DNA of 64,000 nucleotides from Deltaproteobacteria bacterium (GTDB lineage Bacteria; Myxococcota_A; UBA9042; DTJE01): NCBI GenBank assembly GCA_029547805.1, contig JAKPOP010000001.1, forward strand, positions 1 through 64,000, in the 5' to 3' direction. Below, piece after piece: positions 1 through 64,000 of this stretch; positions within the stretch are counted from its first letter, which is position 1, and each line of letters begins with the position of its first letter. The notes beneath the pieces were generated by a model that searched no databases, was not told the origin of the DNA, and saw only the letters and a program-made list of their open reading frames with translations. A program made the translations under genes and the position numbers.

Positions 1-121
1 CAAGCGAAGCAGTCTGAAGCAGCTCGGTGGCGGGCGCGATGTTCTGGAGCCCGCCACTTCTGTTCTCTGACAACCGAATATCATTGCTACGGGCTTGTGG
101 GTGGACAACCTGCAATTCCGA

Positions 122-144
122 CCCCCCGCCGGCCAGGCGGGGGG
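122..144 (+). other. Stem-loop in the rRNA operon leader
   Basis: A perfect 9-bp inverted repeat (CCCCCCGCC / GGCGGGGGG) with a 5-base loop lies about 30 bases before the mature 16S 5' end. No T-run follows it, so it is more likely a leader or processing structure than a terminator. The 120 bases before it contain no gene. A CTGACA hexamer at 67-72 could be part of the rRNA promoter, but I could not find a convincing matched -10 box. Confidence 0.5.
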
Positions 145-170
145 CTCCGAACGGCATGTGACCGAGTGCG

Positions 171-1736
<1,566 letters not shown>

Positions 1737-1884
1737 CGGGCGACCGGAAGGTCGTCCCGATGGGGTCTCCTGGCACTGCTATCCAGTTTTCAACGAGCGA
1801 GGCTTGGGCCTCGTTCTTTGAAGACTGGAGTTGCCCGCGGGGCTGATCTTCGCAGGTCCTTGATGGCCGCATCGGCCTGGCTCA

Positions 1885-1958
1885 GGGCCTGTAGCTCAGA
1901 TGGCTAGAGCACGCGCCTGATAAGCGCGGGGTCGGCAGTTCGATTCTGCCCAGGCCCA
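1885..1958 (+). tRNA. tRNA-Ile (GAT anticodon)
   Basis: A cloverleaf can be drawn. The acceptor arm is GGGCCTG/CAGGCCC, the anticodon loop CTGATAA carries GAT at 1919-1921, and the T-arm loop contains GTTCGATTC. The gene is 74 bases long with discriminator A, and no CCA is encoded. Its place in the 16S-23S spacer directly before tRNA-Ala is the classic bacterial order. Confidence 0.97.
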
Positions 1959-1995
1959 CCCGTGACGGGGATCGGCATCGGCCGCTTTCCCAATC

Positions 1996-2068
<73 letters not shown>

Positions 2069-2160
2069 CCCCGCGAGCGCCGACGGCATGTCGCCGTCGC
2101 CCGGTTTTGGTCTTTGACAAGTGAACCTGTTGATGCAATGACCTTGGTCACAACACCCAA

Positions 2161-5215
<3,055 letters not shown>

Positions 5216-5270
5216 TCGGTGTTGCGGCCAAGGTCATTGCATCAACGCGTTCCCTTGTCGTTCCAGACGA

Positions 5271-5391
5271 GGGGCTGGTGACCATACCGGAAGGGCCATA
5301 CCTGATTCCATCCCGAACTCAGAAGTCAAGCCTTCCAGGGCCGATGGTACTGCCGGGGGGACCCGGTGGGAGAGTAGGACGTTGCCGGCCC
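5271..5391 (+). rRNA. rrf: 5S ribosomal RNA
   Basis: About 120 bases, containing the conserved CCATCCCGAACTCAGAAGT segment at about 5308-5326. The 5' GGGGCTGG and 3' CCGGCCCC ends pair as helix I. It lies 67 bases after 23S and is directly followed by a T-run. Ends may be off by a base or two. Confidence 0.93.
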
Positions 5392-5401
5392 CTTTTTTTT
5401 G
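5383..5401 (+). terminator. rRNA operon terminator
   Basis: GCCGGCCCC followed by nine consecutive T residues. The GC-rich 3' strand of 5S helix I directly precedes the T-run, so the closing helix of 5S can itself act as the terminator stem. It is one of only two clear factor-independent terminators I could find in the window. Confidence 0.75.
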
Positions 5402-5434
5402 TTCCGCAGAATCGCAGGTGTCCGCGGCGCCGGG

Positions 5435-5862
5435 CCGGCTGCGCGCGGGGATCCGCGGCGCCGGTCGGCTCGACATGGCGCTGCCATGCCTTCGCCGCCC
5501 GCCATCCGCGGCTCCCTCGCGCTCGCTCGGCCGGGCGCTCGCGGCCCCCTGGCGATTCTGCTCCACCCCCTCCCCGGGCCACCGTGGCGGTGCCGACGCC
5601 GGCTGCGTGCGGGGATCCGCGGCGCCGGTCGGCTCGACATGGCGCTGCCATGCCTTCGCCGCCCGCCATCCGCGGCTCCCTCGCGCTCGCACGGCCGGGC
5701 GCTCGCGGCCCCCTGGCGATTCTGCTCCACCCCCTCCCCGCGCCGCCGTGGCGGTGCCGACGCCGGCTGCGCGCGGGGATCCGCGGCGCCGGTTGGCTCG
5801 ACGTGGCGCCGAGTTCCGCAGAATCGGATCTGTCGGCGGTGCCGACGCCGGCTGCGCGCGGG
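5435..5862. repeat. 164-bp tandem repeat array, non-coding
   Basis: The landmark GGGGATCCGCGGCGCCGG recurs at 5447, 5611 and 5775, exactly 164 bp apart. The first two units are almost identical across their full length. The third breaks off after about 37 bp and is followed by a further fragment (GCCGACGCCGGCTGCGCGCG, 5841-5860). The array is bracketed by a 14-base direct repeat, GTTCCGCAGAATCG, at 5401-5414 and 5813-5826. Because 164 is not a multiple of 3, the units cannot encode a protein repeat, so open frames across 5.2-6.1 kb are artefacts. Each full unit holds an ATGGC-GCT-GCCAT hairpin. The rest of 5402-6023 shows no gene. Confidence 0.85.
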
Positions 5863-6023
5863 TGACAGGCCACTCTGGCGCCTGCGGGGACCCATCGGGA
5901 GGAGGCGGACGCCAACGACAGGATGGGAGGAGAAGAGGGTTCAGGCATGGAAGGGCCCGCGAGGCGGTCCGGGTTGGCGTGGGCCCGGGCTTCCGGTAGA
6001 GTCGCACCGGGGAGGAAGGGGCC

Positions 6024-7199
6024 ATGCCTCGGTGGCTGGGAGCAGTGGTGTTCTTCGGGATCGCAGCCACCATCTGGACCGCGGTCCATGTCTATCTCTA
6101 TCTCCGGGTCACGTCGGCCGTGGAGATCGGTGCCACGGGACGATCGGTCGCAAAAGGAGTCGTGGCGGGACTGGCACTGGCCTACCTGGTCGGACGACTG
6201 TTGTCAGGGCACTGGGAGGCAGGGGCGGGGGTGCTGACCTGGGTCGGGGCGATCTGGATGGGATTCGCGGCGGTGGCGGCGACGGTCTTCGCGGCCCGGG
6301 ACCTGGGCATCGCGCTGCCTGCGGGCCTGCTGGCGCGACGAGGGGTCCTGGACCCCGACTTGACCCATGAGGTGCTGCGATGGAGCGCCCGGACGGCCAT
6401 CGGGCTGGCGGCGGTGGTCTCGGCCTGGGGCCTCTGGGTGGTCTTCCGGGGACCCCTGGTGACGGAGGTGGAGGTCCCGATCCGGGGCCTTCCGGCCCGG
6501 ATGGACGGCTTCCGTCTGGTGCACCTGAGCGATATCCACCTGGGGGAGACCGTGGGAACCCGCTATCTGGAGCGGATCGCCTCGGTGGTGGACCCGCTGG
6601 AGGCGGACCTCGTGGTGGTCACCGGGGACCTGACCGACGAGCGAAACGGGGGCGACGGGTCCGGCCTCCGGAGGATCGCGGCGTTTCGCAGTCGACTCGG
6701 GGTCTGGGCCTGCACCGGCAACCATGAGGTCTATGCCGGTGGGCAGCAGGCCGTCGAGGCCATCGAGAGGGCAGGCATCCGGGTCCTTCGCCAGTCCCAC
6801 GAGGTCGTCGAGGAGGGGCTGGTGGTGGCAGGCATCGACGACCCGACCTTCCTGGGCGGGCGTGGGGCCCTCCCGGAGGCCATCGGGGCCGCCCTGGCCG
6901 GGGCTCCGACAGGGCTTCCGATCGTGTTGCTGGCCCACCAGCCTTTGGCATACCGGGAGGCGGCGGAGGCCGGGGTGGACCTGATGCTGTGCGGCCATAC
7001 TCACGGGGGACAGATGCCGCCGTTCCTGTGGCTCAACCGCCTGGTGTACCGGTATATGCAGGGTTGGCATCGGGTCGATGGGATGGCCCTGTCGGTCTCC
7101 CGGGGAACGGGATACTGGGGTCCCCCGATGCGCATCGGGGCCCCGGGCGAGGTCCTCCTCTACCGCCTGCGGTCAGCCGGGCCGCCGGAAGTCAGGTAG
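6024..7199 (+). CDS. Membrane-anchored metallophosphoesterase (YkuE/YaeI-like)
   Basis: A 391-aa protein. Its N-terminal ~145 residues contain about four hydrophobic segments (roughly 5-27, 45-60, 68-92, 120-142). A calcineurin-like phosphoesterase domain follows. The metal-binding motifs are all present: HLSDIHLGE (D170, H172), VVTGDLTDE, TGNHEVYAG, LLAHQP and CGHTHGGQMP. The YkuE/YaeI family includes enzymes acting on lipid-linked phosphates such as UDP-diacylglucosamine; the substrate here is unknown. The start is supported by GGGGAGGAAGGGG just before ATG. Its 3' end overlaps the convergent nucleotidyltransferase gene by 40 bp. Confidence 0.88.
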   Translation: MPRWLGAVVFFGIAATIWTAVHVYLYLRVTSAVEIGATGRSVAKGVVAGLALAYLVGRLLSGHWEAGAGVLTWVGAIWMGFAAVAATVFAARDLGIALPAGLLARRGVLDPDLTHEVLRWSARTAIGLAAVVSAWGLWVVFRGPLVTEVEVPIRGLPARMDGFRLVHLSDIHLGETVGTRYLERIASVVDPLEADLVVVTGDLTDERNGGDGSGLRRIAAFRSRLGVWACTGNHEVYAGGQQAVEAIERAGIRVLRQSHEVVEEGLVVAGIDDPTFLGGRGALPEAIGAALAGAPTGLPIVLLAHQPLAYREAAEAGVDLMLCGHTHGGQMPPFLWLNRLVYRYMQGWHRVDGMALSVSRGTGYWGPPMRIGAPGEVLLYRLRSAGPPEVR

Positions 7200-8335
7200 A
7201 ACTCCCAGAAGGCCTCCAGGGAGGCCCAAAGACGGTCCGCCAGGGTGGTGGAAGGAATCTCGTCCGGCGTCGGGTCGGGATGCCGCAGGCGATGGAAGGC
7301 CTTCCGGATTCCCTCCCGGAGGTCCGTCCGGAGGGGCCATGGCCACCACTGACGCGCCTGGAGGGCCAGGCGGTATCTGGGATCCAGGGCGCTGGCCGTG
7401 AGGTGCAGGAAGAGATGGCGTGTCCCGGGGGCCGCGGGCAGAAGGGATGCCCCCGATGGGAGGTCCCGCAGGTGGACCAGCAGTGCCTCGACGGTCCGCC
7501 CCCAGCGGGAGACCGCCGGGTCCGCGACCCAGGCCAGCCACCGCGATGATGGGGGGGCCTCCTGGATGGCCGCAAGGTCCAGGACCCACCTCCAGGGGGG
7601 GTAGCGATCGGGACGCAGACCGTGGTCCAGCAGGCCGTGGACCACCCCATGGGCCGCCAGGACCTCTGGTGCCGGAACCGGCACCTTCAGGCCTTGGACG
7701 GAGACCGTCGTGGTTCGCCCGGCCGGGAGCAGGTCCTCGAACCGGAGGGGACGGCCGGGGGCCTCGGGAGCCCGACAGCCCGGCAGATGGCGGTGGATTT
7801 CCACCGGGAGGCCCCCGGGGGGCGGACCCAGGGGATCGAGGTGGTGTCGGGAGAGGCTCGGGCCGATCCGCCGAAATCCCGCGGCGATCAAGCGGGACTG
7901 CAGGCGGTCGGCAGTGGCGGCCGGGACCAGGACGTCCACGTCGGCCAGGGGACGGCCGCAGACCGGAACCTGATCGGCAAGGTGCAGCGCGGCGCCTTTC
8001 AGGAAGACCACGGGGATCGCGTTCTGGAGGGCGATTCGGGCCACCTGGGCCGCAGTGGCCAGGGCCCGAAGGGCCGAGTCGGCCTGGGCCTCCCGGGCCT
8101 GTCGGGCCTTGGCCTCCCACTCCGGGTCCAGGCGATGCCGGAGGTCCGGGTGGGCCAGGCGTGCGGCGACCATGGGCAGAAGGCCGGTCGGTCGCAGGAT
8201 GGGTTCGGCCTGGGCCCAGGGGACCGGTGGCGGCACAGGCGGAACCTCCGGGGGCGCGAAGGCCGTCTGGAGGGCCCACAGGAACCCCGGCGGAGCGGCC
8301 GACTGGGGGGGATGGCGCGGAAAGGGCAGGTCCAT
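7160..8335 (-). CDS. Nucleotidyltransferase-fold protein (NTP_transf_5-like)
   Basis: A 391-aa protein resembling the uncharacterised nucleotidyltransferase family PF14907. The core shows FLKGAAL (residues 111-117) and the metal-binding pair in RPLADVDVLVP (D132, D134), then a PVEIHRHL segment. Relatives occur repeatedly in lasso-peptide and other PqqD-containing RiPP clusters, where the role is mostly undefined; adding a nucleotidyl or phosphosugar group is one possibility. The start is fixed by AGGAGAAGGGA directly before ATG, 20 bases after the S26-like gene. It is the last gene of the minus-strand run. Confidence 0.75.
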   Translation of the reverse strand: MDLPFPRHPPQSAAPPGFLWALQTAFAPPEVPPVPPPVPWAQAEPILRPTGLLPMVAARLAHPDLRHRLDPEWEAKARQAREAQADSALRALATAAQVARIALQNAIPVVFLKGAALHLADQVPVCGRPLADVDVLVPAATADRLQSRLIAAGFRRIGPSLSRHHLDPLGPPPGGLPVEIHRHLPGCRAPEAPGRPLRFEDLLPAGRTTTVSVQGLKVPVPAPEVLAAHGVVHGLLDHGLRPDRYPPWRWVLDLAAIQEAPPSSRWLAWVADPAVSRWGRTVEALLVHLRDLPSGASLLPAAPGTRHLFLHLTASALDPRYRLALQARQWWPWPLRTDLREGIRKAFHRLRHPDPTPDEIPSTTLADRLWASLEAFWEFYLTSGGPADRRR

Positions 8336-8355
8336 TCCCTTCTCCTGAAGTCCCC

Positions 8356-8880
8356 TCAGGATCCGAAGGGGGTCGCCAGCAGACGATACACCCTCCGGCG
8401 AATTCCCGGAGGGACCAGGAGACGAAGACCCCGCTTGAGGACCCGGAGGGACGGGGCCAGTTGCCGGGCCAGGGTCTGCCAGGCCCGGAACGCCTCGCTC
8501 GATACCGGGAGGGCCCGGGACCCGAGGCGCACCTCGCACACGATGCCCAGGACCTCCGAGACATCGGTCCAGGGGTCGGGGTGATCGGGAAGCAGGCCGG
8601 CGGTCTGGATCTCGGTTCCCGAGGGCGTCTTCCGTCGATCACGCAGGAGATGGCAGACCAGGTGGTCCTGGACCACCAGGGCCACGAGGCTCCCGGGACC
8701 CGGGACTTCCCCGGGGTCCAGGGGGCGCAGGGTCAACAGGACCCCGGGAGGCAGCAGGGGGATCATGCTGAGGCCTCCGGTCCGCAGGGAGATCCGGCGC
8801 CCCTTCCCCAGGTGCTCCCGAACCATCTCGGCCAGCAAGGGTGGGGGCGGTCCCGAGTCGCCAGGGGGACCGATTCTCAT
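8356..8880 (-). CDS. S24/S26-like peptidase (signal-peptidase fold)
   Basis: A 174-aa protein with the S26-type signature GGLSMIPLLPPG, where Ser38 would be the nucleophile, followed by a beta-rich stretch and VVQDHLVCHLLRD. That stretch corresponds to the region where the family usually keeps its general-base Lys; no clear Lys is visible there, so activity is uncertain. Small S24/S26 proteins of this type are common partners of HprK-like and nucleotidyltransferase genes in RiPP clusters, where they may remove the leader peptide. It overlaps the upstream radical SAM gene by ATGA, implying translational coupling. There is no obvious transmembrane anchor. Confidence 0.68.
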   Translation of the reverse strand: MRIGPPGDSGPPPPLLAEMVREHLGKGRRISLRTGGLSMIPLLPPGVLLTLRPLDPGEVPGPGSLVALVVQDHLVCHLLRDRRKTPSGTEIQTAGLLPDHPDPWTDVSEVLGIVCEVRLGSRALPVSSEAFRAWQTLARQLAPSLRVLKRGLRLLVPPGIRRRVYRLLATPFGS

Positions 8881-9953
8881 GGCGGGACCTCCCCGTTCCT
8901 GGACAGGAGGTCCCCCAGGATGTGGGCCTTCCGACAGGCCTGGGGATAGGGTCGGACCGGATCCCCGGTGTCGGCCTCGGCCAGGCCGGGGCAGAAGTCG
9001 CAGGCGGGCCGGAGGCTGCAGTCCCGGCAGCCGGTGCGGTGTCGCTGGCGGATTTGCCGGACCTCCCGGAGCGCGGGACCCCGAAGGACCGCTCCGAGCC
9101 CCTCCCGGAGATGTCCAAGGGGCCTCGTCCAGGCCACACAGGGGGAGATGCGGCCCGTGGGATCCACGTAGAGGCGGGTGACGCCCGCGGCGCAGAGGGG
9201 GGCGTCGGGGTCGGGCTCCCGGGGCGGGATCATCGTCTGGTCGCCCAGCAGGCGTTGCAGCACCGGTCGCTGGCGGTCTTCGGGAAGGGCTGCGGCGCCG
9301 CTCCCCCGGGGCGAGGGAGGTCCGTCGCGTCCCCGGGACCGGACCGGCAGCACGGTCAGGCTCTCGGCCAGGGAGACTCCCCGCTGATCGCACCACTCTC
9401 GGAGGGCTCCCCCGTCGTCCTCGAGGCCCTGGACGAGGCTCCGGGTGACTCGCACGGGGATGCCCCGGCGGGCCAGGTCCTCGATGGCACGGACGGCGGC
9501 CTGGTGGGACCCGGGACGGCCGGTGAAGGCGTCATGTCGCGTCGGGTCGCGGTGATGAAGGCTCACGTCCACCGACAGGAACGGGACCCGGGCCAGAGAC
9601 TCCGCTGCCTCCCGGTAGTGCCATCCCGTGGTCTTCACCAGCACGGTGAAGCGGAGCGATGCGCAGGCCTCCAGCACCTGGAAGAAACCGGGGTGGACCA
9701 GGGGTTCCCCGCCAGAGATCACCACCCGGACCACCTGTCGCCTGCGGGCCTCCCGGAGGAACTCGATCCAGGCCGCTGCCGGGAGTTCCGCCGCCCGGTG
9801 ATCGGGCACCGGGCCCAGATAGCAGTGGGCACAGGCCAGGGGACAGCGCCAGGTGAGGTCCAGGTGGACCAGGAACAGGCGGCGCCGGGCTTGATAGATC
9901 GCCTCCATCTGCCGGAGGGAACGTCGGTACTCCCGGGCTTCTTCCGCCGTCAT
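8877..9953 (-). CDS. Radical SAM/SPASM peptide-modifying enzyme
   Basis: A 358-aa protein. The [4Fe-4S]-SAM motif is CPLACAHC (CxxxCxxC), followed by VVISGGEPLVHPGF (GGEP, SAM binding). The C-terminus carries a SPASM-type motif for auxiliary clusters: C-x12-G-x4-C in the CAAGVTRLYVDPTGRISPC segment, then CxxC-x5-CxxC in CRDCSLRPACDFC. SPASM enzymes typically modify ribosomal peptides through thioether, C-C or C-O crosslinks, or epimerisation. The gene starts in an ATGA overlap with the HprK-like gene and ends in an ATGA overlap with the peptidase. It is the best candidate for installing the modification on the 57-aa peptide encoded about 900 bp upstream. Confidence 0.85.
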   Translation of the reverse strand: MTAEEAREYRRSLRQMEAIYQARRRLFLVHLDLTWRCPLACAHCYLGPVPDHRAAELPAAAWIEFLREARRRQVVRVVISGGEPLVHPGFFQVLEACASLRFTVLVKTTGWHYREAAESLARVPFLSVDVSLHHRDPTRHDAFTGRPGSHQAAVRAIEDLARRGIPVRVTRSLVQGLEDDGGALREWCDQRGVSLAESLTVLPVRSRGRDGPPSPRGSGAAALPEDRQRPVLQRLLGDQTMIPPREPDPDAPLCAAGVTRLYVDPTGRISPCVAWTRPLGHLREGLGAVLRGPALREVRQIRQRHRTGCRDCSLRPACDFCPGLAEADTGDPVRPYPQACRKAHILGDLLSRNGEVPP

Positions 9954-10843
9954 CGCCGCTCCGAACCGTCCGCTTCCTCCGATTCCTGGTCCACCAGGGG
10001 CCAGGGCGACTGGTCCCGGGGGAGACGGATCACGCGGACCGGCAGGGCCCGGACCAGGTCCAGGGCCCGGTCCAGCAACAGGCCTCGGACCGAGGCCAGA
10101 TGCACGTCCACCCGAGCCCGGGCCAGCACCTCCCGGAGGGCCCGGGCCGTCTGGAGCCTCTGGCCGCAGTGTCCCCGAGGCCCCTGGCCCTTCCGGAGTC
10201 GGAAGAGGCCCGCTACTGGCATCGGGGGAGCCGTGATGGCCACCGGTTCCCGCCCCGGCAGCGGCGACGGCACGGCCCACCATCGATCGGTCCCGGCATC
10301 GTGCCACAAGAAGGCCGCGTCGTCTCCCAGGCAGCCCTCGTCGCCGTGGTGCCGTGCCAGGGTGGTCTTGCCGCCGCCGCTCTGGGCCAGGAACACCCAG
10401 GCCCGGTGGCGATGGATCAGGGTGGCGCCGTGCAGCACGATCCCTCCCTGGCAGAGGAACCACTCGGGCAGGAATCCCCGAAGGCATTGCCGGAGGGCCG
10501 CCTGGGCCGTGTCGGGACTCCCGGCGTGGAGCCATGCCCGGGCCTCCGACAGGCCCTCTCCCTCCAGGACCCAGAGGGATCGCTCTCCCCGCCGCCAGTG
10601 CCCCTGGCAAAGGGCCCCTTCACGGACCCGGGTCCGGCGCCGCCTCAGGGGTTCCCGGAAGGTCTCCAGGAAGACCCGGGTCTCGAGGGGGGCCGGCGTT
10701 CCCCAGGGGGCCGGGATGGGGGACGGCACCATCCCTTCCGGGAGGAACCGGGTCAGGGTCTCCCGCAACAGTGGAGAGGACGTCCGGATGCGGAGGCGCA
10801 GGGGGCCCAGCCGGAGGTCCGCATCATCAGGGGCCGAAACCAC
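9950..10843 (-). CDS. HprK-related kinase of a RiPP cluster
   Basis: A P-loop protein of 297 aa from the preferred GTG start. It has the HPr-kinase C-terminal arrangement: a VLHGATLI segment (around residue 136-143), then FLAQSGGGKTTLARH with the Walker A loop at about 154-161. The open frame continues upstream to 10915, but that part is antiparallel in frame to, and lies within, the peptide gene at 10827-11000. I therefore place the start at GTG 10843, giving a 17-bp overlap with that gene. HprK-like proteins in lasso clusters (paeninodin type) phosphorylate the precursor's C-terminal residue; here the target is unknown. The start is the least certain point. Confidence 0.75.
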   Translation of the reverse strand: MVSAPDDADLRLGPLRLRIRTSSPLLRETLTRFLPEGMVPSPIPAPWGTPAPLETRVFLETFREPLRRRRTRVREGALCQGHWRRGERSLWVLEGEGLSEARAWLHAGSPDTAQAALRQCLRGFLPEWFLCQGGIVLHGATLIHRHRAWVFLAQSGGGKTTLARHHGDEGCLGDDAAFLWHDAGTDRWWAVPSPLPGREPVAITAPPMPVAGLFRLRKGQGPRGHCGQRLQTARALREVLARARVDVHLASVRGLLLDRALDLVRALPVRVIRLPRDQSPWPLVDQESEEADGSERR

Positions 10844-11000
10844 ATCCGTTCTCTTCGTCCACGCCTCCGCCGCAGGGATTGGAGGGGCCCAGGGCATTGC
10901 GTTCCGACGCGGCACCGCTCTGCACCTGCGGCCGGTTCCAGGTCTTCCGCGTCTTCGCCTTCGGGGACTCGGACCGGGCCTTTTTGGGAGTGGTCTTCAT
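10827..11000 (-). CDS. Putative RiPP precursor peptide, 57 aa
   Basis: A small open frame preceded by CGGAGGGAAGAGAGGC, a strong ribosome-binding site, 16 bases after the lipoprotein stop. The N-terminal 20 residues are Lys/Arg-rich. The segment KTWNRPQVQSG has W21, P24, V26 and G29, which resembles the YxxPxLxxxG leader motif bound by PqqD-like RRE domains in lasso clusters. The C-terminus is Gly-rich with two cysteines: PSNPCGGG (C43), then DEEN, then GCGFGP (C53). Length, composition, Shine-Dalgarno and position directly before HprK, radical SAM and peptidase genes all fit a RiPP precursor. The core boundary is not visible; A37-G38 is a guess. No homologue is known to me. Confidence 0.78.
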   Translation of the reverse strand: MKTTPKKARSESPKAKTRKTWNRPQVQSGAASERNALGPSNPCGGGVDEENGCGFGP

Positions 11001-11016
11001 GCCTCTCTTCCCTCCG

Positions 11017-14000
11017 TCAGTAGAGGATCAATGCGTACCCGGCACCGTCGGTGCCCACGAGCAGGTCCGGGAGGCCATCCCCGTTGAAGTCCCCGGGCGA
11101 GGCCGCTCCGAAGTAGCCGAAGCGAGTCCCCGAGGGGTCCAGGGGGTCCACCAGCACCGGGGACTCCCAGGGGAAGGTGCCGATGCCGAAGGTTCCTCCG
11201 GGGTCCGAGTGGTTCAATCGGACGAAGACCTTGCCCCGGGTGGATCCGGTCGTGTAGATGATGTAGGCGAGATCCACCGAGGGGCCATCGGGGTCATCGT
11301 CCAGGTTGCCGATGGGAACCAGTTTGTCGTAGGAACCAATCACCTCGAGGCCCCGCTCGTTCTGGTAGATGCCGGTCCCGACGCCCGTGCTCGCATCGAC
11401 CTTCACCTTCTGGCCATAGCGGCCCGCCAGGTAGCCTCCCCGGAAGACCACCAGGGTCTTCGGCGGCGTCTGGGTGCTGGCCGCCGGCTGGGAGATCATC
11501 AGGTCCGGCAGCCCGTCTCCGTCCAGGTCCGTCTTGCCCACGATGGTGGTCCCGAAGTTGCCGGAGGTGGTCTCCTGGTCCGGGACCAGGCGGATCACGT
11601 TGCCATCGTCGGCACCGCCGGATCCGTAGGCCACCTCGAAGGTGGTCGGGGTCGCGATGGAACGGCCCCGGAAGACCAGCACCTGGGATGGGGCCGTGGC
11701 GGTGCCGATGGCGATGTCGTCATGGCCGTTCTGCTGGAGGTCCCCGGCGGCGGCGACCCGGACGCCGAAGAAGGTGCCGGCCGGGGCACCGGTCATCTGG
11801 AAGATCGAGACCCGGTGGGTGGTCAGGTCCGCCGCCGACGAGAGGTTGATGGAGACAGCGGTCGACGGGCCCCAGGCAGGGTTGCCCGGAATCAGGTAGG
11901 CGCGGTTCTGGCCGTAGGACCCCACCAGCAGGTCTTCGGTGCCGTCGCCGTCGAAGTCGAAGCCCCCGGCCACAGCCACGGCAGTGGGACCACCGGAGGC
12001 ATGTTGCATGCCCGTGAAGGTCAGGTTCGGGGTGGTGGCCAGGCGTCCACCGGCCACGCCCAGGAAGACCTTGAGCACCGGAGCGGTGGTGCTGGCCTCC
12101 CCGACCGCCAGGTCCCCGATGCCGTCGCCGTTCAGGTCGCCGGCGGAGGCGGCGGGCATGCCGAAGTTGGTCCCTCCCGTCAGGCACTGGTGGTGGGGAC
12201 CCGACGCGCTGGAGATGGCCAGGTCCGGGATCGTGCGGTCGGTCCCCTCCCCGAAGCCGTAGACGACGCAGATCGTGTTCAGCATCGTACCTCCGCCGCC
12301 GCCCAGCACCAGGTCTCCGAGGCCGTCGCCATCCAGGTCCCCGACCGTGGCGATTCGCCGTTGCATCAGGAGGTCTGTGTAGGGGGCCGTCGTGCCATAG
12401 AGGCGGGCGTAGCGCAGGGACAGGTCGATGCTTCCCAGGATGGCCAGCGGCGAGGCGTTGCCCACTTCATCCTCTACTCGGAGGGCGAAGGTGTACTGGG
12501 TGCTGTTGGGGTTCGTGCCCGTGGCAAAGCGGCAGGGCGTCCCATTCTCGGCATAGGCCGGGGACCGGGGGTCCGGGCCGGTGACCTGGAAGACCACCGG
12601 GGTTCCGGGGGCTCCGGGGCTGGGCAGGGGTGACGTGAAGGCCAGACCCTCGACCTTGCAGGCGGCCTCGAAGTCCGCCACCGAGAGGATGGGCAGCGGG
12701 GAGTAGCGCAGGTCGAAGCGGGTCGCCGGCCCCCCATCGACCCCGTCATCTCCCGTGTCGGTCCACTGGAGGGTGACGGCCGGTCTTCGGCGGTTCACCG
12801 ACTGGGCCGACAGCGTGGGGGCCGAGGGGGCCACGAGGTCCACGTGGACCGTGAAGGTGCTGGAGGCCTCGTTTCCAGCGGCGTCCCGGGCCGTGACCAG
12901 GATGGTTCCCTGGGAGTCGTGGGTCAGGGTGACCTGCATGCCCACGTCCACCGAGGGCGCCTCCAGGGCGACCGGGAGAGTCGGGGAGTCGGGGACCAGG
13001 GGCGAGGCATTCAAGGTCAGGCCCGTGAGGGCACCTCCCGACAGGTGGTCATCCTCCAGGTGCACTCCCAGGGAGGCCTGGAGACCCGGGGCCGGGCCGA
13101 GGTCCGCGGCGATGCCCCAGAAGACCTCGCTGCCGGCTCCGGGAGTCGTGAAGCGCACCTGGGGGTCCCGGAGGTCCACGATTCGGCTCACCGCCCCCGA
13201 GGAGCCCACCACCCCGCCGCCTTCCAGGGCCCGGGCCTCGAACTGGACCGCCGTCCCGTCCTGGACCGTCGTGGAGAACGTCACCTGCTGCCCGGTCAGG
13301 GGGAGGTCCTGGTTGGACTGTCCCGTCTGGATCAACCGGACCGTGTCCACGGACCCGCAGGCCGGGGAAACGGTCACCTGGAGGCTCATCGAGGCTGTCG
13401 CGCAGTCGGTCCCCGGTGTCGGGCAGAGGGCGTTCGAGAGGTAGCCGCTGCTGCCGAGGCCCCCGATCACGACCTGGCACGACGTCAGGTTCACCGTGAA
13501 CGAGGAGGAGACGGTCTGCCGGTTGCCGACCCCGTCGACGACCGTGAGCAGCATCCGGTAGTAGGGCGTGGACCCCGCCGGCAGGGTCGGGAAGATCGAC
13601 GCCTCCAGTCCGCCAGGATGCTGGATCATCCCCTGGGACAGGGGCTCCGGGGGGTCGCAGAGGGTGAATGTCCCGTCGCAATTCCGGGCCAGTTCCAGAA
13701 GGTAGGAGACCGCGTCGAGGCTCGGGGAGCCATAGGAGACCTCGATCTGGAATCCTGGCAAGGCCGGCTTCGCGTCATCGCCATCTCCGAAGACCGCCCC
13801 GTCGGCCGGCAAGGCCAGCAAGGCATCGGGAAGCACGGTGTCCACCTGGACGGACCGGCTGGTGACCGCGGGGTTGCCGGCCTCGTCGGACACCGTCGCC
13901 TCGATCTGGTGATCCCCGTCGGTCAGCACCGGGTAGGTTGCGAAGGGGAAGGCCGCCGTTCCGTTGGACTGCACCGGGGCCGAGGCCACCGGGAGGCCCA

Positions 14001-17000
14001 GGTCCTTCAGGGTCACGGTGCGGCCGATGGCGTCGGAGACCACCACGATGTCCCGGGAGTCGCCGGCCCGGACCGTGCCCGAGAGGGGGGACTGGAAGGC
14101 CACGGTCGGCGGGATGGTGTCCACGGTGGGGCGGAAGACCGGCGTGGACGGCGGCAGGGGGCTCAGATTGCCCACCAGATCCTGGACCCGGGCATAGACC
14201 TCGTTGCCTCCCTCCCGCAGCGTCGCCAGGGTCACCAGGGTCCCGGGGAAGGTCGGATCGGTGGACTGGGCCAGGCCGTTGACCCACAGCGTGAGGCTGC
14301 CGGCCTCGCTGGCCGCCACCTGAATCTGGTAGGTCCGTCCTGGGGCGGCCTGTTCGGCGGCATTCAAGGTTCCGATGGGGGCCTCGGTGTCCGACGGCGA
14401 GGTGATCGCGGTCACCGTGGGGGCCACCGTGTCCAGGTAGACATGGCGGATGCGCTCCCCGGCGTTGGGCCCGTCCAGGGAGGAGACCCAGGGCTGTCCG
14501 TCGGCCAGTTTCCCCTCGGCCACCAGCGAGAAGGTCCCGTCGGGCATCCCGGTGGCATTCAGGGTGGTGTTGCCGGACCCACCGCTGTTCCCGATGGCGA
14601 CCTGTCGGTAGCCGGTCGTGGTACAGGGAGTGCCCGTCAGGCCCGTTCCCTTCGCGCACAGGCGCAGGTTCTGCGTCCCGGAGGGGAGGTCCGCCACCGT
14701 GACGACGACGGCCTTGGAGGCCGCCGCGGACCAGGGAATCGCGCACTGCCCCCCAGCACAGACGCCTGTGGCGCCGCAGGAGGCCGAGGTGGTACAGGAG
14801 GTGGCGTCCACGAAGCCCGGAAGCGTGATCCGGACCACCGGCCTCGACCCGAAGACCTGGATCGTCCTGGACAGGGAGGCCGGGTTGCCGGCCAGGTCCG
14901 ATGCGGCGGCCTGCAGCAGCAGGAGCCCGTCCGGGAGGGTAACCTGCGGGAAGGAGACCTGGCCCAGGTACCCGTCAGGCACCGCTGCCTCGACAGCCGC
15001 GGTGACCTGCTCCCAAGGACCGGCGAGGGGACCGTAGTCCAGCGTGACGACCCGGCCCGCTTCGAGGCCGCTGACCTGGACCACGACGGTGTACTGGAGT
15101 CCCGGCGTCGAGGGGTCCTCGTCCTGGAGGTACGTGAGGCTCTGGAGGTTCGGGTCCGGGGCCTCGAAGGCCGGAAGGCGTGGGGCGCTGCGGTCCACGA
15201 AGGCCGAGATGGGTCCCTCGGAGACCTCCTGGCCGGTGACGTCCGTCGCGGTCACGGTCAGGGAGCAGGGGGTCAGGTTGTAGAGCACCACCTCCGGGAA
15301 GGAGAGGTGTTCCCCGGACACGGTGGCCAGATAGGTGGCCTTGCGAATCGTCCCGCAGGTGACCTCGAGGGACCCCTGGGAACCGTCCTCGAAGTTCGGG
15401 GCGTCCACCTCCACCGTCAGCACGCAGTTGGCCTCGCCCGGGGCGCACTCGGGGCTCGCCAGGTTGAACCACTGCTGATTTCTGGGGAGGGCGAAGGCGA
15501 GCAGGGGGGTTGCGGTCTTCAGGTACAGCACCCGGGGGGCCGAGTGGCCCTCGGCGGCGTCCCAGGTCGCCCGGGCCCGGAAGGTCTGGGGCGTCTCGGC
15601 CAGGTCCGGGACCTGGAACAGGGCGATGCCCTGGGCATCGGTCGGGAGCGCTCCCAGGTCCATGCCATCCCGGGAGAGGGTGGTCAGGACCCCTTCCAGG
15701 GGGGCATCGTCGGGATCCGCGACCCGGACCCGGACGTCGAAGGGAGCCCCGGCCAGGGGGCCATTCCGGGGGGGGGTCACGATGGCCACCCGGGGCCCGG
15801 GCCATGCCAGCGTGAGGGTCCGGGAGACCGGGCCGCCGGTGTTGCCAGCCGGGTCCGTGGCCGTCGCCGAGAGGACATTGGCCCCCGGAAGCAGCGTGAC
15901 ACCCGGGAATCGGACCTGCGTCTCGCCGGCGCCCATCGACTGACAGGCGGTATCCTGGTTCACGCTCAGGCAGACCTTCGTACCGCCTCCCCCGCCTGAG
16001 GCGACAGTGACCTCGACGTCGGCCTGGTAGCCGGGTTCTTCCGGTTGGACATCGGCATCCTCGGGACGCGCCGCCGGGTCCAGGTCATCCCGGGCCGGAG
16101 ACGTGATGGCCACCACGGGGGGGGTCTGATCCAGCAGGAACGGGACGATCGTGAGGCTGCCGGGGTGGTCCGAGGCCCGGTTGCCGAACTCGTCCTGGGC
16201 GTCCACCTGGACCTGCCAGTTTCCGTCGGTCAGCGGGATGCCGCCGACGGTCAGGGGGATCGTGAAGGAGAGCGACCCGGAGGCGATGGCCCGAGGGGGG
16301 GTGTAGGCGAGGGCCTCGGACCCGTCCTCTCCCCGGACCGAGACGGTCGGGATGGCGCCGTTGAGCCCCGTTGCGGTGAGGGCGACCGGCAGAGAGGGCG
16401 TCCGGACCACGTCCCCGGACCGGGGGCGAACCAGCGTCAGGATCGGAGCCGGGAGGCCCACCCGGAAGGCGATCTCCTCCGAGGCAGAGGGGTTGGTCGC
16501 GTCGTCGAGCACCCGGCAGCGAACCTTCTGGGTCAGGGCCTGGACCGGCAGCGCCACGGCGACCTCGTAGAAGCCGTCCTCCGACGGGGTCTCCACGGCC
16601 AGCCGACCGACCTCGACCTCAGGGGTCCCGAAGCGGTCCTCCCGGCAGCGGATGAAGAGGTTCCTGCCCGTCTCGACCCCGGTTCCCTGGACCCGGAAGC
16701 CGGTCTCGTAGGTCAGCGGGGTGCCCGGGTCCCGATCGTCCTTCGCCAGCAGCGCCTCTCCCGAGGTGGGCCAGGCCAGCACGAGGGAGGCCTGGGTCAC
16801 CCGGGCGGTGAACTGCTTCTCGGCCCGCCCCTCCCGGCCGCAGGCATCCCGTCCCGTCGCCACCAGCAGGTAGCCGCCGTCGGCGGGACAGGACAGGTTC
16901 GTCAGCCGCCAGATTCCCAGGCCGTCGGGGGTCGCCTCCCCTGCGGGTTCCCCGTTCAGGGCCACCTGGACCGCGCCCCCCTCCGGGAGGCCCGTCGCGG

Positions 17001-18012
17001 TGCCGGCCGCATCCCACTGGAGGCCGTTTCCAGGGTCGAGGTCGAGGTCATCGGCCAGGGTCAGGAGGTCCTTGTCCGGCTCGGTCAGGGTGATCACCGG
17101 GTCCACCAGGTCCGCCACGAAGGGCACGGCATCCAGCCGACCGACCCGGTCCGGTGCGGCGGCATCGAGGACCTCGGCGGTGACCTGGAACGGGAGGCCG
17201 TCGGGGATCGTCCCGTCTTGGGCCAGGGTCAGCACGAAGACGGCGATTCCCTGGTCGTCCAGGGGGGTCGGACCGGCGGACAGCGTCTGGTCTCCGACCG
17301 CGACCTCGACCCGGGCGTCGGTGCAGGTGAGGTCCGGATTCCGGACCTGGAAGCGGACCTGGGTCCCCGGCAGGTCAGGGTCGGCGTCCGTGAGCCAGCA
17401 GGACTCGTTGGTCGGCGTCAAGACGATGCCACAGCCACCGATGTCCACCTGCACGGTCTTCACCGCCTCGGCCGTCTGCTCCGCGGCGTTGGCCGTCGTC
17501 ACCCGGACCTCGTACCCCGCAGGATTGTGGGTCAGGGTCACCGGCTCGAAGCGGACGGTCCCGGTGCCGTCGTCTCCGGGCGTGACGTTGCCGGAGGCGA
17601 TCCGGTTCCCGGCGACCCACAGGTGGACCGGCCGTCCCGTCTCGATCCCGTGGGTCGTGGCCACCACGGCGATCTGGAACCCCGGCATCGCCAGGTAGTC
17701 GGGAAGTTCATCCTCCGTCGTCAGTTGCACGACATCGACGCCCTCCCCCTTCGGGCCCTGGGCGGTCCAGATCACGAAGGAGACCTCGGGGGCGGGCGGC
17801 GTCACCTCTCCGTCCGGAAGGTCCGCTCCGTCGGGGAGGTCCGTCCCGTCCGGGAGGTCCGCCCCATCGGGCGTCCCGTCGGGGGCAAGGTCGTTCCCCG
17901 GGAGGTCCCAGACGTCGGCGGACGGGGATCCGCCCCCGCCGCAGGAGGCCAGGAGGCCCACCATGGCCATCGCGGGCAACAGGTTCCCAGGACGCGACCA
18001 GGATTGCTTCAT
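11017..18012 (-). CDS. Giant FG-GAP/Ig-like repeat lipoprotein
   Basis: A 2331-aa secreted lipoprotein. The signal peptide ends in LLAS-C (Cys24 lipidated), followed by an Asp/Gly-rich linker of repeated DLPDG units. Residues ~60-1865 form many tandem beta-sandwich (Ig/HYR-like) repeats of about 95-110 aa with recurring D-x-(A/T)-P-x-V and D-x-A-G-N motifs. Residues ~1870-2331 contain six or more FG-GAP/VCBS-type calcium-binding repeats such as VGDLDGDGLGDLVLG and PGDFNGDGLPDLLVG, probably one beta-propeller. ATG overlaps the PqqD stop (ATGA) and is preceded by GGACGGAGGAAGCC. Adhesion or scaffold roles are typical of the fold. Its link to the surrounding RiPP genes is unexplained. Confidence 0.85.
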   Translation of the reverse strand: MKQSWSRPGNLLPAMAMVGLLASCGGGGSPSADVWDLPGNDLAPDGTPDGADLPDGTDLPDGADLPDGEVTPPAPEVSFVIWTAQGPKGEGVDVVQLTTEDELPDYLAMPGFQIAVVATTHGIETGRPVHLWVAGNRIASGNVTPGDDGTGTVRFEPVTLTHNPAGYEVRVTTANAAEQTAEAVKTVQVDIGGCGIVLTPTNESCWLTDADPDLPGTQVRFQVRNPDLTCTDARVEVAVGDQTLSAGPTPLDDQGIAVFVLTLAQDGTIPDGLPFQVTAEVLDAAAPDRVGRLDAVPFVADLVDPVITLTEPDKDLLTLADDLDLDPGNGLQWDAAGTATGLPEGGAVQVALNGEPAGEATPDGLGIWRLTNLSCPADGGYLLVATGRDACGREGRAEKQFTARVTQASLVLAWPTSGEALLAKDDRDPGTPLTYETGFRVQGTGVETGRNLFIRCREDRFGTPEVEVGRLAVETPSEDGFYEVAVALPVQALTQKVRCRVLDDATNPSASEEIAFRVGLPAPILTLVRPRSGDVVRTPSLPVALTATGLNGAIPTVSVRGEDGSEALAYTPPRAIASGSLSFTIPLTVGGIPLTDGNWQVQVDAQDEFGNRASDHPGSLTIVPFLLDQTPPVVAITSPARDDLDPAARPEDADVQPEEPGYQADVEVTVASGGGGGTKVCLSVNQDTACQSMGAGETQVRFPGVTLLPGANVLSATATDPAGNTGGPVSRTLTLAWPGPRVAIVTPPRNGPLAGAPFDVRVRVADPDDAPLEGVLTTLSRDGMDLGALPTDAQGIALFQVPDLAETPQTFRARATWDAAEGHSAPRVLYLKTATPLLAFALPRNQQWFNLASPECAPGEANCVLTVEVDAPNFEDGSQGSLEVTCGTIRKATYLATVSGEHLSFPEVVLYNLTPCSLTVTATDVTGQEVSEGPISAFVDRSAPRLPAFEAPDPNLQSLTYLQDEDPSTPGLQYTVVVQVSGLEAGRVVTLDYGPLAGPWEQVTAAVEAAVPDGYLGQVSFPQVTLPDGLLLLQAAASDLAGNPASLSRTIQVFGSRPVVRITLPGFVDATSCTTSASCGATGVCAGGQCAIPWSAAASKAVVVTVADLPSGTQNLRLCAKGTGLTGTPCTTTGYRQVAIGNSGGSGNTTLNATGMPDGTFSLVAEGKLADGQPWVSSLDGPNAGERIRHVYLDTVAPTVTAITSPSDTEAPIGTLNAAEQAAPGRTYQIQVAASEAGSLTLWVNGLAQSTDPTFPGTLVTLATLREGGNEVYARVQDLVGNLSPLPPSTPVFRPTVDTIPPTVAFQSPLSGTVRAGDSRDIVVVSDAIGRTVTLKDLGLPVASAPVQSNGTAAFPFATYPVLTDGDHQIEATVSDEAGNPAVTSRSVQVDTVLPDALLALPADGAVFGDGDDAKPALPGFQIEVSYGSPSLDAVSYLLELARNCDGTFTLCDPPEPLSQGMIQHPGGLEASIFPTLPAGSTPYYRMLLTVVDGVGNRQTVSSSFTVNLTSCQVVIGGLGSSGYLSNALCPTPGTDCATASMSLQVTVSPACGSVDTVRLIQTGQSNQDLPLTGQQVTFSTTVQDGTAVQFEARALEGGGVVGSSGAVSRIVDLRDPQVRFTTPGAGSEVFWGIAADLGPAPGLQASLGVHLEDDHLSGGALTGLTLNASPLVPDSPTLPVALEAPSVDVGMQVTLTHDSQGTILVTARDAAGNEASSTFTVHVDLVAPSAPTLSAQSVNRRRPAVTLQWTDTGDDGVDGGPATRFDLRYSPLPILSVADFEAACKVEGLAFTSPLPSPGAPGTPVVFQVTGPDPRSPAYAENGTPCRFATGTNPNSTQYTFALRVEDEVGNASPLAILGSIDLSLRYARLYGTTAPYTDLLMQRRIATVGDLDGDGLGDLVLGGGGGTMLNTICVVYGFGEGTDRTIPDLAISSASGPHHQCLTGGTNFGMPAASAGDLNGDGIGDLAVGEASTTAPVLKVFLGVAGGRLATTPNLTFTGMQHASGGPTAVAVAGGFDFDGDGTEDLLVGSYGQNRAYLIPGNPAWGPSTAVSINLSSAADLTTHRVSIFQMTGAPAGTFFGVRVAAAGDLQQNGHDDIAIGTATAPSQVLVFRGRSIATPTTFEVAYGSGGADDGNVIRLVPDQETTSGNFGTTIVGKTDLDGDGLPDLMISQPAASTQTPPKTLVVFRGGYLAGRYGQKVKVDASTGVGTGIYQNERGLEVIGSYDKLVPIGNLDDDPDGPSVDLAYIIYTTGSTRGKVFVRLNHSDPGGTFGIGTFPWESPVLVDPLDPSGTRFGYFGAASPGDFNGDGLPDLLVGTDGAGYALILY

Positions 18013-18338
18013 GGCTTCCTCCGTCCGGGTCGGCGGGTCTTCCCGGAGGCCGGCTCCTTCCAGGGCTCCCCGACCGTCTCCAGCACGCCTCGTTCTTGCA
18101 ACGTCTCCAGAAACTCCTGGAGGTCGTGCTCCACTTCCGCCAGGGAAGAGGCCTCGAATCGCCGCATCACGGATCGGGAGAGGGAGCGGAGGGCCCGCGG
18201 GCGGCTCAACAGGGACAGGACGAAGGCCCCCGAGGGGTCGGTCACGGAGTGGAACCGGCCGTCTGCCGTCAGCAGATAGTGCTCCCCCTGCCACTGTCGG
18301 TGGACGACATCCTCCCGAATGCGATAGGCGCGCTCCAT
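18009..18338 (-). CDS. PqqD-like RiPP recognition protein (RRE)
   Basis: A 109-aa protein with the PqqD/RRE pattern: an N-terminal beta-hairpin region (YRIREDVVHRQWQGEHYLL), a VTDPSGAFVLSLL segment, then a helical part ending in LETLQERGVLE. RRE domains bind leader peptides and deliver them to modifying enzymes. It sits between a radical SAM gene 10 bases upstream and the large lipoprotein (ATGA overlap). I chose ATG at 18338; a TTG at 18374 overlapping the radical SAM gene would add 12 residues. Neither has a good Shine-Dalgarno, which suggests coupled translation. Confidence 0.78.
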   Translation of the reverse strand: MERAYRIREDVVHRQWQGEHYLLTADGRFHSVTDPSGAFVLSLLSRPRALRSLSRSVMRRFEASSLAEVEHDLQEFLETLQERGVLETVGEPWKEPASGKTRRPGRRKP

Positions 18339-18348
18339 CGCCCATAGA

Positions 18349-19356
18349 CTATCGGATGCCCGGGGGATCGTCAAAAGGGACGGCGGCCAGTTCCTGGTCT
18401 CCGAAGGCCTCGAAATACTCCCGCCAGACCCCTTCGCAATCCCCCTTCCAGGAACAGGGGGAGCAGGCGGGAGGGTGGACCTTTCCCTCGACGGTCCGGT
18501 CCCGGGACCAGTCCCGAGGGGCCTGGTCCAGCTGGTGCACCTCGCTCCGGACGTGGGCCCGGTAGTGCCACTCGCTGGCCTGCCGGGCCCGGGACCCCAG
18601 CAGGCACAGGGGGATGGCCTCGGTGACCGCCTCGCATCCCCGGCGTTCCAGCAGGTCCAGCACCTCCAGGACCCGGGGCACCGCGTCGCGGTACCGGGGG
18701 ACCACCGCCTCGAACTCCCGTCGGGCGTTTCCGAGGGCGTGGGGGAAGGTCCAGTTGAACCGTCGCACCCCCAGGTCCGCGAAATCCCTGGCGATGTCCG
18801 ACAGGTCGTCCAGGTTCCGCCGGGAGATCACGGTCTTCAGGGTCACTCGTTCCCCGGCCTCCAGGAGTCCCCGGACGGCCTCCCGGGTCTGCAGGAAGGA
18901 CCCGGGGGCCCGGGTCACCGCGTCGTGGACCTCCGCAGAGGCTCCGTGGACCGCCACGACGAACCGGACCTCCAGGCCCGCCAGCCGATCCCGGACCGCA
19001 GGGATCGACAACAGCCGCCCGTTGGTCTGGAGCCCCACCCGGAGACCCAGGGCCCGGGCGGCCCGGACCAGTTCCGGAAGGTCCTTCCGCAGCGTCGGTT
19101 CCCCGCCGGTGAACGTGACCACCCGAATGCCGCGCCGGGCGGCGTCCTGGATCTCCCGGGCCATCTCCGCGGTGCCCCGCCAGTCCCGGCCCTTGCGGCG
19201 AATCGCCTCGTCGCGCTGGTCCGCGATCACGCAGTGGATGCAGCAGTTGTTGCAGGCGTAGGACATCTTGATGTCCAGATGGGTCACGGCGCCCGGTTCC
19301 GGCGCCGGGCCGTTTCCGTGGCCGTCGTGATCGGGGGGCGGCCGATCGGGGGTCAC
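18349..19356 (-). CDS. Radical SAM enzyme, PqqD-partnered
   Basis: A 335-aa protein. The CxxxCxxC motif lies in YACNNCCIHC and the SAM-binding motif in TFTGGEPTLRKDL. The C-terminus has a short auxiliary-cluster type motif (ACSPCSWKGDCEGVWREY: C-x2-C-x5-C). The start is GTG at 19356, overlapping the galT stop and preceded by GGGAGGTCC. Downstream lies the PqqD-like gene, the common arrangement for a peptide-modifying radical SAM enzyme and its recognition protein. It is distinct from the SPASM enzyme at 8877-9953, so the locus would have two radical SAM enzymes. The product of its chemistry cannot be read from sequence. Confidence 0.83.
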   Translation of the reverse strand: MTPDRPPPDHDGHGNGPAPEPGAVTHLDIKMSYACNNCCIHCVIADQRDEAIRRKGRDWRGTAEMAREIQDAARRGIRVVTFTGGEPTLRKDLPELVRAARALGLRVGLQTNGRLLSIPAVRDRLAGLEVRFVVAVHGASAEVHDAVTRAPGSFLQTREAVRGLLEAGERVTLKTVISRRNLDDLSDIARDFADLGVRRFNWTFPHALGNARREFEAVVPRYRDAVPRVLEVLDLLERRGCEAVTEAIPLCLLGSRARQASEWHYRAHVRSEVHQLDQAPRDWSRDRTVEGKVHPPACSPCSWKGDCEGVWREYFEAFGDQELAAVPFDDPPGIR

Positions 19357-20375
19357 GGCCGGACCTCCCGGAGGAAGCGGGCGGCGTCCTCGGGGGGCGT
19401 TGGGTTGATGTAGAAGCCGCTGCCCCACTCGAAGCCGGCGGTCTTGGTCAGGCGGGGCAGGATCTCGATGTGCCAGTGCCAGTCCATCTCGATGGTGGAC
19501 CAGTACCCCGCCCGGCGCTGCTGCAGGTAGTAGGCCGGCGCCGTGTGCAGGATGAAGTTGTACGGCGGGTCGTCGAGGGCCGCCTTCATGCGGCGGATCA
19601 CGTCCCGGAGATGGCGGGCCAGGGCCATCGCGAGCCCGTCGTCCATCGTGGCGTAGTCCGCCTGATGCCGCACCGGCGCGATGGTCATCTCGAAGGGGAA
19701 GCGGGAGGCATAGGGGCACCAGGTCACGAAGTCCGAGTCCTTCGCGACGATCCGGGACTGGGTGTCCAGTTCCTGGGCAATGATGTCGCAGAAGATGCAC
19801 CGCTCCTTCACCGCGAAGTGTTCCCGGGCGCTGGCCAGCTCCATCGAGACGGTCCGGGGGGTCACCGGGGTCGCGATCAACTGGGAGTGGGGATGCTCCA
19901 GGGAGGCGCCCGCCGCGGCGCCCCGATTCCGAAAGATCAGGATGTAGCGGAACCGGACGTCCCGCTGGAGGTCCAGGATGCGCTCGCGGTACATGCGGAG
20001 CACGGCGGCCACCTGCTCCACCGGGAGGTCCGACAGGTCCAGATCGTGCTCCGGGGTCTCGATGATGACCTCGTGGGCCCCGATGCCGTTCATGCGGTCG
20101 TACTGCCCTACGGCGGCCCGTTCCAGGTCCCCCTCGATGCGGAGGGCCGGGAACTTGTTGGAGACCACCCGGACCAGCCAGCGGCCCGGGCGGGAGGGGT
20201 CCATGAAGGCCCGGATCTGGGGTGGCGTCGCCTCCTCGTGCCCCTGGCAGAAGGGGCAGGCCTCCCGTCCCGTCCAGTTCCCCTTCTCCAGGTGGAAGTC
20301 CTGAGGGCGACTGGCCCGCTCGGTGGCGATGATGACCCAGCGCTTCTGCACGGGGTCGTGGCGAAGTTCGGACAT
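19353..20375 (-). CDS. galT: Galactose-1-phosphate uridylyltransferase-like protein
   Basis: A 340-aa HIT-superfamily protein of the GalT type. Visible features are the zinc-site CPFCQGHE near the N-terminus, NKFPAL, the active-site LEHPHSQLIATP (HxHxQ), and HWHIEILPRLTKTAGFE near the C-terminus. The canonical reaction exchanges UDP between UDP-glucose and galactose-1-phosphate; divergent members act as ADP- or UDP-sugar phosphorylases, so specificity is open. The start is set by GGGAGGTTGC before ATG. It lies 31 bases after the GH57 gene and overlaps the radical SAM gene at its end, so carbohydrate and peptide-modification genes appear co-transcribed. Confidence 0.85.
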   Translation of the reverse strand: MSELRHDPVQKRWVIIATERASRPQDFHLEKGNWTGREACPFCQGHEEATPPQIRAFMDPSRPGRWLVRVVSNKFPALRIEGDLERAAVGQYDRMNGIGAHEVIIETPEHDLDLSDLPVEQVAAVLRMYRERILDLQRDVRFRYILIFRNRGAAAGASLEHPHSQLIATPVTPRTVSMELASAREHFAVKERCIFCDIIAQELDTQSRIVAKDSDFVTWCPYASRFPFEMTIAPVRHQADYATMDDGLAMALARHLRDVIRRMKAALDDPPYNFILHTAPAYYLQQRRAGYWSTIEMDWHWHIEILPRLTKTAGFEWGSGFYINPTPPEDAARFLREVRP

Positions 20376-20382
20376 GCAACCT

Positions 20383-20399
20383 CCCGAAACGGTTTCGGG
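20383..20399 (-). promoter_or_regulatory. 17-bp palindrome before galT
   Basis: CCCGAAAC-G-GTTTCGGG is a perfect inverted repeat in the 31-base gap between the GH57 stop and the galT start, directly against the galT ribosome-binding site. The GAAACSGTTTC-like core resembles LacI/GalR-family operators, which fits a sugar gene. It could equally act as an RNA hairpin covering the Shine-Dalgarno. No LacI-family gene is in the window. Confidence 0.45.
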
Positions 20400-20406
20400 G
20401 CCCCTG

Positions 20407-22530
20407 TCATGCACTCCAGCTCGAGAGGGCCAGGCCCACCGGATCCACCTGGATCACCACGGATCCCTCCCAGGGGAAACGCTCTTCAGGCAGCGATCCC
20501 TGGCCCATCTCCACGAAGAATTCCACCGTCAGGGGGCCCGGCCGCGAGTCCTGGAAGAAGGACAGCGGGAGGGCCGCCTCCATCGTCTCCTCCACGGCGA
20601 TCCGGATCCCCTCCGGGGTCTCCCTCCCCGGACTCTGGAATGTCCCCTGGCATCCGTCCTGCTGCCGGGTCACCTCGAGGGTGGCCTCGACGGGCCGGCG
20701 GAAGCGCACGCGGGCCCATTGTCCCGGTTCCAGCAGGCCGCTGCCATGGAATCCCTCGACCCGCAGGTAGAAATTCCGGTGGTCATAGCCGAAGCGGACC
20801 ATCGAGATCCGGGGATCCAGTCGGTGGATCGAGCCGTGCTGGAAGGAGGCGGTTCCCGCCCCGACCCACTTGAAAAACCCCCCCTTGCGGCCGTTGATCT
20901 CCGGGTGGATCAGGGCCGTCGGGGGCTGGATCGGCATCACCACGCGTTCGGGTCCCACCGGGCGATCGAGTGCCTCCGGCGGCGGGAGTCCCATTTCCTG
21001 GTAGAGGGCCCGGAGGTTCTCCCGGAACAGGAAATCGAACTCCGGTTCGTGGATCGAGGAGTGCCCCTCGCCGAACCACCAGAACCAGTCGGAGGCCTCG
21101 GCCCGCATCAGCAGCCGTCGCACGCGGTGCTCCTTCTCTGCCGGCAGCGGTCCGACCTGCCGGACGACCTCCAGCGCCTCCGCCAGATAGCACCAGGCCC
21201 GGTTCTTGACCGGGTCCCCGATCCAGGTGTTGAGGGTTCCGTCGATCCAGGACCCGGTGGCCAGTTGCTCCAGGGGCCTGCCGGGCCCGTGGCGCTCCAG
21301 GTACTCGGAGAAGGTGACCGGCTCGGCGAACCCGCTGTCGCAGATCGCCCGATAGAGCGCCGTGAGGAACGGATATCCGCCGCAGGGGTAGTGCTCCCAG
21401 GCATTCTCGCCGTCCAGGGCGATCACGACCACCGCCCGGGGGTCCTTCCAGGCCTCGGCCCGCTGGCGCAGTTCCTGGAGGAAGTGCCGGATGGCCTGCT
21501 CTTGGGGCCAGCGGCTGTAGACGAAGCCGATCTGGTCCGACAGGAAGTGGTCCCGGAAGAAGATGCTGGTCCCGGACCAGACATGGGGTCGCAGGCGGTC
21601 CGAGGCCGTCCAGGTCCCTCCCAGGGATCGGCGCAGGATCTCTTCGTCCGTGCAGATCCAGGACAGTCCCCTGGAGGCGATCAGGTCCACCGCCTGCTGG
21701 GAGACGGCCCCCTCGGCCGGCCAGAGGCCTCGGGGGCGCTGCCCGAAGACCTCCGTGAAGTACCGGAGGCCCTCGTCCAGTTGCCGGGCGGCCTCCTCGG
21801 GGGCCTGGAACCGGGCCGAGGGGAGTTCGGTCTCGGGTCGGGCCTCCAGGGCTGCCTGGGTGGAGAAGAGCAGGGGGAGAATCGGATGATGGAAGGGGGT
21901 GGTGGAAAGTTCCACCCGTCCCATGTCCCGGAGTTCCTTCCAGGCGGGCACGATGCGCCGGATCTGCTCCTGGCCCACCGCCACCAGCGTCTCCAGGTCC
22001 TCCTGGCGAAAGCCCCGTTGCCTGGCGGCGATGGCGGCGACCCGCGGGTCCTCCTGGAGCGTCGGGCCGCACCAGGAGAGCAGGAAGAGGACCTCCAGGT
22101 CCACCATCTCCTGGGCTCCGAACCGGTGCAGCACGGGGCCCAGGGTCGGAGACCCGTTCCGCAGCTCGTGGAGTTCCCGGTAGCGGGGAAGGCGCTGGAA
22201 CCAGACCTCCTGGTTCACGGCGAAGCAGGTCCGGATCAGGAACTGGCGGTCCGCGTCGCTCAGGACGTCCGGGTCCCGAAGCATCAGGCGCAGGGTCCGA
22301 TCCGGGAGCGGGTCCTCGGAGAGGTAGCGCTGCAGGGCCTCGAGGAGCGACGGAGTGAAGTTCGTCACGGTCCGCATCTCCGGGACCTGGCGCTGGATCT
22401 CGCCCATCTCCAGGTAATCCTTCACGCCGTGGAGCCAGGTCCAGGGGAGCATCTGCAACCCCGAACGGGGGTCCTCGTAGGAGGGCTGGTGCATGTGCCA
22501 GAGAAAGACGACCTGGAGGCGCCGCTTCAT
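20407..22530 (-). CDS. Glycoside hydrolase family 57 protein
   Basis: A 707-aa protein that begins almost at once with the GH57 signature FLWHMHQPSYED. It also contains GLWPAEGAVSQQAVDLIASRGLSWICTDE (given as a landmark; the WPAEGAVS part carries the conserved Glu), ALDGENAWEHYPCGG and a C-terminal beta-rich region. GH57 enzymes act on alpha-glucans (amylase, amylopullulanase, 4-alpha-glucanotransferase) in the cytoplasm; there is no signal peptide. ATG at 22530 gives the expected N-terminus, though an in-frame ATG at 22548 is possible. It is the first gene of the minus-strand run and diverges from cysE. Confidence 0.85.
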   Translation of the reverse strand: MKRRLQVVFLWHMHQPSYEDPRSGLQMLPWTWLHGVKDYLEMGEIQRQVPEMRTVTNFTPSLLEALQRYLSEDPLPDRTLRLMLRDPDVLSDADRQFLIRTCFAVNQEVWFQRLPRYRELHELRNGSPTLGPVLHRFGAQEMVDLEVLFLLSWCGPTLQEDPRVAAIAARQRGFRQEDLETLVAVGQEQIRRIVPAWKELRDMGRVELSTTPFHHPILPLLFSTQAALEARPETELPSARFQAPEEAARQLDEGLRYFTEVFGQRPRGLWPAEGAVSQQAVDLIASRGLSWICTDEEILRRSLGGTWTASDRLRPHVWSGTSIFFRDHFLSDQIGFVYSRWPQEQAIRHFLQELRQRAEAWKDPRAVVVIALDGENAWEHYPCGGYPFLTALYRAICDSGFAEPVTFSEYLERHGPGRPLEQLATGSWIDGTLNTWIGDPVKNRAWCYLAEALEVVRQVGPLPAEKEHRVRRLLMRAEASDWFWWFGEGHSSIHEPEFDFLFRENLRALYQEMGLPPPEALDRPVGPERVVMPIQPPTALIHPEINGRKGGFFKWVGAGTASFQHGSIHRLDPRISMVRFGYDHRNFYLRVEGFHGSGLLEPGQWARVRFRRPVEATLEVTRQQDGCQGTFQSPGRETPEGIRIAVEETMEAALPLSFFQDSRPGPLTVEFFVEMGQGSLPEERFPWEGSVVIQVDPVGLALSSWSA

Positions 22531-22600
22531 GGATGGGAAGCATAGCATCTTCCACCAGGGATGCGACCTTTCCGGGTGGAGATGCCGCGACCAGTTGGGC

Positions 22601-22606
22601 TACAAT
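22601..22606 (+). promoter_or_regulatory. Probable -10 element for the serine acetyltransferase gene
   Basis: TACAAT, one mismatch from TATAAT, 39 bases before the start codon in the divergent gap 22531-22644. No good -35 hexamer is found at 16-18 bases upstream, so the assignment rests on the -10 alone. Confidence 0.4.
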
Positions 22607-22644
22607 CACTCGCCTCGAACCGAGGGGTCCGTCCCGGAGGTCGC

Positions 22645-23574
22645 ATGATGAACGAAGAGAATGCCTCCTGCGTGCCGCCGCCTGCAGGACTGACCGAGGT
22701 TGTCGATGCCCTCTGCGCGGCCCATGACGGCCTGACGCGCCTGGGGATCCGGGGGGACGGTCGCCTTCCCTCCCGGGAGGCCCTGGTCCGGGTCGTGGAG
22801 GACCTGCGCTCGGTGCTCTTTCCGGGGTACGTCGGGATCCCGGACCTGACTCGCGAGGGGATGCGGTACCAGGTGGGGGCGACGCTGGACCGGGCGCTCC
22901 GGGAGTTGCGGGAGCAGGTCCGGCGGGGCCTGTGCTTCGCCGAGTGCCCCGAACCGCGGGACTGTCCCGCCTGCGACCATCGGGCCGAGGAGATCACCCA
23001 GGCCTTTCTCCATCGGTTGCCCGAGGTCCGGCGGCTGCTGGCCACGGACGTCCAGGCCGCCTACGAGGGGGACCCGGCGGCCACGAGTCCCGACGAGGCC
23101 ATCTTCTGCTATCCGGGAATCCTGGCGGTCACCTGCCAGCGCCTGGCCCATGAACTCTACCGGCTCAAGGTGCCCCTGATCCCCCGCATCATCACCGAGC
23201 AGGCCCACTCCTGGACCGGCATCGACATCCATCCCGGGGCCTCCATCGGAGAGCGGTTCTTCATCGACCACGGGACCGGGGTCGTGATCGGGGAGACGGC
23301 CATCCTCGGCAACAACGTTCGCCTCTACCAGGGCGTGACCCTCGGGGCCCGGTCCTTCCCGCTGGACGACCAGGGGCACCCCATCAAGGGCATCCCCCGC
23401 CATCCCATCCTGGAGGACGACGTGATCGTCTATGCCGGGGCCACGATCCTGGGACGGATCACCGTCGGTCGGGGGGCCGTGATCGGGGGCAACGTCTGGG
23501 TCACCCGGGACGTGCCGCCCGGAAGCCGGGTGTCCCAGGAGAACCGGCCAGGAGGGACCGGGGGGGACGTCTGA
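22645..23574 (+). CDS. cysE: Serine O-acetyltransferase
   Basis: A 309-aa enzyme that makes O-acetylserine from serine and acetyl-CoA, the first step of cysteine synthesis. The C-terminal left-handed beta-helix shows the SAT pattern: GIDIHPGASIGERFFIDHGTG (H and D of the active site), GETAILGNNVRLYQGVTLG, then GRITVGRGAVIGGNVWV. The N-terminal helical part is longer than in E. coli CysE and contains a Cys-rich patch (CFAECPEPRDCPACDH), a variant also known in epsilonproteobacterial-type SATs. GGAGGTCGC precedes the ATG at 22645. Its partner cysteine synthase is at 56.1 kb. Confidence 0.9.
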   Translation: MMNEENASCVPPPAGLTEVVDALCAAHDGLTRLGIRGDGRLPSREALVRVVEDLRSVLFPGYVGIPDLTREGMRYQVGATLDRALRELREQVRRGLCFAECPEPRDCPACDHRAEEITQAFLHRLPEVRRLLATDVQAAYEGDPAATSPDEAIFCYPGILAVTCQRLAHELYRLKVPLIPRIITEQAHSWTGIDIHPGASIGERFFIDHGTGVVIGETAILGNNVRLYQGVTLGARSFPLDDQGHPIKGIPRHPILEDDVIVYAGATILGRITVGRGAVIGGNVWVTRDVPPGSRVSQENRPGGTGGDV

Positions 23575-23632
23575 GGCATCTCGGCGTCGGGATCGCCGGT
23601 CAGGGAGCCACGACCGCACACTCGGACCGACC

Positions 23633-26221
23633 GTGGGGGATGGAGTGGGGCGCCAGCCTGGGGAGCGAGGGAGCGGGTCGCCCGGGAGACGATGGGCCCT
23701 GGTGGCACTGTCGGTCGCGGCGGTCATCGGCGCCGTGATGCTGCTGGCGAAGCCGGCGGCCCTCCGGGTGGCCACCCGGGAGGTCCGGACCCGGATCGAG
23801 TCCCTCTCCCTCCGTCTCGGACGCCCGGTGCAGGTCGGGTCCCTCGAGTTCGGCCTGCCCGATCGCCTGATTCTCCGGGACTTCTCGATTCTGCTGGATG
23901 ATTCTGGCAACGACTGGGTCCGGGTCTCCCGGGTCCGGGTCCGCTGGTCGCCGTGGGCCTGGCTGAGGGGCGAGCGACGCGCCGCCCGGGTGACCCTGGA
24001 GGGGCTGCACGCCGGGGTCTCGCTGGACCAGGGGAACCCCAGGGTCTGGCAAGAGGCGGTCCGCCGGTTGCGGGGCGCTTCCGGGGAGGCGGCAACGGGC
24101 TCACCGGGAGCGTGGGAGGGCCTCGGGGCGGAGGTCCTGGACGGGGTCCTGGAGGTCCGGGATCAGGGATCGGGCGAGGTGGTGTGTCGCCTGGACCACC
24201 TGCGCATGGAGGCCGGCCGGGAGGGGGCTGCGTGGCACATCGACGGCCAGGGGGGCCTGGTGGGGCCCGGGGGGGAGTCGTTTCCGTGGACCCTGGAGGC
24301 CCGGGGAGATGCCGCCGGCGGTCTGGTGGTGGACCTCGGGGCTGAGAAGGGCCTCGTGCTGCCCCAGGTCCCCGGGTGGTCCGTGCCGGGGACGGTGTCA
24401 CTGCATCGGGTGCGGGTGGAACGGCCGCCGGGGGGACAGACCCTGGTGGGGACGATCGAGGACCTGGGCGTCGATCATCCCCGGTGGCCCGGAAGGCTGC
24501 CGGAGGCCGTCGAGGCCGTCGAGCGCATCCAGGTCGAGGAGGCGTCGGCCGTGGTGACGCCGGCCCGGGCCGGTCCTGGGGACCGGTTGCAGGCGGTGCA
24601 GTCCCTGGTTCTTCGGGGCCTCGGTGCCACGGTGAGGGTCGGGGGCGCCTTCCCGGGCCTGTTCCGGCTGGTCGGGGGACGATTCCACCTGGAACGGGAC
24701 GACGAGGGGATGACCACCCTGTCCATCCAGGGACAGGTGACCTCCCCCGTTGGCCGGGACTCCCAGGGCAACGTCTCCCTGCGGCTCGGGGAGGACGGTT
24801 CGCCCCGGGAGGTCCGGGGCCGCATCGTCGGCCCGGTCCTCCCCTGGATCCTCTCCTGGGCGGATCGCCACGTCCTGCCCTGGCCGGCAGCCACGATGGA
24901 CCTGCGGTGGTCCGCGGAAGGCGACGGGAGACGCTTTCGCTTCGAGGGGGACGTCTCGGCGACCGGGTTCACGTACTTCTGGACCAAGATCTGCCTGGTG
25001 CCCCTGACGGACCTCTCCTTCTCGGGGGTCCTGGCCGGGGAACTGGACCTGGACCAGGAGCGGTTCTCCCTGCGGCTGGACCCCTGGAACGTCGGGCCGG
25101 CGGTCTATGGACTGGAGGTCTTCCTGGAGAGGTTCCGGAACCCCCAGCCCAAGGTGGGCGTCCGGTTCACGGTTCCCAGGCAGCCCTGCCAGACCGTGGC
25201 CTCGTCGATCCCCCCGGTCATGATTCCCCGGCTGGAGGGGATGCGGTTCACCGGATCGATGGACCTGGACCTCCAGGTCACCGTGGACCTGGCGGGTCTC
25301 TCCTTCGTGTCCGGAGGCCCGGTGGGCCGGACCATCGTGAAGGGGGCCACGCTGCGGTTCGACGGGGACCTCGAGGGGTGCGAGGCCCGGACCCTGGGTC
25401 CCCAGGTCCGCCTGGAGAGCCTGGACGGTCCCCTGGTCTTTCGGATACCTCCCGGAGAGAAGCCTCGGGAGGAGCCGGCAATCGAGGTAGGGCCTGGCAC
25501 TCCTTCCTATGTCCCCCTGGACCGGATTCCGGAGCCGGTCTGGCAGGCGGCGCTGGCCACCGAGGACATGGGCTTCTTCAAGCACCAGGGCTTCAAGTTG
25601 GGACTGATCCGGCGCGCCATCGTGCTGAACCTGGACCGGGGGTGGTACGTCTATGGCGGCAGCACGATCACTCAGCAACTGGTCAAGAACCTCTTCCTGT
25701 CCCGGGAGAAGACACTGGCCCGGAAACTGGAGGAGGCGATCATCGTCTGGCAACTGGAACGGCGGCTCACGAAGAAACGGATCCTGGAACTCTACCTGAA
25801 CGTGATCGAGTTCGGTCGGCGCATCTACGGCATCCGGGCCGCCTCCCGGGCCTATTTCAACAAGGAGCCCGAGGACCTGACGCCCCTGGAGGGGGCCTTT
25901 TTGATGGCCACGAAGCCGGCGCCGGTCTATGCCTTCAAGGTCTACCAGAAACGCCAGTTCAATCGATGGTGGGTCGATCGCCTCCGGGGGATCCTCCAGC
26001 GGCTCTGGCAGGAGATGCAGGTGATCGATGAGAAGACCTGGCGAGACGCGGCCCCCTACCTGCCGCTCTTCTGGTACCCGGAGGAGGGGGTCTATGCGTA
26101 CCCGGCCGTGGACCCATCGCTGCTGGTCCCGCCGGGCATGCCCACCGAGCTGCCGGGCAAGGCGCCGGATCCCCGGGAGGAGTCTCCCGCGGACCGGGAC
26201 GCGGCCCCCCCGTCCCCCTGA
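23633..26221 (+). CDS. AsmA-like domain fused to GT51 peptidoglycan transglycosylase
   Basis: 862 aa from a GTG start. One transmembrane helix lies at about 21-40 (ALVALSVAAVIGAVMLLA). About 550 residues of beta-rich AsmA/DUF748-like sequence follow, then a biosynthetic transglycosylase domain (~620-800). The latter has the GT51 motifs ATEDMGFFKHQGF (catalytic Glu), GGSTITQQLVKNLF, KLEEAIIVWQLERRLTKKRILELYLNVIEFG (landmark) and AYFNKEPEDLTPLEGAFL. No transpeptidase domain follows, so it is monofunctional: it polymerises lipid II glycan strands in the periplasm. The start is uncertain. The final 130 bp overlap mnmG on the other strand. Confidence 0.8.
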   Translation: MGDGVGRQPGERGSGSPGRRWALVALSVAAVIGAVMLLAKPAALRVATREVRTRIESLSLRLGRPVQVGSLEFGLPDRLILRDFSILLDDSGNDWVRVSRVRVRWSPWAWLRGERRAARVTLEGLHAGVSLDQGNPRVWQEAVRRLRGASGEAATGSPGAWEGLGAEVLDGVLEVRDQGSGEVVCRLDHLRMEAGREGAAWHIDGQGGLVGPGGESFPWTLEARGDAAGGLVVDLGAEKGLVLPQVPGWSVPGTVSLHRVRVERPPGGQTLVGTIEDLGVDHPRWPGRLPEAVEAVERIQVEEASAVVTPARAGPGDRLQAVQSLVLRGLGATVRVGGAFPGLFRLVGGRFHLERDDEGMTTLSIQGQVTSPVGRDSQGNVSLRLGEDGSPREVRGRIVGPVLPWILSWADRHVLPWPAATMDLRWSAEGDGRRFRFEGDVSATGFTYFWTKICLVPLTDLSFSGVLAGELDLDQERFSLRLDPWNVGPAVYGLEVFLERFRNPQPKVGVRFTVPRQPCQTVASSIPPVMIPRLEGMRFTGSMDLDLQVTVDLAGLSFVSGGPVGRTIVKGATLRFDGDLEGCEARTLGPQVRLESLDGPLVFRIPPGEKPREEPAIEVGPGTPSYVPLDRIPEPVWQAALATEDMGFFKHQGFKLGLIRRAIVLNLDRGWYVYGGSTITQQLVKNLFLSREKTLARKLEEAIIVWQLERRLTKKRILELYLNVIEFGRRIYGIRAASRAYFNKEPEDLTPLEGAFLMATKPAPVYAFKVYQKRQFNRWWVDRLRGILQRLWQEMQVIDEKTWRDAAPYLPLFWYPEEGVYAYPAVDPSLLVPPGMPTELPGKAPDPREESPADRDAAPPSP

Positions 26222-28071
26222 TCCTCCCCTTCCCGGGGGCGGACCCGGGCCAGCAGGGCCTGGATCGCCGCCGGGGTCACCCCTTCGAGCCGGGCCGCCT
26301 CTCCCACCGTGGCCGGCCGGTGCTGGCGCAGGCGGTCCCGGACCTCCAGCGACAGGGACGGGAAGGTCCCGTAGTCCAGGTCTCGGGGAAGGGGGAGGGA
26401 CTCGAACCGCCGGAACCGGTCCACCTCGCGTCGCTCCCGGTCCAGGTAGGCCTCGTAGCGGACCTGGTGCGTCAGGGTCCTGGCCTCGTCGGGTCGCAGG
26501 GCCAGGAGGGTCCCGGAGGGGTCCCGGGCGGCGAGGTCCTCGAAGGCCGTCCCGGGGCGTCGGAGCCACTCCAGCATCGTCAGGCCCTCGGGCGGGCAGG
26601 GTTCCCCCGGGGGCAGGTCCGGGGGCCGGAGTCGTCGCCGGGCCAACAGGTCTCGGGCCCGGGCGAGGCGTTCCCGCCGGCGTTCCAGGTCCCCCACCCG
26701 AGGACCGGACAGCAGGCCCAGGCGCGCCGCCACCGGAGACAGCCGGTCCCAGGCGTTGTCCTCCCGGAGGTGCAGCCGGAACTCCGCCCGGGAGGTGAAC
26801 ATCCGGTAGGGCTCCGAGACTCCGTGCCGGGTCAGGTCGTCCACCATCACCCCCAGGTAGGCCTCTCCCCTGGAGAAGGTCAGCGGAGGCCGGGACCCGG
26901 CGTGGAGGGCCGCATTGGCCCCCGCCAGCAGGCCCAGCGCCGCGGCCTCCTCGTAGCCCGTGGTCCCCAGCACCTGTCCCGCCAGGAAGAGCCCCCGGAC
27001 CTTGTGGCAGTGCAACGAGGCATCCACCTCCCGGGGGTCCACGAAGTCGTACTCCACGGCGTAGCCCGCCTGGGTGATTCGGGCCTCCTCCAGGCCCGGG
27101 ATGCAGCGGATCATCGCCTCCTGGACCTCCAGGGGGAGGCTCGTGGAGAGGCCGTTGGGATAGACCTCGTCGCTGTCGATTCCCTCGGGCTCCAGGAAGA
27201 CGTGGTGCCGGTCGTGGTGGGCGAATCGCACCACCTTGTCCTCGAAGGAGGGGCAATAGCGGGGGCCCTTCCCCTGGATGCGGCCGCTGAACAGGGGGGC
27301 CCGGTGCAGGTTCCCGCGGACCACCGCATGGCAACGGGGGTCGGTCCAGGTGATGTGGCACGACCGCCGGGGCAGCGGGGCCTCCGGGAGAGGCCAGAGG
27401 CTGAAGGGGACCGTGGTCGGATCGTCGGGCTGCTCCTCGGTCCGGGACCAGTCGATGCTGGAGGCCAGGAGTCGGGGAGGGGTTCCCGTCTTCAGGCGGC
27501 CCGTTCGGAGTCCCAGGCGTCGCAGCGATTCGGTAAGGCCGATGGCCGGCGCCTCCCGGATCCGGCCCCCGGGCACCGACCGGTCGCCGAAGTGGAGGAC
27601 CGCATCGAGGAACGTCCCGGTGGTCAACACGACGCTTCGGGTTCCCAGGGTGGTCCCGTCGGCCAGCACGACGCCCTCGACGGCCGCCCCCCGCAGGACC
27701 AGCCCCCGGACCTCCCCGGCGATCACCCGGACCTCGGCCGTCCCGGCCACGAATTCCGCAATGGTGCGATTGTAGTGACGGCGGTCGCACTGGAGCCGCG
27801 TGGCCTGGACGGCAGGTCCCTTCTGGGTATTGAGGACCCGACCGTGGATCCGGGAGGCATCGGCGGCACGGCCCATCAGGCCCCCCAGGGCATCGACCTC
27901 CCGGACCAGGTGGCCCTTGCCGATGCCGCCGATGGAGGGATTGCAGGACATCCGGCCCAGGGCGGCGGGGTGCTGTGTCACCAGGACCACCTGGCACCCC
28001 AGGCGTGCCGCGGCCAGGGCCGCCTCCACGCCCGCGTGACCACCACCGACGACCAGCACCTCGGCGTCCAT
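26092..28071 (-). CDS. mnmG: tRNA uridine-5-carboxymethylaminomethyl enzyme MnmG
   Basis: A 659-aa FAD protein (GidA) that, with MnmE, modifies the wobble uridine of certain tRNAs. The N-terminus has VVGGGHAGVEAALAAARLG (FAD loop), then SCNPSIGGIGKGHLVREVDALGG (landmark) and KTGTPPRL. The mid-protein QAGYAVEYDFVDP and GTTGYEEAAALGLLAGANAA motifs and the helical C-terminus are also present. GGGAGGGGACCGGAG precedes ATG. The last ~40 residues (Gly/Ser/Asp-rich after RVRPREGEDQ) exceed the usual family end and run antisense through the 3' end of the transglycosylase gene. No mnmE is in the window. Confidence 0.94.
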   Translation of the reverse strand: MDAEVLVVGGGHAGVEAALAAARLGCQVVLVTQHPAALGRMSCNPSIGGIGKGHLVREVDALGGLMGRAADASRIHGRVLNTQKGPAVQATRLQCDRRHYNRTIAEFVAGTAEVRVIAGEVRGLVLRGAAVEGVVLADGTTLGTRSVVLTTGTFLDAVLHFGDRSVPGGRIREAPAIGLTESLRRLGLRTGRLKTGTPPRLLASSIDWSRTEEQPDDPTTVPFSLWPLPEAPLPRRSCHITWTDPRCHAVVRGNLHRAPLFSGRIQGKGPRYCPSFEDKVVRFAHHDRHHVFLEPEGIDSDEVYPNGLSTSLPLEVQEAMIRCIPGLEEARITQAGYAVEYDFVDPREVDASLHCHKVRGLFLAGQVLGTTGYEEAAALGLLAGANAALHAGSRPPLTFSRGEAYLGVMVDDLTRHGVSEPYRMFTSRAEFRLHLREDNAWDRLSPVAARLGLLSGPRVGDLERRRERLARARDLLARRRLRPPDLPPGEPCPPEGLTMLEWLRRPGTAFEDLAARDPSGTLLALRPDEARTLTHQVRYEAYLDRERREVDRFRRFESLPLPRDLDYGTFPSLSLEVRDRLRQHRPATVGEAARLEGVTPAAIQALLARVRPREGEDQGDGGAASRSAGDSSRGSGALPGSSVGMPGGTSSDGSTAGYA

Positions 28072-28137
28072 CTCCGGTCCCCTCCCGGGGGTGCGGAGGA
28101 TATCATGTGAAATGCCAGGAAGATCGCGAAATCCCGA

Positions 28138-28166
28138 TTGCGATGCTCCGGGGATCTCGATACGTT
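28138..28166 (+). promoter_or_regulatory. Possible promoter of the Rrf2 gene
   Basis: TTGCGA (28138-28143), a 17-base spacer, then TACGTT (28161-28166), in the gap between mnmG and the Rrf2-family gene. The -10 match is moderate. A locally AT-rich GATATCATGTGAAATG stretch lies just upstream at about 28099-28114 and could hold an operator. Confidence 0.35.
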
Positions 28167-28192
28167 GATCACGCCTGTCGGGGGAGGGGGCC

Positions 28193-28666
28193 ATGCGACT
28201 GACCCGCGCCACGGAGTACGCGTATCGGGCCTTGCGGTTCCTGGGGACCTGCCGCGAGGAACGCTGGTACTCGATCCAGGAGATCGCGGTGGCCGAGGAC
28301 ATGCCGGTGCAGTTCCTGGCCAAGGTGATGCAGCACCTGACCCAGGCGGGCCTGGTCCAGTCGGCCTGCGGCAAGACCGGCGGCTACCGACTGGCACGGG
28401 CGCCCGAGGACATCCGCATGGCGGACGTCTTTCTGGCCATGGAGGGCCCCCTCTCGGTGAACACCTGCCTGATGTACCCCACCGAGTGCCGCTTCCGGGA
28501 GCACTGCAAGGTGCACCATGTCTGGGACGAACTCCAGCAGGCCATCCTGGGCGTTCTGGGGCGACATACCCTGGCCGAGATCCTTCCCGATCAGCCCTAC
28601 CAGGTCCTTGCCCGGAAGGGGAAGGGACGGGGTCGGGCGGGGGTCGGGGCAGCGGCGCGCCGCTGA
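28193..28666 (+). CDS. Rrf2-family transcriptional regulator
   Basis: A 157-aa protein with an N-terminal winged helix (MRLTRATEYAYRALRFL...IQEIAVAEDMPVQFLAKVMQHL, given in parts) and the KTGGYRLAR wing. A three-cysteine segment (NTCLMYPTECRFREHC) sits where IscR/NsrR/RsrR hold an Fe-S cluster, suggesting redox, nitric oxide or iron-sulfur sensing. Its target is not evident: it is monocistronic, transcribed away from mnmG and towards the convergent guaB. The 118 bases between it and guaB show no clear terminator. Confidence 0.85.
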   Translation: MRLTRATEYAYRALRFLGTCREERWYSIQEIAVAEDMPVQFLAKVMQHLTQAGLVQSACGKTGGYRLARAPEDIRMADVFLAMEGPLSVNTCLMYPTECRFREHCKVHHVWDELQQAILGVLGRHTLAEILPDQPYQVLARKGKGRGRAGVGAAARR

Positions 28667-28785
28667 CCCCTTGCACGGTTCCCGATTCTTCCTGGCAGAT
28701 GGACGTTTGGCGTTCGGCGGCCCCCTCCGGCGGGGTCGGGACCCCATGGGCGAGTCCCGGTCCTGGGGGCGTGGACTCGATCGCG

Positions 28786-31822
<3,037 letters not shown>

Positions 31823-31877
31823 TGGAACGACTTCGGGAGGCGACCCGATCTCCCCAGGGATGGTGCCGGGGGGATCG

Positions 31878-32433
31878 ATGGGCAGGATACTGGCCTGGCC
31901 GACGGTGGGGGCGCTGGTGTGGGTCCTGGCCCCGGCGGCCGCGGCGCGCCCCCAGGGCGATGTCTCCGCATGCCTCCGCTGTGGTCAGGGGGTTCCGGAG
32001 GTGACGGACTGCCTTCGGGCAGCGGGCATCGCGGTCTGGTCCCTGGAGGGCGAGCGACTGGCAGGACCGGGGGCCCGGGCGGTCGATGGCCTGCGGCTGA
32101 CCTGGCGGTCCGGGCGACGAGGCGGATCCTTCGGGGACTGCCTGTTCCTGGAAGGGCATCTCTACTGGGCCCAGGGCCGGGAGGATCCCCCGGTTCGGAC
32201 ACCGGCCGACCCCCAGGGAAGGGGCTGGGTCACCCGGACGGGTCGTTGCATCCACTGGACTCTCGCGTGTCACGGGGTGGCCGTGCAGGCGGGCCTCATG
32301 ACCCCCGCCGAGGCCATCGAGGCTCGAGAGGAGATCGATCACGCGCTGGGTCCCTCGGGTTCGGTCCAGGAGGCCGACCGCGGTTCGGGGCCGGAGTGCC
32401 CTGGCCGGCCAGACCCTGTGGTAGGCTTCGGAC
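31878..32433 (+). CDS. Possible secreted protein; 3' end unresolved
   Basis: The 611 bases between rarA and the antiporter contain one frame with a plausible signal peptide (MGRILAWPTVGALVWVLAPAAAA) followed by paired cysteines (SACLRCGQG, TDCLRAAG, GDCLF, GRCIHWTLACHG). Codon use is GC-rich at third positions and resembles neighbouring genes as far as about 32390. However, this frame has no stop before the antiporter and stays open inside it to 33443. The gene is therefore either frame-shifted or degenerate near its 3' end, or the frame is an artefact. I recognise no family. The end coordinate is only where evidence fades. Confidence 0.3.
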
Positions 32434-34122
32434 ATGGATCAACCGGCGCTGCTCCAGGCATTCCTGATCTCGGCCCTGGCCGTGGCCTCGGTGGTGCTGC
32501 TGAACCGCCTCCGCTTCCCGGTGGTGACGGGGCTGATGCTGGCGGGCACCCTGATGGGGCCCTACGGCCTGGGCCTGCTCCGGGACCTGGAGACCCTGAG
32601 AGTGCTGTCCGACGCCGGCGTGGTGATGCTGCTGTTCACCGTCGGCCTGGAGGTGGACCCCAAGCGCCTCAAGGCGCTGGTCCGGCCTCTGCTGGTCGGC
32701 GGCATCGCCCAGTGTGCCCTCGTGACCGCCTGCGGGGTCCTCGTGGGACCGTGGCTTGGCCTGAGCCCCGTCCAGGGGCTGCTGATGGGAGGGGCGCTGG
32801 CCCTCTCCAGTTCGGCGGTGGTCCTCCCGATCCTGTCCCGCCAGGGCTCCCTGGAGACCCCGTCGGGGCAGCAGACCCTGGGAGTCCTGCTGTTCCAGGA
32901 CCTGGCCTTCATCCCGTTGATGCTGCTGGTCTCCTTGCTGGGGGGCAGCGGGGGCACCCTCTCCTGGTCCATGGGCCTCTGGCTGATCGTCGGGTCGGCG
33001 GTCGCGATCGCCGGGGGCATCTTTCTCTCCCGGGTCCTGCTGCCCTTCCTGCTGGAGCGGGTCGATGCGACCCGGAGCCGGGACGTCTTCCTGCTGGCGG
33101 TGCTGGCCATCTGCCTGGGGATGACCTGGCTCACGTCCTCCTTCGGACTCTCCTCGGCCCTGGGGGCCTTCCTGGCGGGGATCGTGCTGGCCGGGACCGA
33201 CTATGCCCACCGGGCCCTGGGGGACGTGCTGCCCCTGCGGGGCCTGGTGACGAGCCTCTTCTTCGTCTCGTTGGGCACCCTCTTCGAGCCGGCCCAGATG
33301 GTCCGGGAGCCGGTGTGGGTGCTGGGCTTCCTGGCCTTCCTGGTCCTGGGGAAGACCCTGCTGGCCTTTCCGGCGGCGCTGCTGGTCGGGGGCGGGCCCC
33401 GGGTGGCCCTCCTGACCTCCCTCCGGCTGGCCCAGTTCAGTGAACTGGGATTCGTGCTGGTCGGGGCCGGCCTCGGGGCGGGTCTTCTCCCCGGGACCCT
33501 GGGCCAGGCGATGCTGGCGGCCGGGTCCCTGAGCCTGCTGCTGGCCCCTCTGGTCCTGGACCGGGCCGAATCGCTGGTGTTGACCCGCTGGGTCTGGCGC
33601 CTGCTCCATCGCCTGCCACAGCCGGGAGGGGCTCCGTCGGACCTCCCCCAGGAGGGCATCCAGGGGCACGTCCTGATCATCGGCTATGGGGCGTCGGGGA
33701 GGTTCCTGGCCTGGGCCCTGTCCCGGGAGGGAGTTCCCTACCGGGTGCTGGAACTCAACGCGAAGACGGTGCGTCAGGCCCGGAAGGCCCGGGAGCCGGT
33801 GATCTATGCCGACGCCACTCGACCCGACGCCCTGAAGGCCGCCGGGGTCCAGGAGGCCCGGGCCGTGGTGATCCTGATCAACGACTACCAGGCCGTTCGG
33901 CGCATCGTGCCACTGGTCCGGGGGCTTGCCCCGGGGGCCCTCGTGCTGGCTCGGACCAGGTATCTTGTCGACCGTTCCGACCTGGAGGCCCTCGGGGCCC
34001 ACCGGGTCGTCACCGAGGAACTGGAGGGAGGGATCGCGATGCTCGGGGAGGTGCTTCGGGCCCTGGGCCTCCCCGACTCGGAGGTCTCCGCCCACCAGGA
34101 CCACTGTCGCCGCTCCTGCTGA
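32434..34122 (+). CDS. CPA2 (Kef-type) cation:proton antiporter with TrkA-N domain
   Basis: A 562-aa membrane protein. About 12 hydrophobic helices span residues 1-385 (e.g. GVVMLLFTVGLEVD, FGLSSALGAFLAGIVLAG, SLRLAQFSELGFVLVGAGLG), matching the Na+/H+ exchanger fold of KefB/KefC. A cytoplasmic RCK/TrkA-N domain begins near 405 with the nucleotide-binding HVLIIGYGASGRFLAWAL. Such proteins move K+ or Na+ against H+ and may respond to ligands through the RCK domain. There is no partner KefF/G. It stands alone between the uncertain ORF and a 331-base gap. Confidence 0.88.
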   Translation: MDQPALLQAFLISALAVASVVLLNRLRFPVVTGLMLAGTLMGPYGLGLLRDLETLRVLSDAGVVMLLFTVGLEVDPKRLKALVRPLLVGGIAQCALVTACGVLVGPWLGLSPVQGLLMGGALALSSSAVVLPILSRQGSLETPSGQQTLGVLLFQDLAFIPLMLLVSLLGGSGGTLSWSMGLWLIVGSAVAIAGGIFLSRVLLPFLLERVDATRSRDVFLLAVLAICLGMTWLTSSFGLSSALGAFLAGIVLAGTDYAHRALGDVLPLRGLVTSLFFVSLGTLFEPAQMVREPVWVLGFLAFLVLGKTLLAFPAALLVGGGPRVALLTSLRLAQFSELGFVLVGAGLGAGLLPGTLGQAMLAAGSLSLLLAPLVLDRAESLVLTRWVWRLLHRLPQPGGAPSDLPQEGIQGHVLIIGYGASGRFLAWALSREGVPYRVLELNAKTVRQARKAREPVIYADATRPDALKAAGVQEARAVVILINDYQAVRRIVPLVRGLAPGALVLARTRYLVDRSDLEALGAHRVVTEELEGGIAMLGEVLRALGLPDSEVSAHQDHCRRSC

Positions 34123-34453
34123 CGGGGAAAGTCGCCCCATTGTCACGGCGCAACAACACGTCAGCATTGCGGAATCCGGATTTGTGCCGTCGATGGATCG
34201 CGGATTCGCTCCCGTTCCGCGCCGGTCCAGGTATTCGGGATGGGAAGGCGACTCCCGTTCGGAGCCGTGCGCCTCCGCCCTTGCCGCCGGTGGGGGAGAC
34301 CGGCCGGAGGGGGCGTCTTCGGTTCCGACGTCGGCCCGAGAGATGTCCTGGAGGACCTGCCCAGGCCCTGTCTCGGCGACCCCGAGGCGTCGCGACCCTG
34401 GACCGGGACGTTTGGGGCCCCTATCATTGGCCAGGTCTGGCGGATCGTGCACG
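34123..34453 (+). other. Intergenic region without a convincing gene
   Basis: 331 bases between the antiporter and a radical SAM gene. An in-frame ATG at 34193 would extend the radical SAM protein by 87 residues, but that extension is Arg/Pro/Ser-rich, has no recognisable motif and lacks a ribosome-binding site. I therefore treat it as non-coding. A TATCAT hexamer at 34427-34432 could be a -10 box but has no matching -35. I see no small peptide gene with a Shine-Dalgarno here. Confidence 0.5.
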
Positions 34454-36499
34454 ATGAAGGGCCCCGTGGTCCTCGACCGTCAACGGACGGCATCGCTCCC
34501 AACCGAGGACCTGCTGATCGTTCCCCTGGATCCTCGGTCCCGGGAGGAGGCCTCGCGGCTTCCGTCCTGGGAGGAGGTCCGGACCTTTGCGCAGCGGGTG
34601 GCTTCCGTCCCAGGGGGCCCTCTGGTGGTTCGGTTCCAGGGATTTCCCCGCTGCGTGGTCCCCGACGGGGGGTCGGGACCGGTGGCCCCCAGAACCGTCC
34701 CGGTGGCCTGCCTGGAGTGCCGGCGGCGACCTGAGTGCCCCGGTCCCGGGACGACCCGGACCCTGATCCTCGGGTGCGAGGGCCTCGCACCGGAGGCCCC
34801 GGGACGAGCCCTGATCCCGGCTCGGTTGTACCCCGTCCAGGTGCGGTCGGGGCGGCCCTTCGACCCTGCCGATTGCCCCTTCCGTCGCGGGGACCGCCCC
34901 CTGCCCAAGGACCCCTGCTTCCTCTGGACCTCCCGTTCAGGACAGGGGACCCGCTGGGTCTTCCCTCCCGGGGAGACGACGGCCTTTGACCTGGCCCGAA
35001 CCCTGGGCCGGGTCGAGGACGATGCCGGAGAGGTCCTGGTTCGGGAACCGGCCTGTGGGGACTGCCCACTGGCCCATCAATGCGGGGGGGTCTTTCGGAG
35101 GGGGGACGGTTCAGGGAACGGGATGCGGCCCCTGGAACCCGCCGATCGGGTCCTCGGTCCCTTCCGGGTTCCCGGAGTGGACCTTCCGGTCCATCGGCTG
35201 ATCCAGGAGCGAGAGGTCCGGGAGCCCCATGTGCGCCGGGTGGCCCTGGACTCCGCCCTGGGACACCTGCCCGACCTGGACTCCTTCTGGACGGCGTTGC
35301 AACGCCGGTTTCCGGACCTCGAGGAACTCCAGTGGCGGGAACCGCTGCCGGTCTTGCGGCTGGTCCAGGGGCGAGGCGGCGTCGAGGGCGCGATTCCCCT
35401 TCCTGGGGCCCTGGTTCGATGGTTTCGCCGTCATCGCTGGCGGCCGGTGGCCAGCCACCGGGTCGATCTCCGGGGACGGCCCGGGTGGCTCACGGCCCTG
35501 CGCCTCGACCCCCCGGACGTGGCCGACATCCAGAGCCTCAGCGTGCAGTTCACCGAGATGTGCATCGCCAACTGCGTGATGTGCAATGTGGCGGGTCATT
35601 TCAAGCGACCTCGGGTCCCCTTCCCGGAGGTGACCGAGACGCTGTTCGAGGTGGCCGCCTCGGGGGTCCGCAAGATCGACCTCTTCGGCGGCGAGATCAC
35701 CCTCCGCCGGGACCTCTTCCGGCTCCTGACCCTGGCCCGGGACCTGGGCATGACCCCGATGTTCGTCACCACGGGGCATTTCCTGACGCCCGCCTATGTC
35801 CGTCGCCTGGCCGAGGCGGGGTTGTCGGGCTGCAACGTGAGCCTCGACGGGTCCCGGCCCGAGATCCATGACCGGATCCGGAACTCCCCGGGGCTCTTCC
35901 GGCGGGCCATCCGCGGCCTCCGGGCCCTGCTCCAGGAGCCCCGCATCCAGGTCTCCGTCGGGACCGTGATCCTGGCGGAGAACCTGGAGGACCTGGTGTC
36001 GCTGGTCCGGTACACCGGGCGACTGGGGGTGAAGGAGCATTTCTTCTTCTTCTGCGTCAGTTCCCCGATCCTGTCCACAGTGCCCCGCTGGCTCACCCGG
36101 GACCAGGCCGCCCGGTTCGTCCGGGAGATCCTGCCGGCCATGGAGCGGGAGGCGGACCGGTGGGGGCTCCGGCTGCACCTGAAACCGGAGATCCGCCGAA
36201 GCGCCCTGGCCCCCGAGGACTGGGTCGAACCCCTGAGCCAGGGGGACTACAACCTTCGGTTTCACCATACCGACGCCCGCTGTCGATCTCCGGGCTTCCA
36301 TCCCTTCGTTGCGGTGGATCGGACCGTCTTCCCCTGCCAGGCCCCCTCGGGGATCGTCCGGGGCGGAGGGATGGGACGGATGGGACCCGATCGATCCCTG
36401 CTGGAGGTCCTCTCGGGGGAGGCCCTGGAGGAGGCTCGGAGCCGTGCCGGCCATTTCCCCTGGTGCCGCCAGTGCATCGACCCCGACGAGGTCCTCTGA
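34454..36499 (+). CDS. Two-part radical SAM protein with Cys-motif N-terminal domain
   Basis: 681 aa. The C-terminal half is a radical SAM domain: FTEMCIANCVMC (C370, C374, C377), then DLFGGEITLRRDLF. An SPASM/twitch-like end follows (C in ARCRSPGFHPFV, FPCQAP, WCRQC). The N-terminal ~355 residues match no family I know but carry two C-x2-C-x5-C motifs (C86/C89/C95; C201/C204/C210, the second followed by GG), resembling auxiliary Fe-S cluster ligands with no radical SAM core of their own. ATG 34454 has only a weak ribosome-binding site. The next radical SAM gene starts one base after the stop. Substrate unknown. Confidence 0.78.
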   Translation: MKGPVVLDRQRTASLPTEDLLIVPLDPRSREEASRLPSWEEVRTFAQRVASVPGGPLVVRFQGFPRCVVPDGGSGPVAPRTVPVACLECRRRPECPGPGTTRTLILGCEGLAPEAPGRALIPARLYPVQVRSGRPFDPADCPFRRGDRPLPKDPCFLWTSRSGQGTRWVFPPGETTAFDLARTLGRVEDDAGEVLVREPACGDCPLAHQCGGVFRRGDGSGNGMRPLEPADRVLGPFRVPGVDLPVHRLIQEREVREPHVRRVALDSALGHLPDLDSFWTALQRRFPDLEELQWREPLPVLRLVQGRGGVEGAIPLPGALVRWFRRHRWRPVASHRVDLRGRPGWLTALRLDPPDVADIQSLSVQFTEMCIANCVMCNVAGHFKRPRVPFPEVTETLFEVAASGVRKIDLFGGEITLRRDLFRLLTLARDLGMTPMFVTTGHFLTPAYVRRLAEAGLSGCNVSLDGSRPEIHDRIRNSPGLFRRAIRGLRALLQEPRIQVSVGTVILAENLEDLVSLVRYTGRLGVKEHFFFFCVSSPILSTVPRWLTRDQAARFVREILPAMEREADRWGLRLHLKPEIRRSALAPEDWVEPLSQGDYNLRFHHTDARCRSPGFHPFVAVDRTVFPCQAPSGIVRGGGMGRMGPDRSLLEVLSGEALEEARSRAGHFPWCRQCIDPDEVL

Positions 36500-36500
36500 G

Positions 36501-38420
36501 ATGATCCCCCCGGCGGGTCCCGACGTCCTCTGGCTGCAGGCCCTCCATCGGGTGGAGCCGCACCAGTTCAACTCCTTCTACCGGCGCACCCGGGTGATCC
36601 GCCGCCGGCCAAGGCCCCTGCCGCCCCAGGTCTTCGTGGAGGTGACCCGTTCCTGCCCCTTCCGATGCGCCTTCTGCATGGCCTCGGCCACCCGGGGCGG
36701 GGGCCACGTGCCCCTGTCGGCCCTGGAGGCCCTGTTCCAGGCCCTCCGGGGAATTCCCCGGCTGGTCCTGATCGGGGGGGAACCCACCGTGCATCCCTCC
36801 TTCCCGGCCCTGCTGGAGCTGGCACGACGGACTGCCGCCGAGGTCGAGGTCTTCACGAACGGCCTCCCCTTCCTGCGGGACGACCCGGGCCTCCTGGGGA
36901 CCGGGGTCCGGTGGACCCTCTCGGTGGACCGGTTTCACCGGGAGGAGTTCGGTCCCTCGCGCTTCGAGGCGATGCTCCAGCGCGTCCTGGCGATGCGGGA
37001 TCGGGGCCTTCCGGTGGCCTTCAACCTCACAGGCCCGGAGTTTCATACCGTGGGCTATGTGGACGCCGACACCGTGGCCGGCATGATGGGCGACTTCTCG
37101 GATCGCCTCCGGGAGGACTTCCTGGCGAGCCTGCATCGGGGCGATACGGACCTCCGGTTCCTCTTCAATCCCGTGGTCTGCACCGGGGACGGTGTCCTGC
37201 AGCCGCAGGCGGAGGCCCCCTTCCTGGAGGACCTCCTGTGGCCCTCCGATCTGGTCTTTCGCCACGACGGCCCCGGCTGGCGCATCCTCTCGGACCTGCC
37301 CTCGCTCTGGACCGCCGAGGAGGAACCGGCCGTCACGGTGGGGCGCTGGAGGTCCGGGGATCCCCCCGGCTCCTTGACCCTCGGGTTCGTCCAGGGGGCC
37401 CTGGACCTCCAGGCCCTGGGCCTGCCTCCAGGGCCCGTGCTGCGGCGGCTGGCCTCCCTGGTGACGCCTCCCGGCGCGTCGCTTCCCGACTGCCCCTTCC
37501 CCCCGGGCCCGCTCCCCCGGGAAGACCCGTTGTGGCAGGCCCTGGAAGAGGCCTCCGACGGGGACTTCCCCGGGGTCCTCCAGGGGGCCCGGGCGCTGCG
37601 GGCCCTGGCCTTCGGGAGCCCCGACTGGCTGGACGACCGGCTCGCGGAGGCCCTGTTCCGTCTGGCCAACGGGATTCCCCGGCGGGCCTTCGAGGTGGTC
37701 CGTCGAAACCAGTTCAGCCCGGTCCACGGGCCGGTGATCCGTCGCTGGCTCACCAGGATCGAGTCCACCCTGCCCCGGTCCTGGCGCGACACCCTCCCGG
37801 GCATCGTCGGGCCCCTGGAGGCCCTCTTCCTCGATGGGGACCGTCCAGCCTTTCCTTATGACCTCGGCCGCCGGCGCTATTTCGGCCGGGTCCTCCAGGA
37901 GGAGCCCGAGGACCTGCGGCCCCTGGGGAGTCGGCGCCAGTCGGACCTGGAGGTGCGGCTGTTCTGGACCGAGGGCAGGCCCCGGGTGGTCCTGGAGGGG
38001 GTTCGGCCGCTGTCGGGGGCTCCCGTCAGTCGGTCCCGGCTGGTCCGTGCGATCGAGGCCCTGCGGCGGGCTCTCGGGGAGCGCCTCCCGGCGGCCTGGG
38101 TCACTGACGCCCTGACCCGGCTGGGGGTGGTCCTGGGCCAGAAGGGTCACCCGTTGGCGGCCGATTGGCCGGACCTCTCGGGACCCGCCGTTGAACCGCC
38201 CGTTCGCTCGAGTGCCGTGGAGACCTTCGAGAGGGCCTCGTTCCATCGGGGCCGCAACGACTTCCTCTACCACTCGGTTCCGCTGGGCGCCGCCCTCGAA
38301 CGCCTGGATCTTCCGGGCCTGGGATGGCCTGACGGTGCGGAACTGGTCCGGCGCCTCCGGTCGGTCCGGGCGGCCGGGACCCCGCCGGAACCCTCGTGGG
38401 GGAACTCTGGGGAGGGGTAG
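36501..38420 (+). CDS. Radical SAM protein with long C-terminal extension
   Basis: 639 aa. The radical SAM core is N-terminal: EVTRSCPFRCAFCMASATRGGG (C52, C56, C59, given as a landmark) and LVLIGGEPTVHPSF (GGEP 92-95). Residues ~280-639 form an Arg/Pro/Leu-rich extension of unknown function without cysteine-cluster motifs. The gene begins immediately after the previous radical SAM gene, with GAGGTCCTCTGAG before the ATG, so the two are probably co-translated and act together. No PqqD-like, peptidase or precursor gene is visible beside them. Downstream it abuts the convergent envelope operon with one base between stops. Confidence 0.77.
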   Translation: MIPPAGPDVLWLQALHRVEPHQFNSFYRRTRVIRRRPRPLPPQVFVEVTRSCPFRCAFCMASATRGGGHVPLSALEALFQALRGIPRLVLIGGEPTVHPSFPALLELARRTAAEVEVFTNGLPFLRDDPGLLGTGVRWTLSVDRFHREEFGPSRFEAMLQRVLAMRDRGLPVAFNLTGPEFHTVGYVDADTVAGMMGDFSDRLREDFLASLHRGDTDLRFLFNPVVCTGDGVLQPQAEAPFLEDLLWPSDLVFRHDGPGWRILSDLPSLWTAEEEPAVTVGRWRSGDPPGSLTLGFVQGALDLQALGLPPGPVLRRLASLVTPPGASLPDCPFPPGPLPREDPLWQALEEASDGDFPGVLQGARALRALAFGSPDWLDDRLAEALFRLANGIPRRAFEVVRRNQFSPVHGPVIRRWLTRIESTLPRSWRDTLPGIVGPLEALFLDGDRPAFPYDLGRRRYFGRVLQEEPEDLRPLGSRRQSDLEVRLFWTEGRPRVVLEGVRPLSGAPVSRSRLVRAIEALRRALGERLPAAWVTDALTRLGVVLGQKGHPLAADWPDLSGPAVEPPVRSSAVETFERASFHRGRNDFLYHSVPLGAALERLDLPGLGWPDGAELVRRLRSVRAAGTPPEPSWGNSGEG

Positions 38421-38421
38421 G

Positions 38422-39114
38422 TCAGAGGAGCCACCAGACGTCCACCACCGGCCAGACCGGCAGGCGCAACACCCGGCTCCCGGTGCCGATCTGCAAGGGG
38501 AATCGCCCTGCCGCGATTCCGACCGTGATGCGCACCTGGTCCCAGGCGTGGCCGTAGGTGATGACCCCCGTGGGGACCTCGAAACCCGCACCGCCCCCCA
38601 TCCAGCGATCCTGCACGGTCACCTGCAACAGGTCCGAGGGACCCAGCAGCAGGTTCATCCCCAGTCCCGCCTGCACCCCGTGGCGGATCGGCGAGAGGTC
38701 CATCGCGTACCCCGCCTGGAAGGTCAGGGAGACGGTCCGGCCTGCGGCCACGCTCAGCGCTGGCCACAGGGACAGGCTCCCGGGGATCTCGCCGGAACGG
38801 GATCGCAGGAAGGTCTGGAGGTAGGAGGCGTTGAGGGCCAGGGCCACCGGGTTCCGGTCCAGCACCTTGCCCTTCAGGGTCACGTTCGGGGTCAGCAGCA
38901 GGTCCAGCACCGGGTGGGTCGAGAGGGTCAGTTCGTCGATCACCCCATACTGGAGCGGACTGACGAGGCCGACGGCCAGTTCCCCCTCGTCCAGGGTCCA
39001 GGCCGTGCCCTGGACCACCCGCCGAATGGGGCCATAGTCCCCCCGGGCGGGTTCCGGCCCAAGCGCCAGGGCCGCGCAGACCAGGACCCATGCCCGGGGG
39101 CGGGGGTGCTTCAT
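38422..39114 (-). CDS. Predicted outer-membrane/periplasmic beta-barrel protein
   Basis: 230 aa with a signal peptide (ALALGPEPARG cleavage region). The rest shows alternating hydrophobic/polar strands, e.g. AVGLVSPLQYGVIDELTLS, VSLTFQAGYAMDL and QVRITVGIAAGRF, typical of a small barrel. No family name can be given. It overlaps the IgGFc-binding-like lipoprotein by ATGA and ends the five-gene envelope operon. The C-terminus is WWLL rather than a terminal Phe, so placement in the outer membrane is inferred. Confidence 0.6.
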   Translation of the reverse strand: MKHPRPRAWVLVCAALALGPEPARGDYGPIRRVVQGTAWTLDEGELAVGLVSPLQYGVIDELTLSTHPVLDLLLTPNVTLKGKVLDRNPVALALNASYLQTFLRSRSGEIPGSLSLWPALSVAAGRTVSLTFQAGYAMDLSPIRHGVQAGLGMNLLLGPSDLLQVTVQDRWMGGGAGFEVPTGVITYGHAWDQVRITVGIAAGRFPLQIGTGSRVLRLPVWPVVDVWWLL

Positions 39115-41303
39115 GGCGCCGGGGGCTCCTCCTGCACGATCTTCAGGTCCTCCAGGTTCAATCCCGCGGGGTACCCGTAGGACACGTAGCGGTCGTAGCC
39201 ATAGACGATGGCCCCGAAGGGCTTCGCGCACTGGGCCCGGTGGACCCCGTCCTTCAGGACGACCCGGAAGACCGACCAGGTGCCGTCCCCGATCACGGCG
39301 TACTGCCCGAAGGTCGGCCCCAGTTGCCAGGGATGGTCCAGCGGCGGGTCCTGGGAGGCCATCTGCTGGAGGATGTCCCGGGCCGGGCGGAAGGTCAGGT
39401 TCTCGGGTCGGACCTCCTGTCCGTCCAGCCACACCGGCTCCCCCGTCTCGACGATGAGGTTCACGGCGTCGAAACGGTACTTGTCCGGGGTCAGGAAGAC
39501 GTACTCGGTGCGGAACTGCTCGATGGGGACCGCCAGCAGGAACGACGGGTCCCCGGTCCCGGCATCGGCGGGGTCCTTGAGGCCCTGGTTGGGATTCGGG
39601 GCGTCCTGGGCCTGGAGGAACTGCCCCACCAGCACGGGGCGGTTCGCCCGGACCTGGAAGTCCTCGTTGGACTCGAAGTCCACCCATTCGCCCCGGTTCA
39701 GCACGTAGGTTCCCTCCCCCTGGAGCGGATAGGTGGTCACCCGGGTGTCGTCCTGGGCCGCCATGAGGCGGATCGAGTCCTTTTCGTCCTTCCTGGGGTA
39801 CGACCGGGAGACGACGTACTGGAGCCCCCAGGTCTTCACCGGAAACATCTGCATCTCCAGGTGGTCCGCGCAGCAGGTGTTGTAGTTGATGCATCCCGAG
39901 TTGTCGGTGCAGGACACCTTCCGGGGGGGGATCGCCATCCGGTCCGGCCACTCGCAGACGCATCCTCCCTGGGCACAGGACATCCAGTCCTGGTAGCCCT
40001 GGCAGCCTCCTAGAGGGCAGCAGTGATTGGTGTTCGGTGCGTTCGAGGCCTCGCTGCCCCCGAAGACCGCCACGGGGTGGTTGGCATAGACCACGGACCC
40101 CGTCAGGTCGGCTCCGTAGGCGTTGGTCTCGATGTTCAGCACGTCGTACTGCTGCAGCGTGAAGGTCCGACTCTCTCCTGGTGCCATCGCCGGGATGGCG
40201 TCTCCGTTCCAGGTGCGGCCCGACAGGGTGGGGGCCGACACGGTGGGGGCCGTGACCTGCACGTACACCTGGGTCTCGTTGCGGTCCACGGCCACGACCG
40301 TCAGGAAGCCCTTCAGGTCCTGGAAGGTCTGCTCCCGGGTCATCACCAGGTAGGCCTTGCCGAGGGCGTTGGTGGGCAGCAGGATGCTCGCGTCGTTGCT
40401 GTAGACCCCGACGTTCTCCAGGGGGTTGAACTGGTAGGCGGTGATGGGGATGCTGGACTTCACCCGGAAGGCCTGGGGCTTCAGGGAGGTGAGGTCCACG
40501 TCCATCTGGAAGGTCTGGGTGCACGCGGACCCGGGGTAGGTCTCGCCGGGGCCGTTGGTGCAGGGTTCGCAGCCGTCGGTGGGGAAGAAGCGCGGCAGGT
40601 TGAAGACCCGGAGACCCAGGGGCGGGATCGGGTCCCGGGGCAGGGGGTTGCAGCGGGAGTCGTGGAGGACCTCCCCGAATGCCGTGAAGATCTGGACCGT
40701 CGCCGGAAAGCGGTCGCTGGGGTTCGACACGACGATGGCGAACTGGGAACCGGCGGCATCCAGGTAATTGCCCTCCCCGGCGCTGACCATGGCATTGTCC
40801 AGGTCCACGCCCCAGTACTCGCAGCCGATGTAGGACGAGAGTTTGTCAGCCAGTTCGCACAACCCGATGCAGACCCCGTTCCGGCAGACCTTGCCGGTGG
40901 TCTCGGGGGCGCAGTCCTGGGCCACTTCCCAGCGGCTCCCGGTGGCATCGCACCGGACCACCGTCTCGTCGTTCAGGCAGGACAGGCGTCCCGGGATGCA
41001 GGAGGTGCATCCCACCGCGGGGTCCTGGCAGATGCTGTCGCCCGTGCAGGCCCGGACGGTGTACCCGGTGCCCTCGGCGTTGCACACCACCTCGCCCCGG
41101 GCGTCGTCGGAGCACTGGAGCCTGGTTCCGGGCACGCAGACCGGGAACTCTCCGGGCCTCTCGTCGGTCGCTTCTGCTGCTGCGTCCGGGGGGCCATCTG
41201 CGCTCCCGACGTCCTCCGGACCTCGGGAGTCCGCCCCGTTCCCGCCGCCGCCGTTTCCGCAGGCGACCCAGAAGGTACCCAGGACCAGCCAGCCGCGTCT
41301 CAA
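39111..41303 (-). CDS. IgGFc-binding-domain lipoprotein
   Basis: 730 aa from a TTG start preceded by AGGAGCGGG. The short lipoprotein signal ends WVA-C (Cys15), followed by a Gly/Asp-rich linker. A Cys-rich section (~50-150) has repeated CxxxxxxC elements. The main body (~150-720) matches the IgGFc-binding protein N-terminal domain pattern: YWGVDLDN, FAIVVSNPSD, SSIPITAYQFNPLENVGVYSND, SNDASILLPTNALG, GSVVYANHPVAVFGG and RPVLVGQFLQ. This domain is widespread in large surface proteins of Myxococcota-like bacteria; IgG binding itself should not be assumed. It is coupled by ATGA to the barrel gene downstream. Confidence 0.8.
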   Translation of the reverse strand: MRRGWLVLGTFWVACGNGGGGNGADSRGPEDVGSADGPPDAAAEATDERPGEFPVCVPGTRLQCSDDARGEVVCNAEGTGYTVRACTGDSICQDPAVGCTSCIPGRLSCLNDETVVRCDATGSRWEVAQDCAPETTGKVCRNGVCIGLCELADKLSSYIGCEYWGVDLDNAMVSAGEGNYLDAAGSQFAIVVSNPSDRFPATVQIFTAFGEVLHDSRCNPLPRDPIPPLGLRVFNLPRFFPTDGCEPCTNGPGETYPGSACTQTFQMDVDLTSLKPQAFRVKSSIPITAYQFNPLENVGVYSNDASILLPTNALGKAYLVMTREQTFQDLKGFLTVVAVDRNETQVYVQVTAPTVSAPTLSGRTWNGDAIPAMAPGESRTFTLQQYDVLNIETNAYGADLTGSVVYANHPVAVFGGSEASNAPNTNHCCPLGGCQGYQDWMSCAQGGCVCEWPDRMAIPPRKVSCTDNSGCINYNTCCADHLEMQMFPVKTWGLQYVVSRSYPRKDEKDSIRLMAAQDDTRVTTYPLQGEGTYVLNRGEWVDFESNEDFQVRANRPVLVGQFLQAQDAPNPNQGLKDPADAGTGDPSFLLAVPIEQFRTEYVFLTPDKYRFDAVNLIVETGEPVWLDGQEVRPENLTFRPARDILQQMASQDPPLDHPWQLGPTFGQYAVIGDGTWSVFRVVLKDGVHRAQCAKPFGAIVYGYDRYVSYGYPAGLNLEDLKIVQEEPPAP

Positions 41304-41358
41304 GACCCGCTCCTTTTCACCGGCGCCCCGGCCACACGATATCGAAATGCCCCGGGCA

Positions 41359-41982
41359 TCAGAAATAGACCGTGAACCCCATCGAGGCAAAGAGGCCCCC
41401 GCCGCCGAAGCCGAACCCGAAGCCCTTCTCCCGTCCGTCGGTCACCGGCCCCGACGAGGGGGCCTGCAGGGCCACCCGGCTCTTCGTCACGAACTGGAAC
41501 AGGACACCGGTCTGGAGCGAGAGGGCGAAGTGGTCCGTGAAGAAGACCTCGGCCGAGAGGGGGATCTCCAGGTTGAACTCCCAGGCGCTGGGCTCCTTCC
41601 GCGTGTCGCAGTCGGTGCCTCCCTGGTCCCGGCACTCGCTCCGGGCCGCGGCCGTCACCGCCTCCCCGTTGCGCCATCCCACGTCGCCCCGGATCCCGAT
41701 GCCCAGGTTCACCACCTCGAACCGGGCGAAGTGGTAGGCCACCCCGAGGGCTCCCCGAACGGCGGTCCGGGGGTCCGAGTCCGTGGGCTTGAAGATGTCG
41801 AAGCCCAGCACGCCCTGGATCACGAAATCCCGCACGTGGTACTTGAGGTGGATGCCCGAGACCCCGCCCAGGGTCTGCTCGTACCCGAGGCCGAACTTTC
41901 CGTTCATGTCCCGGGCCCGTGCTGCTCCCGGGGCCGCCAGGCCCAGGCAGAACAGGGCAATCGGCAGGAATCGACGCCGCAT
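41359..41982 (-). CDS. Outer-membrane beta-barrel protein
   Basis: 207 aa with a clear signal peptide (FLPIALFCLGLAAPGAARA). Strand-forming segments such as FGLGYEQTLGGVSGIHLKYHV and HFALSLQTGVLFQFVT follow, and the terminal strand ends SMGFTVYF. A C-terminal Phe after alternating aromatic residues is the usual BAM recognition signature. A Cys pair (ECRDQGGTDC) sits in a predicted loop. GGGAGGTCCTCC precedes ATG. No specific function can be assigned; it lies between the paired barrels and the IgGFc-type lipoprotein. Confidence 0.7.
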   Translation of the reverse strand: MRRRFLPIALFCLGLAAPGAARARDMNGKFGLGYEQTLGGVSGIHLKYHVRDFVIQGVLGFDIFKPTDSDPRTAVRGALGVAYHFARFEVVNLGIGIRGDVGWRNGEAVTAAARSECRDQGGTDCDTRKEPSAWEFNLEIPLSAEVFFTDHFALSLQTGVLFQFVTKSRVALQAPSSGPVTDGREKGFGFGFGGGGLFASMGFTVYF

Positions 41983-42001
41983 GGAGGACCTCCCGGGAGC
42001 C

Positions 42002-42892
42002 TCAGAACCGGTAGTTTACCCCGAGGTTCAGGTTCCGGGCATCGGCGGCCCCGGAGGGGGCCACCAGGTTGGAGAGGGAGAAGCCGCCCCAGAGGTCCAC
42101 CGACGGGGTGATGCAATACCCGATGGTCAGGGACAGGGGCAGGACGCCCCGGGCCGGGGGATTGGGGTCCCCGGGCCACTCCCGGAGCACGGACGACGGG
42201 GATGGCTGGATCATGCGCCCGTACCCGAGGCCCAGGTCCAGCCAGAGGGCCGGGATGGGCTGGTAGAGGATCCCGGCATCGACGAAGAAGGAGGCCTGGA
42301 CCGAGGCCCCCTGGTTCTTGTCGGACCGCCCGAAGCCCAGCACGACGTCGGGCCGGAACCGGATGGCCAGCCGACCCGGCAGCAGGGCGTAGCGGATCGG
42401 CAGGCTGCCCCGGATCGCCACCCGGTTGGATCGCAACTGCTCGATGGGGACGAGGGCCGTGACCTCCACGGCGACCCAGGGCGCCAGCCGGAATCCCGCG
42501 AAGACGCCCACGGGACCGAAGTGGTTCCGGGTCCGGGTGTCCCGCTGCAGGGGCCATCCCCCCATCGCCAGGTTGTAGGACTCCACCAGGTCCTTGTTCA
42601 GGTCCATGTTCACGTAGGGGACGAAGAGGCCTCCCTCGATGCCCCGGGCGAGGCCGTAGGCCACCGAGAGGCCCGGCTGGCGGTCCTGGGCCAGGCCGGA
42701 CGACAGTCCGATCAGGCGTCCCTCCTGGCCCCGGTTCAGTCCAATCTCCAGGTCCACCGAGAGTTCGCCGACCCCTTCCGGCAGCACGATGGGGCGGGTG
42801 ACCTGGGCCAGGACCTCCGGCGACAGCAGCAGGGCCGCGAGGCACAGGCCCCAGCGGACGCCCTGGCCGTGGCGGGGAGTTCTGCCCATCAT
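42002..42892 (-). CDS. Outer-membrane barrel protein, paralogue B
   Basis: 296 aa with a signal peptide ending EVLAQ. The mature N-terminus RPIVLPEGVGELSVDLEIGLNRG closely resembles that of the next gene upstream (RPIVLPKGQREANLDVSVGLNRG; both quoted as landmarks), and both proteins share FVDAG, PLSLTIGY-type and terminal RF motifs. These are tandem paralogues. The C-terminal NLGVNYRF fits a barrel-closing strand. Its ATG shares one base with the stop of the upstream paralogue. Porin or transport roles are possible but unproven. Confidence 0.7.
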   Translation of the reverse strand: MMGRTPRHGQGVRWGLCLAALLLSPEVLAQVTRPIVLPEGVGELSVDLEIGLNRGQEGRLIGLSSGLAQDRQPGLSVAYGLARGIEGGLFVPYVNMDLNKDLVESYNLAMGGWPLQRDTRTRNHFGPVGVFAGFRLAPWVAVEVTALVPIEQLRSNRVAIRGSLPIRYALLPGRLAIRFRPDVVLGFGRSDKNQGASVQASFFVDAGILYQPIPALWLDLGLGYGRMIQPSPSSVLREWPGDPNPPARGVLPLSLTIGYCITPSVDLWGGFSLSNLVAPSGAADARNLNLGVNYRF

Positions 42893-43839
42893 CAGAATCG
42901 AATCCGGTTCATCAGGCAGAGGCGCCGCGCGTCATCCGCCTTGCCTTCCTTGGGGATCAGGTTGTCCAGGGAGACGCCCAGGGCCAGGTCCCACTCCGGG
43001 AGGATCGTGTAGCCCATCGTGAAGGTCATCGGGAGCACGCCTCGGTGGAAGGGCCAGGCATCCTGGCCCCAGGCCAGCGAGACGTCCAGAAAGGCCCCGG
43101 CCAGGGCCAGGGTGAACCCCGCATCGACGAAGTAGGACACCAGCACGGTCTCCTGGGGCATGTCGAAGCCCGTGCCCTTCTTTGCGAACCCCACGAGCAG
43201 GTCCGGCTGCACGTGGACCGAGAACAGGCCCCGGCTCAGGATCCACTGGAACGGCAGGCCCAGGCGCAGGGTGGGACGGTTGTTGCCCTCCAGGGAGTCC
43301 GTCGGGACCAGCAGCCCCAGTTCCACGCCGAACTGGGGCACGATGGCGTAGCGGCCATAGATGTAGAGGGGATTCAGGTGTGCCTGCTCGTCGCCGAAGC
43401 GGTAGGGCCATCCTGCGATGCGACGGGTTCCGTTCCCCTCGGGGCCGGGATTGAGCCGGGGGGGGCGGTTCTCGACGGTTCCCGTGGGGGTGGAGAAGGC
43501 GCCCAGATGGGCATCCGAGACGGGGATCGGCGGCCGGACCCGGTAGGCGTCCCCGTGGTGCATCGAGTACTCGAAGGCGAGGCTCAGTCCCAGTTCAAAG
43601 TTCTTGAGGACGCCGGCCCGGAAGTGCAGTCCCGGATACCGGTCGTTGGCCAGGCCGGCGGCGATCCCGAAGTCCTCGCCCCGGTAGCCGCGGTTGAGCC
43701 CGACGCTGACGTCCAGATTGGCCTCCCGCTGGCCCTTCGGCAGCACGATGGGGCGGTCCGAGTAGTAGACGGTCGGTTGCGCCAGGACCAGGGCGGGGGC
43801 AAACAGGGCCCCCAGGCACCAGACGAGCCATCGCCTCAT
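42892..43839 (-). CDS. Outer-membrane barrel protein, paralogue A
   Basis: 315 aa with a signal peptide ending LVLAQ. It is the first gene of the five-gene envelope operon. It shares with its downstream neighbour the RPIVLPKG start, GLNRGYRGEDFG, VELGLLVPTDSLEGNNRP, VSYFVDAGF and a C-terminal NRIRF. About 60 residues in the middle (DAYRVRPPIPVSDAHLGAF onward) are extra relative to the paralogue and may form a long surface loop. A promoter and a perfect inverted repeat lie just upstream. The SD is GAAGGAGCG before ATG. Confidence 0.72.
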   Translation of the reverse strand: MRRWLVWCLGALFAPALVLAQPTVYYSDRPIVLPKGQREANLDVSVGLNRGYRGEDFGIAAGLANDRYPGLHFRAGVLKNFELGLSLAFEYSMHHGDAYRVRPPIPVSDAHLGAFSTPTGTVENRPPRLNPGPEGNGTRRIAGWPYRFGDEQAHLNPLYIYGRYAIVPQFGVELGLLVPTDSLEGNNRPTLRLGLPFQWILSRGLFSVHVQPDLLVGFAKKGTGFDMPQETVLVSYFVDAGFTLALAGAFLDVSLAWGQDAWPFHRGVLPMTFTMGYTILPEWDLALGVSLDNLIPKEGKADDARRLCLMNRIRF

Positions 43840-43877
43840 GGTTCGCTCCTTCTCGGGTCCCCGGAGGGGTGAAAACC

Positions 43878-43893
43878 CGCCTTCGGGAAGGCG
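43878..43893 (-). promoter_or_regulatory. Inverted repeat in the envelope-operon leader
   Basis: CGCCTTC-GG-GAAGGCG is a perfect 7-bp inverted repeat with a 2-base centre. It sits between the predicted -10 box and the first gene, 39-54 bases before the start codon. It could be an operator at the transcription start or a 5' UTR hairpin. Confidence 0.45.
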
Positions 43894-43898
43894 AGGGT

Positions 43899-43927
43899 AT
43901 CGTCCCCCCGGTTCGGCGGGGTGTCAA
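43899..43927 (-). promoter_or_regulatory. Promoter of the beta-barrel operon
   Basis: On the minus strand: TTGACA (43927-43922, perfect), a 17-base spacer, then GACGAT (43904-43899); GATACC two bases further is an alternative -10. It lies 60 bases before the first barrel gene. The gap to the neighbouring lipoprotein gene (43840-43970) holds nothing else. Confidence 0.45.
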
Positions 43928-43970
43928 GGCGAATCACTGGTTTGAGGAAGGCGGGGCATCGGGGGCGGGA

Positions 43971-46364
43971 TCAGCGGACCAGGTCTTCCAGGGATCGGGG
44001 GGCGATGCGGTACTTCCCGTAGTGATACTTCAGGACCCCGACCAGTCGCGTGAAGTGGTCGTTCAACTGGGGGGTGTAGATCGAGGGGGAGGCATAGCAG
44101 ACGTCCTGGACGACCTCGATGCCGGTGCCCACCTGGAACCAGCCGTTCGTGCTGGTGGTCGCGGTCACCGAGACGTCTTCCACGGACACCAGCAGACCCT
44201 CCATCGGCTCCAGGGCCGCGGTGCCCCCGTTGGCCAGCGCCGAGGCCGCAAGGGTCATGGGGTCCGGCACCGGGGCGGTGCCCACGGTCTCCAGGGAGTC
44301 CTTGGCGCTGAACTCGGTCATGCAGTAGTACTCGACGTAGTCCCCGCCGGGGGCCACAAGGTCTCCGACCTTCCAGTCCGTGTTGAGCGACTTCGCCACG
44401 ACCAGCAGCATCCCCCAGGAGTCCGAACCCCGGTCGGTGTCCGCCACGTAGTAGCCATGGAGAGTCTGGGCGGCCGAGAACCGGGGGGTCATCACCACGA
44501 CGGGCTTCAACCGGATGCCCGCCTGGATGGTCTGGTTGCTGTTCGCCGTGCAGCCCGTCGAGGTGGCGCTCTGCTGGAGGTCCCGGACCGAGTAGCGGGT
44601 CTCTCCGGTATCGGTGCCCGGGTCCGCGGGGCTTCCCGGGTCCGCCGGGCTGCCGGGGTCCGTCGCCGGGACGTCGGGGGTCGGTTCCGACACCTCGGGC
44701 GTCGTGGTCGCCAGCACCAGGTCCTGGTCGTGGCGCGGCAGCACCGCATACTTGCCGTAGGCGTAGGTGACGACGCCCACCAGGCGGCTGAAACGGTCCC
44801 CAACCCGGCGCTGATCCGTGTCCTTGTTCATGTAGGAGACCTTGAAGGTGTTGGAGACGATGACGCCCCCGGCCACCGCGAAGGACCCATAGTCCTTGCC
44901 GCTGGCCTGGTCCGGGTTCGCGTCGGTCACCACGACGTCCTGCATCTCCACCAGCACCCCCTCCAGGGATTCAGCGACCGCCGGGTCCTGCGCGGCCAGG
45001 CCCGTGATCTCGGCCTGGGACAGCAGCCGGGGGGCCGGGGGCTCGGCGGTCCCGGTCTTCTGCACCGCCGTCGCCTTGATCTCCGTGAGGCAGTAGAACT
45101 CCACCCAGTCCCCCTGGACCGCCAGCACGTCCCCGGGCTGGAAGGCGGTCCCCTGGGCCACGTCCACGGTCAACATCGTCCCGCCGAAGGGCTCCGCGGT
45201 CCGCTGGCCCAGGTCCGCCACCACGTACCCGTCCAGCTTGTTTGCCGAGGCGACATACTTCGGGGAGAGGACCACCAGCGGCGCGAAGGTGATGCCCTGC
45301 TGGATGGTCTGGATCGACGAGAAGCCCGTGCAGCCGGTGCTCTGGGAGGCATCCTGGATCTGCCGGATCGTCGTCCCCGAGACGGCGGTGTCCGAACCGG
45401 TATCCGGGGGCTCGATGACATCCGGGCCGGTGCCGCTGTCCTCCCCGCCCTCCGGGGGCGTCTGTCCCTCCAGCACCAGGTCCTCCGGGAAGCGGGGTGC
45501 CACCACGTACTCTCCGTAGGAGTACTTCACGATGCCCGTGATGGAGTCGAAGTGGTCCCCGAGCCTCCGGGCATCCGTCGCCTTGCTCATGTACGGAAGG
45601 CCGAAGTCGTTCACCACGACCAGGCCGCCCGTGACCTTGAAGGCCCCGTGGTCCTTTCCGTCAGACCCGTTGTGGGGCGTCTCGATGACCTCGACGTTCC
45701 GCACCTGCACGAGCACGCCCTCCAGGGCCTCGGCCCGGGAGGGGTCCTGGCTGCCCAGGTCCGCGGGGTCGATGACCAGTGGTGCCGGGACCGGCCCCTG
45801 GCCCATCGGGATGGCCGCGGTGACCTTCAGTTGCGTGAAGCAGTAGTACTCCTGATGGTCCACCGTCAACGACAGGAAGTCCCCCAGCGCCCACTCCTCG
45901 AGGTTCAGGTCCGGCGTGACGGTGATGACGGCCCCACGCCAGGCCTCCGACTGGCGCAGGCCCGCATCGGCCACCGCGTAGCCGTAGAGCTTCGGATTGC
46001 CCGTGGTGCTGTCCTTCGAGATCACCCACCGGGGCGAGACGATGACCGCATCCACCGCCAGGCCCGTGCCGCCGTTGACGAACTGGGGGGCAGTGGCACT
46101 GCCGGCCGGCGGGCACTGGACGCTCGTGTCGGACTGCTGGATGGGCGCGATCGTGTTCGCCACGGGCCCGACCTCTCCATCCTCGACCGCCTGATCCTGC
46201 AGGGGGTCCCGACCCCCGTCGGTGGGCCGCACATCACGCCCCCCGTCTTCCGGGAGCAGGACATCCGTCACCCCGTCATCGCTTCCCTGGACCGTCCGCC
46301 CCTCGCATCCGATCCCGACCACCAGTGCCAGCATCACTGCCGCGTACCCTGTCCAACGCTTCAT
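43971..46364 (-). CDS. Lipoprotein with three repeated OB-fold-like domains
   Basis: 797 aa. The lipoprotein signal ends VGIG-C (Cys20) and is followed by an Asp/Gly-rich linker. Three ~200-residue repeats (about 85-300, 340-555, 595-797) share a pattern: a start near IQ(Q/D)...C, then a YxVADxG segment, GDxLxxxxxxxEYYCxT, P.PxxxxxxxL, (A/E)xLEGVLVxVxxV, and a close near GxxxYxYGxYxxxPRxxxDLV. Similar repeats flank bacterial extracellular nucleases (ExeM/NucH-type OB-like or DUF5689-like regions), but no nuclease domain is present here. Linkers between repeats are rich in Pro/Asp/Gly. Function unknown; surface exposure is likely. Confidence 0.72.
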   Translation of the reverse strand: MKRWTGYAAVMLALVVGIGCEGRTVQGSDDGVTDVLLPEDGGRDVRPTDGGRDPLQDQAVEDGEVGPVANTIAPIQQSDTSVQCPPAGSATAPQFVNGGTGLAVDAVIVSPRWVISKDSTTGNPKLYGYAVADAGLRQSEAWRGAVITVTPDLNLEEWALGDFLSLTVDHQEYYCFTQLKVTAAIPMGQGPVPAPLVIDPADLGSQDPSRAEALEGVLVQVRNVEVIETPHNGSDGKDHGAFKVTGGLVVVNDFGLPYMSKATDARRLGDHFDSITGIVKYSYGEYVVAPRFPEDLVLEGQTPPEGGEDSGTGPDVIEPPDTGSDTAVSGTTIRQIQDASQSTGCTGFSSIQTIQQGITFAPLVVLSPKYVASANKLDGYVVADLGQRTAEPFGGTMLTVDVAQGTAFQPGDVLAVQGDWVEFYCLTEIKATAVQKTGTAEPPAPRLLSQAEITGLAAQDPAVAESLEGVLVEMQDVVVTDANPDQASGKDYGSFAVAGGVIVSNTFKVSYMNKDTDQRRVGDRFSRLVGVVTYAYGKYAVLPRHDQDLVLATTTPEVSEPTPDVPATDPGSPADPGSPADPGTDTGETRYSVRDLQQSATSTGCTANSNQTIQAGIRLKPVVVMTPRFSAAQTLHGYYVADTDRGSDSWGMLLVVAKSLNTDWKVGDLVAPGGDYVEYYCMTEFSAKDSLETVGTAPVPDPMTLAASALANGGTAALEPMEGLLVSVEDVSVTATTSTNGWFQVGTGIEVVQDVCYASPSIYTPQLNDHFTRLVGVLKYHYGKYRIAPRSLEDLVR

Positions 46365-46411
46365 CTTGACTCTCCTGCCTGCCGTCTTGGCAGCCTGCCT
46401 GAAACCTCCAC

Positions 46412-46440
46412 CTGATACCAGAAACCGGGGGGGGCGTCAA
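46412..46440 (-). promoter_or_regulatory. Promoter of the three-repeat lipoprotein gene
   Basis: On the minus strand: TTGACG (46440-46435), 17 bases, TATCAG (46417-46412), about 48 bases before the start codon. A small CTGCC/GGCAG inverted repeat lies in the leader at about 46378-46392. Nothing else is seen in 46365-46544. Confidence 0.6.
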
Positions 46441-46544
46441 AGACGGTCTCCCACCCGATCCCACCGGGTCATGAGTCAATCAACCTGACGGGACTGGGAT
46501 TGGAAGGACGTCAGGGACGGGGAGGGGTCAGGCGGATCGCCCGA

Positions 46545-47117
46545 TCACTTGCACTTGTTGAAGTCGTCGAGCTTCGCGGCCTTGAGCTGGCAGTCCACCT
46601 TGGCCTTCGTGGTGCCGCCCTTCACGCACTTGTCGGCGCAGGCCTGCTGGTCCTTCTCGGCCTGGGCCTTCGCCTCCGCCTCGGCCTTCGCCTTCGCGTC
46701 GGCAGCGGCCTTGAGGGCGTCGGCCTTCTGCTTGTTCAGCTCGGCCATCCGGGGGGCGAAGCCCTGGACGGTCTCCTGCTTCTTCTGGTTGCAGGCCTCG
46801 TCGGCCTTCGCGACGTCCTCGGCCTTCGGGGCCTTGGTCTTCTTGTCGACCGGCAGGGCCTCCTTGGCCTTCGCGCACTCCTCCTCGACGGCCTTCAGGG
46901 CCTCGGCCTGCTCGGCCTGCAGGGCCTGCATCTTCTGGGCGAACTCGGCGTTGACCTTCACCGCCGGGTCCTCGGCGGGCGGGGTCGGATTGGCCGCCTT
47001 CTGCAGCTCGGCCGCCTTCGCGCAGGCCTTCTTGCACTCGTCCGGCGTTGCCTTCTTCGCACAGGCCGCGAACGACAGTGCCACCACCGCCACCAGCACG
47101 AACAAGACCTTCCTCAT
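46545..47117 (-). CDS. Small Ala/Lys-rich coiled-coil lipoprotein
   Basis: 190 aa. The signal MRKVLFVLVAVVALSFAAC gives a lipidated Cys19. The mature part is strongly helical, with long Ala/Lys/Glu/Gln heptad-like stretches (ADAKAKAEAEAKAQAEKD) and six further cysteines in CxxxC or CxxxxxxC spacing (DECKKAC, EECAK, EACNQ, QACADKC, VDCQLK). It resembles Lpp-like periplasmic tethers or spacers only in general character. GGAGGAGGTTCGAGAA precedes ATG, and the best promoter in the window lies upstream, so high expression is likely. It is monocistronic. Confidence 0.72.
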   Translation of the reverse strand: MRKVLFVLVAVVALSFAACAKKATPDECKKACAKAAELQKAANPTPPAEDPAVKVNAEFAQKMQALQAEQAEALKAVEEECAKAKEALPVDKKTKAPKAEDVAKADEACNQKKQETVQGFAPRMAELNKQKADALKAAADAKAKAEAEAKAQAEKDQQACADKCVKGGTTKAKVDCQLKAAKLDDFNKCK

Positions 47118-47208
47118 TTCTCGAACCTCCTCCAGAGAATCAACTGGCGACCCCCACCCGAGGGCGCCTTCCGGGTCTCTCTTTCCGAGAAGGCCCAGTT
47201 CGGGGCGG

Positions 47209-47237
47209 ATTATGAACCGGTTGGCAGAGGATGTCAA
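47209..47237 (-). promoter_or_regulatory. Strong promoter of the coiled-coil lipoprotein gene
   Basis: On the minus strand: TTGACA (47237-47232), exactly 17 bases, CATAAT (47214-47209); only one mismatch to consensus in total. The -35 overlaps the stop of the protease-fusion gene by a few bases. Lpp-type lipoproteins commonly have near-consensus promoters. Confidence 0.75.
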
Positions 47238-50200
47238 TCGCTTCGCGCGGGAGGGGGTGCGCCTGCCTCGAAGGGGGCCATCACCTCCCGGATCTGGGGC
47301 CATTCGAGGGTCTCCCGCTGCAGCAGTGCCTTGGCCAGGGCCTCCAGCAGCGGCTTCTCCCGCTCCAGGAGTGCCCGGGCCGCCGTCTCGCCCTCTGCGA
47401 GCCACTCGCGGGTCCTCTCCTGGGCCAGTGTCATCGCATCCTTGGTGGCCGCGGGCGGAAGGCCGTCCAGGGACAGGGGGCCGAACCGGTCATCGAAGCC
47501 GAAACGCGTCACCGCGCTGAAGGCCAGCCTCGTGGCGTGTTCCAGGTCCGAGATGGCGCCGGCGGTCACCTGGGAGAAGTCTCCCGCCAGGCAGATCCGC
47601 TCGGCCTCGCGTCCTGCCAGCGCCACCTCGATCCGGGCCCGGACCTCGTCGCAGGTCAGGTCGTGGCTCTCCTCGTCGGCCAGGGGGGCCATGTAGCCCA
47701 GGGCCCCGGCCTCCGTGGGCACGATGGTCAGCAGGTCGATGCGTCGTCCGTCCATGCGCCGCATGTGGACCAGGGCATGGCCGGCCTCGTGCCAGGCCGT
47801 CAGGCGCTTCTCCCCCTCGCGCTGCACGAACCCCTCCCGGGCCGCCCCAAATCGGACCAGCCGCCGGGCCGCCTGGAGGTCCTCCAGGGTGATCCGGTCC
47901 CGGCCGGCTGCGGCGACGGCGTATCCCGCCTCCCGGACCATGCGGTCCATCTGGGCCGGGGAACACCCCACGGTACCCTCCACCAGGGGCTCCAGGTCCA
48001 CGTCCGTGACCCCCAGTTCCCGCAGCCGCATCTCGAAGAAGACCCGCCGGGCCTCCCGGTCCGGGAGGTCCACGGGCACCACCTCGTCGAACCGCCCCGG
48101 GCGCAGCAGTGCCGGGTCCAGCACGTCCGGGTGGTTGGTGGCCGCCAGCACGAAGACCGTCTGGTCCGACGCCTGGAAGCCGTCCATCGAGGCCAGCAAC
48201 TGGTTCAGCGTGCTGGTCTCCCAACTCCGGGACTCTCCGGTCCGGGCCCGGGCGATGGAATCGATCTCGTCCAGGAAGATGATCGCCGGGGCATAGTCCC
48301 GGGCCTGCCGGAACAGGTCCCGGATCCGCTCCTCCGACTCGCCGATCCACTTGGAGATCATCTCGCTGGCCGAGAGGGACAGGAAGGGAACCCCGGCCTC
48401 GCCAGCCAGCGCCCGGGCCAGCAGGGTCTTGCCGGTCCCCGGAGGGCCTGCCAGCAGGAAGCCCCGGGGTGGCCGCAGGCCAAAGGCCGCCAGAGTCCCC
48501 GGATTCCGGAGCCACTGGACCACCTGGGCCAGCCGCCGTTTCGCCCGGGTCAGGCCCACCACCTGGGCGAAGGTCTCCCGGGGGATGCCCGAGAAACGGA
48601 CCCGTGCCGTCTGGGTCTCGGCGTCCAGGACGACGGACTTCCGGAGGTCATCCAGTGTCGCATCGATGCGGGCGTTCTCCGGGTCCCAGCGGTAGCGGGT
48701 CTCGAAGGAGAGGGTCTTGTGACTCCGGCGGAGGACCTGGACCACCCGCGATCGACGGACCTCGACCAGGACCTCGGCCAGCCGGGCCCGGGCATCCTCC
48801 TGGCGCATGGGATTCGGGTCCTTGAGGTGGAGCGGCAGGAAGGCCCTCGCGCCTCCCCGCTGCAGAACCCTGCGCAGGGTCCGGTCGAACCCGTCCCTGC
48901 GTTCGGGGTCCTCGCTGAACAGGTAGACCGGCACCTGGGACGCGGCCCGTCGAAGGACCTCCAGGGCCCTGAGCCCCGCCTCCACCTCCGGGCTGTCGTC
49001 CCGCTCCGCCAGGCTCAGGTCCAGGAAGGCCACGTCGGGCCGGAATCGCCGGAGTTCGGTCTCGACCTCCTCGGCCTTGCCGACCTGCCGGACCGTCAGC
49101 GGGAAGCCCGATGCCAGCGATTCCACGAGGGGGGGGAGTCGGGGGTCCTCGTCCACCACCAGCACCCGGAGTTCCTGCTCCCGCTCCAGTTTCTCCAGCA
49201 TCCCTCGGGCCTGCGGGGAGGCATCGAGGTGGATGTCGTAGCGGGTCGGGGCGGCCCGGATCAGGTCCTCGCCGCACTCCTCGAAGGATCGCTTCACCAT
49301 CTCGATGGCGAAGGACTCGGCCCGGGCCACGGTCCGGCGGGCGTCCAGCGTCGGCAGCATGGAGGCAAGGAACAGGAAGGTCGCCGCGTCCGAGGCATGG
49401 ACCCGTGGAAGCAGGGGCGTCTCCGACCCCTCCCTGGCGTTTCCGAGCACCCGGTCCATGCTCTGACGCACCAGTTGCAGCAGGTGATGGAGTTCCAGGC
49501 GGTTGAACACCACCGCGCCGCCCTTGGCCAGACGGGAGACGAACTCCGGTGCCAGGGCGGGACGGCCCTCCCCGCCTTCCTGTCCGGCCCCGGGAGCCCC
49601 GAACCGCCGGGCACTCTGCAGGATGTCGAAGACCATCGCCGGGTCTCCGGACATCCCGCCCAGGATGCCGCTCTGGTTGGCCTCCTCGAAGAACTCCCGG
49701 CCCAGGTTCGTCGTGAAGACCAGGAACGTCTCCCGGAAGGAGATCGGCTTCTCCAGGGCCTTGTCCACCACCTCGCCCTTGTCCAGCAACGCCAGCAGGG
49801 ACAGGATCGTGAGGTCGTGGGCCTTCTCGATCTCGTCGAACAGGATCACGCTTCGGGGATGTTCCGCCACGAACCCCGTCAAGGTGCCCGGTCGGCTTCC
49901 CTGGTAGAAGCGCTCGGCCCCGAACAACTGCTCGTGATTCTGGGGCCCCGAGAGGGTGCTCATGTCGAAGCGCCGGTAGCCCCAGGGTTGTCCCTCCACG
50001 TCCCCGAGGACCTGGGCGAAGGTCTCGGCCAGGAGGGTCTTCCCGACCCCCGGTGGTCCCAGGAAGGTGAAGATGCCCCGGGGTCCCTGGCTCGAGGCGG
50101 TCAGCGTGGCCCGGAACCAGGCGTCCACGAGCATCCGGATCGCCTGGTCCTGCCCGAGGACGACCTGACCCAGGCGGCCTGCCAGCATCTCGGCCCGGGA

Positions 50201-50635
50201 CAGGGTCTCCTGGAGCCTCGCCAGCAGGGGACCCTTCGGGTCGGACCGGGCGTTCTGGAAGCGTCCCTGGAGGGGGAGCGACTGGCTCATCAACGTTCGG
50301 ATCAGGACGTCGTGGAGCAGTTGGGAAGAGACCCGGTAGGCCTGATCCACCGCCTTCGCCAGCGTCTCGTCCATCCCCATCTTCTCGGTCACCTCGGGGA
50401 CCTGGGAGGCCCGGGTGCGCACTTCCTCCAGGTCCTCGGGCCACCGGATGTCCTTGGGGGAGACCCCCATCGCCGAGGCCACGGCCCGGGAGACCGATTC
50501 GAGGTCCCGCCGGGCATAGAGCCCGCAGAGCACGTCCTCTGGCGTCATCCGGGATCGTCCGGCGGCCCGGGCGGCCCGCTTGGCCCAGGCCACGATCTCC
50601 TGGGTGATGGGATCAATTGCGTCCGGCTGACTCAT
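47234..50635 (-). CDS. Clp-like AAA+ / receiver / FtsH protease fusion
   Basis: 1133 aa with five parts. (1) ~1-150: helical Clp N-domain-like region. (2) ~155-470: Clp/HslU-type AAA+ with Walker A GPPGVGKT (193-200) and Walker B VILFDE (263-268). (3) ~488-605: response-regulator receiver-like domain with VVDED (D495/E496/D497), phospho-acceptor candidate D539 in DVAFLDL, Ser574 and Lys605. (4) ~690-925: FtsH AAA+ with QVVGL, GPPGTGKT (730-737), IIFLDE and RPGRFDE. (5) ~945-1110: M41 peptidase with zinc motif HEAGH (949-953) and third ligand in TAGAISDLEHAT (Asp1030). FtsH normally has N-terminal membrane helices; none are visible here. All catalytic motifs are intact. Confidence 0.88.
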   Translation of the reverse strand: MSQPDAIDPITQEIVAWAKRAARAAGRSRMTPEDVLCGLYARRDLESVSRAVASAMGVSPKDIRWPEDLEEVRTRASQVPEVTEKMGMDETLAKAVDQAYRVSSQLLHDVLIRTLMSQSLPLQGRFQNARSDPKGPLLARLQETLSRAEMLAGRLGQVVLGQDQAIRMLVDAWFRATLTASSQGPRGIFTFLGPPGVGKTLLAETFAQVLGDVEGQPWGYRRFDMSTLSGPQNHEQLFGAERFYQGSRPGTLTGFVAEHPRSVILFDEIEKAHDLTILSLLALLDKGEVVDKALEKPISFRETFLVFTTNLGREFFEEANQSGILGGMSGDPAMVFDILQSARRFGAPGAGQEGGEGRPALAPEFVSRLAKGGAVVFNRLELHHLLQLVRQSMDRVLGNAREGSETPLLPRVHASDAATFLFLASMLPTLDARRTVARAESFAIEMVKRSFEECGEDLIRAAPTRYDIHLDASPQARGMLEKLEREQELRVLVVDEDPRLPPLVESLASGFPLTVRQVGKAEEVETELRRFRPDVAFLDLSLAERDDSPEVEAGLRALEVLRRAASQVPVYLFSEDPERRDGFDRTLRRVLQRGGARAFLPLHLKDPNPMRQEDARARLAEVLVEVRRSRVVQVLRRSHKTLSFETRYRWDPENARIDATLDDLRKSVVLDAETQTARVRFSGIPRETFAQVVGLTRAKRRLAQVVQWLRNPGTLAAFGLRPPRGFLLAGPPGTGKTLLARALAGEAGVPFLSLSASEMISKWIGESEERIRDLFRQARDYAPAIIFLDEIDSIARARTGESRSWETSTLNQLLASMDGFQASDQTVFVLAATNHPDVLDPALLRPGRFDEVVPVDLPDREARRVFFEMRLRELGVTDVDLEPLVEGTVGCSPAQMDRMVREAGYAVAAAGRDRITLEDLQAARRLVRFGAAREGFVQREGEKRLTAWHEAGHALVHMRRMDGRRIDLLTIVPTEAGALGYMAPLADEESHDLTCDEVRARIEVALAGREAERICLAGDFSQVTAGAISDLEHATRLAFSAVTRFGFDDRFGPLSLDGLPPAATKDAMTLAQERTREWLAEGETAARALLEREKPLLEALAKALLQRETLEWPQIREVMAPFEAGAPPPARSD

Positions 50636-50845
50636 GTCCTGCTCCTGCCTGGTGGTGTCCCCTGGAAGAGGGGAAGATCCCCGCCTCTCTCCCCGCGCCG
50701 CGTCCGGGCCGCGGTGCGCCCCCTGCCTCGCTCTTCGCTGGCCACCCCCGGGCCGATTGTCTCCCGGGGACCGCCGTCCGGGCGGGCGACCATTACGCCA
50801 TGGCAGCGCCGCTGTTCCTCCCCCCGGGTGGCGGGACCGCCTGGG
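50636..50845. other. Gap between the protease fusion and the YbjN-like gene
   Basis: 210 bases on the path from the YbjN-like gene to the protease fusion. I see no gene, terminator hairpin with T-run, or near-consensus promoter. Several GC-rich short inverted repeats occur, such as CCCCGGG with CCCGGGG near 50748-50775. Whether the two genes share a transcript cannot be told. Confidence 0.4.
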
Positions 50846-51463
50846 TCACAGTTCTCGGGGCGACCCGGAGGATCCGCTGCCTCCACCGCCGCCCCGGAGC
50901 CGACCCAGGAGTTCCTCCAGGGCTCGGGCCTGTTCCTCGGAGACCGATCCGCCGGAGGCCAGCGTCGCCGCCGCCTCCAGCAGGGTGGTCACCTCGGCCC
51001 GAGGTCCCACCGAGGGCAGGTCCACGATCCCCTCTTCGGCGGCCCGTTTCAGGGCCGGGTGGAACTCGTCGAGGATCTGGCAGAGCCCCTGGAGGCACCG
51101 TTCGAACTGCTTCCGGGTGACCTTCCCGTCTTCCAGCGGGAACTCGATGATGGGCCGCACCTCGCCGTCGGACTCGTCCCACTCGAACTGGATCAGTTTC
51201 GTCTTCCACTGGATCTGGGCGCAGGCCCGCAGGAACGCGTCCTGGTTCTGTCCCTTCACCTTGTAGGCCGTCGGGGCGAACATCGAGAAGTACTCCCCGT
51301 TCTCCGTCAACCGGACGACCACCGCCAGGGACTTCTCGCCGTTCTCGGGGTTCTCGTAGCGCTCCATCCGCATCAGGAACACCACGGCCCACTCGTCGTG
51401 AGGTCGGTAACGGAACTGCATCTGGTCCAGGATCGCCTCGATGTCCTTCCGGGTCATGGCCAT
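50846..51463 (-). CDS. YbjN / type III chaperone-like domain protein
   Basis: 205 aa. Residues 5-140 fit the YbjN/CesT-like alpha-beta fold: TRKDIEAILDQMQFRY, then strands LAVVVRLTENGEYFSMFAP and LIQFEWDESDGEVRPIIEFPLEDG (landmarks), then helices QFERCLQGLCQILDEFHPALKRA. YbjN-domain proteins are often acidic chaperone-like or regulatory partners. The last ~60 residues are Glu/Gly-rich and probably flexible. AGGAGTGACCC precedes ATG 51463. Its position directly upstream of the Clp/receiver/FtsH fusion on the same strand suggests, but does not prove, a substrate or adaptor relationship. Confidence 0.65.
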   Translation of the reverse strand: MAMTRKDIEAILDQMQFRYRPHDEWAVVFLMRMERYENPENGEKSLAVVVRLTENGEYFSMFAPTAYKVKGQNQDAFLRACAQIQWKTKLIQFEWDESDGEVRPIIEFPLEDGKVTRKQFERCLQGLCQILDEFHPALKRAAEEGIVDLPSVGPRAEVTTLLEAAATLASGGSVSEEQARALEELLGRLRGGGGGSGSSGSPREL

Positions 51464-51508
51464 GGGTCACTCCTGTGGGTGGAGAGAGACGGAGGCATTC
51501 TAGGGGGG

Positions 51509-51536
51509 GGACTTCGTCTTTTGGAAGTCCTTTTTT
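51509..51536 (+). terminator. Plus-strand factor-independent terminator in a divergent gap
   Basis: GGACTTC (51509-51515), an 8-base loop, GAAGTCC (51524-51530), then six T residues. It lies 46 bases upstream of the YbjN-like gene's start (minus strand) and 132 bases before the histidine kinase start (plus strand), so no annotated gene ends at it. It may end a short antisense transcript or act as an attenuator in the kinase leader. Confidence 0.6.
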
Positions 51537-51667
51537 CCTTCCTCGAAACCGCGATTCTCGGGAGCCGTCGGATCGGAGAGGTCGGATTCGCTCGGGGCGG
51601 CACCGGGCTTGACAGCCCGCCGGGGGACGGGTGACCCTCCCCCGGGGGACACGGGCGGTTCGGGATC

Positions 51668-53533
51668 ATGGAACTCCTCCAGGAATTTCCCGCGAATCCG
51701 GTCGTCGTCGAGGCCCTGGCCCGGGAACTCGCCGGGCGACTCGCCTGGATGAACCGGCTGCGCCTCGTGGCAGGCATCGGGCTCCTGGGGCTCGGGGTCG
51801 TGCTGGTTCCCTGGTTGCCGGGGAGCGCCCGCATCCCGCTGCCGGCCCTGGGTCTGCTGGTCCTGATCCTCGATGCCATCCATGCCGTCTCCCTTCGTCG
51901 CCTGACCCTCCAGGGGAGCGTCCGGGGACTCGGATGGCTGATCCGGATCGAGTTCCTGACGGACTGGCTGTTGCTGCTGGCCCTGCTCCACTGGACCGGC
52001 GGGGTCTCCAGCCCCCTGCTGCCCCTCTTCGTCTTCCACGCCATCCTGGCGGCGGTATTGCTGGACCGGACCTCGGGGCTGGTCCAGTGCGGGCTGGCGG
52101 TCCTGCTGGTCTCCCTGCTGGCCCTGGCCGAGGGGACCGGAGGCCCGGGACCGGCGATTCCTGCCCTGCTGGGGGCCTCTCTCCTGTCGTCGGTGCAGGC
52201 GACCGGGACCCGGCTGGCCTTCTTCGGGGTGGGGATCTTTGCGGCCTTCTACCTGACCCACTCCATCGCCCGGCCTCTCTGGAACCTGGCGTGGGAGCGT
52301 CTGGAGGCCCGGGAGGCTCGCCAGGCGGCGATTCGGCGGCTCCACGTGCTGACCCGGGTCTCCGGGACCCTCACGGCGGACCTGACCTTGACCCGGGTGC
52401 TCGAGGCCCTCACGGAGGCGGCCATGGCCAGCCTCGGGGCCACCGCGGCCACGCTTCGCCTGCGGGATGACGATACCGGGAGGTTGCGCCTGGCGGCCTG
52501 GGCCGGTTCCCTGCCCGAGGCGGCCGGCCTTCCGGAGATCGACCCGGCTGACAGCCCCGTGGACCGGGAAATCCTGGGAGGACGTGCCGTCGTGCTGGCC
52601 GATCCGGGCCCGGTCCGGGGGGCGTTCCTGGCCCTCTCGGGCATCCGGTCCATGGTCGGGGTCCCGGTGCGGCATCGGGGGGAGGTCCTTGGGGTCTTGC
52701 GGGTCTTCCATGCCGGCGACCGGGCGCCTCTGCCCGAAGACGTCTCCCTGCTGGAGACCCTGGCCGAGGCCGGCGGTGGGGCCATCCGGAACGCAATGGC
52801 CTACACCTCCCTCCAGGAACTGGAAACGGCGAAGTCCCGCTATGTCTTCCACCTCGCCCACCAACTGAAATCCCCCCTCTCGGCGGTTCGGTCCACCCTC
52901 TCATTGCTGGAGGAGGGATTCGAGGGGAACCTGCCGGCGGCCATCCCGCCGCGTTTGAAGGCCGTGCGAATGCACGCCGCGGCCCTCCAGGCCCTGGTGG
53001 ACAACCTCATGGCCCTGGGATCGCTCCGGGATCCTGCGGCCCACGACCCGCCGGCCGTGGTGGACCTGCCGGAGGCCGTCGCCGAGGCCCTGGGGCCCCT
53101 GCGGGCGGAGGCCCAGGAACGGGGAATCACGTGTCTGCTGGAGGTCCCGGAGGCCCCCTGCACCGGGTTCGTCTCCCCTGGGGACCTCCAGGCCATCCTG
53201 GTCCAGGTGCTGGACAACGCCCTCAAGTACTCGCTGCCAGGGGGGCGCGTCCGGCTTCGGATCGCATCGGAAGGTCCGATGGGGGTCATCCTGGTCCAGG
53301 ACCAGGGAATCGGCATCCCCCCGGAGGAGCAGGGGGCCCTGTTCCAGGAATTCTTCCGGGCCTCGAACGCCCGGGCCCATGCCCCGGGGACCGGTCTGGG
53401 CCTGGTCCTGGCCCGACGCCTCGCGGAGGCCAACCGCGGGACCCTGGACGTCCAGTCTCCGGATCCCGAGCAGGGGCATGGCACCCGGGTGGTCCTCCGA
53501 CTCCCATCCCGGAGGCCCCAGGAGCCGTCATGA
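51668..53533 (+). CDS. Membrane histidine kinase with GAF domain
   Basis: 621 aa. About six hydrophobic segments occur in 31-200. A GAF-type sensor region (~225-380) is followed by the dimerisation/phosphotransfer helix with YVFHLAHQLKSPLS (His398). An ATPase domain has VLDNALKYSLPGG (N box), VQDQGIGIPPEEQ (G1), FRASNARAHAPGTGLGL (G2) and a final beta strand. The membrane part resembles the 5-6 TM sensor segment of WalK/HmpP-type kinases with unknown stimulus. No response regulator is encoded next to it: the following genes are an acetyltransferase (ATGA overlap) and a glycosyltransferase. The start has a weak ribosome-binding site. Confidence 0.88.
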   Translation: MELLQEFPANPVVVEALARELAGRLAWMNRLRLVAGIGLLGLGVVLVPWLPGSARIPLPALGLLVLILDAIHAVSLRRLTLQGSVRGLGWLIRIEFLTDWLLLLALLHWTGGVSSPLLPLFVFHAILAAVLLDRTSGLVQCGLAVLLVSLLALAEGTGGPGPAIPALLGASLLSSVQATGTRLAFFGVGIFAAFYLTHSIARPLWNLAWERLEAREARQAAIRRLHVLTRVSGTLTADLTLTRVLEALTEAAMASLGATAATLRLRDDDTGRLRLAAWAGSLPEAAGLPEIDPADSPVDREILGGRAVVLADPGPVRGAFLALSGIRSMVGVPVRHRGEVLGVLRVFHAGDRAPLPEDVSLLETLAEAGGGAIRNAMAYTSLQELETAKSRYVFHLAHQLKSPLSAVRSTLSLLEEGFEGNLPAAIPPRLKAVRMHAAALQALVDNLMALGSLRDPAAHDPPAVVDLPEAVAEALGPLRAEAQERGITCLLEVPEAPCTGFVSPGDLQAILVQVLDNALKYSLPGGRVRLRIASEGPMGVILVQDQGIGIPPEEQGALFQEFFRASNARAHAPGTGLGLVLARRLAEANRGTLDVQSPDPEQGHGTRVVLRLPSRRPQEPS

Positions 53534-54204
53534 GTCGATCGTGCCATCCCCTGGAGACCAGACGGTCCGATCCGGTCCAGGTCCGGCTCGCGGGACCTGG
53601 GGACCTGCCTGGCATCGTCCGCTGTCACCTGGCCGCCTTTCCCGGCCAGTTCCTGAGTCGCCTGGGTCCGACCTTCCTGGAGGCCTACTACCGCTTCTAT
53701 CTGGACGCCCCCGGAGGGATCAATCTGGTGGCCATCGACTCCGGGGACCGGGTGGTCGGGTTCGTGAGTGGCGGCGACCCGGCCCTTCGGGGGCGGTTCA
53801 TCCGGACCCGGGTGCCCGGGTTCCTGGGGTTGCTGGTGCGCCAGGGGCTCCGGGACCCCTTCGTCCGCCGGCGGCTCCGGGTGCACCTCGGGAACCTGAT
53901 CCGGACCCTGGCGGGTCGCCTGGAAGGGGCCTGGAGCCGTCGCCCGGCGGCCGGATCCCAGGACCCGAAGGGCGTCTCGGTCCTGCTGTCCATTGCCGTC
54001 GATCCCGCCTCCACCGGCCAGGGCATCGGCAGGCGACTCATGGAGGCGTTCCGGCAGCAGAGCCGGAGCCTTGGATACATTGCGATGGAACTCAGCGCCC
54101 ACCGGGACAACGAACCGGCCATCGGCCTCTACCGCGCCTGCGGGTGGGAGGTCGTGAGCCAGGATGCCGACGGGGTCTACTTTCGGCGAGGGACGGACCG
54201 GTGA
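53530..54204 (+). CDS. GNAT-family N-acetyltransferase
   Basis: 224 aa. The acetyl-CoA-binding region is clear: VLLSIAVDPASTGQGIGRRLMEAF (Q/RxxGxG/A motif A, landmark), then AMELSAHRDNEPAIGLYRACGWEVV (motif B). N-terminal residues 17-60 (VRLAGPGDLPGIVRCHLAAFPGQFLSRLG) are typical of the fold. The substrate is unknown. It is coupled by ATGA to the histidine kinase and followed 20 bases later by a glycosyltransferase, so acetylation of a cell-surface sugar nucleotide or glycan is a reasonable guess only. Confidence 0.82.
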   Translation: MSRSCHPLETRRSDPVQVRLAGPGDLPGIVRCHLAAFPGQFLSRLGPTFLEAYYRFYLDAPGGINLVAIDSGDRVVGFVSGGDPALRGRFIRTRVPGFLGLLVRQGLRDPFVRRRLRVHLGNLIRTLAGRLEGAWSRRPAAGSQDPKGVSVLLSIAVDPASTGQGIGRRLMEAFRQQSRSLGYIAMELSAHRDNEPAIGLYRACGWEVVSQDADGVYFRRGTDR

Positions 54205-54224
54205 GGTCCGGGGAGACACGCCCG

Positions 54225-55466
54225 ATGAGATTCCTCTTCCTGAGCCAATACTGGGCACCGGAGGTTGGCGGGGCCCAGGCCAACCTCTCGGCCATCGTCC
54301 GGGAACTGGTGGGTCGGGGGCACCGGGTCGAGGTGGTCACGGCGCTGCCGAACTACCCGAAGGGGCGATTCTTTGACGGCTACCGGGGACGGCTCTACCG
54401 GCGGGAGGACCGGGAGGGTGCTCGGGTCCATCGCCTCTGGCTCTACCCGGCCATGGGAGGCGGCCCGTCCCGGATGGCGAACTACGCCTCCTTCGCCCTG
54501 ACGTCCCTGGTGGGCCTGGCCCTGGCCGAGCGTCCCGACTGGGTCTTCGTCGAAAGCCCCTCGATGCTCCTGAGCCTGCCGGCCTGGGTCCTCTCCCGGC
54601 TCCGGCGGAGTCCCTTCGTCTTCGACGTGGGGGACCTGTGGCCCGACTCCATCCGGGAGATGGGGCTGCTGCGACCCGGACCGGTGCTGAAGGCCCTGGA
54701 GGCCCTGGAGGCCTGGACCTACCGGGAGGCCCGGTTCGTGCTGGCGGCCACCGAGGGCATCTACCGGACGCTGGTGGAACGGAAGGGGGTGCCCCGGGAG
54801 AAGGTGATCTTCTTTCCGTCGGGGGTGGATACCGGGCGCTTCCGTCCCCTGCCCCGGGACCCGGAGTGGGCCCGTCGGATCGACCCCGGGGACCGGAAGG
54901 TGGTCCTCTATGCGGGCAACCTCGGATATGCCCAGGGGCTCGAGACGGCGCTCCAGGCGATGGCCCAGGTCCGGGATCGGAAGGACCTGCTGCTGGTGAT
55001 GGTCGGCGACGGGTCTGCGGCGGCGACGCTCCGGGCCCGGGCCCGGGCCCTGGACCTCGACAACGTCCGCTTCCTGGACCCCGTTCCCGAGGAGGAGGTG
55101 CCCCGGCTGGCCTCCATCGCCTTCCTGGGGTATGCCGGTCTCCGGGACCTGCCCCTCTTCGAGGGGGCCCGGCCCTGCAAGGTGGTGGCCTACATGGCCT
55201 GCGGCCTGCCGGTGATCTTCTCCGGTCGGGGGGAGGTTCCCCGGATGCTGGAGCGATCCGGGGCCGGCGTATCCGTTCCCCCCGAGGACCCGGCGGCATT
55301 GGCCCGGGCCCTGGTGACGGCAGTGGAGCACCCCGAGGCCTGGAGCCGCATGGGGGCATCCGCTCGGGCATGGGTGGAGGACCGGCTGGCCTGGGAGGTC
55401 CTCGTGACCCGGTGGCTGGACTGCCTCGAGGGAAGGCGGGAGGCCCCTGGTCCAGAGGAGGCCTGA
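54225..55466 (+). CDS. Family 4 glycosyltransferase (WbuB-like)
   Basis: 413 aa, GT-B fold. The N-terminus [18 protein letters not shown] is typical of WbuB/WcaI-like enzymes; [47 protein letters not shown] and the nucleotide-sugar loop [24 protein letters not shown] follow. These enzymes transfer sugars in exopolysaccharide or O-antigen assembly at the inner membrane. It is the third gene of the kinase/acetyltransferase/glycosyltransferase operon. GGGGAG lies upstream of ATG 54225. Confidence 0.88.
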
Positions 55467-55474
55467 ACCCCCTT

Positions 55475-55535
55475 CCGCCGATCCGTTTCGGGGAGCATCC
55501 CCATCGATCGACGGGCTTCCCGCCGATGCGTTTCG
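55475..55535 (+). repeat. Pair of 16-bp near-identical direct repeats
   Basis: CCGCCGATCCGTTTCG at 55475-55490 and CCGCCGATGCGTTTCG at 55520-55535 differ at one position and begin exactly 45 bp apart (about four helical turns). They lie after the glycosyltransferase stop and before the AT-rich promoter region of the Rrf2 gene. They might be regulator-binding sites. Confidence 0.45.
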
Positions 55536-55547
55536 CCAGGCCCACGG

Positions 55548-55598
55548 CAGTTATGCATATTCTTTTATTGATTTTGTGTTGTATTTGTGCGACAACTC
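55548..55598 (+). promoter_or_regulatory. AT-rich promoter region of the Rrf2-cysK operon
   Basis: About 50 bases (TTATGCATATTC, TTTTATTGATTTTG, TGTTGTATTTGTG) form by far the most AT-rich stretch of the window, 30-75 bases before the Rrf2 start. TTGTAT (55579-55584) could be a -10. Rrf2 regulators of cysteine synthesis usually bind such AT-rich sites and repress themselves. The exact boxes cannot be fixed. Confidence 0.5.
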
Positions 55599-55624
55599 AT
55601 CCGGTCTTGGATCGGGAGCGACCG

Positions 55625-56065
55625 ATGCAGATGTCCACCAAGGGCCGGTACGGGCTGCGGGTGATGATGGAACTGGCCCTCCATCACGGCGAGGGACCGA
55701 TCTCGGCGGACGTGATCGCCCGCAACCAGGACCTCTCGAGCCAGTACATCCACCTGTTGACCAACGGACTGCGCACCGCGGGTCTGATTCGGGCCGTCCG
55801 TGGACCCAGCGGCGGCTATGTGCTGTCCCGGGACCCGTCCCAGATCACGGCGATGGAGATCGTCGCCGCCCTCGAAGGGGACCTGGCTCCCACCCGGTGC
55901 GTCGACGATGCCTCGGTCTGTGCGCGGTCGGGACGGTGCGTGGCTCGGGACCTGTGGGGCGAGGTGGCCGCGGCGATCCAGGGAGTCCTCTCGGGGATCA
56001 CCCTGGACCAGCTCGCGGCCAGACACCGGGCGAGGAGCGGGGAGTTGCCGGACTACGTCATTTGA
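55625..56065 (+). CDS. Rrf2-family regulator (CymR/IscR-like)
   Basis: 146 aa. The winged helix starts [22 protein letters not shown], the wing is [11 protein letters not shown], and a dimer helix follows [12 protein letters not shown]. Three cysteines in [16 protein letters not shown] match the IscR-type cluster-binding segment. Gene order Rrf2-cysK with an 11-base gap recalls CymR, which senses O-acetylserine and cysteine synthase status; the cysteines instead favour an IscR-like Fe-S sensor. It is likely autoregulated from the AT-rich upstream region. Start chosen at the first ATG; a second ATG lies two codons on. Confidence 0.88.
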
Positions 56066-56076
56066 GGAGGGACAGG

Positions 56077-57042
56077 ATGGCCAGGATCTTCGAGGACAAC
56101 AGCCGTAGCATCGGGGAGACGCCGCTCGTGCGCCTCCAGCGGGTCACCCAGGGGCTTGGGGCCACGGTGGTGGCCAAGATCGAGGGTCGCAATCCCGCGT
56201 ACTCGGTCAAGTGCCGCATCGGAGCAGCGATGATCTGGGCCGCCGAGCGCGACGGGGCCCTGAGGCCCGGGAGCCGGGAGGTCACGGTGGTCGAGCCGAC
56301 CAGCGGCAACACGGGCATCGCGCTGGCCTTCGTCTGCGCCGCTCGGGGCTACCCGCTGGTGCTCACGATGCCGGAAACGATGTCCATCGAACGGCGAAAG
56401 ATGCTGGCGGCCTTTGGGGCCCAGGTGATTCTGACCGAGGGGGCCAAGGGGATGAAGGGCGCCGTGGCCCGGGCCGAGGAGATCGTCGCCTCGGACCCCG
56501 GCCGCTACTTCATGCCTCAGCAGTTCCGGAATCCCGCGAACCCCGAGATCCACTTTCGGACGACAGGACCCGAGATCTGGCGGGACACCGATGGGGCCGT
56601 CGACATCTTCGTGGCGGGCGTCGGCACCGGCGGCACCATCACCGGAGTCAGCCGCTACCTCAAGCACGATCGGAAGAAGGCCATCCGGTCCATCGCCGTG
56701 GAACCGATTCACTCCCCGGTGCTCACGGCCATTCGCCACGGAGAGGAGCCCCGGCCGGGACCCCACAAGATCCAGGGCATCGGGGCGGGGTTCAAGCCCG
56801 AGGTGCTGGACCTGGACCTGGTGGACGAGATTGCCACCGTCTCCAATGACGAGGCCGTCGAGTTTGCCCGCCGACTCCACCGGGAGGAGGGCATCACCTG
56901 CGGCATCTCCAGCGGGGCTGCCGTAGCGGTGGCCTGCCGGGTCGCCGCCCGGCCCGAGAACCAGGGGCGCCTGATCGTGACCGTGCTGCCCGACGCCGGG
57001 GAGCGCTACCTCAGCACCGTCCTCTTCGAGAACCTCCAGTAG
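56077..57042 (+). CDS. cysK: Cysteine synthase (O-acetylserine sulfhydrylase)
   Basis: A 321-aa PLP enzyme making cysteine from O-acetylserine and sulfide. Motifs: [10 protein letters not shown], the PLP lysine in [29 protein letters not shown] (substrate loop), [13 protein letters not shown], the [10 protein letters not shown] phosphate-binding loop and [12 protein letters not shown]. It is full length for the family. AGGAGGGACAGG precedes ATG. It is downstream of the Rrf2 regulator in the same operon; its substrate is made by the acetyltransferase encoded at 22.6 kb. Confidence 0.94.
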
Positions 57043-57120
57043 GCCCGGGACCTTCCTGCAACCTTGACAGCGACGAGGCCCGACGGCACCCTTGCGGCCG
57101 GGATGCGGGAGGAAGACCCC

Positions 57121-57735
57121 ATGGAAACGCCCTCGAAGGCCCCCCGGAAGGTCCCGGTCGCCCAGGCCCCTCGGGAGGAGTCGCCGCTGCTGGAGCGGAT
57201 GCTCAAGACACGGACGGTCCTCTTTTCGTCGGAGGTCTCGCCGACCTCGGCCCAGCGCCTGATGGAGCGCCTGCTGGTCCTGGAGGCCGAGGACCCCGCG
57301 GCGCCGATCACGTTGCTGTTGAACTCCCCCGGCGGCGAGGTCCACTCGGGCTTCGGGGTGTACGACCTGATCCGGTTCATCGGATCGCCGGTGCGGGTGG
57401 TCTGCGTGGGCCTGACGGCCAGCATCGCCACCGTGATCCTGGCGGCGGTGCCCCGGGAACGGCGGTTCGCCCTGCCCAACGCCCGGCTGCTGATCCACCA
57501 GCCCCTGTTCACCGGCGAGGTCTTCGGTCCCGCCTCGGACCTGGAGATCACGGCCCACGAGATCCTGAAGACCAAGGACCGGGTCAACCGTCTGCTGGCC
57601 GAGGCCACCGGGCAGCCCCTCGATCGCATCGAGCGAGACACCGAACGGGACTTCTGGCTGTCGGCCCAGGAGGCCCTGGACTACGGGCTGATCGGCCAGG
57701 TGATCGACCGCCGGGAGGCCCTGCCGCCCCTCTGA
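57121..57735 (+). CDS. clpP: ATP-dependent Clp protease proteolytic subunit
   Basis: 204 aa. The catalytic triad residues are recognisable: Ser in GLTASIAT (replacing the usual AASMGA context), His in RLLIHQP and Asp in ERDTERDFW. NSPGGEVHSGFGVYDLI and the EILKTKDRVNRLLAEATGQ handle helix are also present. The barrel-shaped peptidase works with ClpX/ClpA-type unfoldases; no tig or clpX gene is adjacent, unlike the common tig-clpP-clpX-lon order, so this may be a second or specialised ClpP. GGGAGGAAGACCCC before ATG 57121 decides the start. It converges on the GH4 gene with 6 bases between. Confidence 0.9.
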   Translation: METPSKAPRKVPVAQAPREESPLLERMLKTRTVLFSSEVSPTSAQRLMERLLVLEAEDPAAPITLLLNSPGGEVHSGFGVYDLIRFIGSPVRVVCVGLTASIATVILAAVPRERRFALPNARLLIHQPLFTGEVFGPASDLEITAHEILKTKDRVNRLLAEATGQPLDRIERDTERDFWLSAQEALDYGLIGQVIDRREALPPL

Positions 57736-57741
57736 AGGTCC

Positions 57742-59094
57742 TCAGAACCCCAGGTCCAGCACCCCGACCAGGTCCATGGCCAGGTCCCGCCGACCGACCA
57801 GGGGATGGGCCACCAGGGCCTCCACCAGGCGATCCCGGTTCCGTTCCCGGATCCCCCGGATCGTGCGCCGCTCGAACTCCTTCACCCGGGTCATCCAGGC
57901 CAGGTCCTCCGGGGGCAGGGGTCCCCGGGCCCGGGGCCGGACCCCGTCGGGGGCCACGGTGCAGTCGCTCTCGACCACGTCGGTGGGGTCGAAGGCCGAA
58001 ATCGCCCCGTTCCCCGGGACGTTCAGGGCCATCGGGTGGGGCAGGGCCCGGGTCCTGCCCCGGATGAGGTCCATGGCCACCTCGGCATAGCCCTCCAGTC
58101 GGGTCGAGAGCCACGCGATGGCCTCGTCGGCCGTCCGGAAGTCCGGCAGGTCGACATCGGCTCCCCCGCGGGAACAGGCCATGTAGGTCCGGGTCCGGTC
58201 CCGGAGCCACCGCCCGTAGCGCAGGATTGCCTCCCGATGCGCGCCCTGGGCCAGGGCCTTCCGGACCTCCCGCAGCATCCGGGGATTCTCTCGGGCCAGC
58301 ACCTCGCCCCGGCTGAAGGGTTCCCGTCGGAGGGCCGCGAGGGCCTTTTCGGCGCAGTACCAGTAGTAGAGATACTCATTGGGGATGCGCCCCAGGGTCG
58401 CCGGGAGGTCCGGGGCCCAGGGCACCTGGTGCCGGGTCCACTCCCGGTCGTCCAGGGCCGCCGCCAGCAGGTCCCGGTCGCCGTGGCGCACCGCCGTGGT
58501 CCAGGAGAGGTGGTTGAGACCGTGGACGCGAAAGTCCAGTTCGGTCATCGGGATCCCCGCCCGGCTCCCGACGTTCCTGGCGGCCTCCATGGCCGAGTCA
58601 CAGATGCCCACCGCGTGTTCGAAGCCCTCCTCCACCAGGGCCTGGGTCACCAGGCCTGCGGGATTCGTGAAGACCAGCGGCAGGAAGCCCGGCGCCAGGC
58701 GTTGGGCCTGTCGGCAGTAGTCGAGCAGCACCGGGACCGACCGGGTCGCGAAGGCCATGCCTGCCGCCCCCGTCGTCTCCTGCCCCAGCGTGCCCCGATC
58801 CAGGCAGGCCCGTTCGTCTCGGGCCCGGGCCTCCTCGAATCCCGGACGCACCGTGAAGAGGACCACGTCGGCCCCCTCCAGGGCCTCTTCGACTCGGGCG
58901 GCCACCTCCAGGGACGGCAGGACCCCGCAGACCTCCCCGACGGCCCGGGCCACCGGCAGCAAGGTCTCGATGCGATCCGGGCGGATGTCGAAGAGCGTCA
59001 CCTCCGACAGGCCCGCCTCTCCGCCGGATCGGGCCAGGGACCCCAGCATCAGGGGCAGGCGGCTGGACCCGGCTCCCACGATGGCCATGCGCAT
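57742..59094 (-). CDS. Family 4 glycosidase (6-phospho-beta-glucosidase-like)
   Basis: 450 aa. GH4 enzymes use NAD+ and a divalent metal in an oxidation/elimination mechanism. Visible: the Rossmann start MAIVGAGSSRLPLM, LFTVRPGFEEARARDE, GQETTGAAGMAFATRSVP, FTNPAGLVTQA, the metal-ligand Cys in VGICDSA, the His in HGLNHLSW, and NVPGNGAISAF. The pattern fits 6-phospho-beta-glucosidases (LicH/BglT type), but no PTS transporter is nearby, so the substrate is uncertain. It is followed upstream by the NAD kinase/Lon pair on the same strand. Confidence 0.85.
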   Translation of the reverse strand: MRMAIVGAGSSRLPLMLGSLARSGGEAGLSEVTLFDIRPDRIETLLPVARAVGEVCGVLPSLEVAARVEEALEGADVVLFTVRPGFEEARARDERACLDRGTLGQETTGAAGMAFATRSVPVLLDYCRQAQRLAPGFLPLVFTNPAGLVTQALVEEGFEHAVGICDSAMEAARNVGSRAGIPMTELDFRVHGLNHLSWTTAVRHGDRDLLAAALDDREWTRHQVPWAPDLPATLGRIPNEYLYYWYCAEKALAALRREPFSRGEVLARENPRMLREVRKALAQGAHREAILRYGRWLRDRTRTYMACSRGGADVDLPDFRTADEAIAWLSTRLEGYAEVAMDLIRGRTRALPHPMALNVPGNGAISAFDPTDVVESDCTVAPDGVRPRARGPLPPEDLAWMTRVKEFERRTIRGIRERNRDRLVEALVAHPLVGRRDLAMDLVGVLDLGF

Positions 59095-59119
59095 CGTCGT
59101 TCCTCCACCAGGCTGGAGC

Positions 59120-59992
59120 TCAGGGGACGTGCCGCAGGAAGATCCACAGCGGCGGGGCGTCGTTGCGGACCTCCACCCGGGTCCCGAAACGCAGCGGCAC
59201 GGCCGTTCGGCGCCCGTCCAGGAAGGCCGCCCCGTGCAGCATGCGGCTCACCATCACCAGGGGGCCCTCCAGGATGCCCCCGGCCAGTCGCAACTGGCAC
59301 CCCGGAGGGCAGCAGGGTTCCCGCACCCGGTACTGCAGCCGTCGATCCCGGAGGTCCATCGGCATCCCGCCCGCGGACCGGAGGGCCCCGGTGGACCCGG
59401 CGGCGGTCGAGACCCAGATTCCCGAGGACTTCTGAGGCTCCTGCTCCCCGTCCACCTCCAGCAGGTAGCGGGAGGTCGCTGCCGGCACGCGGTCCGCCAG
59501 CAGCACGTCGTTCAGGGCCGGTCGGGGATGGAGCGTTCCGTCGATGCGCAGGGCGATCCGGGTCAGGGCCTGGGGCCGCCGGCGACCCTCTTGGACCTCT
59601 TCCAGCACCTGGTCGAAGTCCCTGGCGGTGCAGCAGGTGAAGTGCCCGTAAGAGGTCGAGGGCGACGAGTTGACACCCAGCACCGGGGTCTCCCGGACCA
59701 GTCGGGCCGCATCGAGCACCGTTCCGTCGCCCCCCACGGTCACCACGAGGTCATGGTGCAGGTCCACCAGGTCCCGGACCCGCCGGGAGTAGGTCACCGC
59801 CAGGCCCTGGCGTCGGATCGCCTGGAGCACCTGGTGCCGGGCCTCCTGGGTCTCCTGGAGGCTCACCTTCATGCGGGCCACCAGGGGGGCATCCTCGGCC
59901 AGCAGTCGCGCCAGGCCCGGATGGCGGCGGGCCAGGGCCGGGGTCTCCAGCGGCGTGCTCCGGGTGATCACCAGCACCCGTCCCAGTCTCAT
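59120..59992 (-). CDS. nadK: NAD kinase family protein
   Basis: 290 aa. The kinase loop VTVGGDGTVLDAARLV, the NSSPSTSYGHFT segment, ALNDVLLAD (NE/D motif) and SGIWVSTAAGSTGALRSAGG (diphosphate/ribose-binding loop) match the NAD/ATP-NAD kinase fold, giving NADP+ from NAD+ and ATP. The N-terminal ~75 residues (RSTPLETPALARRHPGLARL) are unusual, and NDVLLAD in place of NE leaves some doubt about activity. It is coupled to the upstream LonB-type gene by ATGA. Confidence 0.8.
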   Translation of the reverse strand: MRLGRVLVITRSTPLETPALARRHPGLARLLAEDAPLVARMKVSLQETQEARHQVLQAIRRQGLAVTYSRRVRDLVDLHHDLVVTVGGDGTVLDAARLVRETPVLGVNSSPSTSYGHFTCCTARDFDQVLEEVQEGRRRPQALTRIALRIDGTLHPRPALNDVLLADRVPAATSRYLLEVDGEQEPQKSSGIWVSTAAGSTGALRSAGGMPMDLRDRRLQYRVREPCCPPGCQLRLAGGILEGPLVMVSRMLHGAAFLDGRRTAVPLRFGTRVEVRNDAPPLWIFLRHVP

Positions 59993-62535
59993 GGCCCGGG
60001 TCTCCCTGGACGGCTGCGGGACGACGGCCTCTTCCGCCTCCGGGAGGGGCTCCTGGTCCCTTCCTCCCCGTCCCCGTCTCCTGGCTTCTCGGTCCCGCCG
60101 GGGTCGGTGTCCCCGGGCTTCCCGCCCCGGGAGGACCAGGACTCCAGGCGTTCGGCCACCCTCGCGAAGACCGATCCCGGCGTCCACTGACCGTCGTCCT
60201 CCAGGGTTCCCGCGGGCCGGCCGGTCAGCAGCTCGATGGCCTCCTCGACCTGCTCCACGGCGTAGAGGTGGAAGGTTCCCTGCCGGCAGGCCTCCAGCAC
60301 CTCCGGGTCCAGCACCAGATGCCGGACATTGCTCCGGGGCAGGAGGACCCCCTGGGTCCCGGTGAGCCCTCGGGCCTTGCAGACCTGGAAGAAGCCCTCG
60401 ATCTTCTCGTTGATGCCGCCGATGGCCTGGACCTCCCCCGACTGGCTCACGCTGCCGGTGATCGCCAGGTCCTGCCGCAACGGAATCCCCGACAGGGCCG
60501 ACAGCAGTGCGCACAACTCGGCGCAGGAGGCCGAGTCGCCGTCGATGGTGCCGTAGGACTGCTCCACCGTGAGGCTCGCGGTCATCGACAGGGGCCGTTT
60601 CTGGGCGAATCGATCCCCCAGGAACCCCGACAGGATCAGCACCCCCTTGTGGAAGGTGTTGCCGGCCAGCCGGGCCTCCCGCTCCACGTTGATCACCCCT
60701 CCCTTTCCCTGGAAGACCTTCGCCGAGATCCGCAGCGGTCGCCCGAAGACCAGGTCCGCGAACTGGAAGACCGCCAGTCCGTTCACCACTCCGACGGCCT
60801 GTCCCGAGGTGTCGATCCGCACCACTCCGTCCTCGATCTCCTCGAGGGTCCGGTCCGCGATCAGGGAGACCCGGTGCTGCCGCTGCCTCCGGGCCGCCTC
60901 CACGTGGCTCCGCTCGATCCGGGGGCTCTGGTCGTCCCGGGCCAGGGCGTCGGCCTCGACCAGCAGGTTCGTGATCTCGTTGAACCGCAGCGTCATCCGG
61001 TCGGCGGCCCCGGCCCGGCGCATCCCGTACTCGATCACCGCGGCGACGCCGTCCCGGTGCACCGGCAGCAGCCCCTCCCGCTTGCAGGTGGTCGCGACGA
61101 ACCGCGCATACTCCAGGATCGCCTCGTCGTTGCACCGCATCTGGCTGTCGAACTCGGCCTTCACCTGGAAGAGCTTGCCGAAGTCCTCGTCGAACTGGCT
61201 CAGCAGGTGGTAGTGCCAGTTGCTGCCGATCAGGATCACCTTGCACTGGACGGGGATGGGGTCCGGTCTCAGGCCCGTGGTCGGCAGGAACTGCCAGGCC
61301 TCGCCCATCTCCTCGATGACCAGCCGCTGGTTCCGAAGCACCCCCTTCACGGCCTCCCAGGCGAAGGGGAAGGTCAGCAGTTCCCGGATGTGGAGCACCA
61401 GGAAGCCGCCGTTGGCCCGGAGCAGGGCCCCGGCCTTCACCATCGTGTGGTCGGTGCTGTAGATCCCGTTCTCGACCCGCTTCTCGATCTTGCCCACCAG
61501 GTTGTGGTAGGTGGGGTTGTTCTCGATGACGATGGGCGCCCCGGTGGTCTCGCTGTGGTCCACCAGCACGTTGACCTGGTATTCCACCATCGGGCGCTGG
61601 CGCTTTCGGTTCTCGTTCTCGTCGGGAAGGAATCGCGGCAGGTTGTCCACCACGTGGGCCCCCACCGACTGGAGCCACTGCAGCACCGCCTCCTGTCCCT
61701 GGAAGGCCGCCCGGATCGGTCCCAGGTGGCGTTGCACGACCGTCTCCCCGAGTTCCCGCTGGGCCTCCTGGATCTTCCGGTGCACCGAGACCTCGATCTC
61801 CCGGGTGACCTCCAGGAAGCGCCCGACGATGGGCTCCAGTTGCTGACGCCGGGCGTCCACGTCCGCCCGCTGCTCCTCGGTCAGTTCGGCGTACTCCTTG
61901 TTGCCGATGGGCTTGCCGTCCTGCAGCGGCAACGTCATGAGCCCTTCCTTGGTCTGCTTCACCAGGAACCCGATCTGGGAGGCCTCCCGGGAGAGGTCCA
62001 GGAAGGCGCGGTTCTCCTGCTCCAGGCCGTCATTGAGGATCCGCTGGATGCGTTCCTGGTGGGGCTTCGCGTGGAAGGCCTTCGGCACCTCGGCCTGGAG
62101 GTCGCTCACGAAGGTCTCCATCATCGATCGCAGCCGGGTTCCCATCCCCGGCGGCAGCGACAGCGCCTGGGGCGACTCCGGGTGACGGAAGGCGTGGACC
62201 AGGCACCAGTCCGGGGGGACCGGATTCGGCAGCGCCACCTCCCGGAGGAGCCGCTTCAGGATGCTGGACTTGCCGGTTCCCGAGGCCCCCGCGATGTAGA
62301 CGTGGAAATTCCGTTTCTGGATGCGCAGGCCCACCTGGAGGGCCTTCAGCGCACGCTCCTGCTCGATCACCTCCTCGAGGGGGTCCAGGGAGTCGGTGGT
62401 CTCGAACCGGAGACTCTGTTGGGGCACCCGGTGATTCATCTGCTGGAGGGTCAGGCGGCATCGCCGTTCGAGGTCCGTGCCCCTGTCCGATGAGGCGGGC
62501 TTCCGGGTTCTTCGTGCTGGCGGCCGTTCGGGCAT
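59989..62535 (-). CDS. LonB-type ATP-dependent protease
   Basis: 848 aa. The AAA+ part has AGASGTGKSSILKRLL (Walker A) near 75-85, a long inserted helical region (~130-290) and GGFLVLHIRELL (Walker B region). The C-terminal Lon peptidase domain carries the Ser nucleophile in IDGDSASCAEL and the Lys in GGINEKIEGF. The order matches the 'Lon protease family' of PF13654/PF20437/PF05362 that lacks the classic Lon N-domain. No transmembrane helix is evident. The C-terminal ~50 residues are charged and low complexity. ATG 62535 is preceded by GGAGCGGGGGA. It is the first gene of a pair with NAD kinase. Confidence 0.88.
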   Translation of the reverse strand: MPERPPARRTRKPASSDRGTDLERRCRLTLQQMNHRVPQQSLRFETTDSLDPLEEVIEQERALKALQVGLRIQKRNFHVYIAGASGTGKSSILKRLLREVALPNPVPPDWCLVHAFRHPESPQALSLPPGMGTRLRSMMETFVSDLQAEVPKAFHAKPHQERIQRILNDGLEQENRAFLDLSREASQIGFLVKQTKEGLMTLPLQDGKPIGNKEYAELTEEQRADVDARRQQLEPIVGRFLEVTREIEVSVHRKIQEAQRELGETVVQRHLGPIRAAFQGQEAVLQWLQSVGAHVVDNLPRFLPDENENRKRQRPMVEYQVNVLVDHSETTGAPIVIENNPTYHNLVGKIEKRVENGIYSTDHTMVKAGALLRANGGFLVLHIRELLTFPFAWEAVKGVLRNQRLVIEEMGEAWQFLPTTGLRPDPIPVQCKVILIGSNWHYHLLSQFDEDFGKLFQVKAEFDSQMRCNDEAILEYARFVATTCKREGLLPVHRDGVAAVIEYGMRRAGAADRMTLRFNEITNLLVEADALARDDQSPRIERSHVEAARRQRQHRVSLIADRTLEEIEDGVVRIDTSGQAVGVVNGLAVFQFADLVFGRPLRISAKVFQGKGGVINVEREARLAGNTFHKGVLILSGFLGDRFAQKRPLSMTASLTVEQSYGTIDGDSASCAELCALLSALSGIPLRQDLAITGSVSQSGEVQAIGGINEKIEGFFQVCKARGLTGTQGVLLPRSNVRHLVLDPEVLEACRQGTFHLYAVEQVEEAIELLTGRPAGTLEDDGQWTPGSVFARVAERLESWSSRGGKPGDTDPGGTEKPGDGDGEEGTRSPSRRRKRPSSRSRPGRPGP

Positions 62536-62632
62536 GGTGGTCCCCCGCTCCGGGTGGGCCGAAGATAGCACAGGCCAGGGGGATGCAAGCAGGTGCCGGT
62601 CCCCCGGGTGTCGGGGCCACGACGGGAGGTCG

Positions 62633-63271
62633 TCACTCGGTCACGGGAGGCCCCATCATGCGGTCGGCCATCTCCACGACGTGACGGCGCACCGACGAGA
62701 GGTGGTCCAGCACCGTCACGAAGGCCGAGGACGACCGGGGCACGCAGATCCCCAGGATCAGGCGTTCCAGGTGCCCGTCGGCGATCTCGTCGGTCCGGGC
62801 ATCGAGCTGCCGGGCCGTCTCCAGGAGGTGGCGATGCATGGCCGGGTTCCAGGTCCGTACCAGGTCCCGGAGGGCCCGGAGCACCTCCAGGGTCCCGTCG
62901 GCCAGCATCGCGAACTCCTGCCGGGCCCGGTCCGTGAACGAAAGCCCCTCCTCCCGCACGAGCCGCACGACGTCCACCAGCGCGTCCATGTGGTCCGCCA
63001 GGCGCTCCAGGTGCCCCGGGAGCGTCAGCAGGGACCTGGTGGCGAGGTCCGACCCCCGGAGGGCGGCATGCTCCTCCAGGATCCGGGCCGTCAGGTCTCG
63101 GGCCCGCTGCCGCAGGTCGCGACCCAGGGCCTCGGCGTGCAGGAGGTCCTGTTCGTCCAGGCGGCGGAATCCCCGGCGGGCCGTCTCGGCCTGTTCCAGC
63201 GCCTGGGTGCATGCCTGGTGGATGGCCGCTTCGAGGGACTGGGTGAGTCCCGCCGGTCGCCGGGTCTCCAT
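62633..63271 (-). CDS. PhoU-like helical protein
   Basis: 212 aa, almost entirely helical, with the repeating acidic pattern of PhoU bundles: EAIHQACTQALEQAETA, then LPGHLERLADHMDALVDVVRLVREEGLSFTD (a PhoU metal-site type E/DxxxDH stretch, landmark) and VTVLDHLSSVRRHVVEMAD. PhoU-domain proteins regulate phosphate or ion transporters; no transporter is adjacent. It lies 97 bases upstream of the LonB gene and 42 downstream of the helicase gene, on the same strand. Confidence 0.65.
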   Translation of the reverse strand: METRRPAGLTQSLEAAIHQACTQALEQAETARRGFRRLDEQDLLHAEALGRDLRQRARDLTARILEEHAALRGSDLATRSLLTLPGHLERLADHMDALVDVVRLVREEGLSFTDRARQEFAMLADGTLEVLRALRDLVRTWNPAMHRHLLETARQLDARTDEIADGHLERLILGICVPRSSSAFVTVLDHLSSVRRHVVEMADRMMGPPVTE

Positions 63272-63313
63272 GTCTCCCTCCTGTCGCCGTCGTCTTGAGG
63301 ATACCGCGATCGC

Positions 63314-64000
63314 TCAGTCGCCGGAAGCCGTCCGACGGGGGGCCGGAAAACCGGCCTGCAGGCGGTCCGGGAGCCAGCGGCTGAAGGGATGCCGGGAGGT
63401 GCGCCGGTGGAAGGACCCATCCTCGGCGTCGGGGCCCGAGGGGACCACCCGGACCAGGTCCCCGCTCCGGGAGGCCACCTGCCAGGACCGGCCTCCCAGG
63501 GAGATCCGCCCCTCGGCGACCATGTCGGCGGGCACCTGGCCCAGGGGGCGCCCGGTGGCCGCATCGGCCACCTGGACCAGACGGTCATCCCCGAGGTTGC
63601 TGTGGACCCGGCCCCGCTCCCCCAGGTCCATCAGGCGGGTCGAGGCCTGGACCTGTTCCACTCCCCGGGCCACCACCCACTCCAGTCGGATCAGGTGGTC
63701 CAGGATCTCCTCCAGGTCTTCCCGGGGGCCCATGCCCTGCAGGATGTCGAGCAGTTCCCGGCGGCCCACCCCCTGGCGGCGTCCGTAGAGGATCGAGAAG
63801 ACCTGCTGCACGGCCACCGCCGGCGCCAGGTGGCTCTCGCTCTCGGGCTCCGGTGGCGGCCGTCCCAGGTCCCGGTTCAGGTCCGAGAACCGCTGGCGGT
63901 CCTCGTCGCTCTCGACGATGCCGATGGCCCGCAGGCCCTGGCGCCGGCGGCACCCGCGTCCCACCCGCTGGATGAACGAGGCCGCCGACTCGGGGGCCCC
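63314..64000 (-). CDS. Superfamily 2 helicase, C-terminal end (partial)
   Basis: The last 228 codons of a gene that continues beyond the window; the 5' part is missing. The visible N-terminal piece SAASFIQRVGRGCRRRQG is helicase motif VI (QRxGRxxR), followed by LRAIGIVESDEDRQRF. Then come a winged-helix-like stretch (ELLDILQGMGPREDLEEILDHLIRLEWVV) and a beta-rich end. This layout is typical of Lhr-like or DEAD/DEAH helicases with accessory C-terminal domains. The stop is TGA at 63314-63316. Its exact subfamily cannot be told from this fragment. Confidence 0.75.
   Translation of the reverse strand, partial: GAPESAASFIQRVGRGCRRRQGLRAIGIVESDEDRQRFSDLNRDLGRPPPEPESESHLAPAVAVQQVFSILYGRRQGVGRRELLDILQGMGPREDLEEILDHLIRLEWVVARGVEQVQASTRLMDLGERGRVHSNLGDDRLVQVADAATGRPLGQVPADMVAEGRISLGGRSWQVASRSGDLVRVVPSGPDAEDGSFHRRTSRHPFSRWLPDRLQAGFPAPRRTASGD

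Follow-up and report, generated by a model that had tools for sequence, protein, structure and literature searches.

RiPP-type maturation genes around a giant integrin-like lipoprotein: a conserved cassette and a candidate peptide-lipoprotein system

The window, a stretch of 64,000 nucleotides, carries within 12 kb several genes of the kind that accompany lasso peptides, together with radical SAM enzymes. An earlier note had proposed that radical SAM enzymes replace the lasso protease and cyclase in a new RiPP system. This raises the question of what kind of peptide system, if any, is encoded here, and what its product might be for.

Organization of the locus

The source genome comprises 4.08 Mb on 32 contigs with ~70% GC. 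The minus-strand genes at 7160-19356 are confirmed by GC content at the codon positions and by domain searches, which place them in a single operon. In the order listed it holds GH57, GalT, the radical SAM enzyme P0007, a PqqD-like protein, a 2331-aa lipoprotein, a 57-aa peptide, an HprK-like protein, the radical SAM/SPASM enzyme P0004, an S24/S26-like peptidase and an NTP_transf_5 nucleotidyltransferase. Starts and stops of most adjacent genes overlap by a few bases. No exporter, transporter or immunity gene was found in the operon.

All small genes named in the earlier note exist on the minus strand (to which all coordinates given here refer), and Pfam profiles confirm the NTP_transf_5 protein, both radical SAM enzymes and the PqqD-like protein. 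The proposed "12 kb cluster" was correct in its genes but omitted a 7-kb gene of the same operon. Because 11017-18012 is one lipoprotein gene, the cluster actually consists of two small blocks around a giant gene.

Conservation of the cassette

We searched 53 related genomes for P0004 and for the giant. The order PqqD-like RiPP recognition element (RRE), giant, peptide, HprK-like kinase, radical SAM/SPASM enzyme, S24/S26-like peptidase was constant wherever contigs allow, and was seen again in ~40 genomes from ~10 families, which is far beyond chance. These six genes constitute the core. All of them are visible in 27 loci, and missing members lie nearly always beyond contig ends or outside the stretch examined. 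By profile, the RRE is located upstream of the giant in 33 loci, a count that takes in two loci without a giant (G004 and G010). In two further genomes (G015 and G027) it was not found beside the giant, though the upstream sequence is present. At the G004 and G010 loci, a C25 peptidase gene lies next to the four enzymes, and neither locus yielded a peptide. In the radical SAM tree, members of a family cluster together, and some lineages from outside the class are nested between its families.

The earlier note had named three findings that would speak against its proposal, namely homologous loci without the peptide, a B2/cyclase pair just outside the conserved block, and accessory genes that do not co-occur. 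None applies: the peptide is present in 39/39 readable loci, no cyclase match listed lies near a cassette, and the core genes co-occur across related genomes.

The precursor peptide

The peptide gene (10827..11000) has a good ribosome-binding site upstream. The encoded peptide contains the leader motif WNRPQVQS and cysteines at residues 43 and 53. Compared with the genus neighbour (G001), the tail differs by 10 synonymous and one non-synonymous codon changes, the head by three and six, respectively. The 10:1 ratio indicates purifying selection on the tail and, together with the ribosome-binding site, establishes this as a real gene, as had been claimed.

In every locus where the contig reaches far enough (39/39), a short gene follows the giant and adjoins the modifying enzymes. 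It encodes a leader of the form [YWF]xxPx[VIL]x[ST], or a close variant, and then a Cys-containing tail, which is the layout of a RiPP precursor. Cysteine makes up 7.8% of the tails and 0.2% of the heads. Shortly before a tail cysteine, 36/39 peptides have a Ser/Thr-containing stretch that is plausible as a cleavage zone. The core sequence varies strongly between genera. In the window peptide, no Ser/Thr lies beyond the first Cys, and only 12/40 class peptides end in Ser/Thr, which makes a kinase step doubtful for the window peptide.

Predicted modifying enzymes

The PqqD-like RRE (18009..18338) matches PF05402 above cut-off (E 9e-8), and its stop codon shares bases with the start of the giant gene. 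P0004 (8877..9953) is by its domains a radical SAM/SPASM maturase, as both PF04055 (1e-18) and the SPASM domain PF13186 (3.5e-7) score over cut-off. A CX3CX2C motif and six further cysteines are invariant in 36/36 aligned sequences of its family.

The peptidase (8356..8880) had been called S26-like. Its window copy gave no Pfam match, but orthologues match Peptidase_S24 (PF00717, 6.7e-7), and Ser38 and His77, invariant in 34 sequences, correspond to an S24/S26 dyad. We take this pair to be the dyad of archaeal-type signal peptidases.

The HprK-like gene (9950..10843) begins with a GTG at 10843 that overlaps the 3' end of the peptide gene. The window copy lacks any Pfam match and has almost no profile signal, apart from a weak match to HprK_rel_B (0.011). 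Its structure model (pLDDT 86) matched PEPCK with Z 12.8 over 244 residues; the structure matches listed are PEPCK, with no HprK entries among them. PEPCK is a known structural relative of HprK and has the same fold. H160, G180, K181 and T183 are invariant in 38 sequences, so that the Walker A residues (GK-T) are kept. The assignment as HprK-like thus holds at the level of a PEPCK/HprK fold with a P-loop; this fold is common to PEPCK and HprK and does not fix the substrate.

The giant lipoprotein

The most unusual member of the cassette is the 2331-aa lipoprotein (11017..18012), in which a lipobox (LASC) is followed by an Ig-like chain or stalk and, at the C-terminus, by a propeller (FG-GAP 2.9e-23, Big_13 9.6e-21). 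A single full-length orthologue (E <= 1e-100) was found in 42/53 genomes, most with a lipobox. Across families these proteins align end to end at ~32-37% identity and near-constant length. Exceptions are a gene split over two contigs in G006, one interrupted by a stop in G027 and some cut at contig ends.

Foldseek with the C-terminal half returned chiefly generic Ig-chain matches; VIA-align then singled out the propeller (11020..12417). AlphaFold2 modelled the last 1190 aa with pLDDT 87; residues 725-1190 of this model superimpose on integrin alphaX with Z 24.9 and an rmsd of 3.3 A over 345 residues. Although likeness of fold by itself proves no function, the lipid-anchored stalk would carry at its distal tip a domain of a kind that binds ligands.

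Looser cassettes outside the class

At 1e-25, genomes sampled from other classes contained no match to the giant's C-terminal part. A radical SAM profile search found looser cassettes in other lineages of the phylum. We examined 20 regions, one of which (G016) belongs to the same class. Two main orders occur: that of the class, and HprK, PqqD, radical SAM, lipoprotein, peptide. Outside the class, 16 loci bear a peptide; they are not all independent, since one family contributes several. In 12/16 of them, a large FG-GAP/Ig protein is encoded immediately upstream of the peptide. One of these proteins is truncated at a contig end and the complete ones have ~1300-2400 aa; nearly all carry lipoprotein signals. 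One locus (L091) has an EGF-like lipoprotein instead of the giant, and three (L086, L087 and L093) have a peptide and no adjacent giant. A MYXO-CTERM-like tail was seen in L044/L045.

Among the outside peptides, 15/16 end in Ser/Thr (P 5e-12), in keeping with lasso-peptide kinases, which are specific for a C-terminal Ser (PMC8498205). With 12/40 such ends in the class, we rejected phosphorylation of a C-terminal Ser as a universal step.

Proposed mechanism and alternatives

With some reservation, we lean towards a radical-SAM RiPP system that is coupled to the giant surface lipoprotein and whose product acts with it. By analogy with known RREs, the PqqD-like protein would hold the peptide by its leader. 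The radical SAM/SPASM enzyme would then install a modification in the Cys-containing tail, a thioether crosslink being the likeliest, and the HprK-fold protein would phosphorylate a Ser/Thr, in the outside relatives probably the C-terminal one. The Ser-His peptidase may cut off the leader near the small-residue stretch before the cysteine. The mature peptide may finally work with the integrin-alpha-like propeller as a ligand or small subunit, a partnership suggested by gene linkage alone, that is, by the constant pairing of the two genes. The chemistry, the export of the peptide and its binding to the giant are all predictions.

Several lines of evidence argue for this coupled model: the order fixed in ~40 genomes, the peptide in all readable loci, the concentration of Cys in the tails, the invariant catalytic residues, the P-loop fold of the kinase, the purifying selection on the tail, the FG-GAP/Ig gene kept upstream of the peptide in reordered outside loci, the Ser/Thr ends of the outside peptides and the propeller match. 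A precedent is also known: QhpC, a small polypeptide with a leader, is crosslinked by the radical SAM enzyme QhpD and then serves as a subunit of an enzyme (PMC7876137). What counts against the model is the missing exporter, the window peptide without Ser/Thr after its first Cys, the variable core, and the outside loci with a different lipoprotein or no adjacent giant.

The chief alternative, which we regard as rather unlikely, is that an ordinary radical-SAM RiPP cluster releases its peptide as a signal or bacteriocin-like compound, and that the giant is merely a co-transcribed surface gene or the receptor of the peptide. The enzymes are a standard RiPP set, cores vary between genera as they do in bioactive peptides, and a peptide without an adjacent giant occurs in some outside loci. 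However, the operon lacks a transporter and an immunity gene, and the pairing of giant and peptide outlasts gene reordering. One copy per genome throughout the class, with radical SAM trees following the families, is also unlike patchy product clusters.

It is improbable that the substrate of the radical SAM enzyme is the giant, or another protein, modified before export, with the peptide serving as an adaptor or regulator instead. The giant is linked as tightly as the peptide, and the four enzymes beside a C25 peptidase gene in G004 and G010, where no peptide was found, would fit such a scheme. On the other hand, every readable locus encodes a peptide with an RRE-type leader and a separate Cys tail, and radical SAM/SPASM maturases with PqqD-like partners usually have short precursors as their normal substrates.

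A true lasso locus with B2 protease and cyclase encoded elsewhere is hardly credible. In its favour, the YxxP leader motif, PqqD-like RRE, HprK-like kinase and NTP_transf_5 all belong to the known company of lasso peptides (PMC7533575, PMC8498205). Against it, the B2 protease family PF13471 is absent from the source genome and from 42/53 genomes searched, the Asn-synthetase-like (PF00733) matches listed lie on other contigs or, in G034, ~178 kb from the cassette, NCBIfam lasso PqqD models score far below cut-off, and the conserved modifying enzyme is a radical SAM/SPASM protein. Only in G019 does a PF13471 match lie close to the cassette, and that protein is a Transglut_core member of 546 aa. 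The lack of protease and cyclase had been correctly noted and, with the protease family absent from the genome and no cyclase nearby among the matches listed, points to a radical-SAM RiPP system that is not lasso. From the earlier reading as a lasso-accessory RiPP we would accordingly retain the RRE, the radical SAM/SPASM enzyme, the kinase-like protein, the peptidase and the Cys peptide and drop the lasso label, which rests only on a common leader motif and common accessory families.

Returning to the coupled model, we suggest tentatively, at somewhat less than even chances, that the tailored peptide stays with the integrin-like giant permanently, as its ligand or small subunit, and that the pair is a core surface structure of the class and, loosely, of the phylum. 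If so, this would be a RiPP with a structural job at the cell surface. Most RiPPs are patchy, dispensable products. Here, the whole class inherits a full maturation set together with a 2300-residue integrin-like lipoprotein, as a single unit, and their pairing outlasts reordering elsewhere in the phylum; this joint inheritance suggests a core cell-surface role and not an occasional antibiotic. Should the peptide act with the giant, radical peptide chemistry would be tied to cell-surface architecture, and the cassette would be a concrete system in which to ask why bacteria tailor a peptide for a surface protein.

Comparison with known systems

In the literature on FG-GAP proteins with radical SAM enzymes or RiPPs, on SynChlorMet and on HPr kinases with radical SAM enzymes, we found no prior description of this gene set. 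A review of RiPP leader proteases makes no mention of S24, S26 or signal peptidase (PMC10885120).

The closest working analogy is the QhpC/QhpD pair of QHNDH, whose gamma subunit QhpC is likewise a small leader-bearing polypeptide containing Cys and Asp/Glu that is served by a radical SAM enzyme (PMC7876137). QHNDH has its own dehydrogenase subunits, a subtilisin-like protease and an ABC exporter, whereas the present locus has an FG-GAP lipoprotein and an S24/S26-like peptidase, but no exporter and no Trp quinone residue.

Lasso peptides with a kinase and a nucleotidyltransferase (paeninodin, pseudomycoidin) share the Y/WxxP leader type, the PqqD-like RRE, the HprK-like kinase and NTP_transf_5, and their kinase substrates end in Ser, as do the outside relatives described above (PMC8498205). 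They differ from the present locus in that the latter has a radical SAM/SPASM enzyme and an S24/S26-like peptidase, with no B2 protease in the genome and no cyclase nearby.

The SynChlorMet cassette (ScmC/ScmE/ScmF) provides the best NCBIfam match of P0004 (ScmE) and a weak match of a kinase orthologue (ScmC), but scores stay well below the models' thresholds (ScmE 86/400 bits; ScmF 71/400 for P0007; ScmC 17/125 for the orthologue). Its radical SAM enzymes form a pair; here one belongs to the core, along with the giant and the S24/S26-like peptidase. The HPr-rel-A system (TIGR04352/TIGR04353) also combines an HprK-like kinase with a PqqD-like protein; its models are missed as well (HprK_rel_A 10.5/200 bits, PqqD_rel_X 16.5/35 bits), and the core described here has in addition a radical SAM enzyme and a giant lipoprotein. 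Sactipeptides and ranthipeptides, in which a thioether joins Cys to an alpha, beta or gamma carbon, have a radical SAM/SPASM enzyme and a Cys-containing core like the present locus, where such a linkage would be a prediction, but lack the kinase, the S24/S26-like peptidase and the giant lipoprotein.

Lineage-specific companions

Two enzymes of the earlier proposal are lineage-specific extras outside the conserved core. P0007 (18349..19356), an HxsC-like protein (HxsC4 133 bits versus a cut-off of 500), matches PF04055 (1e-21), and the Pfam search gave no SPASM match. It lies inside the cassette only in the source genome (G000) and its genus neighbour and is absent there in g5. Of the two radical SAM enzymes proposed, only P0004 is thus a core member, and we rejected the idea that both work jointly. 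The nucleotidyltransferase (7160..8359; PF14907 1.3e-24) has an uncertain start, TTG 8359 or ATG 8335. Its presence was predicted correctly, its system-wide part was not: it occurs beside the cassette only in family f1 (five loci), so nucleotidylation was rejected as a core step. GalT and GH57, too, adjoin the cassette only in this family.

Variants of the cassette

The genes for the HprK-like kinase, the PqqD-like protein, the radical SAM enzyme and the S26-like peptidase were also found in two related genomes of one family, G004 (locus L044, 2747-10722) and G010 (locus L045, 3902-12112), in a variant in which the FG-GAP/Ig giant is absent and the small peptide was not detectable at either locus. 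This four-enzyme set is adjoined in both genomes by a Peptidase_C25 protein of about 1040-1096 aa with a MYXO-CTERM-like C-terminal tail. The two loci also hold genes for NTP_transf_5, GalT and GH57, and a radical SAM gene of the P0007 type (the second, non-core one of the window).

Within one family of the class (f1), the operon start is fused with GH57-type and GalT-type genes (window 18349-22548), and these are joined to both cassette variants, the giant type and the C25 type.

At one locus outside the class (L091, 4379-7007), the peptide follows an 811-aa EGF-like lipoprotein, which replaces the FG-GAP giant; the partner protein of the peptide may therefore not always be the same.

Other features of the window

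Directly downstream of the operon lies a spacer resembling that of an rRNA operon, with tRNA-Ile and tRNA-Ala (window 1-5000), the GC content of which is lower than that of the remainder of the window. Two neighbouring radical SAM genes on the plus strand (33926-38420; PF04055, 1e-17 and 1e-12) bear no relation to the cassette. On the minus strand, the gene at 39111-41390 codes for a protein of 759 aa that contains an IgGFc_binding domain (PF17517, 3e-62).

Follow-up and report, generated by a model that had tools for sequence, protein, structure and literature searches.

The window, meaning the whole stretch of 64,000 nucleotides analysed here, carries two consecutive radical SAM genes on the forward strand. 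Gene A (34454..36499, +) is an open reading frame for a protein of 681 aa, which reads as a truncated tandem radical SAM protein by comparison with orthologues (L012-L014) and in an alignment of 14 members. Gene B (36501..38420, +) begins one base past the stop codon of A and encodes a radical SAM protein of 639 aa (PF04055, E 1e-12). A KefC-like gene (32434-34122) lies ahead of A and matches its own families across nearly its whole length. Downstream of B, on the opposite strand, there is an IgGFc_binding match (39111-41390, -; PF17517, E 2.7e-62). The window also holds a full rRNA operon (170-5390, +) with tRNA-Ile and tRNA-Ala between the 16S and 23S genes, and an HxsC4-like radical SAM protein at 18349-19350 (-; frame 18349-20379), to which NF038332 aligned at 16-334 of 335. 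Beside the latter gene is a frame (19353-20414, -) whose start we take to resemble galactose-1-phosphate uridylyltransferase.

The positions and motifs put forward for A in the original prediction were confirmed. C86/C89/C95 and C201/C204/C210 are both C-x2-C-x5-C motifs and lie in residues 1-355, which have no CxxxCxxC and precede an intact radical SAM core. No family had been recognised for this part, and neither Pfam nor NCBIfam gave a match to residues 1-355 at E<=1; a PF04055 match was absent from residues 1-355 and from residues 1-75 alike. Ten cysteines are found in the N-terminal part (67, 86, 89, 95, 108, 141, 155, 201, 204 and 210). The others form the radical SAM core (370/374/377) and a C-terminal set (610, 628, 671 and 674). 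Each C-x2-C-x5-C motif possesses a fourth, upstream cysteine, C67 for the first and C141 for the second, as shown by their co-conservation in the family alignment. The first set (C67, C86, C89, C95; 34652..34738, +) is an auxiliary motif of the HxsC C-terminal type and is called aux1. The second (C141/C201/C204/C210) belongs to a domain of residues 141-214 (34874..35095, +), called aux2, which is separated from the radical SAM core by a linker of residues 225-355 (35126..35518, +) with weak conservation in the alignment and no family match. The core, rSAM2, covers residues 365-519 (35546..36010, +) with GGE at 412-414, and combines a PF04055 barrel (E 8.7e-18) with the CxxxCxxC motif C370/C374/C377, the combination that defines the radical SAM superfamily. 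The SPASM/Twitch-like tail with C610, C628, C671 and C674 (36281..36475, +) reaches 17.2 bits against the curated PF13186 (SPASM) cut-off of 21.5 in the window protein. The same model is above the cut-off in relatives G020 (44.8 bits), G012 (26.5 bits) and G045 (36.8 bits), and all four tail cysteines are invariant in 14 of 14 A members.

The chance of two C-x2-C-x5-C motifs arising from ten cysteines in 355 residues is roughly estimated at 3e-5; conservation is the stronger evidence that the motifs are real. Residues 1-355 are coding-like by codon-position G+C (0.79/0.56/0.81), though more weakly than residues 356-681 (0.69/0.48/0.90). AlphaFold2 models built from four-row alignments were poor, with mean pLDDT values of 44.7 for the window protein and 55.9 for the G006 protein. 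Foldseek matched the G006 model to radical SAM structures, the best being 7vob (BlsE) with E 2.6e-12; this result was set aside for aux2 because the matched half of the model is not indicated.

Homologues and domain order of protein A

A whole-protein search of 14 relatives returned L012 (G003), L013 (G006) and L014 (G009), with about 33-36% identity to A across the radical SAM half. Their N-terminal parts have like motifs; the G009 protein is cut and shows the second motif only. Among 377 genomes of the phylum, 22 had matches to a profile (A2) built on the N-terminal domain. From the A2-profile and partner-gene loci, 14 A members were collected, namely the proteins of the window, G003, G006, G009 (cut), G010 (cut), G012, G020, G027 (cut), G029, G039, G045, G046, G047 and G053. 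The N-terminal part is thus present in homologues, as the original prediction required of a genuine domain, with its barrel variable; no such gene was found in searches of G001, a genome of the same genus.

The tandem domain order of A homologues in other Myxococcota is an HxsC-like radical SAM unit (rSAM1), aux1, aux2 and then rSAM2/SPASM. The rSAM1 unit is intact in G020 (CNNRCLFC, PF04055 78.7 bits) and G006 (CNNHCAHC, PF04055 55.3 bits). The G027 protein starts at a contig edge and still has the last core cysteine (PF04055 49.0 bits). In G003 the core motif is replaced by SNNRNSFQ (PF04055 39.2 bits), and G012 and G053 possess pseudo-barrels (31.5 and 27.9 bits). The barrel is absent from the window protein, G046 and G039 when their N-terminal pieces are searched with Pfam, and is not visible in G045, G047 and G029 in the 14-member alignment. 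The five proteins from G039, G046, G045, G047 and G029 are referred to as the f6 group (L092 10627-12828, -; L094 214-2505; L066 8282-10303, -; L067 2413-5058; L093 10645-12804, -). A conserved stretch of a different kind (GEVRLxL...RPAF) replaces barrel and aux1 in their alignment.

The likeness of rSAM1 to the Hxs maturases was evident from NF038332 (HxsC4), which matched G020 with E 1.2e-26 at residues 6-139 and G003 with 1.4e-27 (a whole-protein value), and from TIGR03977 (HxsC), which matched G006 with E 1.2e-21 at residues 29-176. All three units fall below the family cut-offs, with scores far under them, and the N-terminal part of the window protein has no hit to either model. Since the HxsC4-like window protein itself ends in C-x2-C-x5-C, aux1 seems to be the normal tail of an HxsC-like unit. 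It is retained, with C67, C86, C89 and C95, in five of the 12 members covering the region (window, G020, G027, G003 and G006). Its fourth cysteine in G003 and G006 is misplaced in the 14-member alignment, and a smaller alignment sets it opposite C67. Aux1 is gone from the other seven and is therefore dispensable in those.

The aux2 domain

The four cysteines of aux2 are invariant in all 13 A members that cover the region; the G010 sequence ends before it. The conservation on which the original prediction depended is thus established for the second motif and C141 (13/13), but not for the first motif and C67 (5/12). An alignment (A5) of 14 aux2 sequences was made, in which A proteins supplied 12 and methyltransferase fusions two; G029 was omitted because it is close to G045. 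No column apart from those of the four cysteines is invariant here, and identity to the window sequence is 16-27%. The A5 profile matches 64 of the 377 genomes at E<=0.001. Thirty loci were returned, the first ten being known A proteins, and the other 20 (L107-L126) were examined. Three encode A proteins and 17 have the order rSAM-aux1-aux2, followed by a methyltransferase glycine motif in 16; the remaining one is cut. Pfam identifies methyltransferases in L070, L069 and the stand-alone aux2-methyltransferases of the window's own genome and G001. When 24 rows were aligned to A5 (three of them A proteins again), all four cysteines were present in 23; the exception, L018, is truncated where its locus ends.

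The suggestion of a new Fe-S-binding substrate domain holds in part, its Fe-S and substrate binding being putative. A domain of its own contains the second motif; it lies outside Pfam and NCBIfam and outlasts both the barrel and the first motif. The aux2 profile has no match to a solved structure at E<=10, and the aux2 parts of L070, L069 and L107-L126 are covered by none of the Pfam and NCBIfam matches listed. In a scan of 12 loci from named genomes, the profile found no match in the nine loci other than L051-L053 (G006, G003 and G009). The earlier reading had overlooked that aux2 is invariant in its cysteines, has a fourth one and also occurs with methyltransferases, and that A has a partner gene.

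Several further gene arrangements were observed. The rSAM-aux1-aux2-methyltransferase order is widespread in Myxococcota (L070, L069, L107-L126). L023 (6263-10505, -; G000:C7) from the window's own genome and L024 (6693-11034, +) from its genus mate G001 are clusters of three genes, in which one radical SAM protein is tandem, another is single, and the third product is an aux2-methyltransferase standing alone (314-aa frame). L068 (5124-6551, -; G053:C256) is a 476-aa aux2 frame without radical SAM core and adjoins a B12-binding radical SAM protein. L025 (7430-11886, +; G000:C11) has four consecutive radical SAM genes, each with at least one C-x2-C-x5-C.

Aux2 probably binds an Fe-S cluster. 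It is unlikely that aux2 (and aux1) would instead be a zinc site or be held by disulfides, with a purely structural role as a knuckle or a role in peptide binding. A C-x2-C-x5-C motif with one more cysteine also fits structural zinc, and aux2 does occur in stand-alone methyltransferases (L023, L024). However, aux1 sits at the place of the C-terminal motif of HxsC-like proteins, the adjoining modules are Fe-S enzymes, and in the 17 loci outside the A family aux2 stands behind rSAM-aux1 in one chain. An even less probable explanation is that the N-terminal region is a functionless, degenerate leftover on the way to a single rSAM2 protein, its cysteines kept by inertia. The repeated loss of the barrel, the absence of aux1 from 7/12 members and the weaker codon signature of the N-terminal part would agree with such decay. 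Against it, aux2 persists without barrel and aux1, and the invariance of its cysteines at 16-27% identity makes relaxed drift an unlikely source.

Very probable loss of the first radical SAM barrel

A decayed radical SAM/SPASM module had been proposed as one origin of the N-terminal part of A, and this is supported by the homologues. In G020 and G006 an intact HxsC-like barrel stands before both motifs, in G003 the barrel has lost its cysteines, G012 and G053 have pseudo-barrels, and the window protein keeps the tail of the unit. Between the KefC-like gene and A there are 331 bases (34123..34453, +), which are not coding-like (codon-position G+C 0.64/0.73/0.69), and tblastn with the rSAM1 barrels of three relatives found nothing in this gap. 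The 331 bases are too few for a barrel, which takes approximately 600. Residues 20-60 of A (34511..34633, +) are probably the last strand-helix-strand of the lost barrel. This assignment draws on a BLASTP match of window residues 32-71 to G006 192-231 (30% identity, E only 0.016) and on the like order of predicted secondary structure in the two low-confidence models.

A profile of the N-terminal regions of G020, G027, G003, G006 and G009, built without the window, matches window residues 76-220 at 32.7 bits and reports none of 2000 composition shuffles, and BLASTP with G027 gives E 9e-8 over window residues 64-234. N-terminal profiles of G012/G053 and of the five f6 proteins leave the N-terminus of the window protein unmatched; the link to these groups is carried by aux2, rSAM2 and gene B. 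In the rSAM2 tree the window protein branches beside G020 and G027 (86/93), rSAM1 being intact in G020, and the cysteine-less G003 together with G009 branches beside the intact G006 (99/99). G012 and G053 form one clade and the five f6 proteins another (100/100 each), and the deep branches are not resolved. If barrel loss is irreversible, at least three independent losses took place, and the best tree implies four. Under symmetric parsimony fewer changes are needed through regain of the barrel, but we consider regain implausible. The combined sequence evidence makes it very probable that A descends from a tandem enzyme whose rSAM1 barrel was lost.

The missing catalytic unit could in principle be supplied in trans by another HxsC-like protein, such as that at 18349-19350 (-), A being one part of a split enzyme. 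The rSAM1 of G006 does match the window by tblastn at 19338-18700 (36% over 215 aa, E 5.9e-21), and the genome contains further HxsC-like frames. Nevertheless, matches of the G020 rSAM1 in the window's own genome are 27-36% identical, with none adjacent except rSAM2, and even the best of them (E 5e-19 at 31%) is no clear orthologue of rSAM1, so that this arrangement is quite improbable. An assembly or start-site artefact hiding a full tandem gene is hardly credible, for all that the draft genome is in 32 contigs and a 192-residue open frame lies upstream, as this frame runs into the KefC-like gene, which is intact, a barrel would not fit into the 331-base gap and has no match there, and the five f6 relatives are barrel-less too.

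Gene B, a proposed mechanism and comparison with known systems

Gene B was found in 11 of the 377 genomes at E<=1e-30, and in all 11 it has A next to it, either upstream or downstream, or fused to it; in G010 the contig ends within A. In G053 both are fused in a single ORF of 1425 aa. The A genes of G003, G006 and G009 have no B nearby, the contigs of G009 and G006 being short, and the best matches to B in these three genomes (E 3e-11 to 9e-10) cover little sequence and are of a generic radical SAM kind. When 11 B proteins are aligned, the only conserved cysteine columns are the three of the core, with no auxiliary cysteine. An all-against-all BLASTP of ORFs of at least 30 aa from the 14 loci was used in the search for a precursor or third gene. 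Among the matches listed there is no third widely conserved partner or precursor; only A (14 genomes) and B (11) recur widely, and the remaining flank matches are overlapping shadow frames or restricted to few genomes. Cysteine-rich frames near A and B in G010, G045 and G029 were considered as precursor candidates and judged weak.

A role in anti-phage defence was also considered and dropped, as the matches of defence models to the window proteins are confined to the common radical SAM core. The model of prokaryotic viperin (pVip) gave 49.5 bits at residues 363-519, the core only, in a list without cut-off, and the NCBIfam viperin model is absent from the best 25 of 41 rows for the window protein.

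The explanation we favour, with a probability of roughly 0.6, is that A is a tandem-derived enzyme with an active rSAM2, in which the N-terminal Fe-S domains serve as electron relay or substrate dock in cooperation with B. The ancestor was very probably an HxsC-like rSAM1 with aux1 and aux2, fused to a second unit, the radical SAM/SPASM rSAM2. Deletion of the rSAM1 barrel would then have followed in the lineage of the window, with both auxiliary parts kept. Aux1 (C67, C86, C89, C95) and aux2 (C141, C201, C204, C210) may each hold one [4Fe-4S] cluster, and rSAM2 would be the working catalyst. Like SPASM auxiliary clusters, aux2 could exchange electrons with the radical centre, in either direction, or dock a group of the substrate, a role that we propose tentatively. 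The G053 fusion suggests that A and B act as a complex, which these gene arrangements make rather likely; the two would work on the same substrate, most likely a peptide or protein. A bolder and doubtful proposal is that aux2 might be an undescribed Fe-S module that Myxococcota exchange between enzymes of the radical SAM and methyltransferase types, outliving its radical SAM domain. The clusters of A would then act on rSAM2 in the same chain and also, across an interface, on B, with one auxiliary domain serving two radical centres.

According to PMC10470005, cysteine motifs in extensions of the radical SAM barrel usually bind auxiliary [4Fe-4S] clusters, and the roles of such clusters are "largely enigmatic". 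The A family represents a natural experiment on this point, in which the catalytic barrel was lost several times and an auxiliary domain with intact cysteines stays. If aux2 holds a cluster, its function could be studied separately from the original barrel. The A-B pair, fused once in G053, provides a testable two-enzyme system. The literature searched, with most subscription journals outside it and PMC9062424 and PMC10470005 represented in part, describes neither this tandem family nor aux2, nor any rSAM-aux fusion that has degenerated.

Among known systems, the HxsC and HxsC4 maturases (TIGR03977, NF038332) resemble the rSAM1 unit of the homologues. The A family differs from them by fusion to aux2 and a second radical SAM unit, and in the window the barrel is gone. 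SPASM/Twitch enzymes (PqqE, AhbD, BlsE, MoaA and PapB) appear similar in sequence to rSAM2 with its four-cysteine tail, where cysteines of the auxiliary-cluster type accompany the core. For PapB, PMC10470005 reports auxiliary clusters that bind the substrate thiol and join in electron transfer. Whereas the auxiliary domain of SPASM/Twitch enzymes is C-terminal to its own barrel, A has two more cysteine domains N-terminal to rSAM2, which very probably come from a lost unit. The pseudo-SAM/SPASM family TIGR04347 shows, by its model name, that proteins of radical SAM type lacking the usual core have a precedent. It is a separate family, to which the window protein scores 58.6 bits against a cut-off of 525, and the A family joins its pseudo unit to a second unit that is apparently active. 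A parallel in domain order is found in the unnamed rSAM-aux1-aux2-methyltransferase proteins of Myxococcota, which share the rSAM1-aux1-aux2 order and the same four aux2 cysteines with the A family, but have a class I methyltransferase after aux2 where A has its second radical SAM unit.
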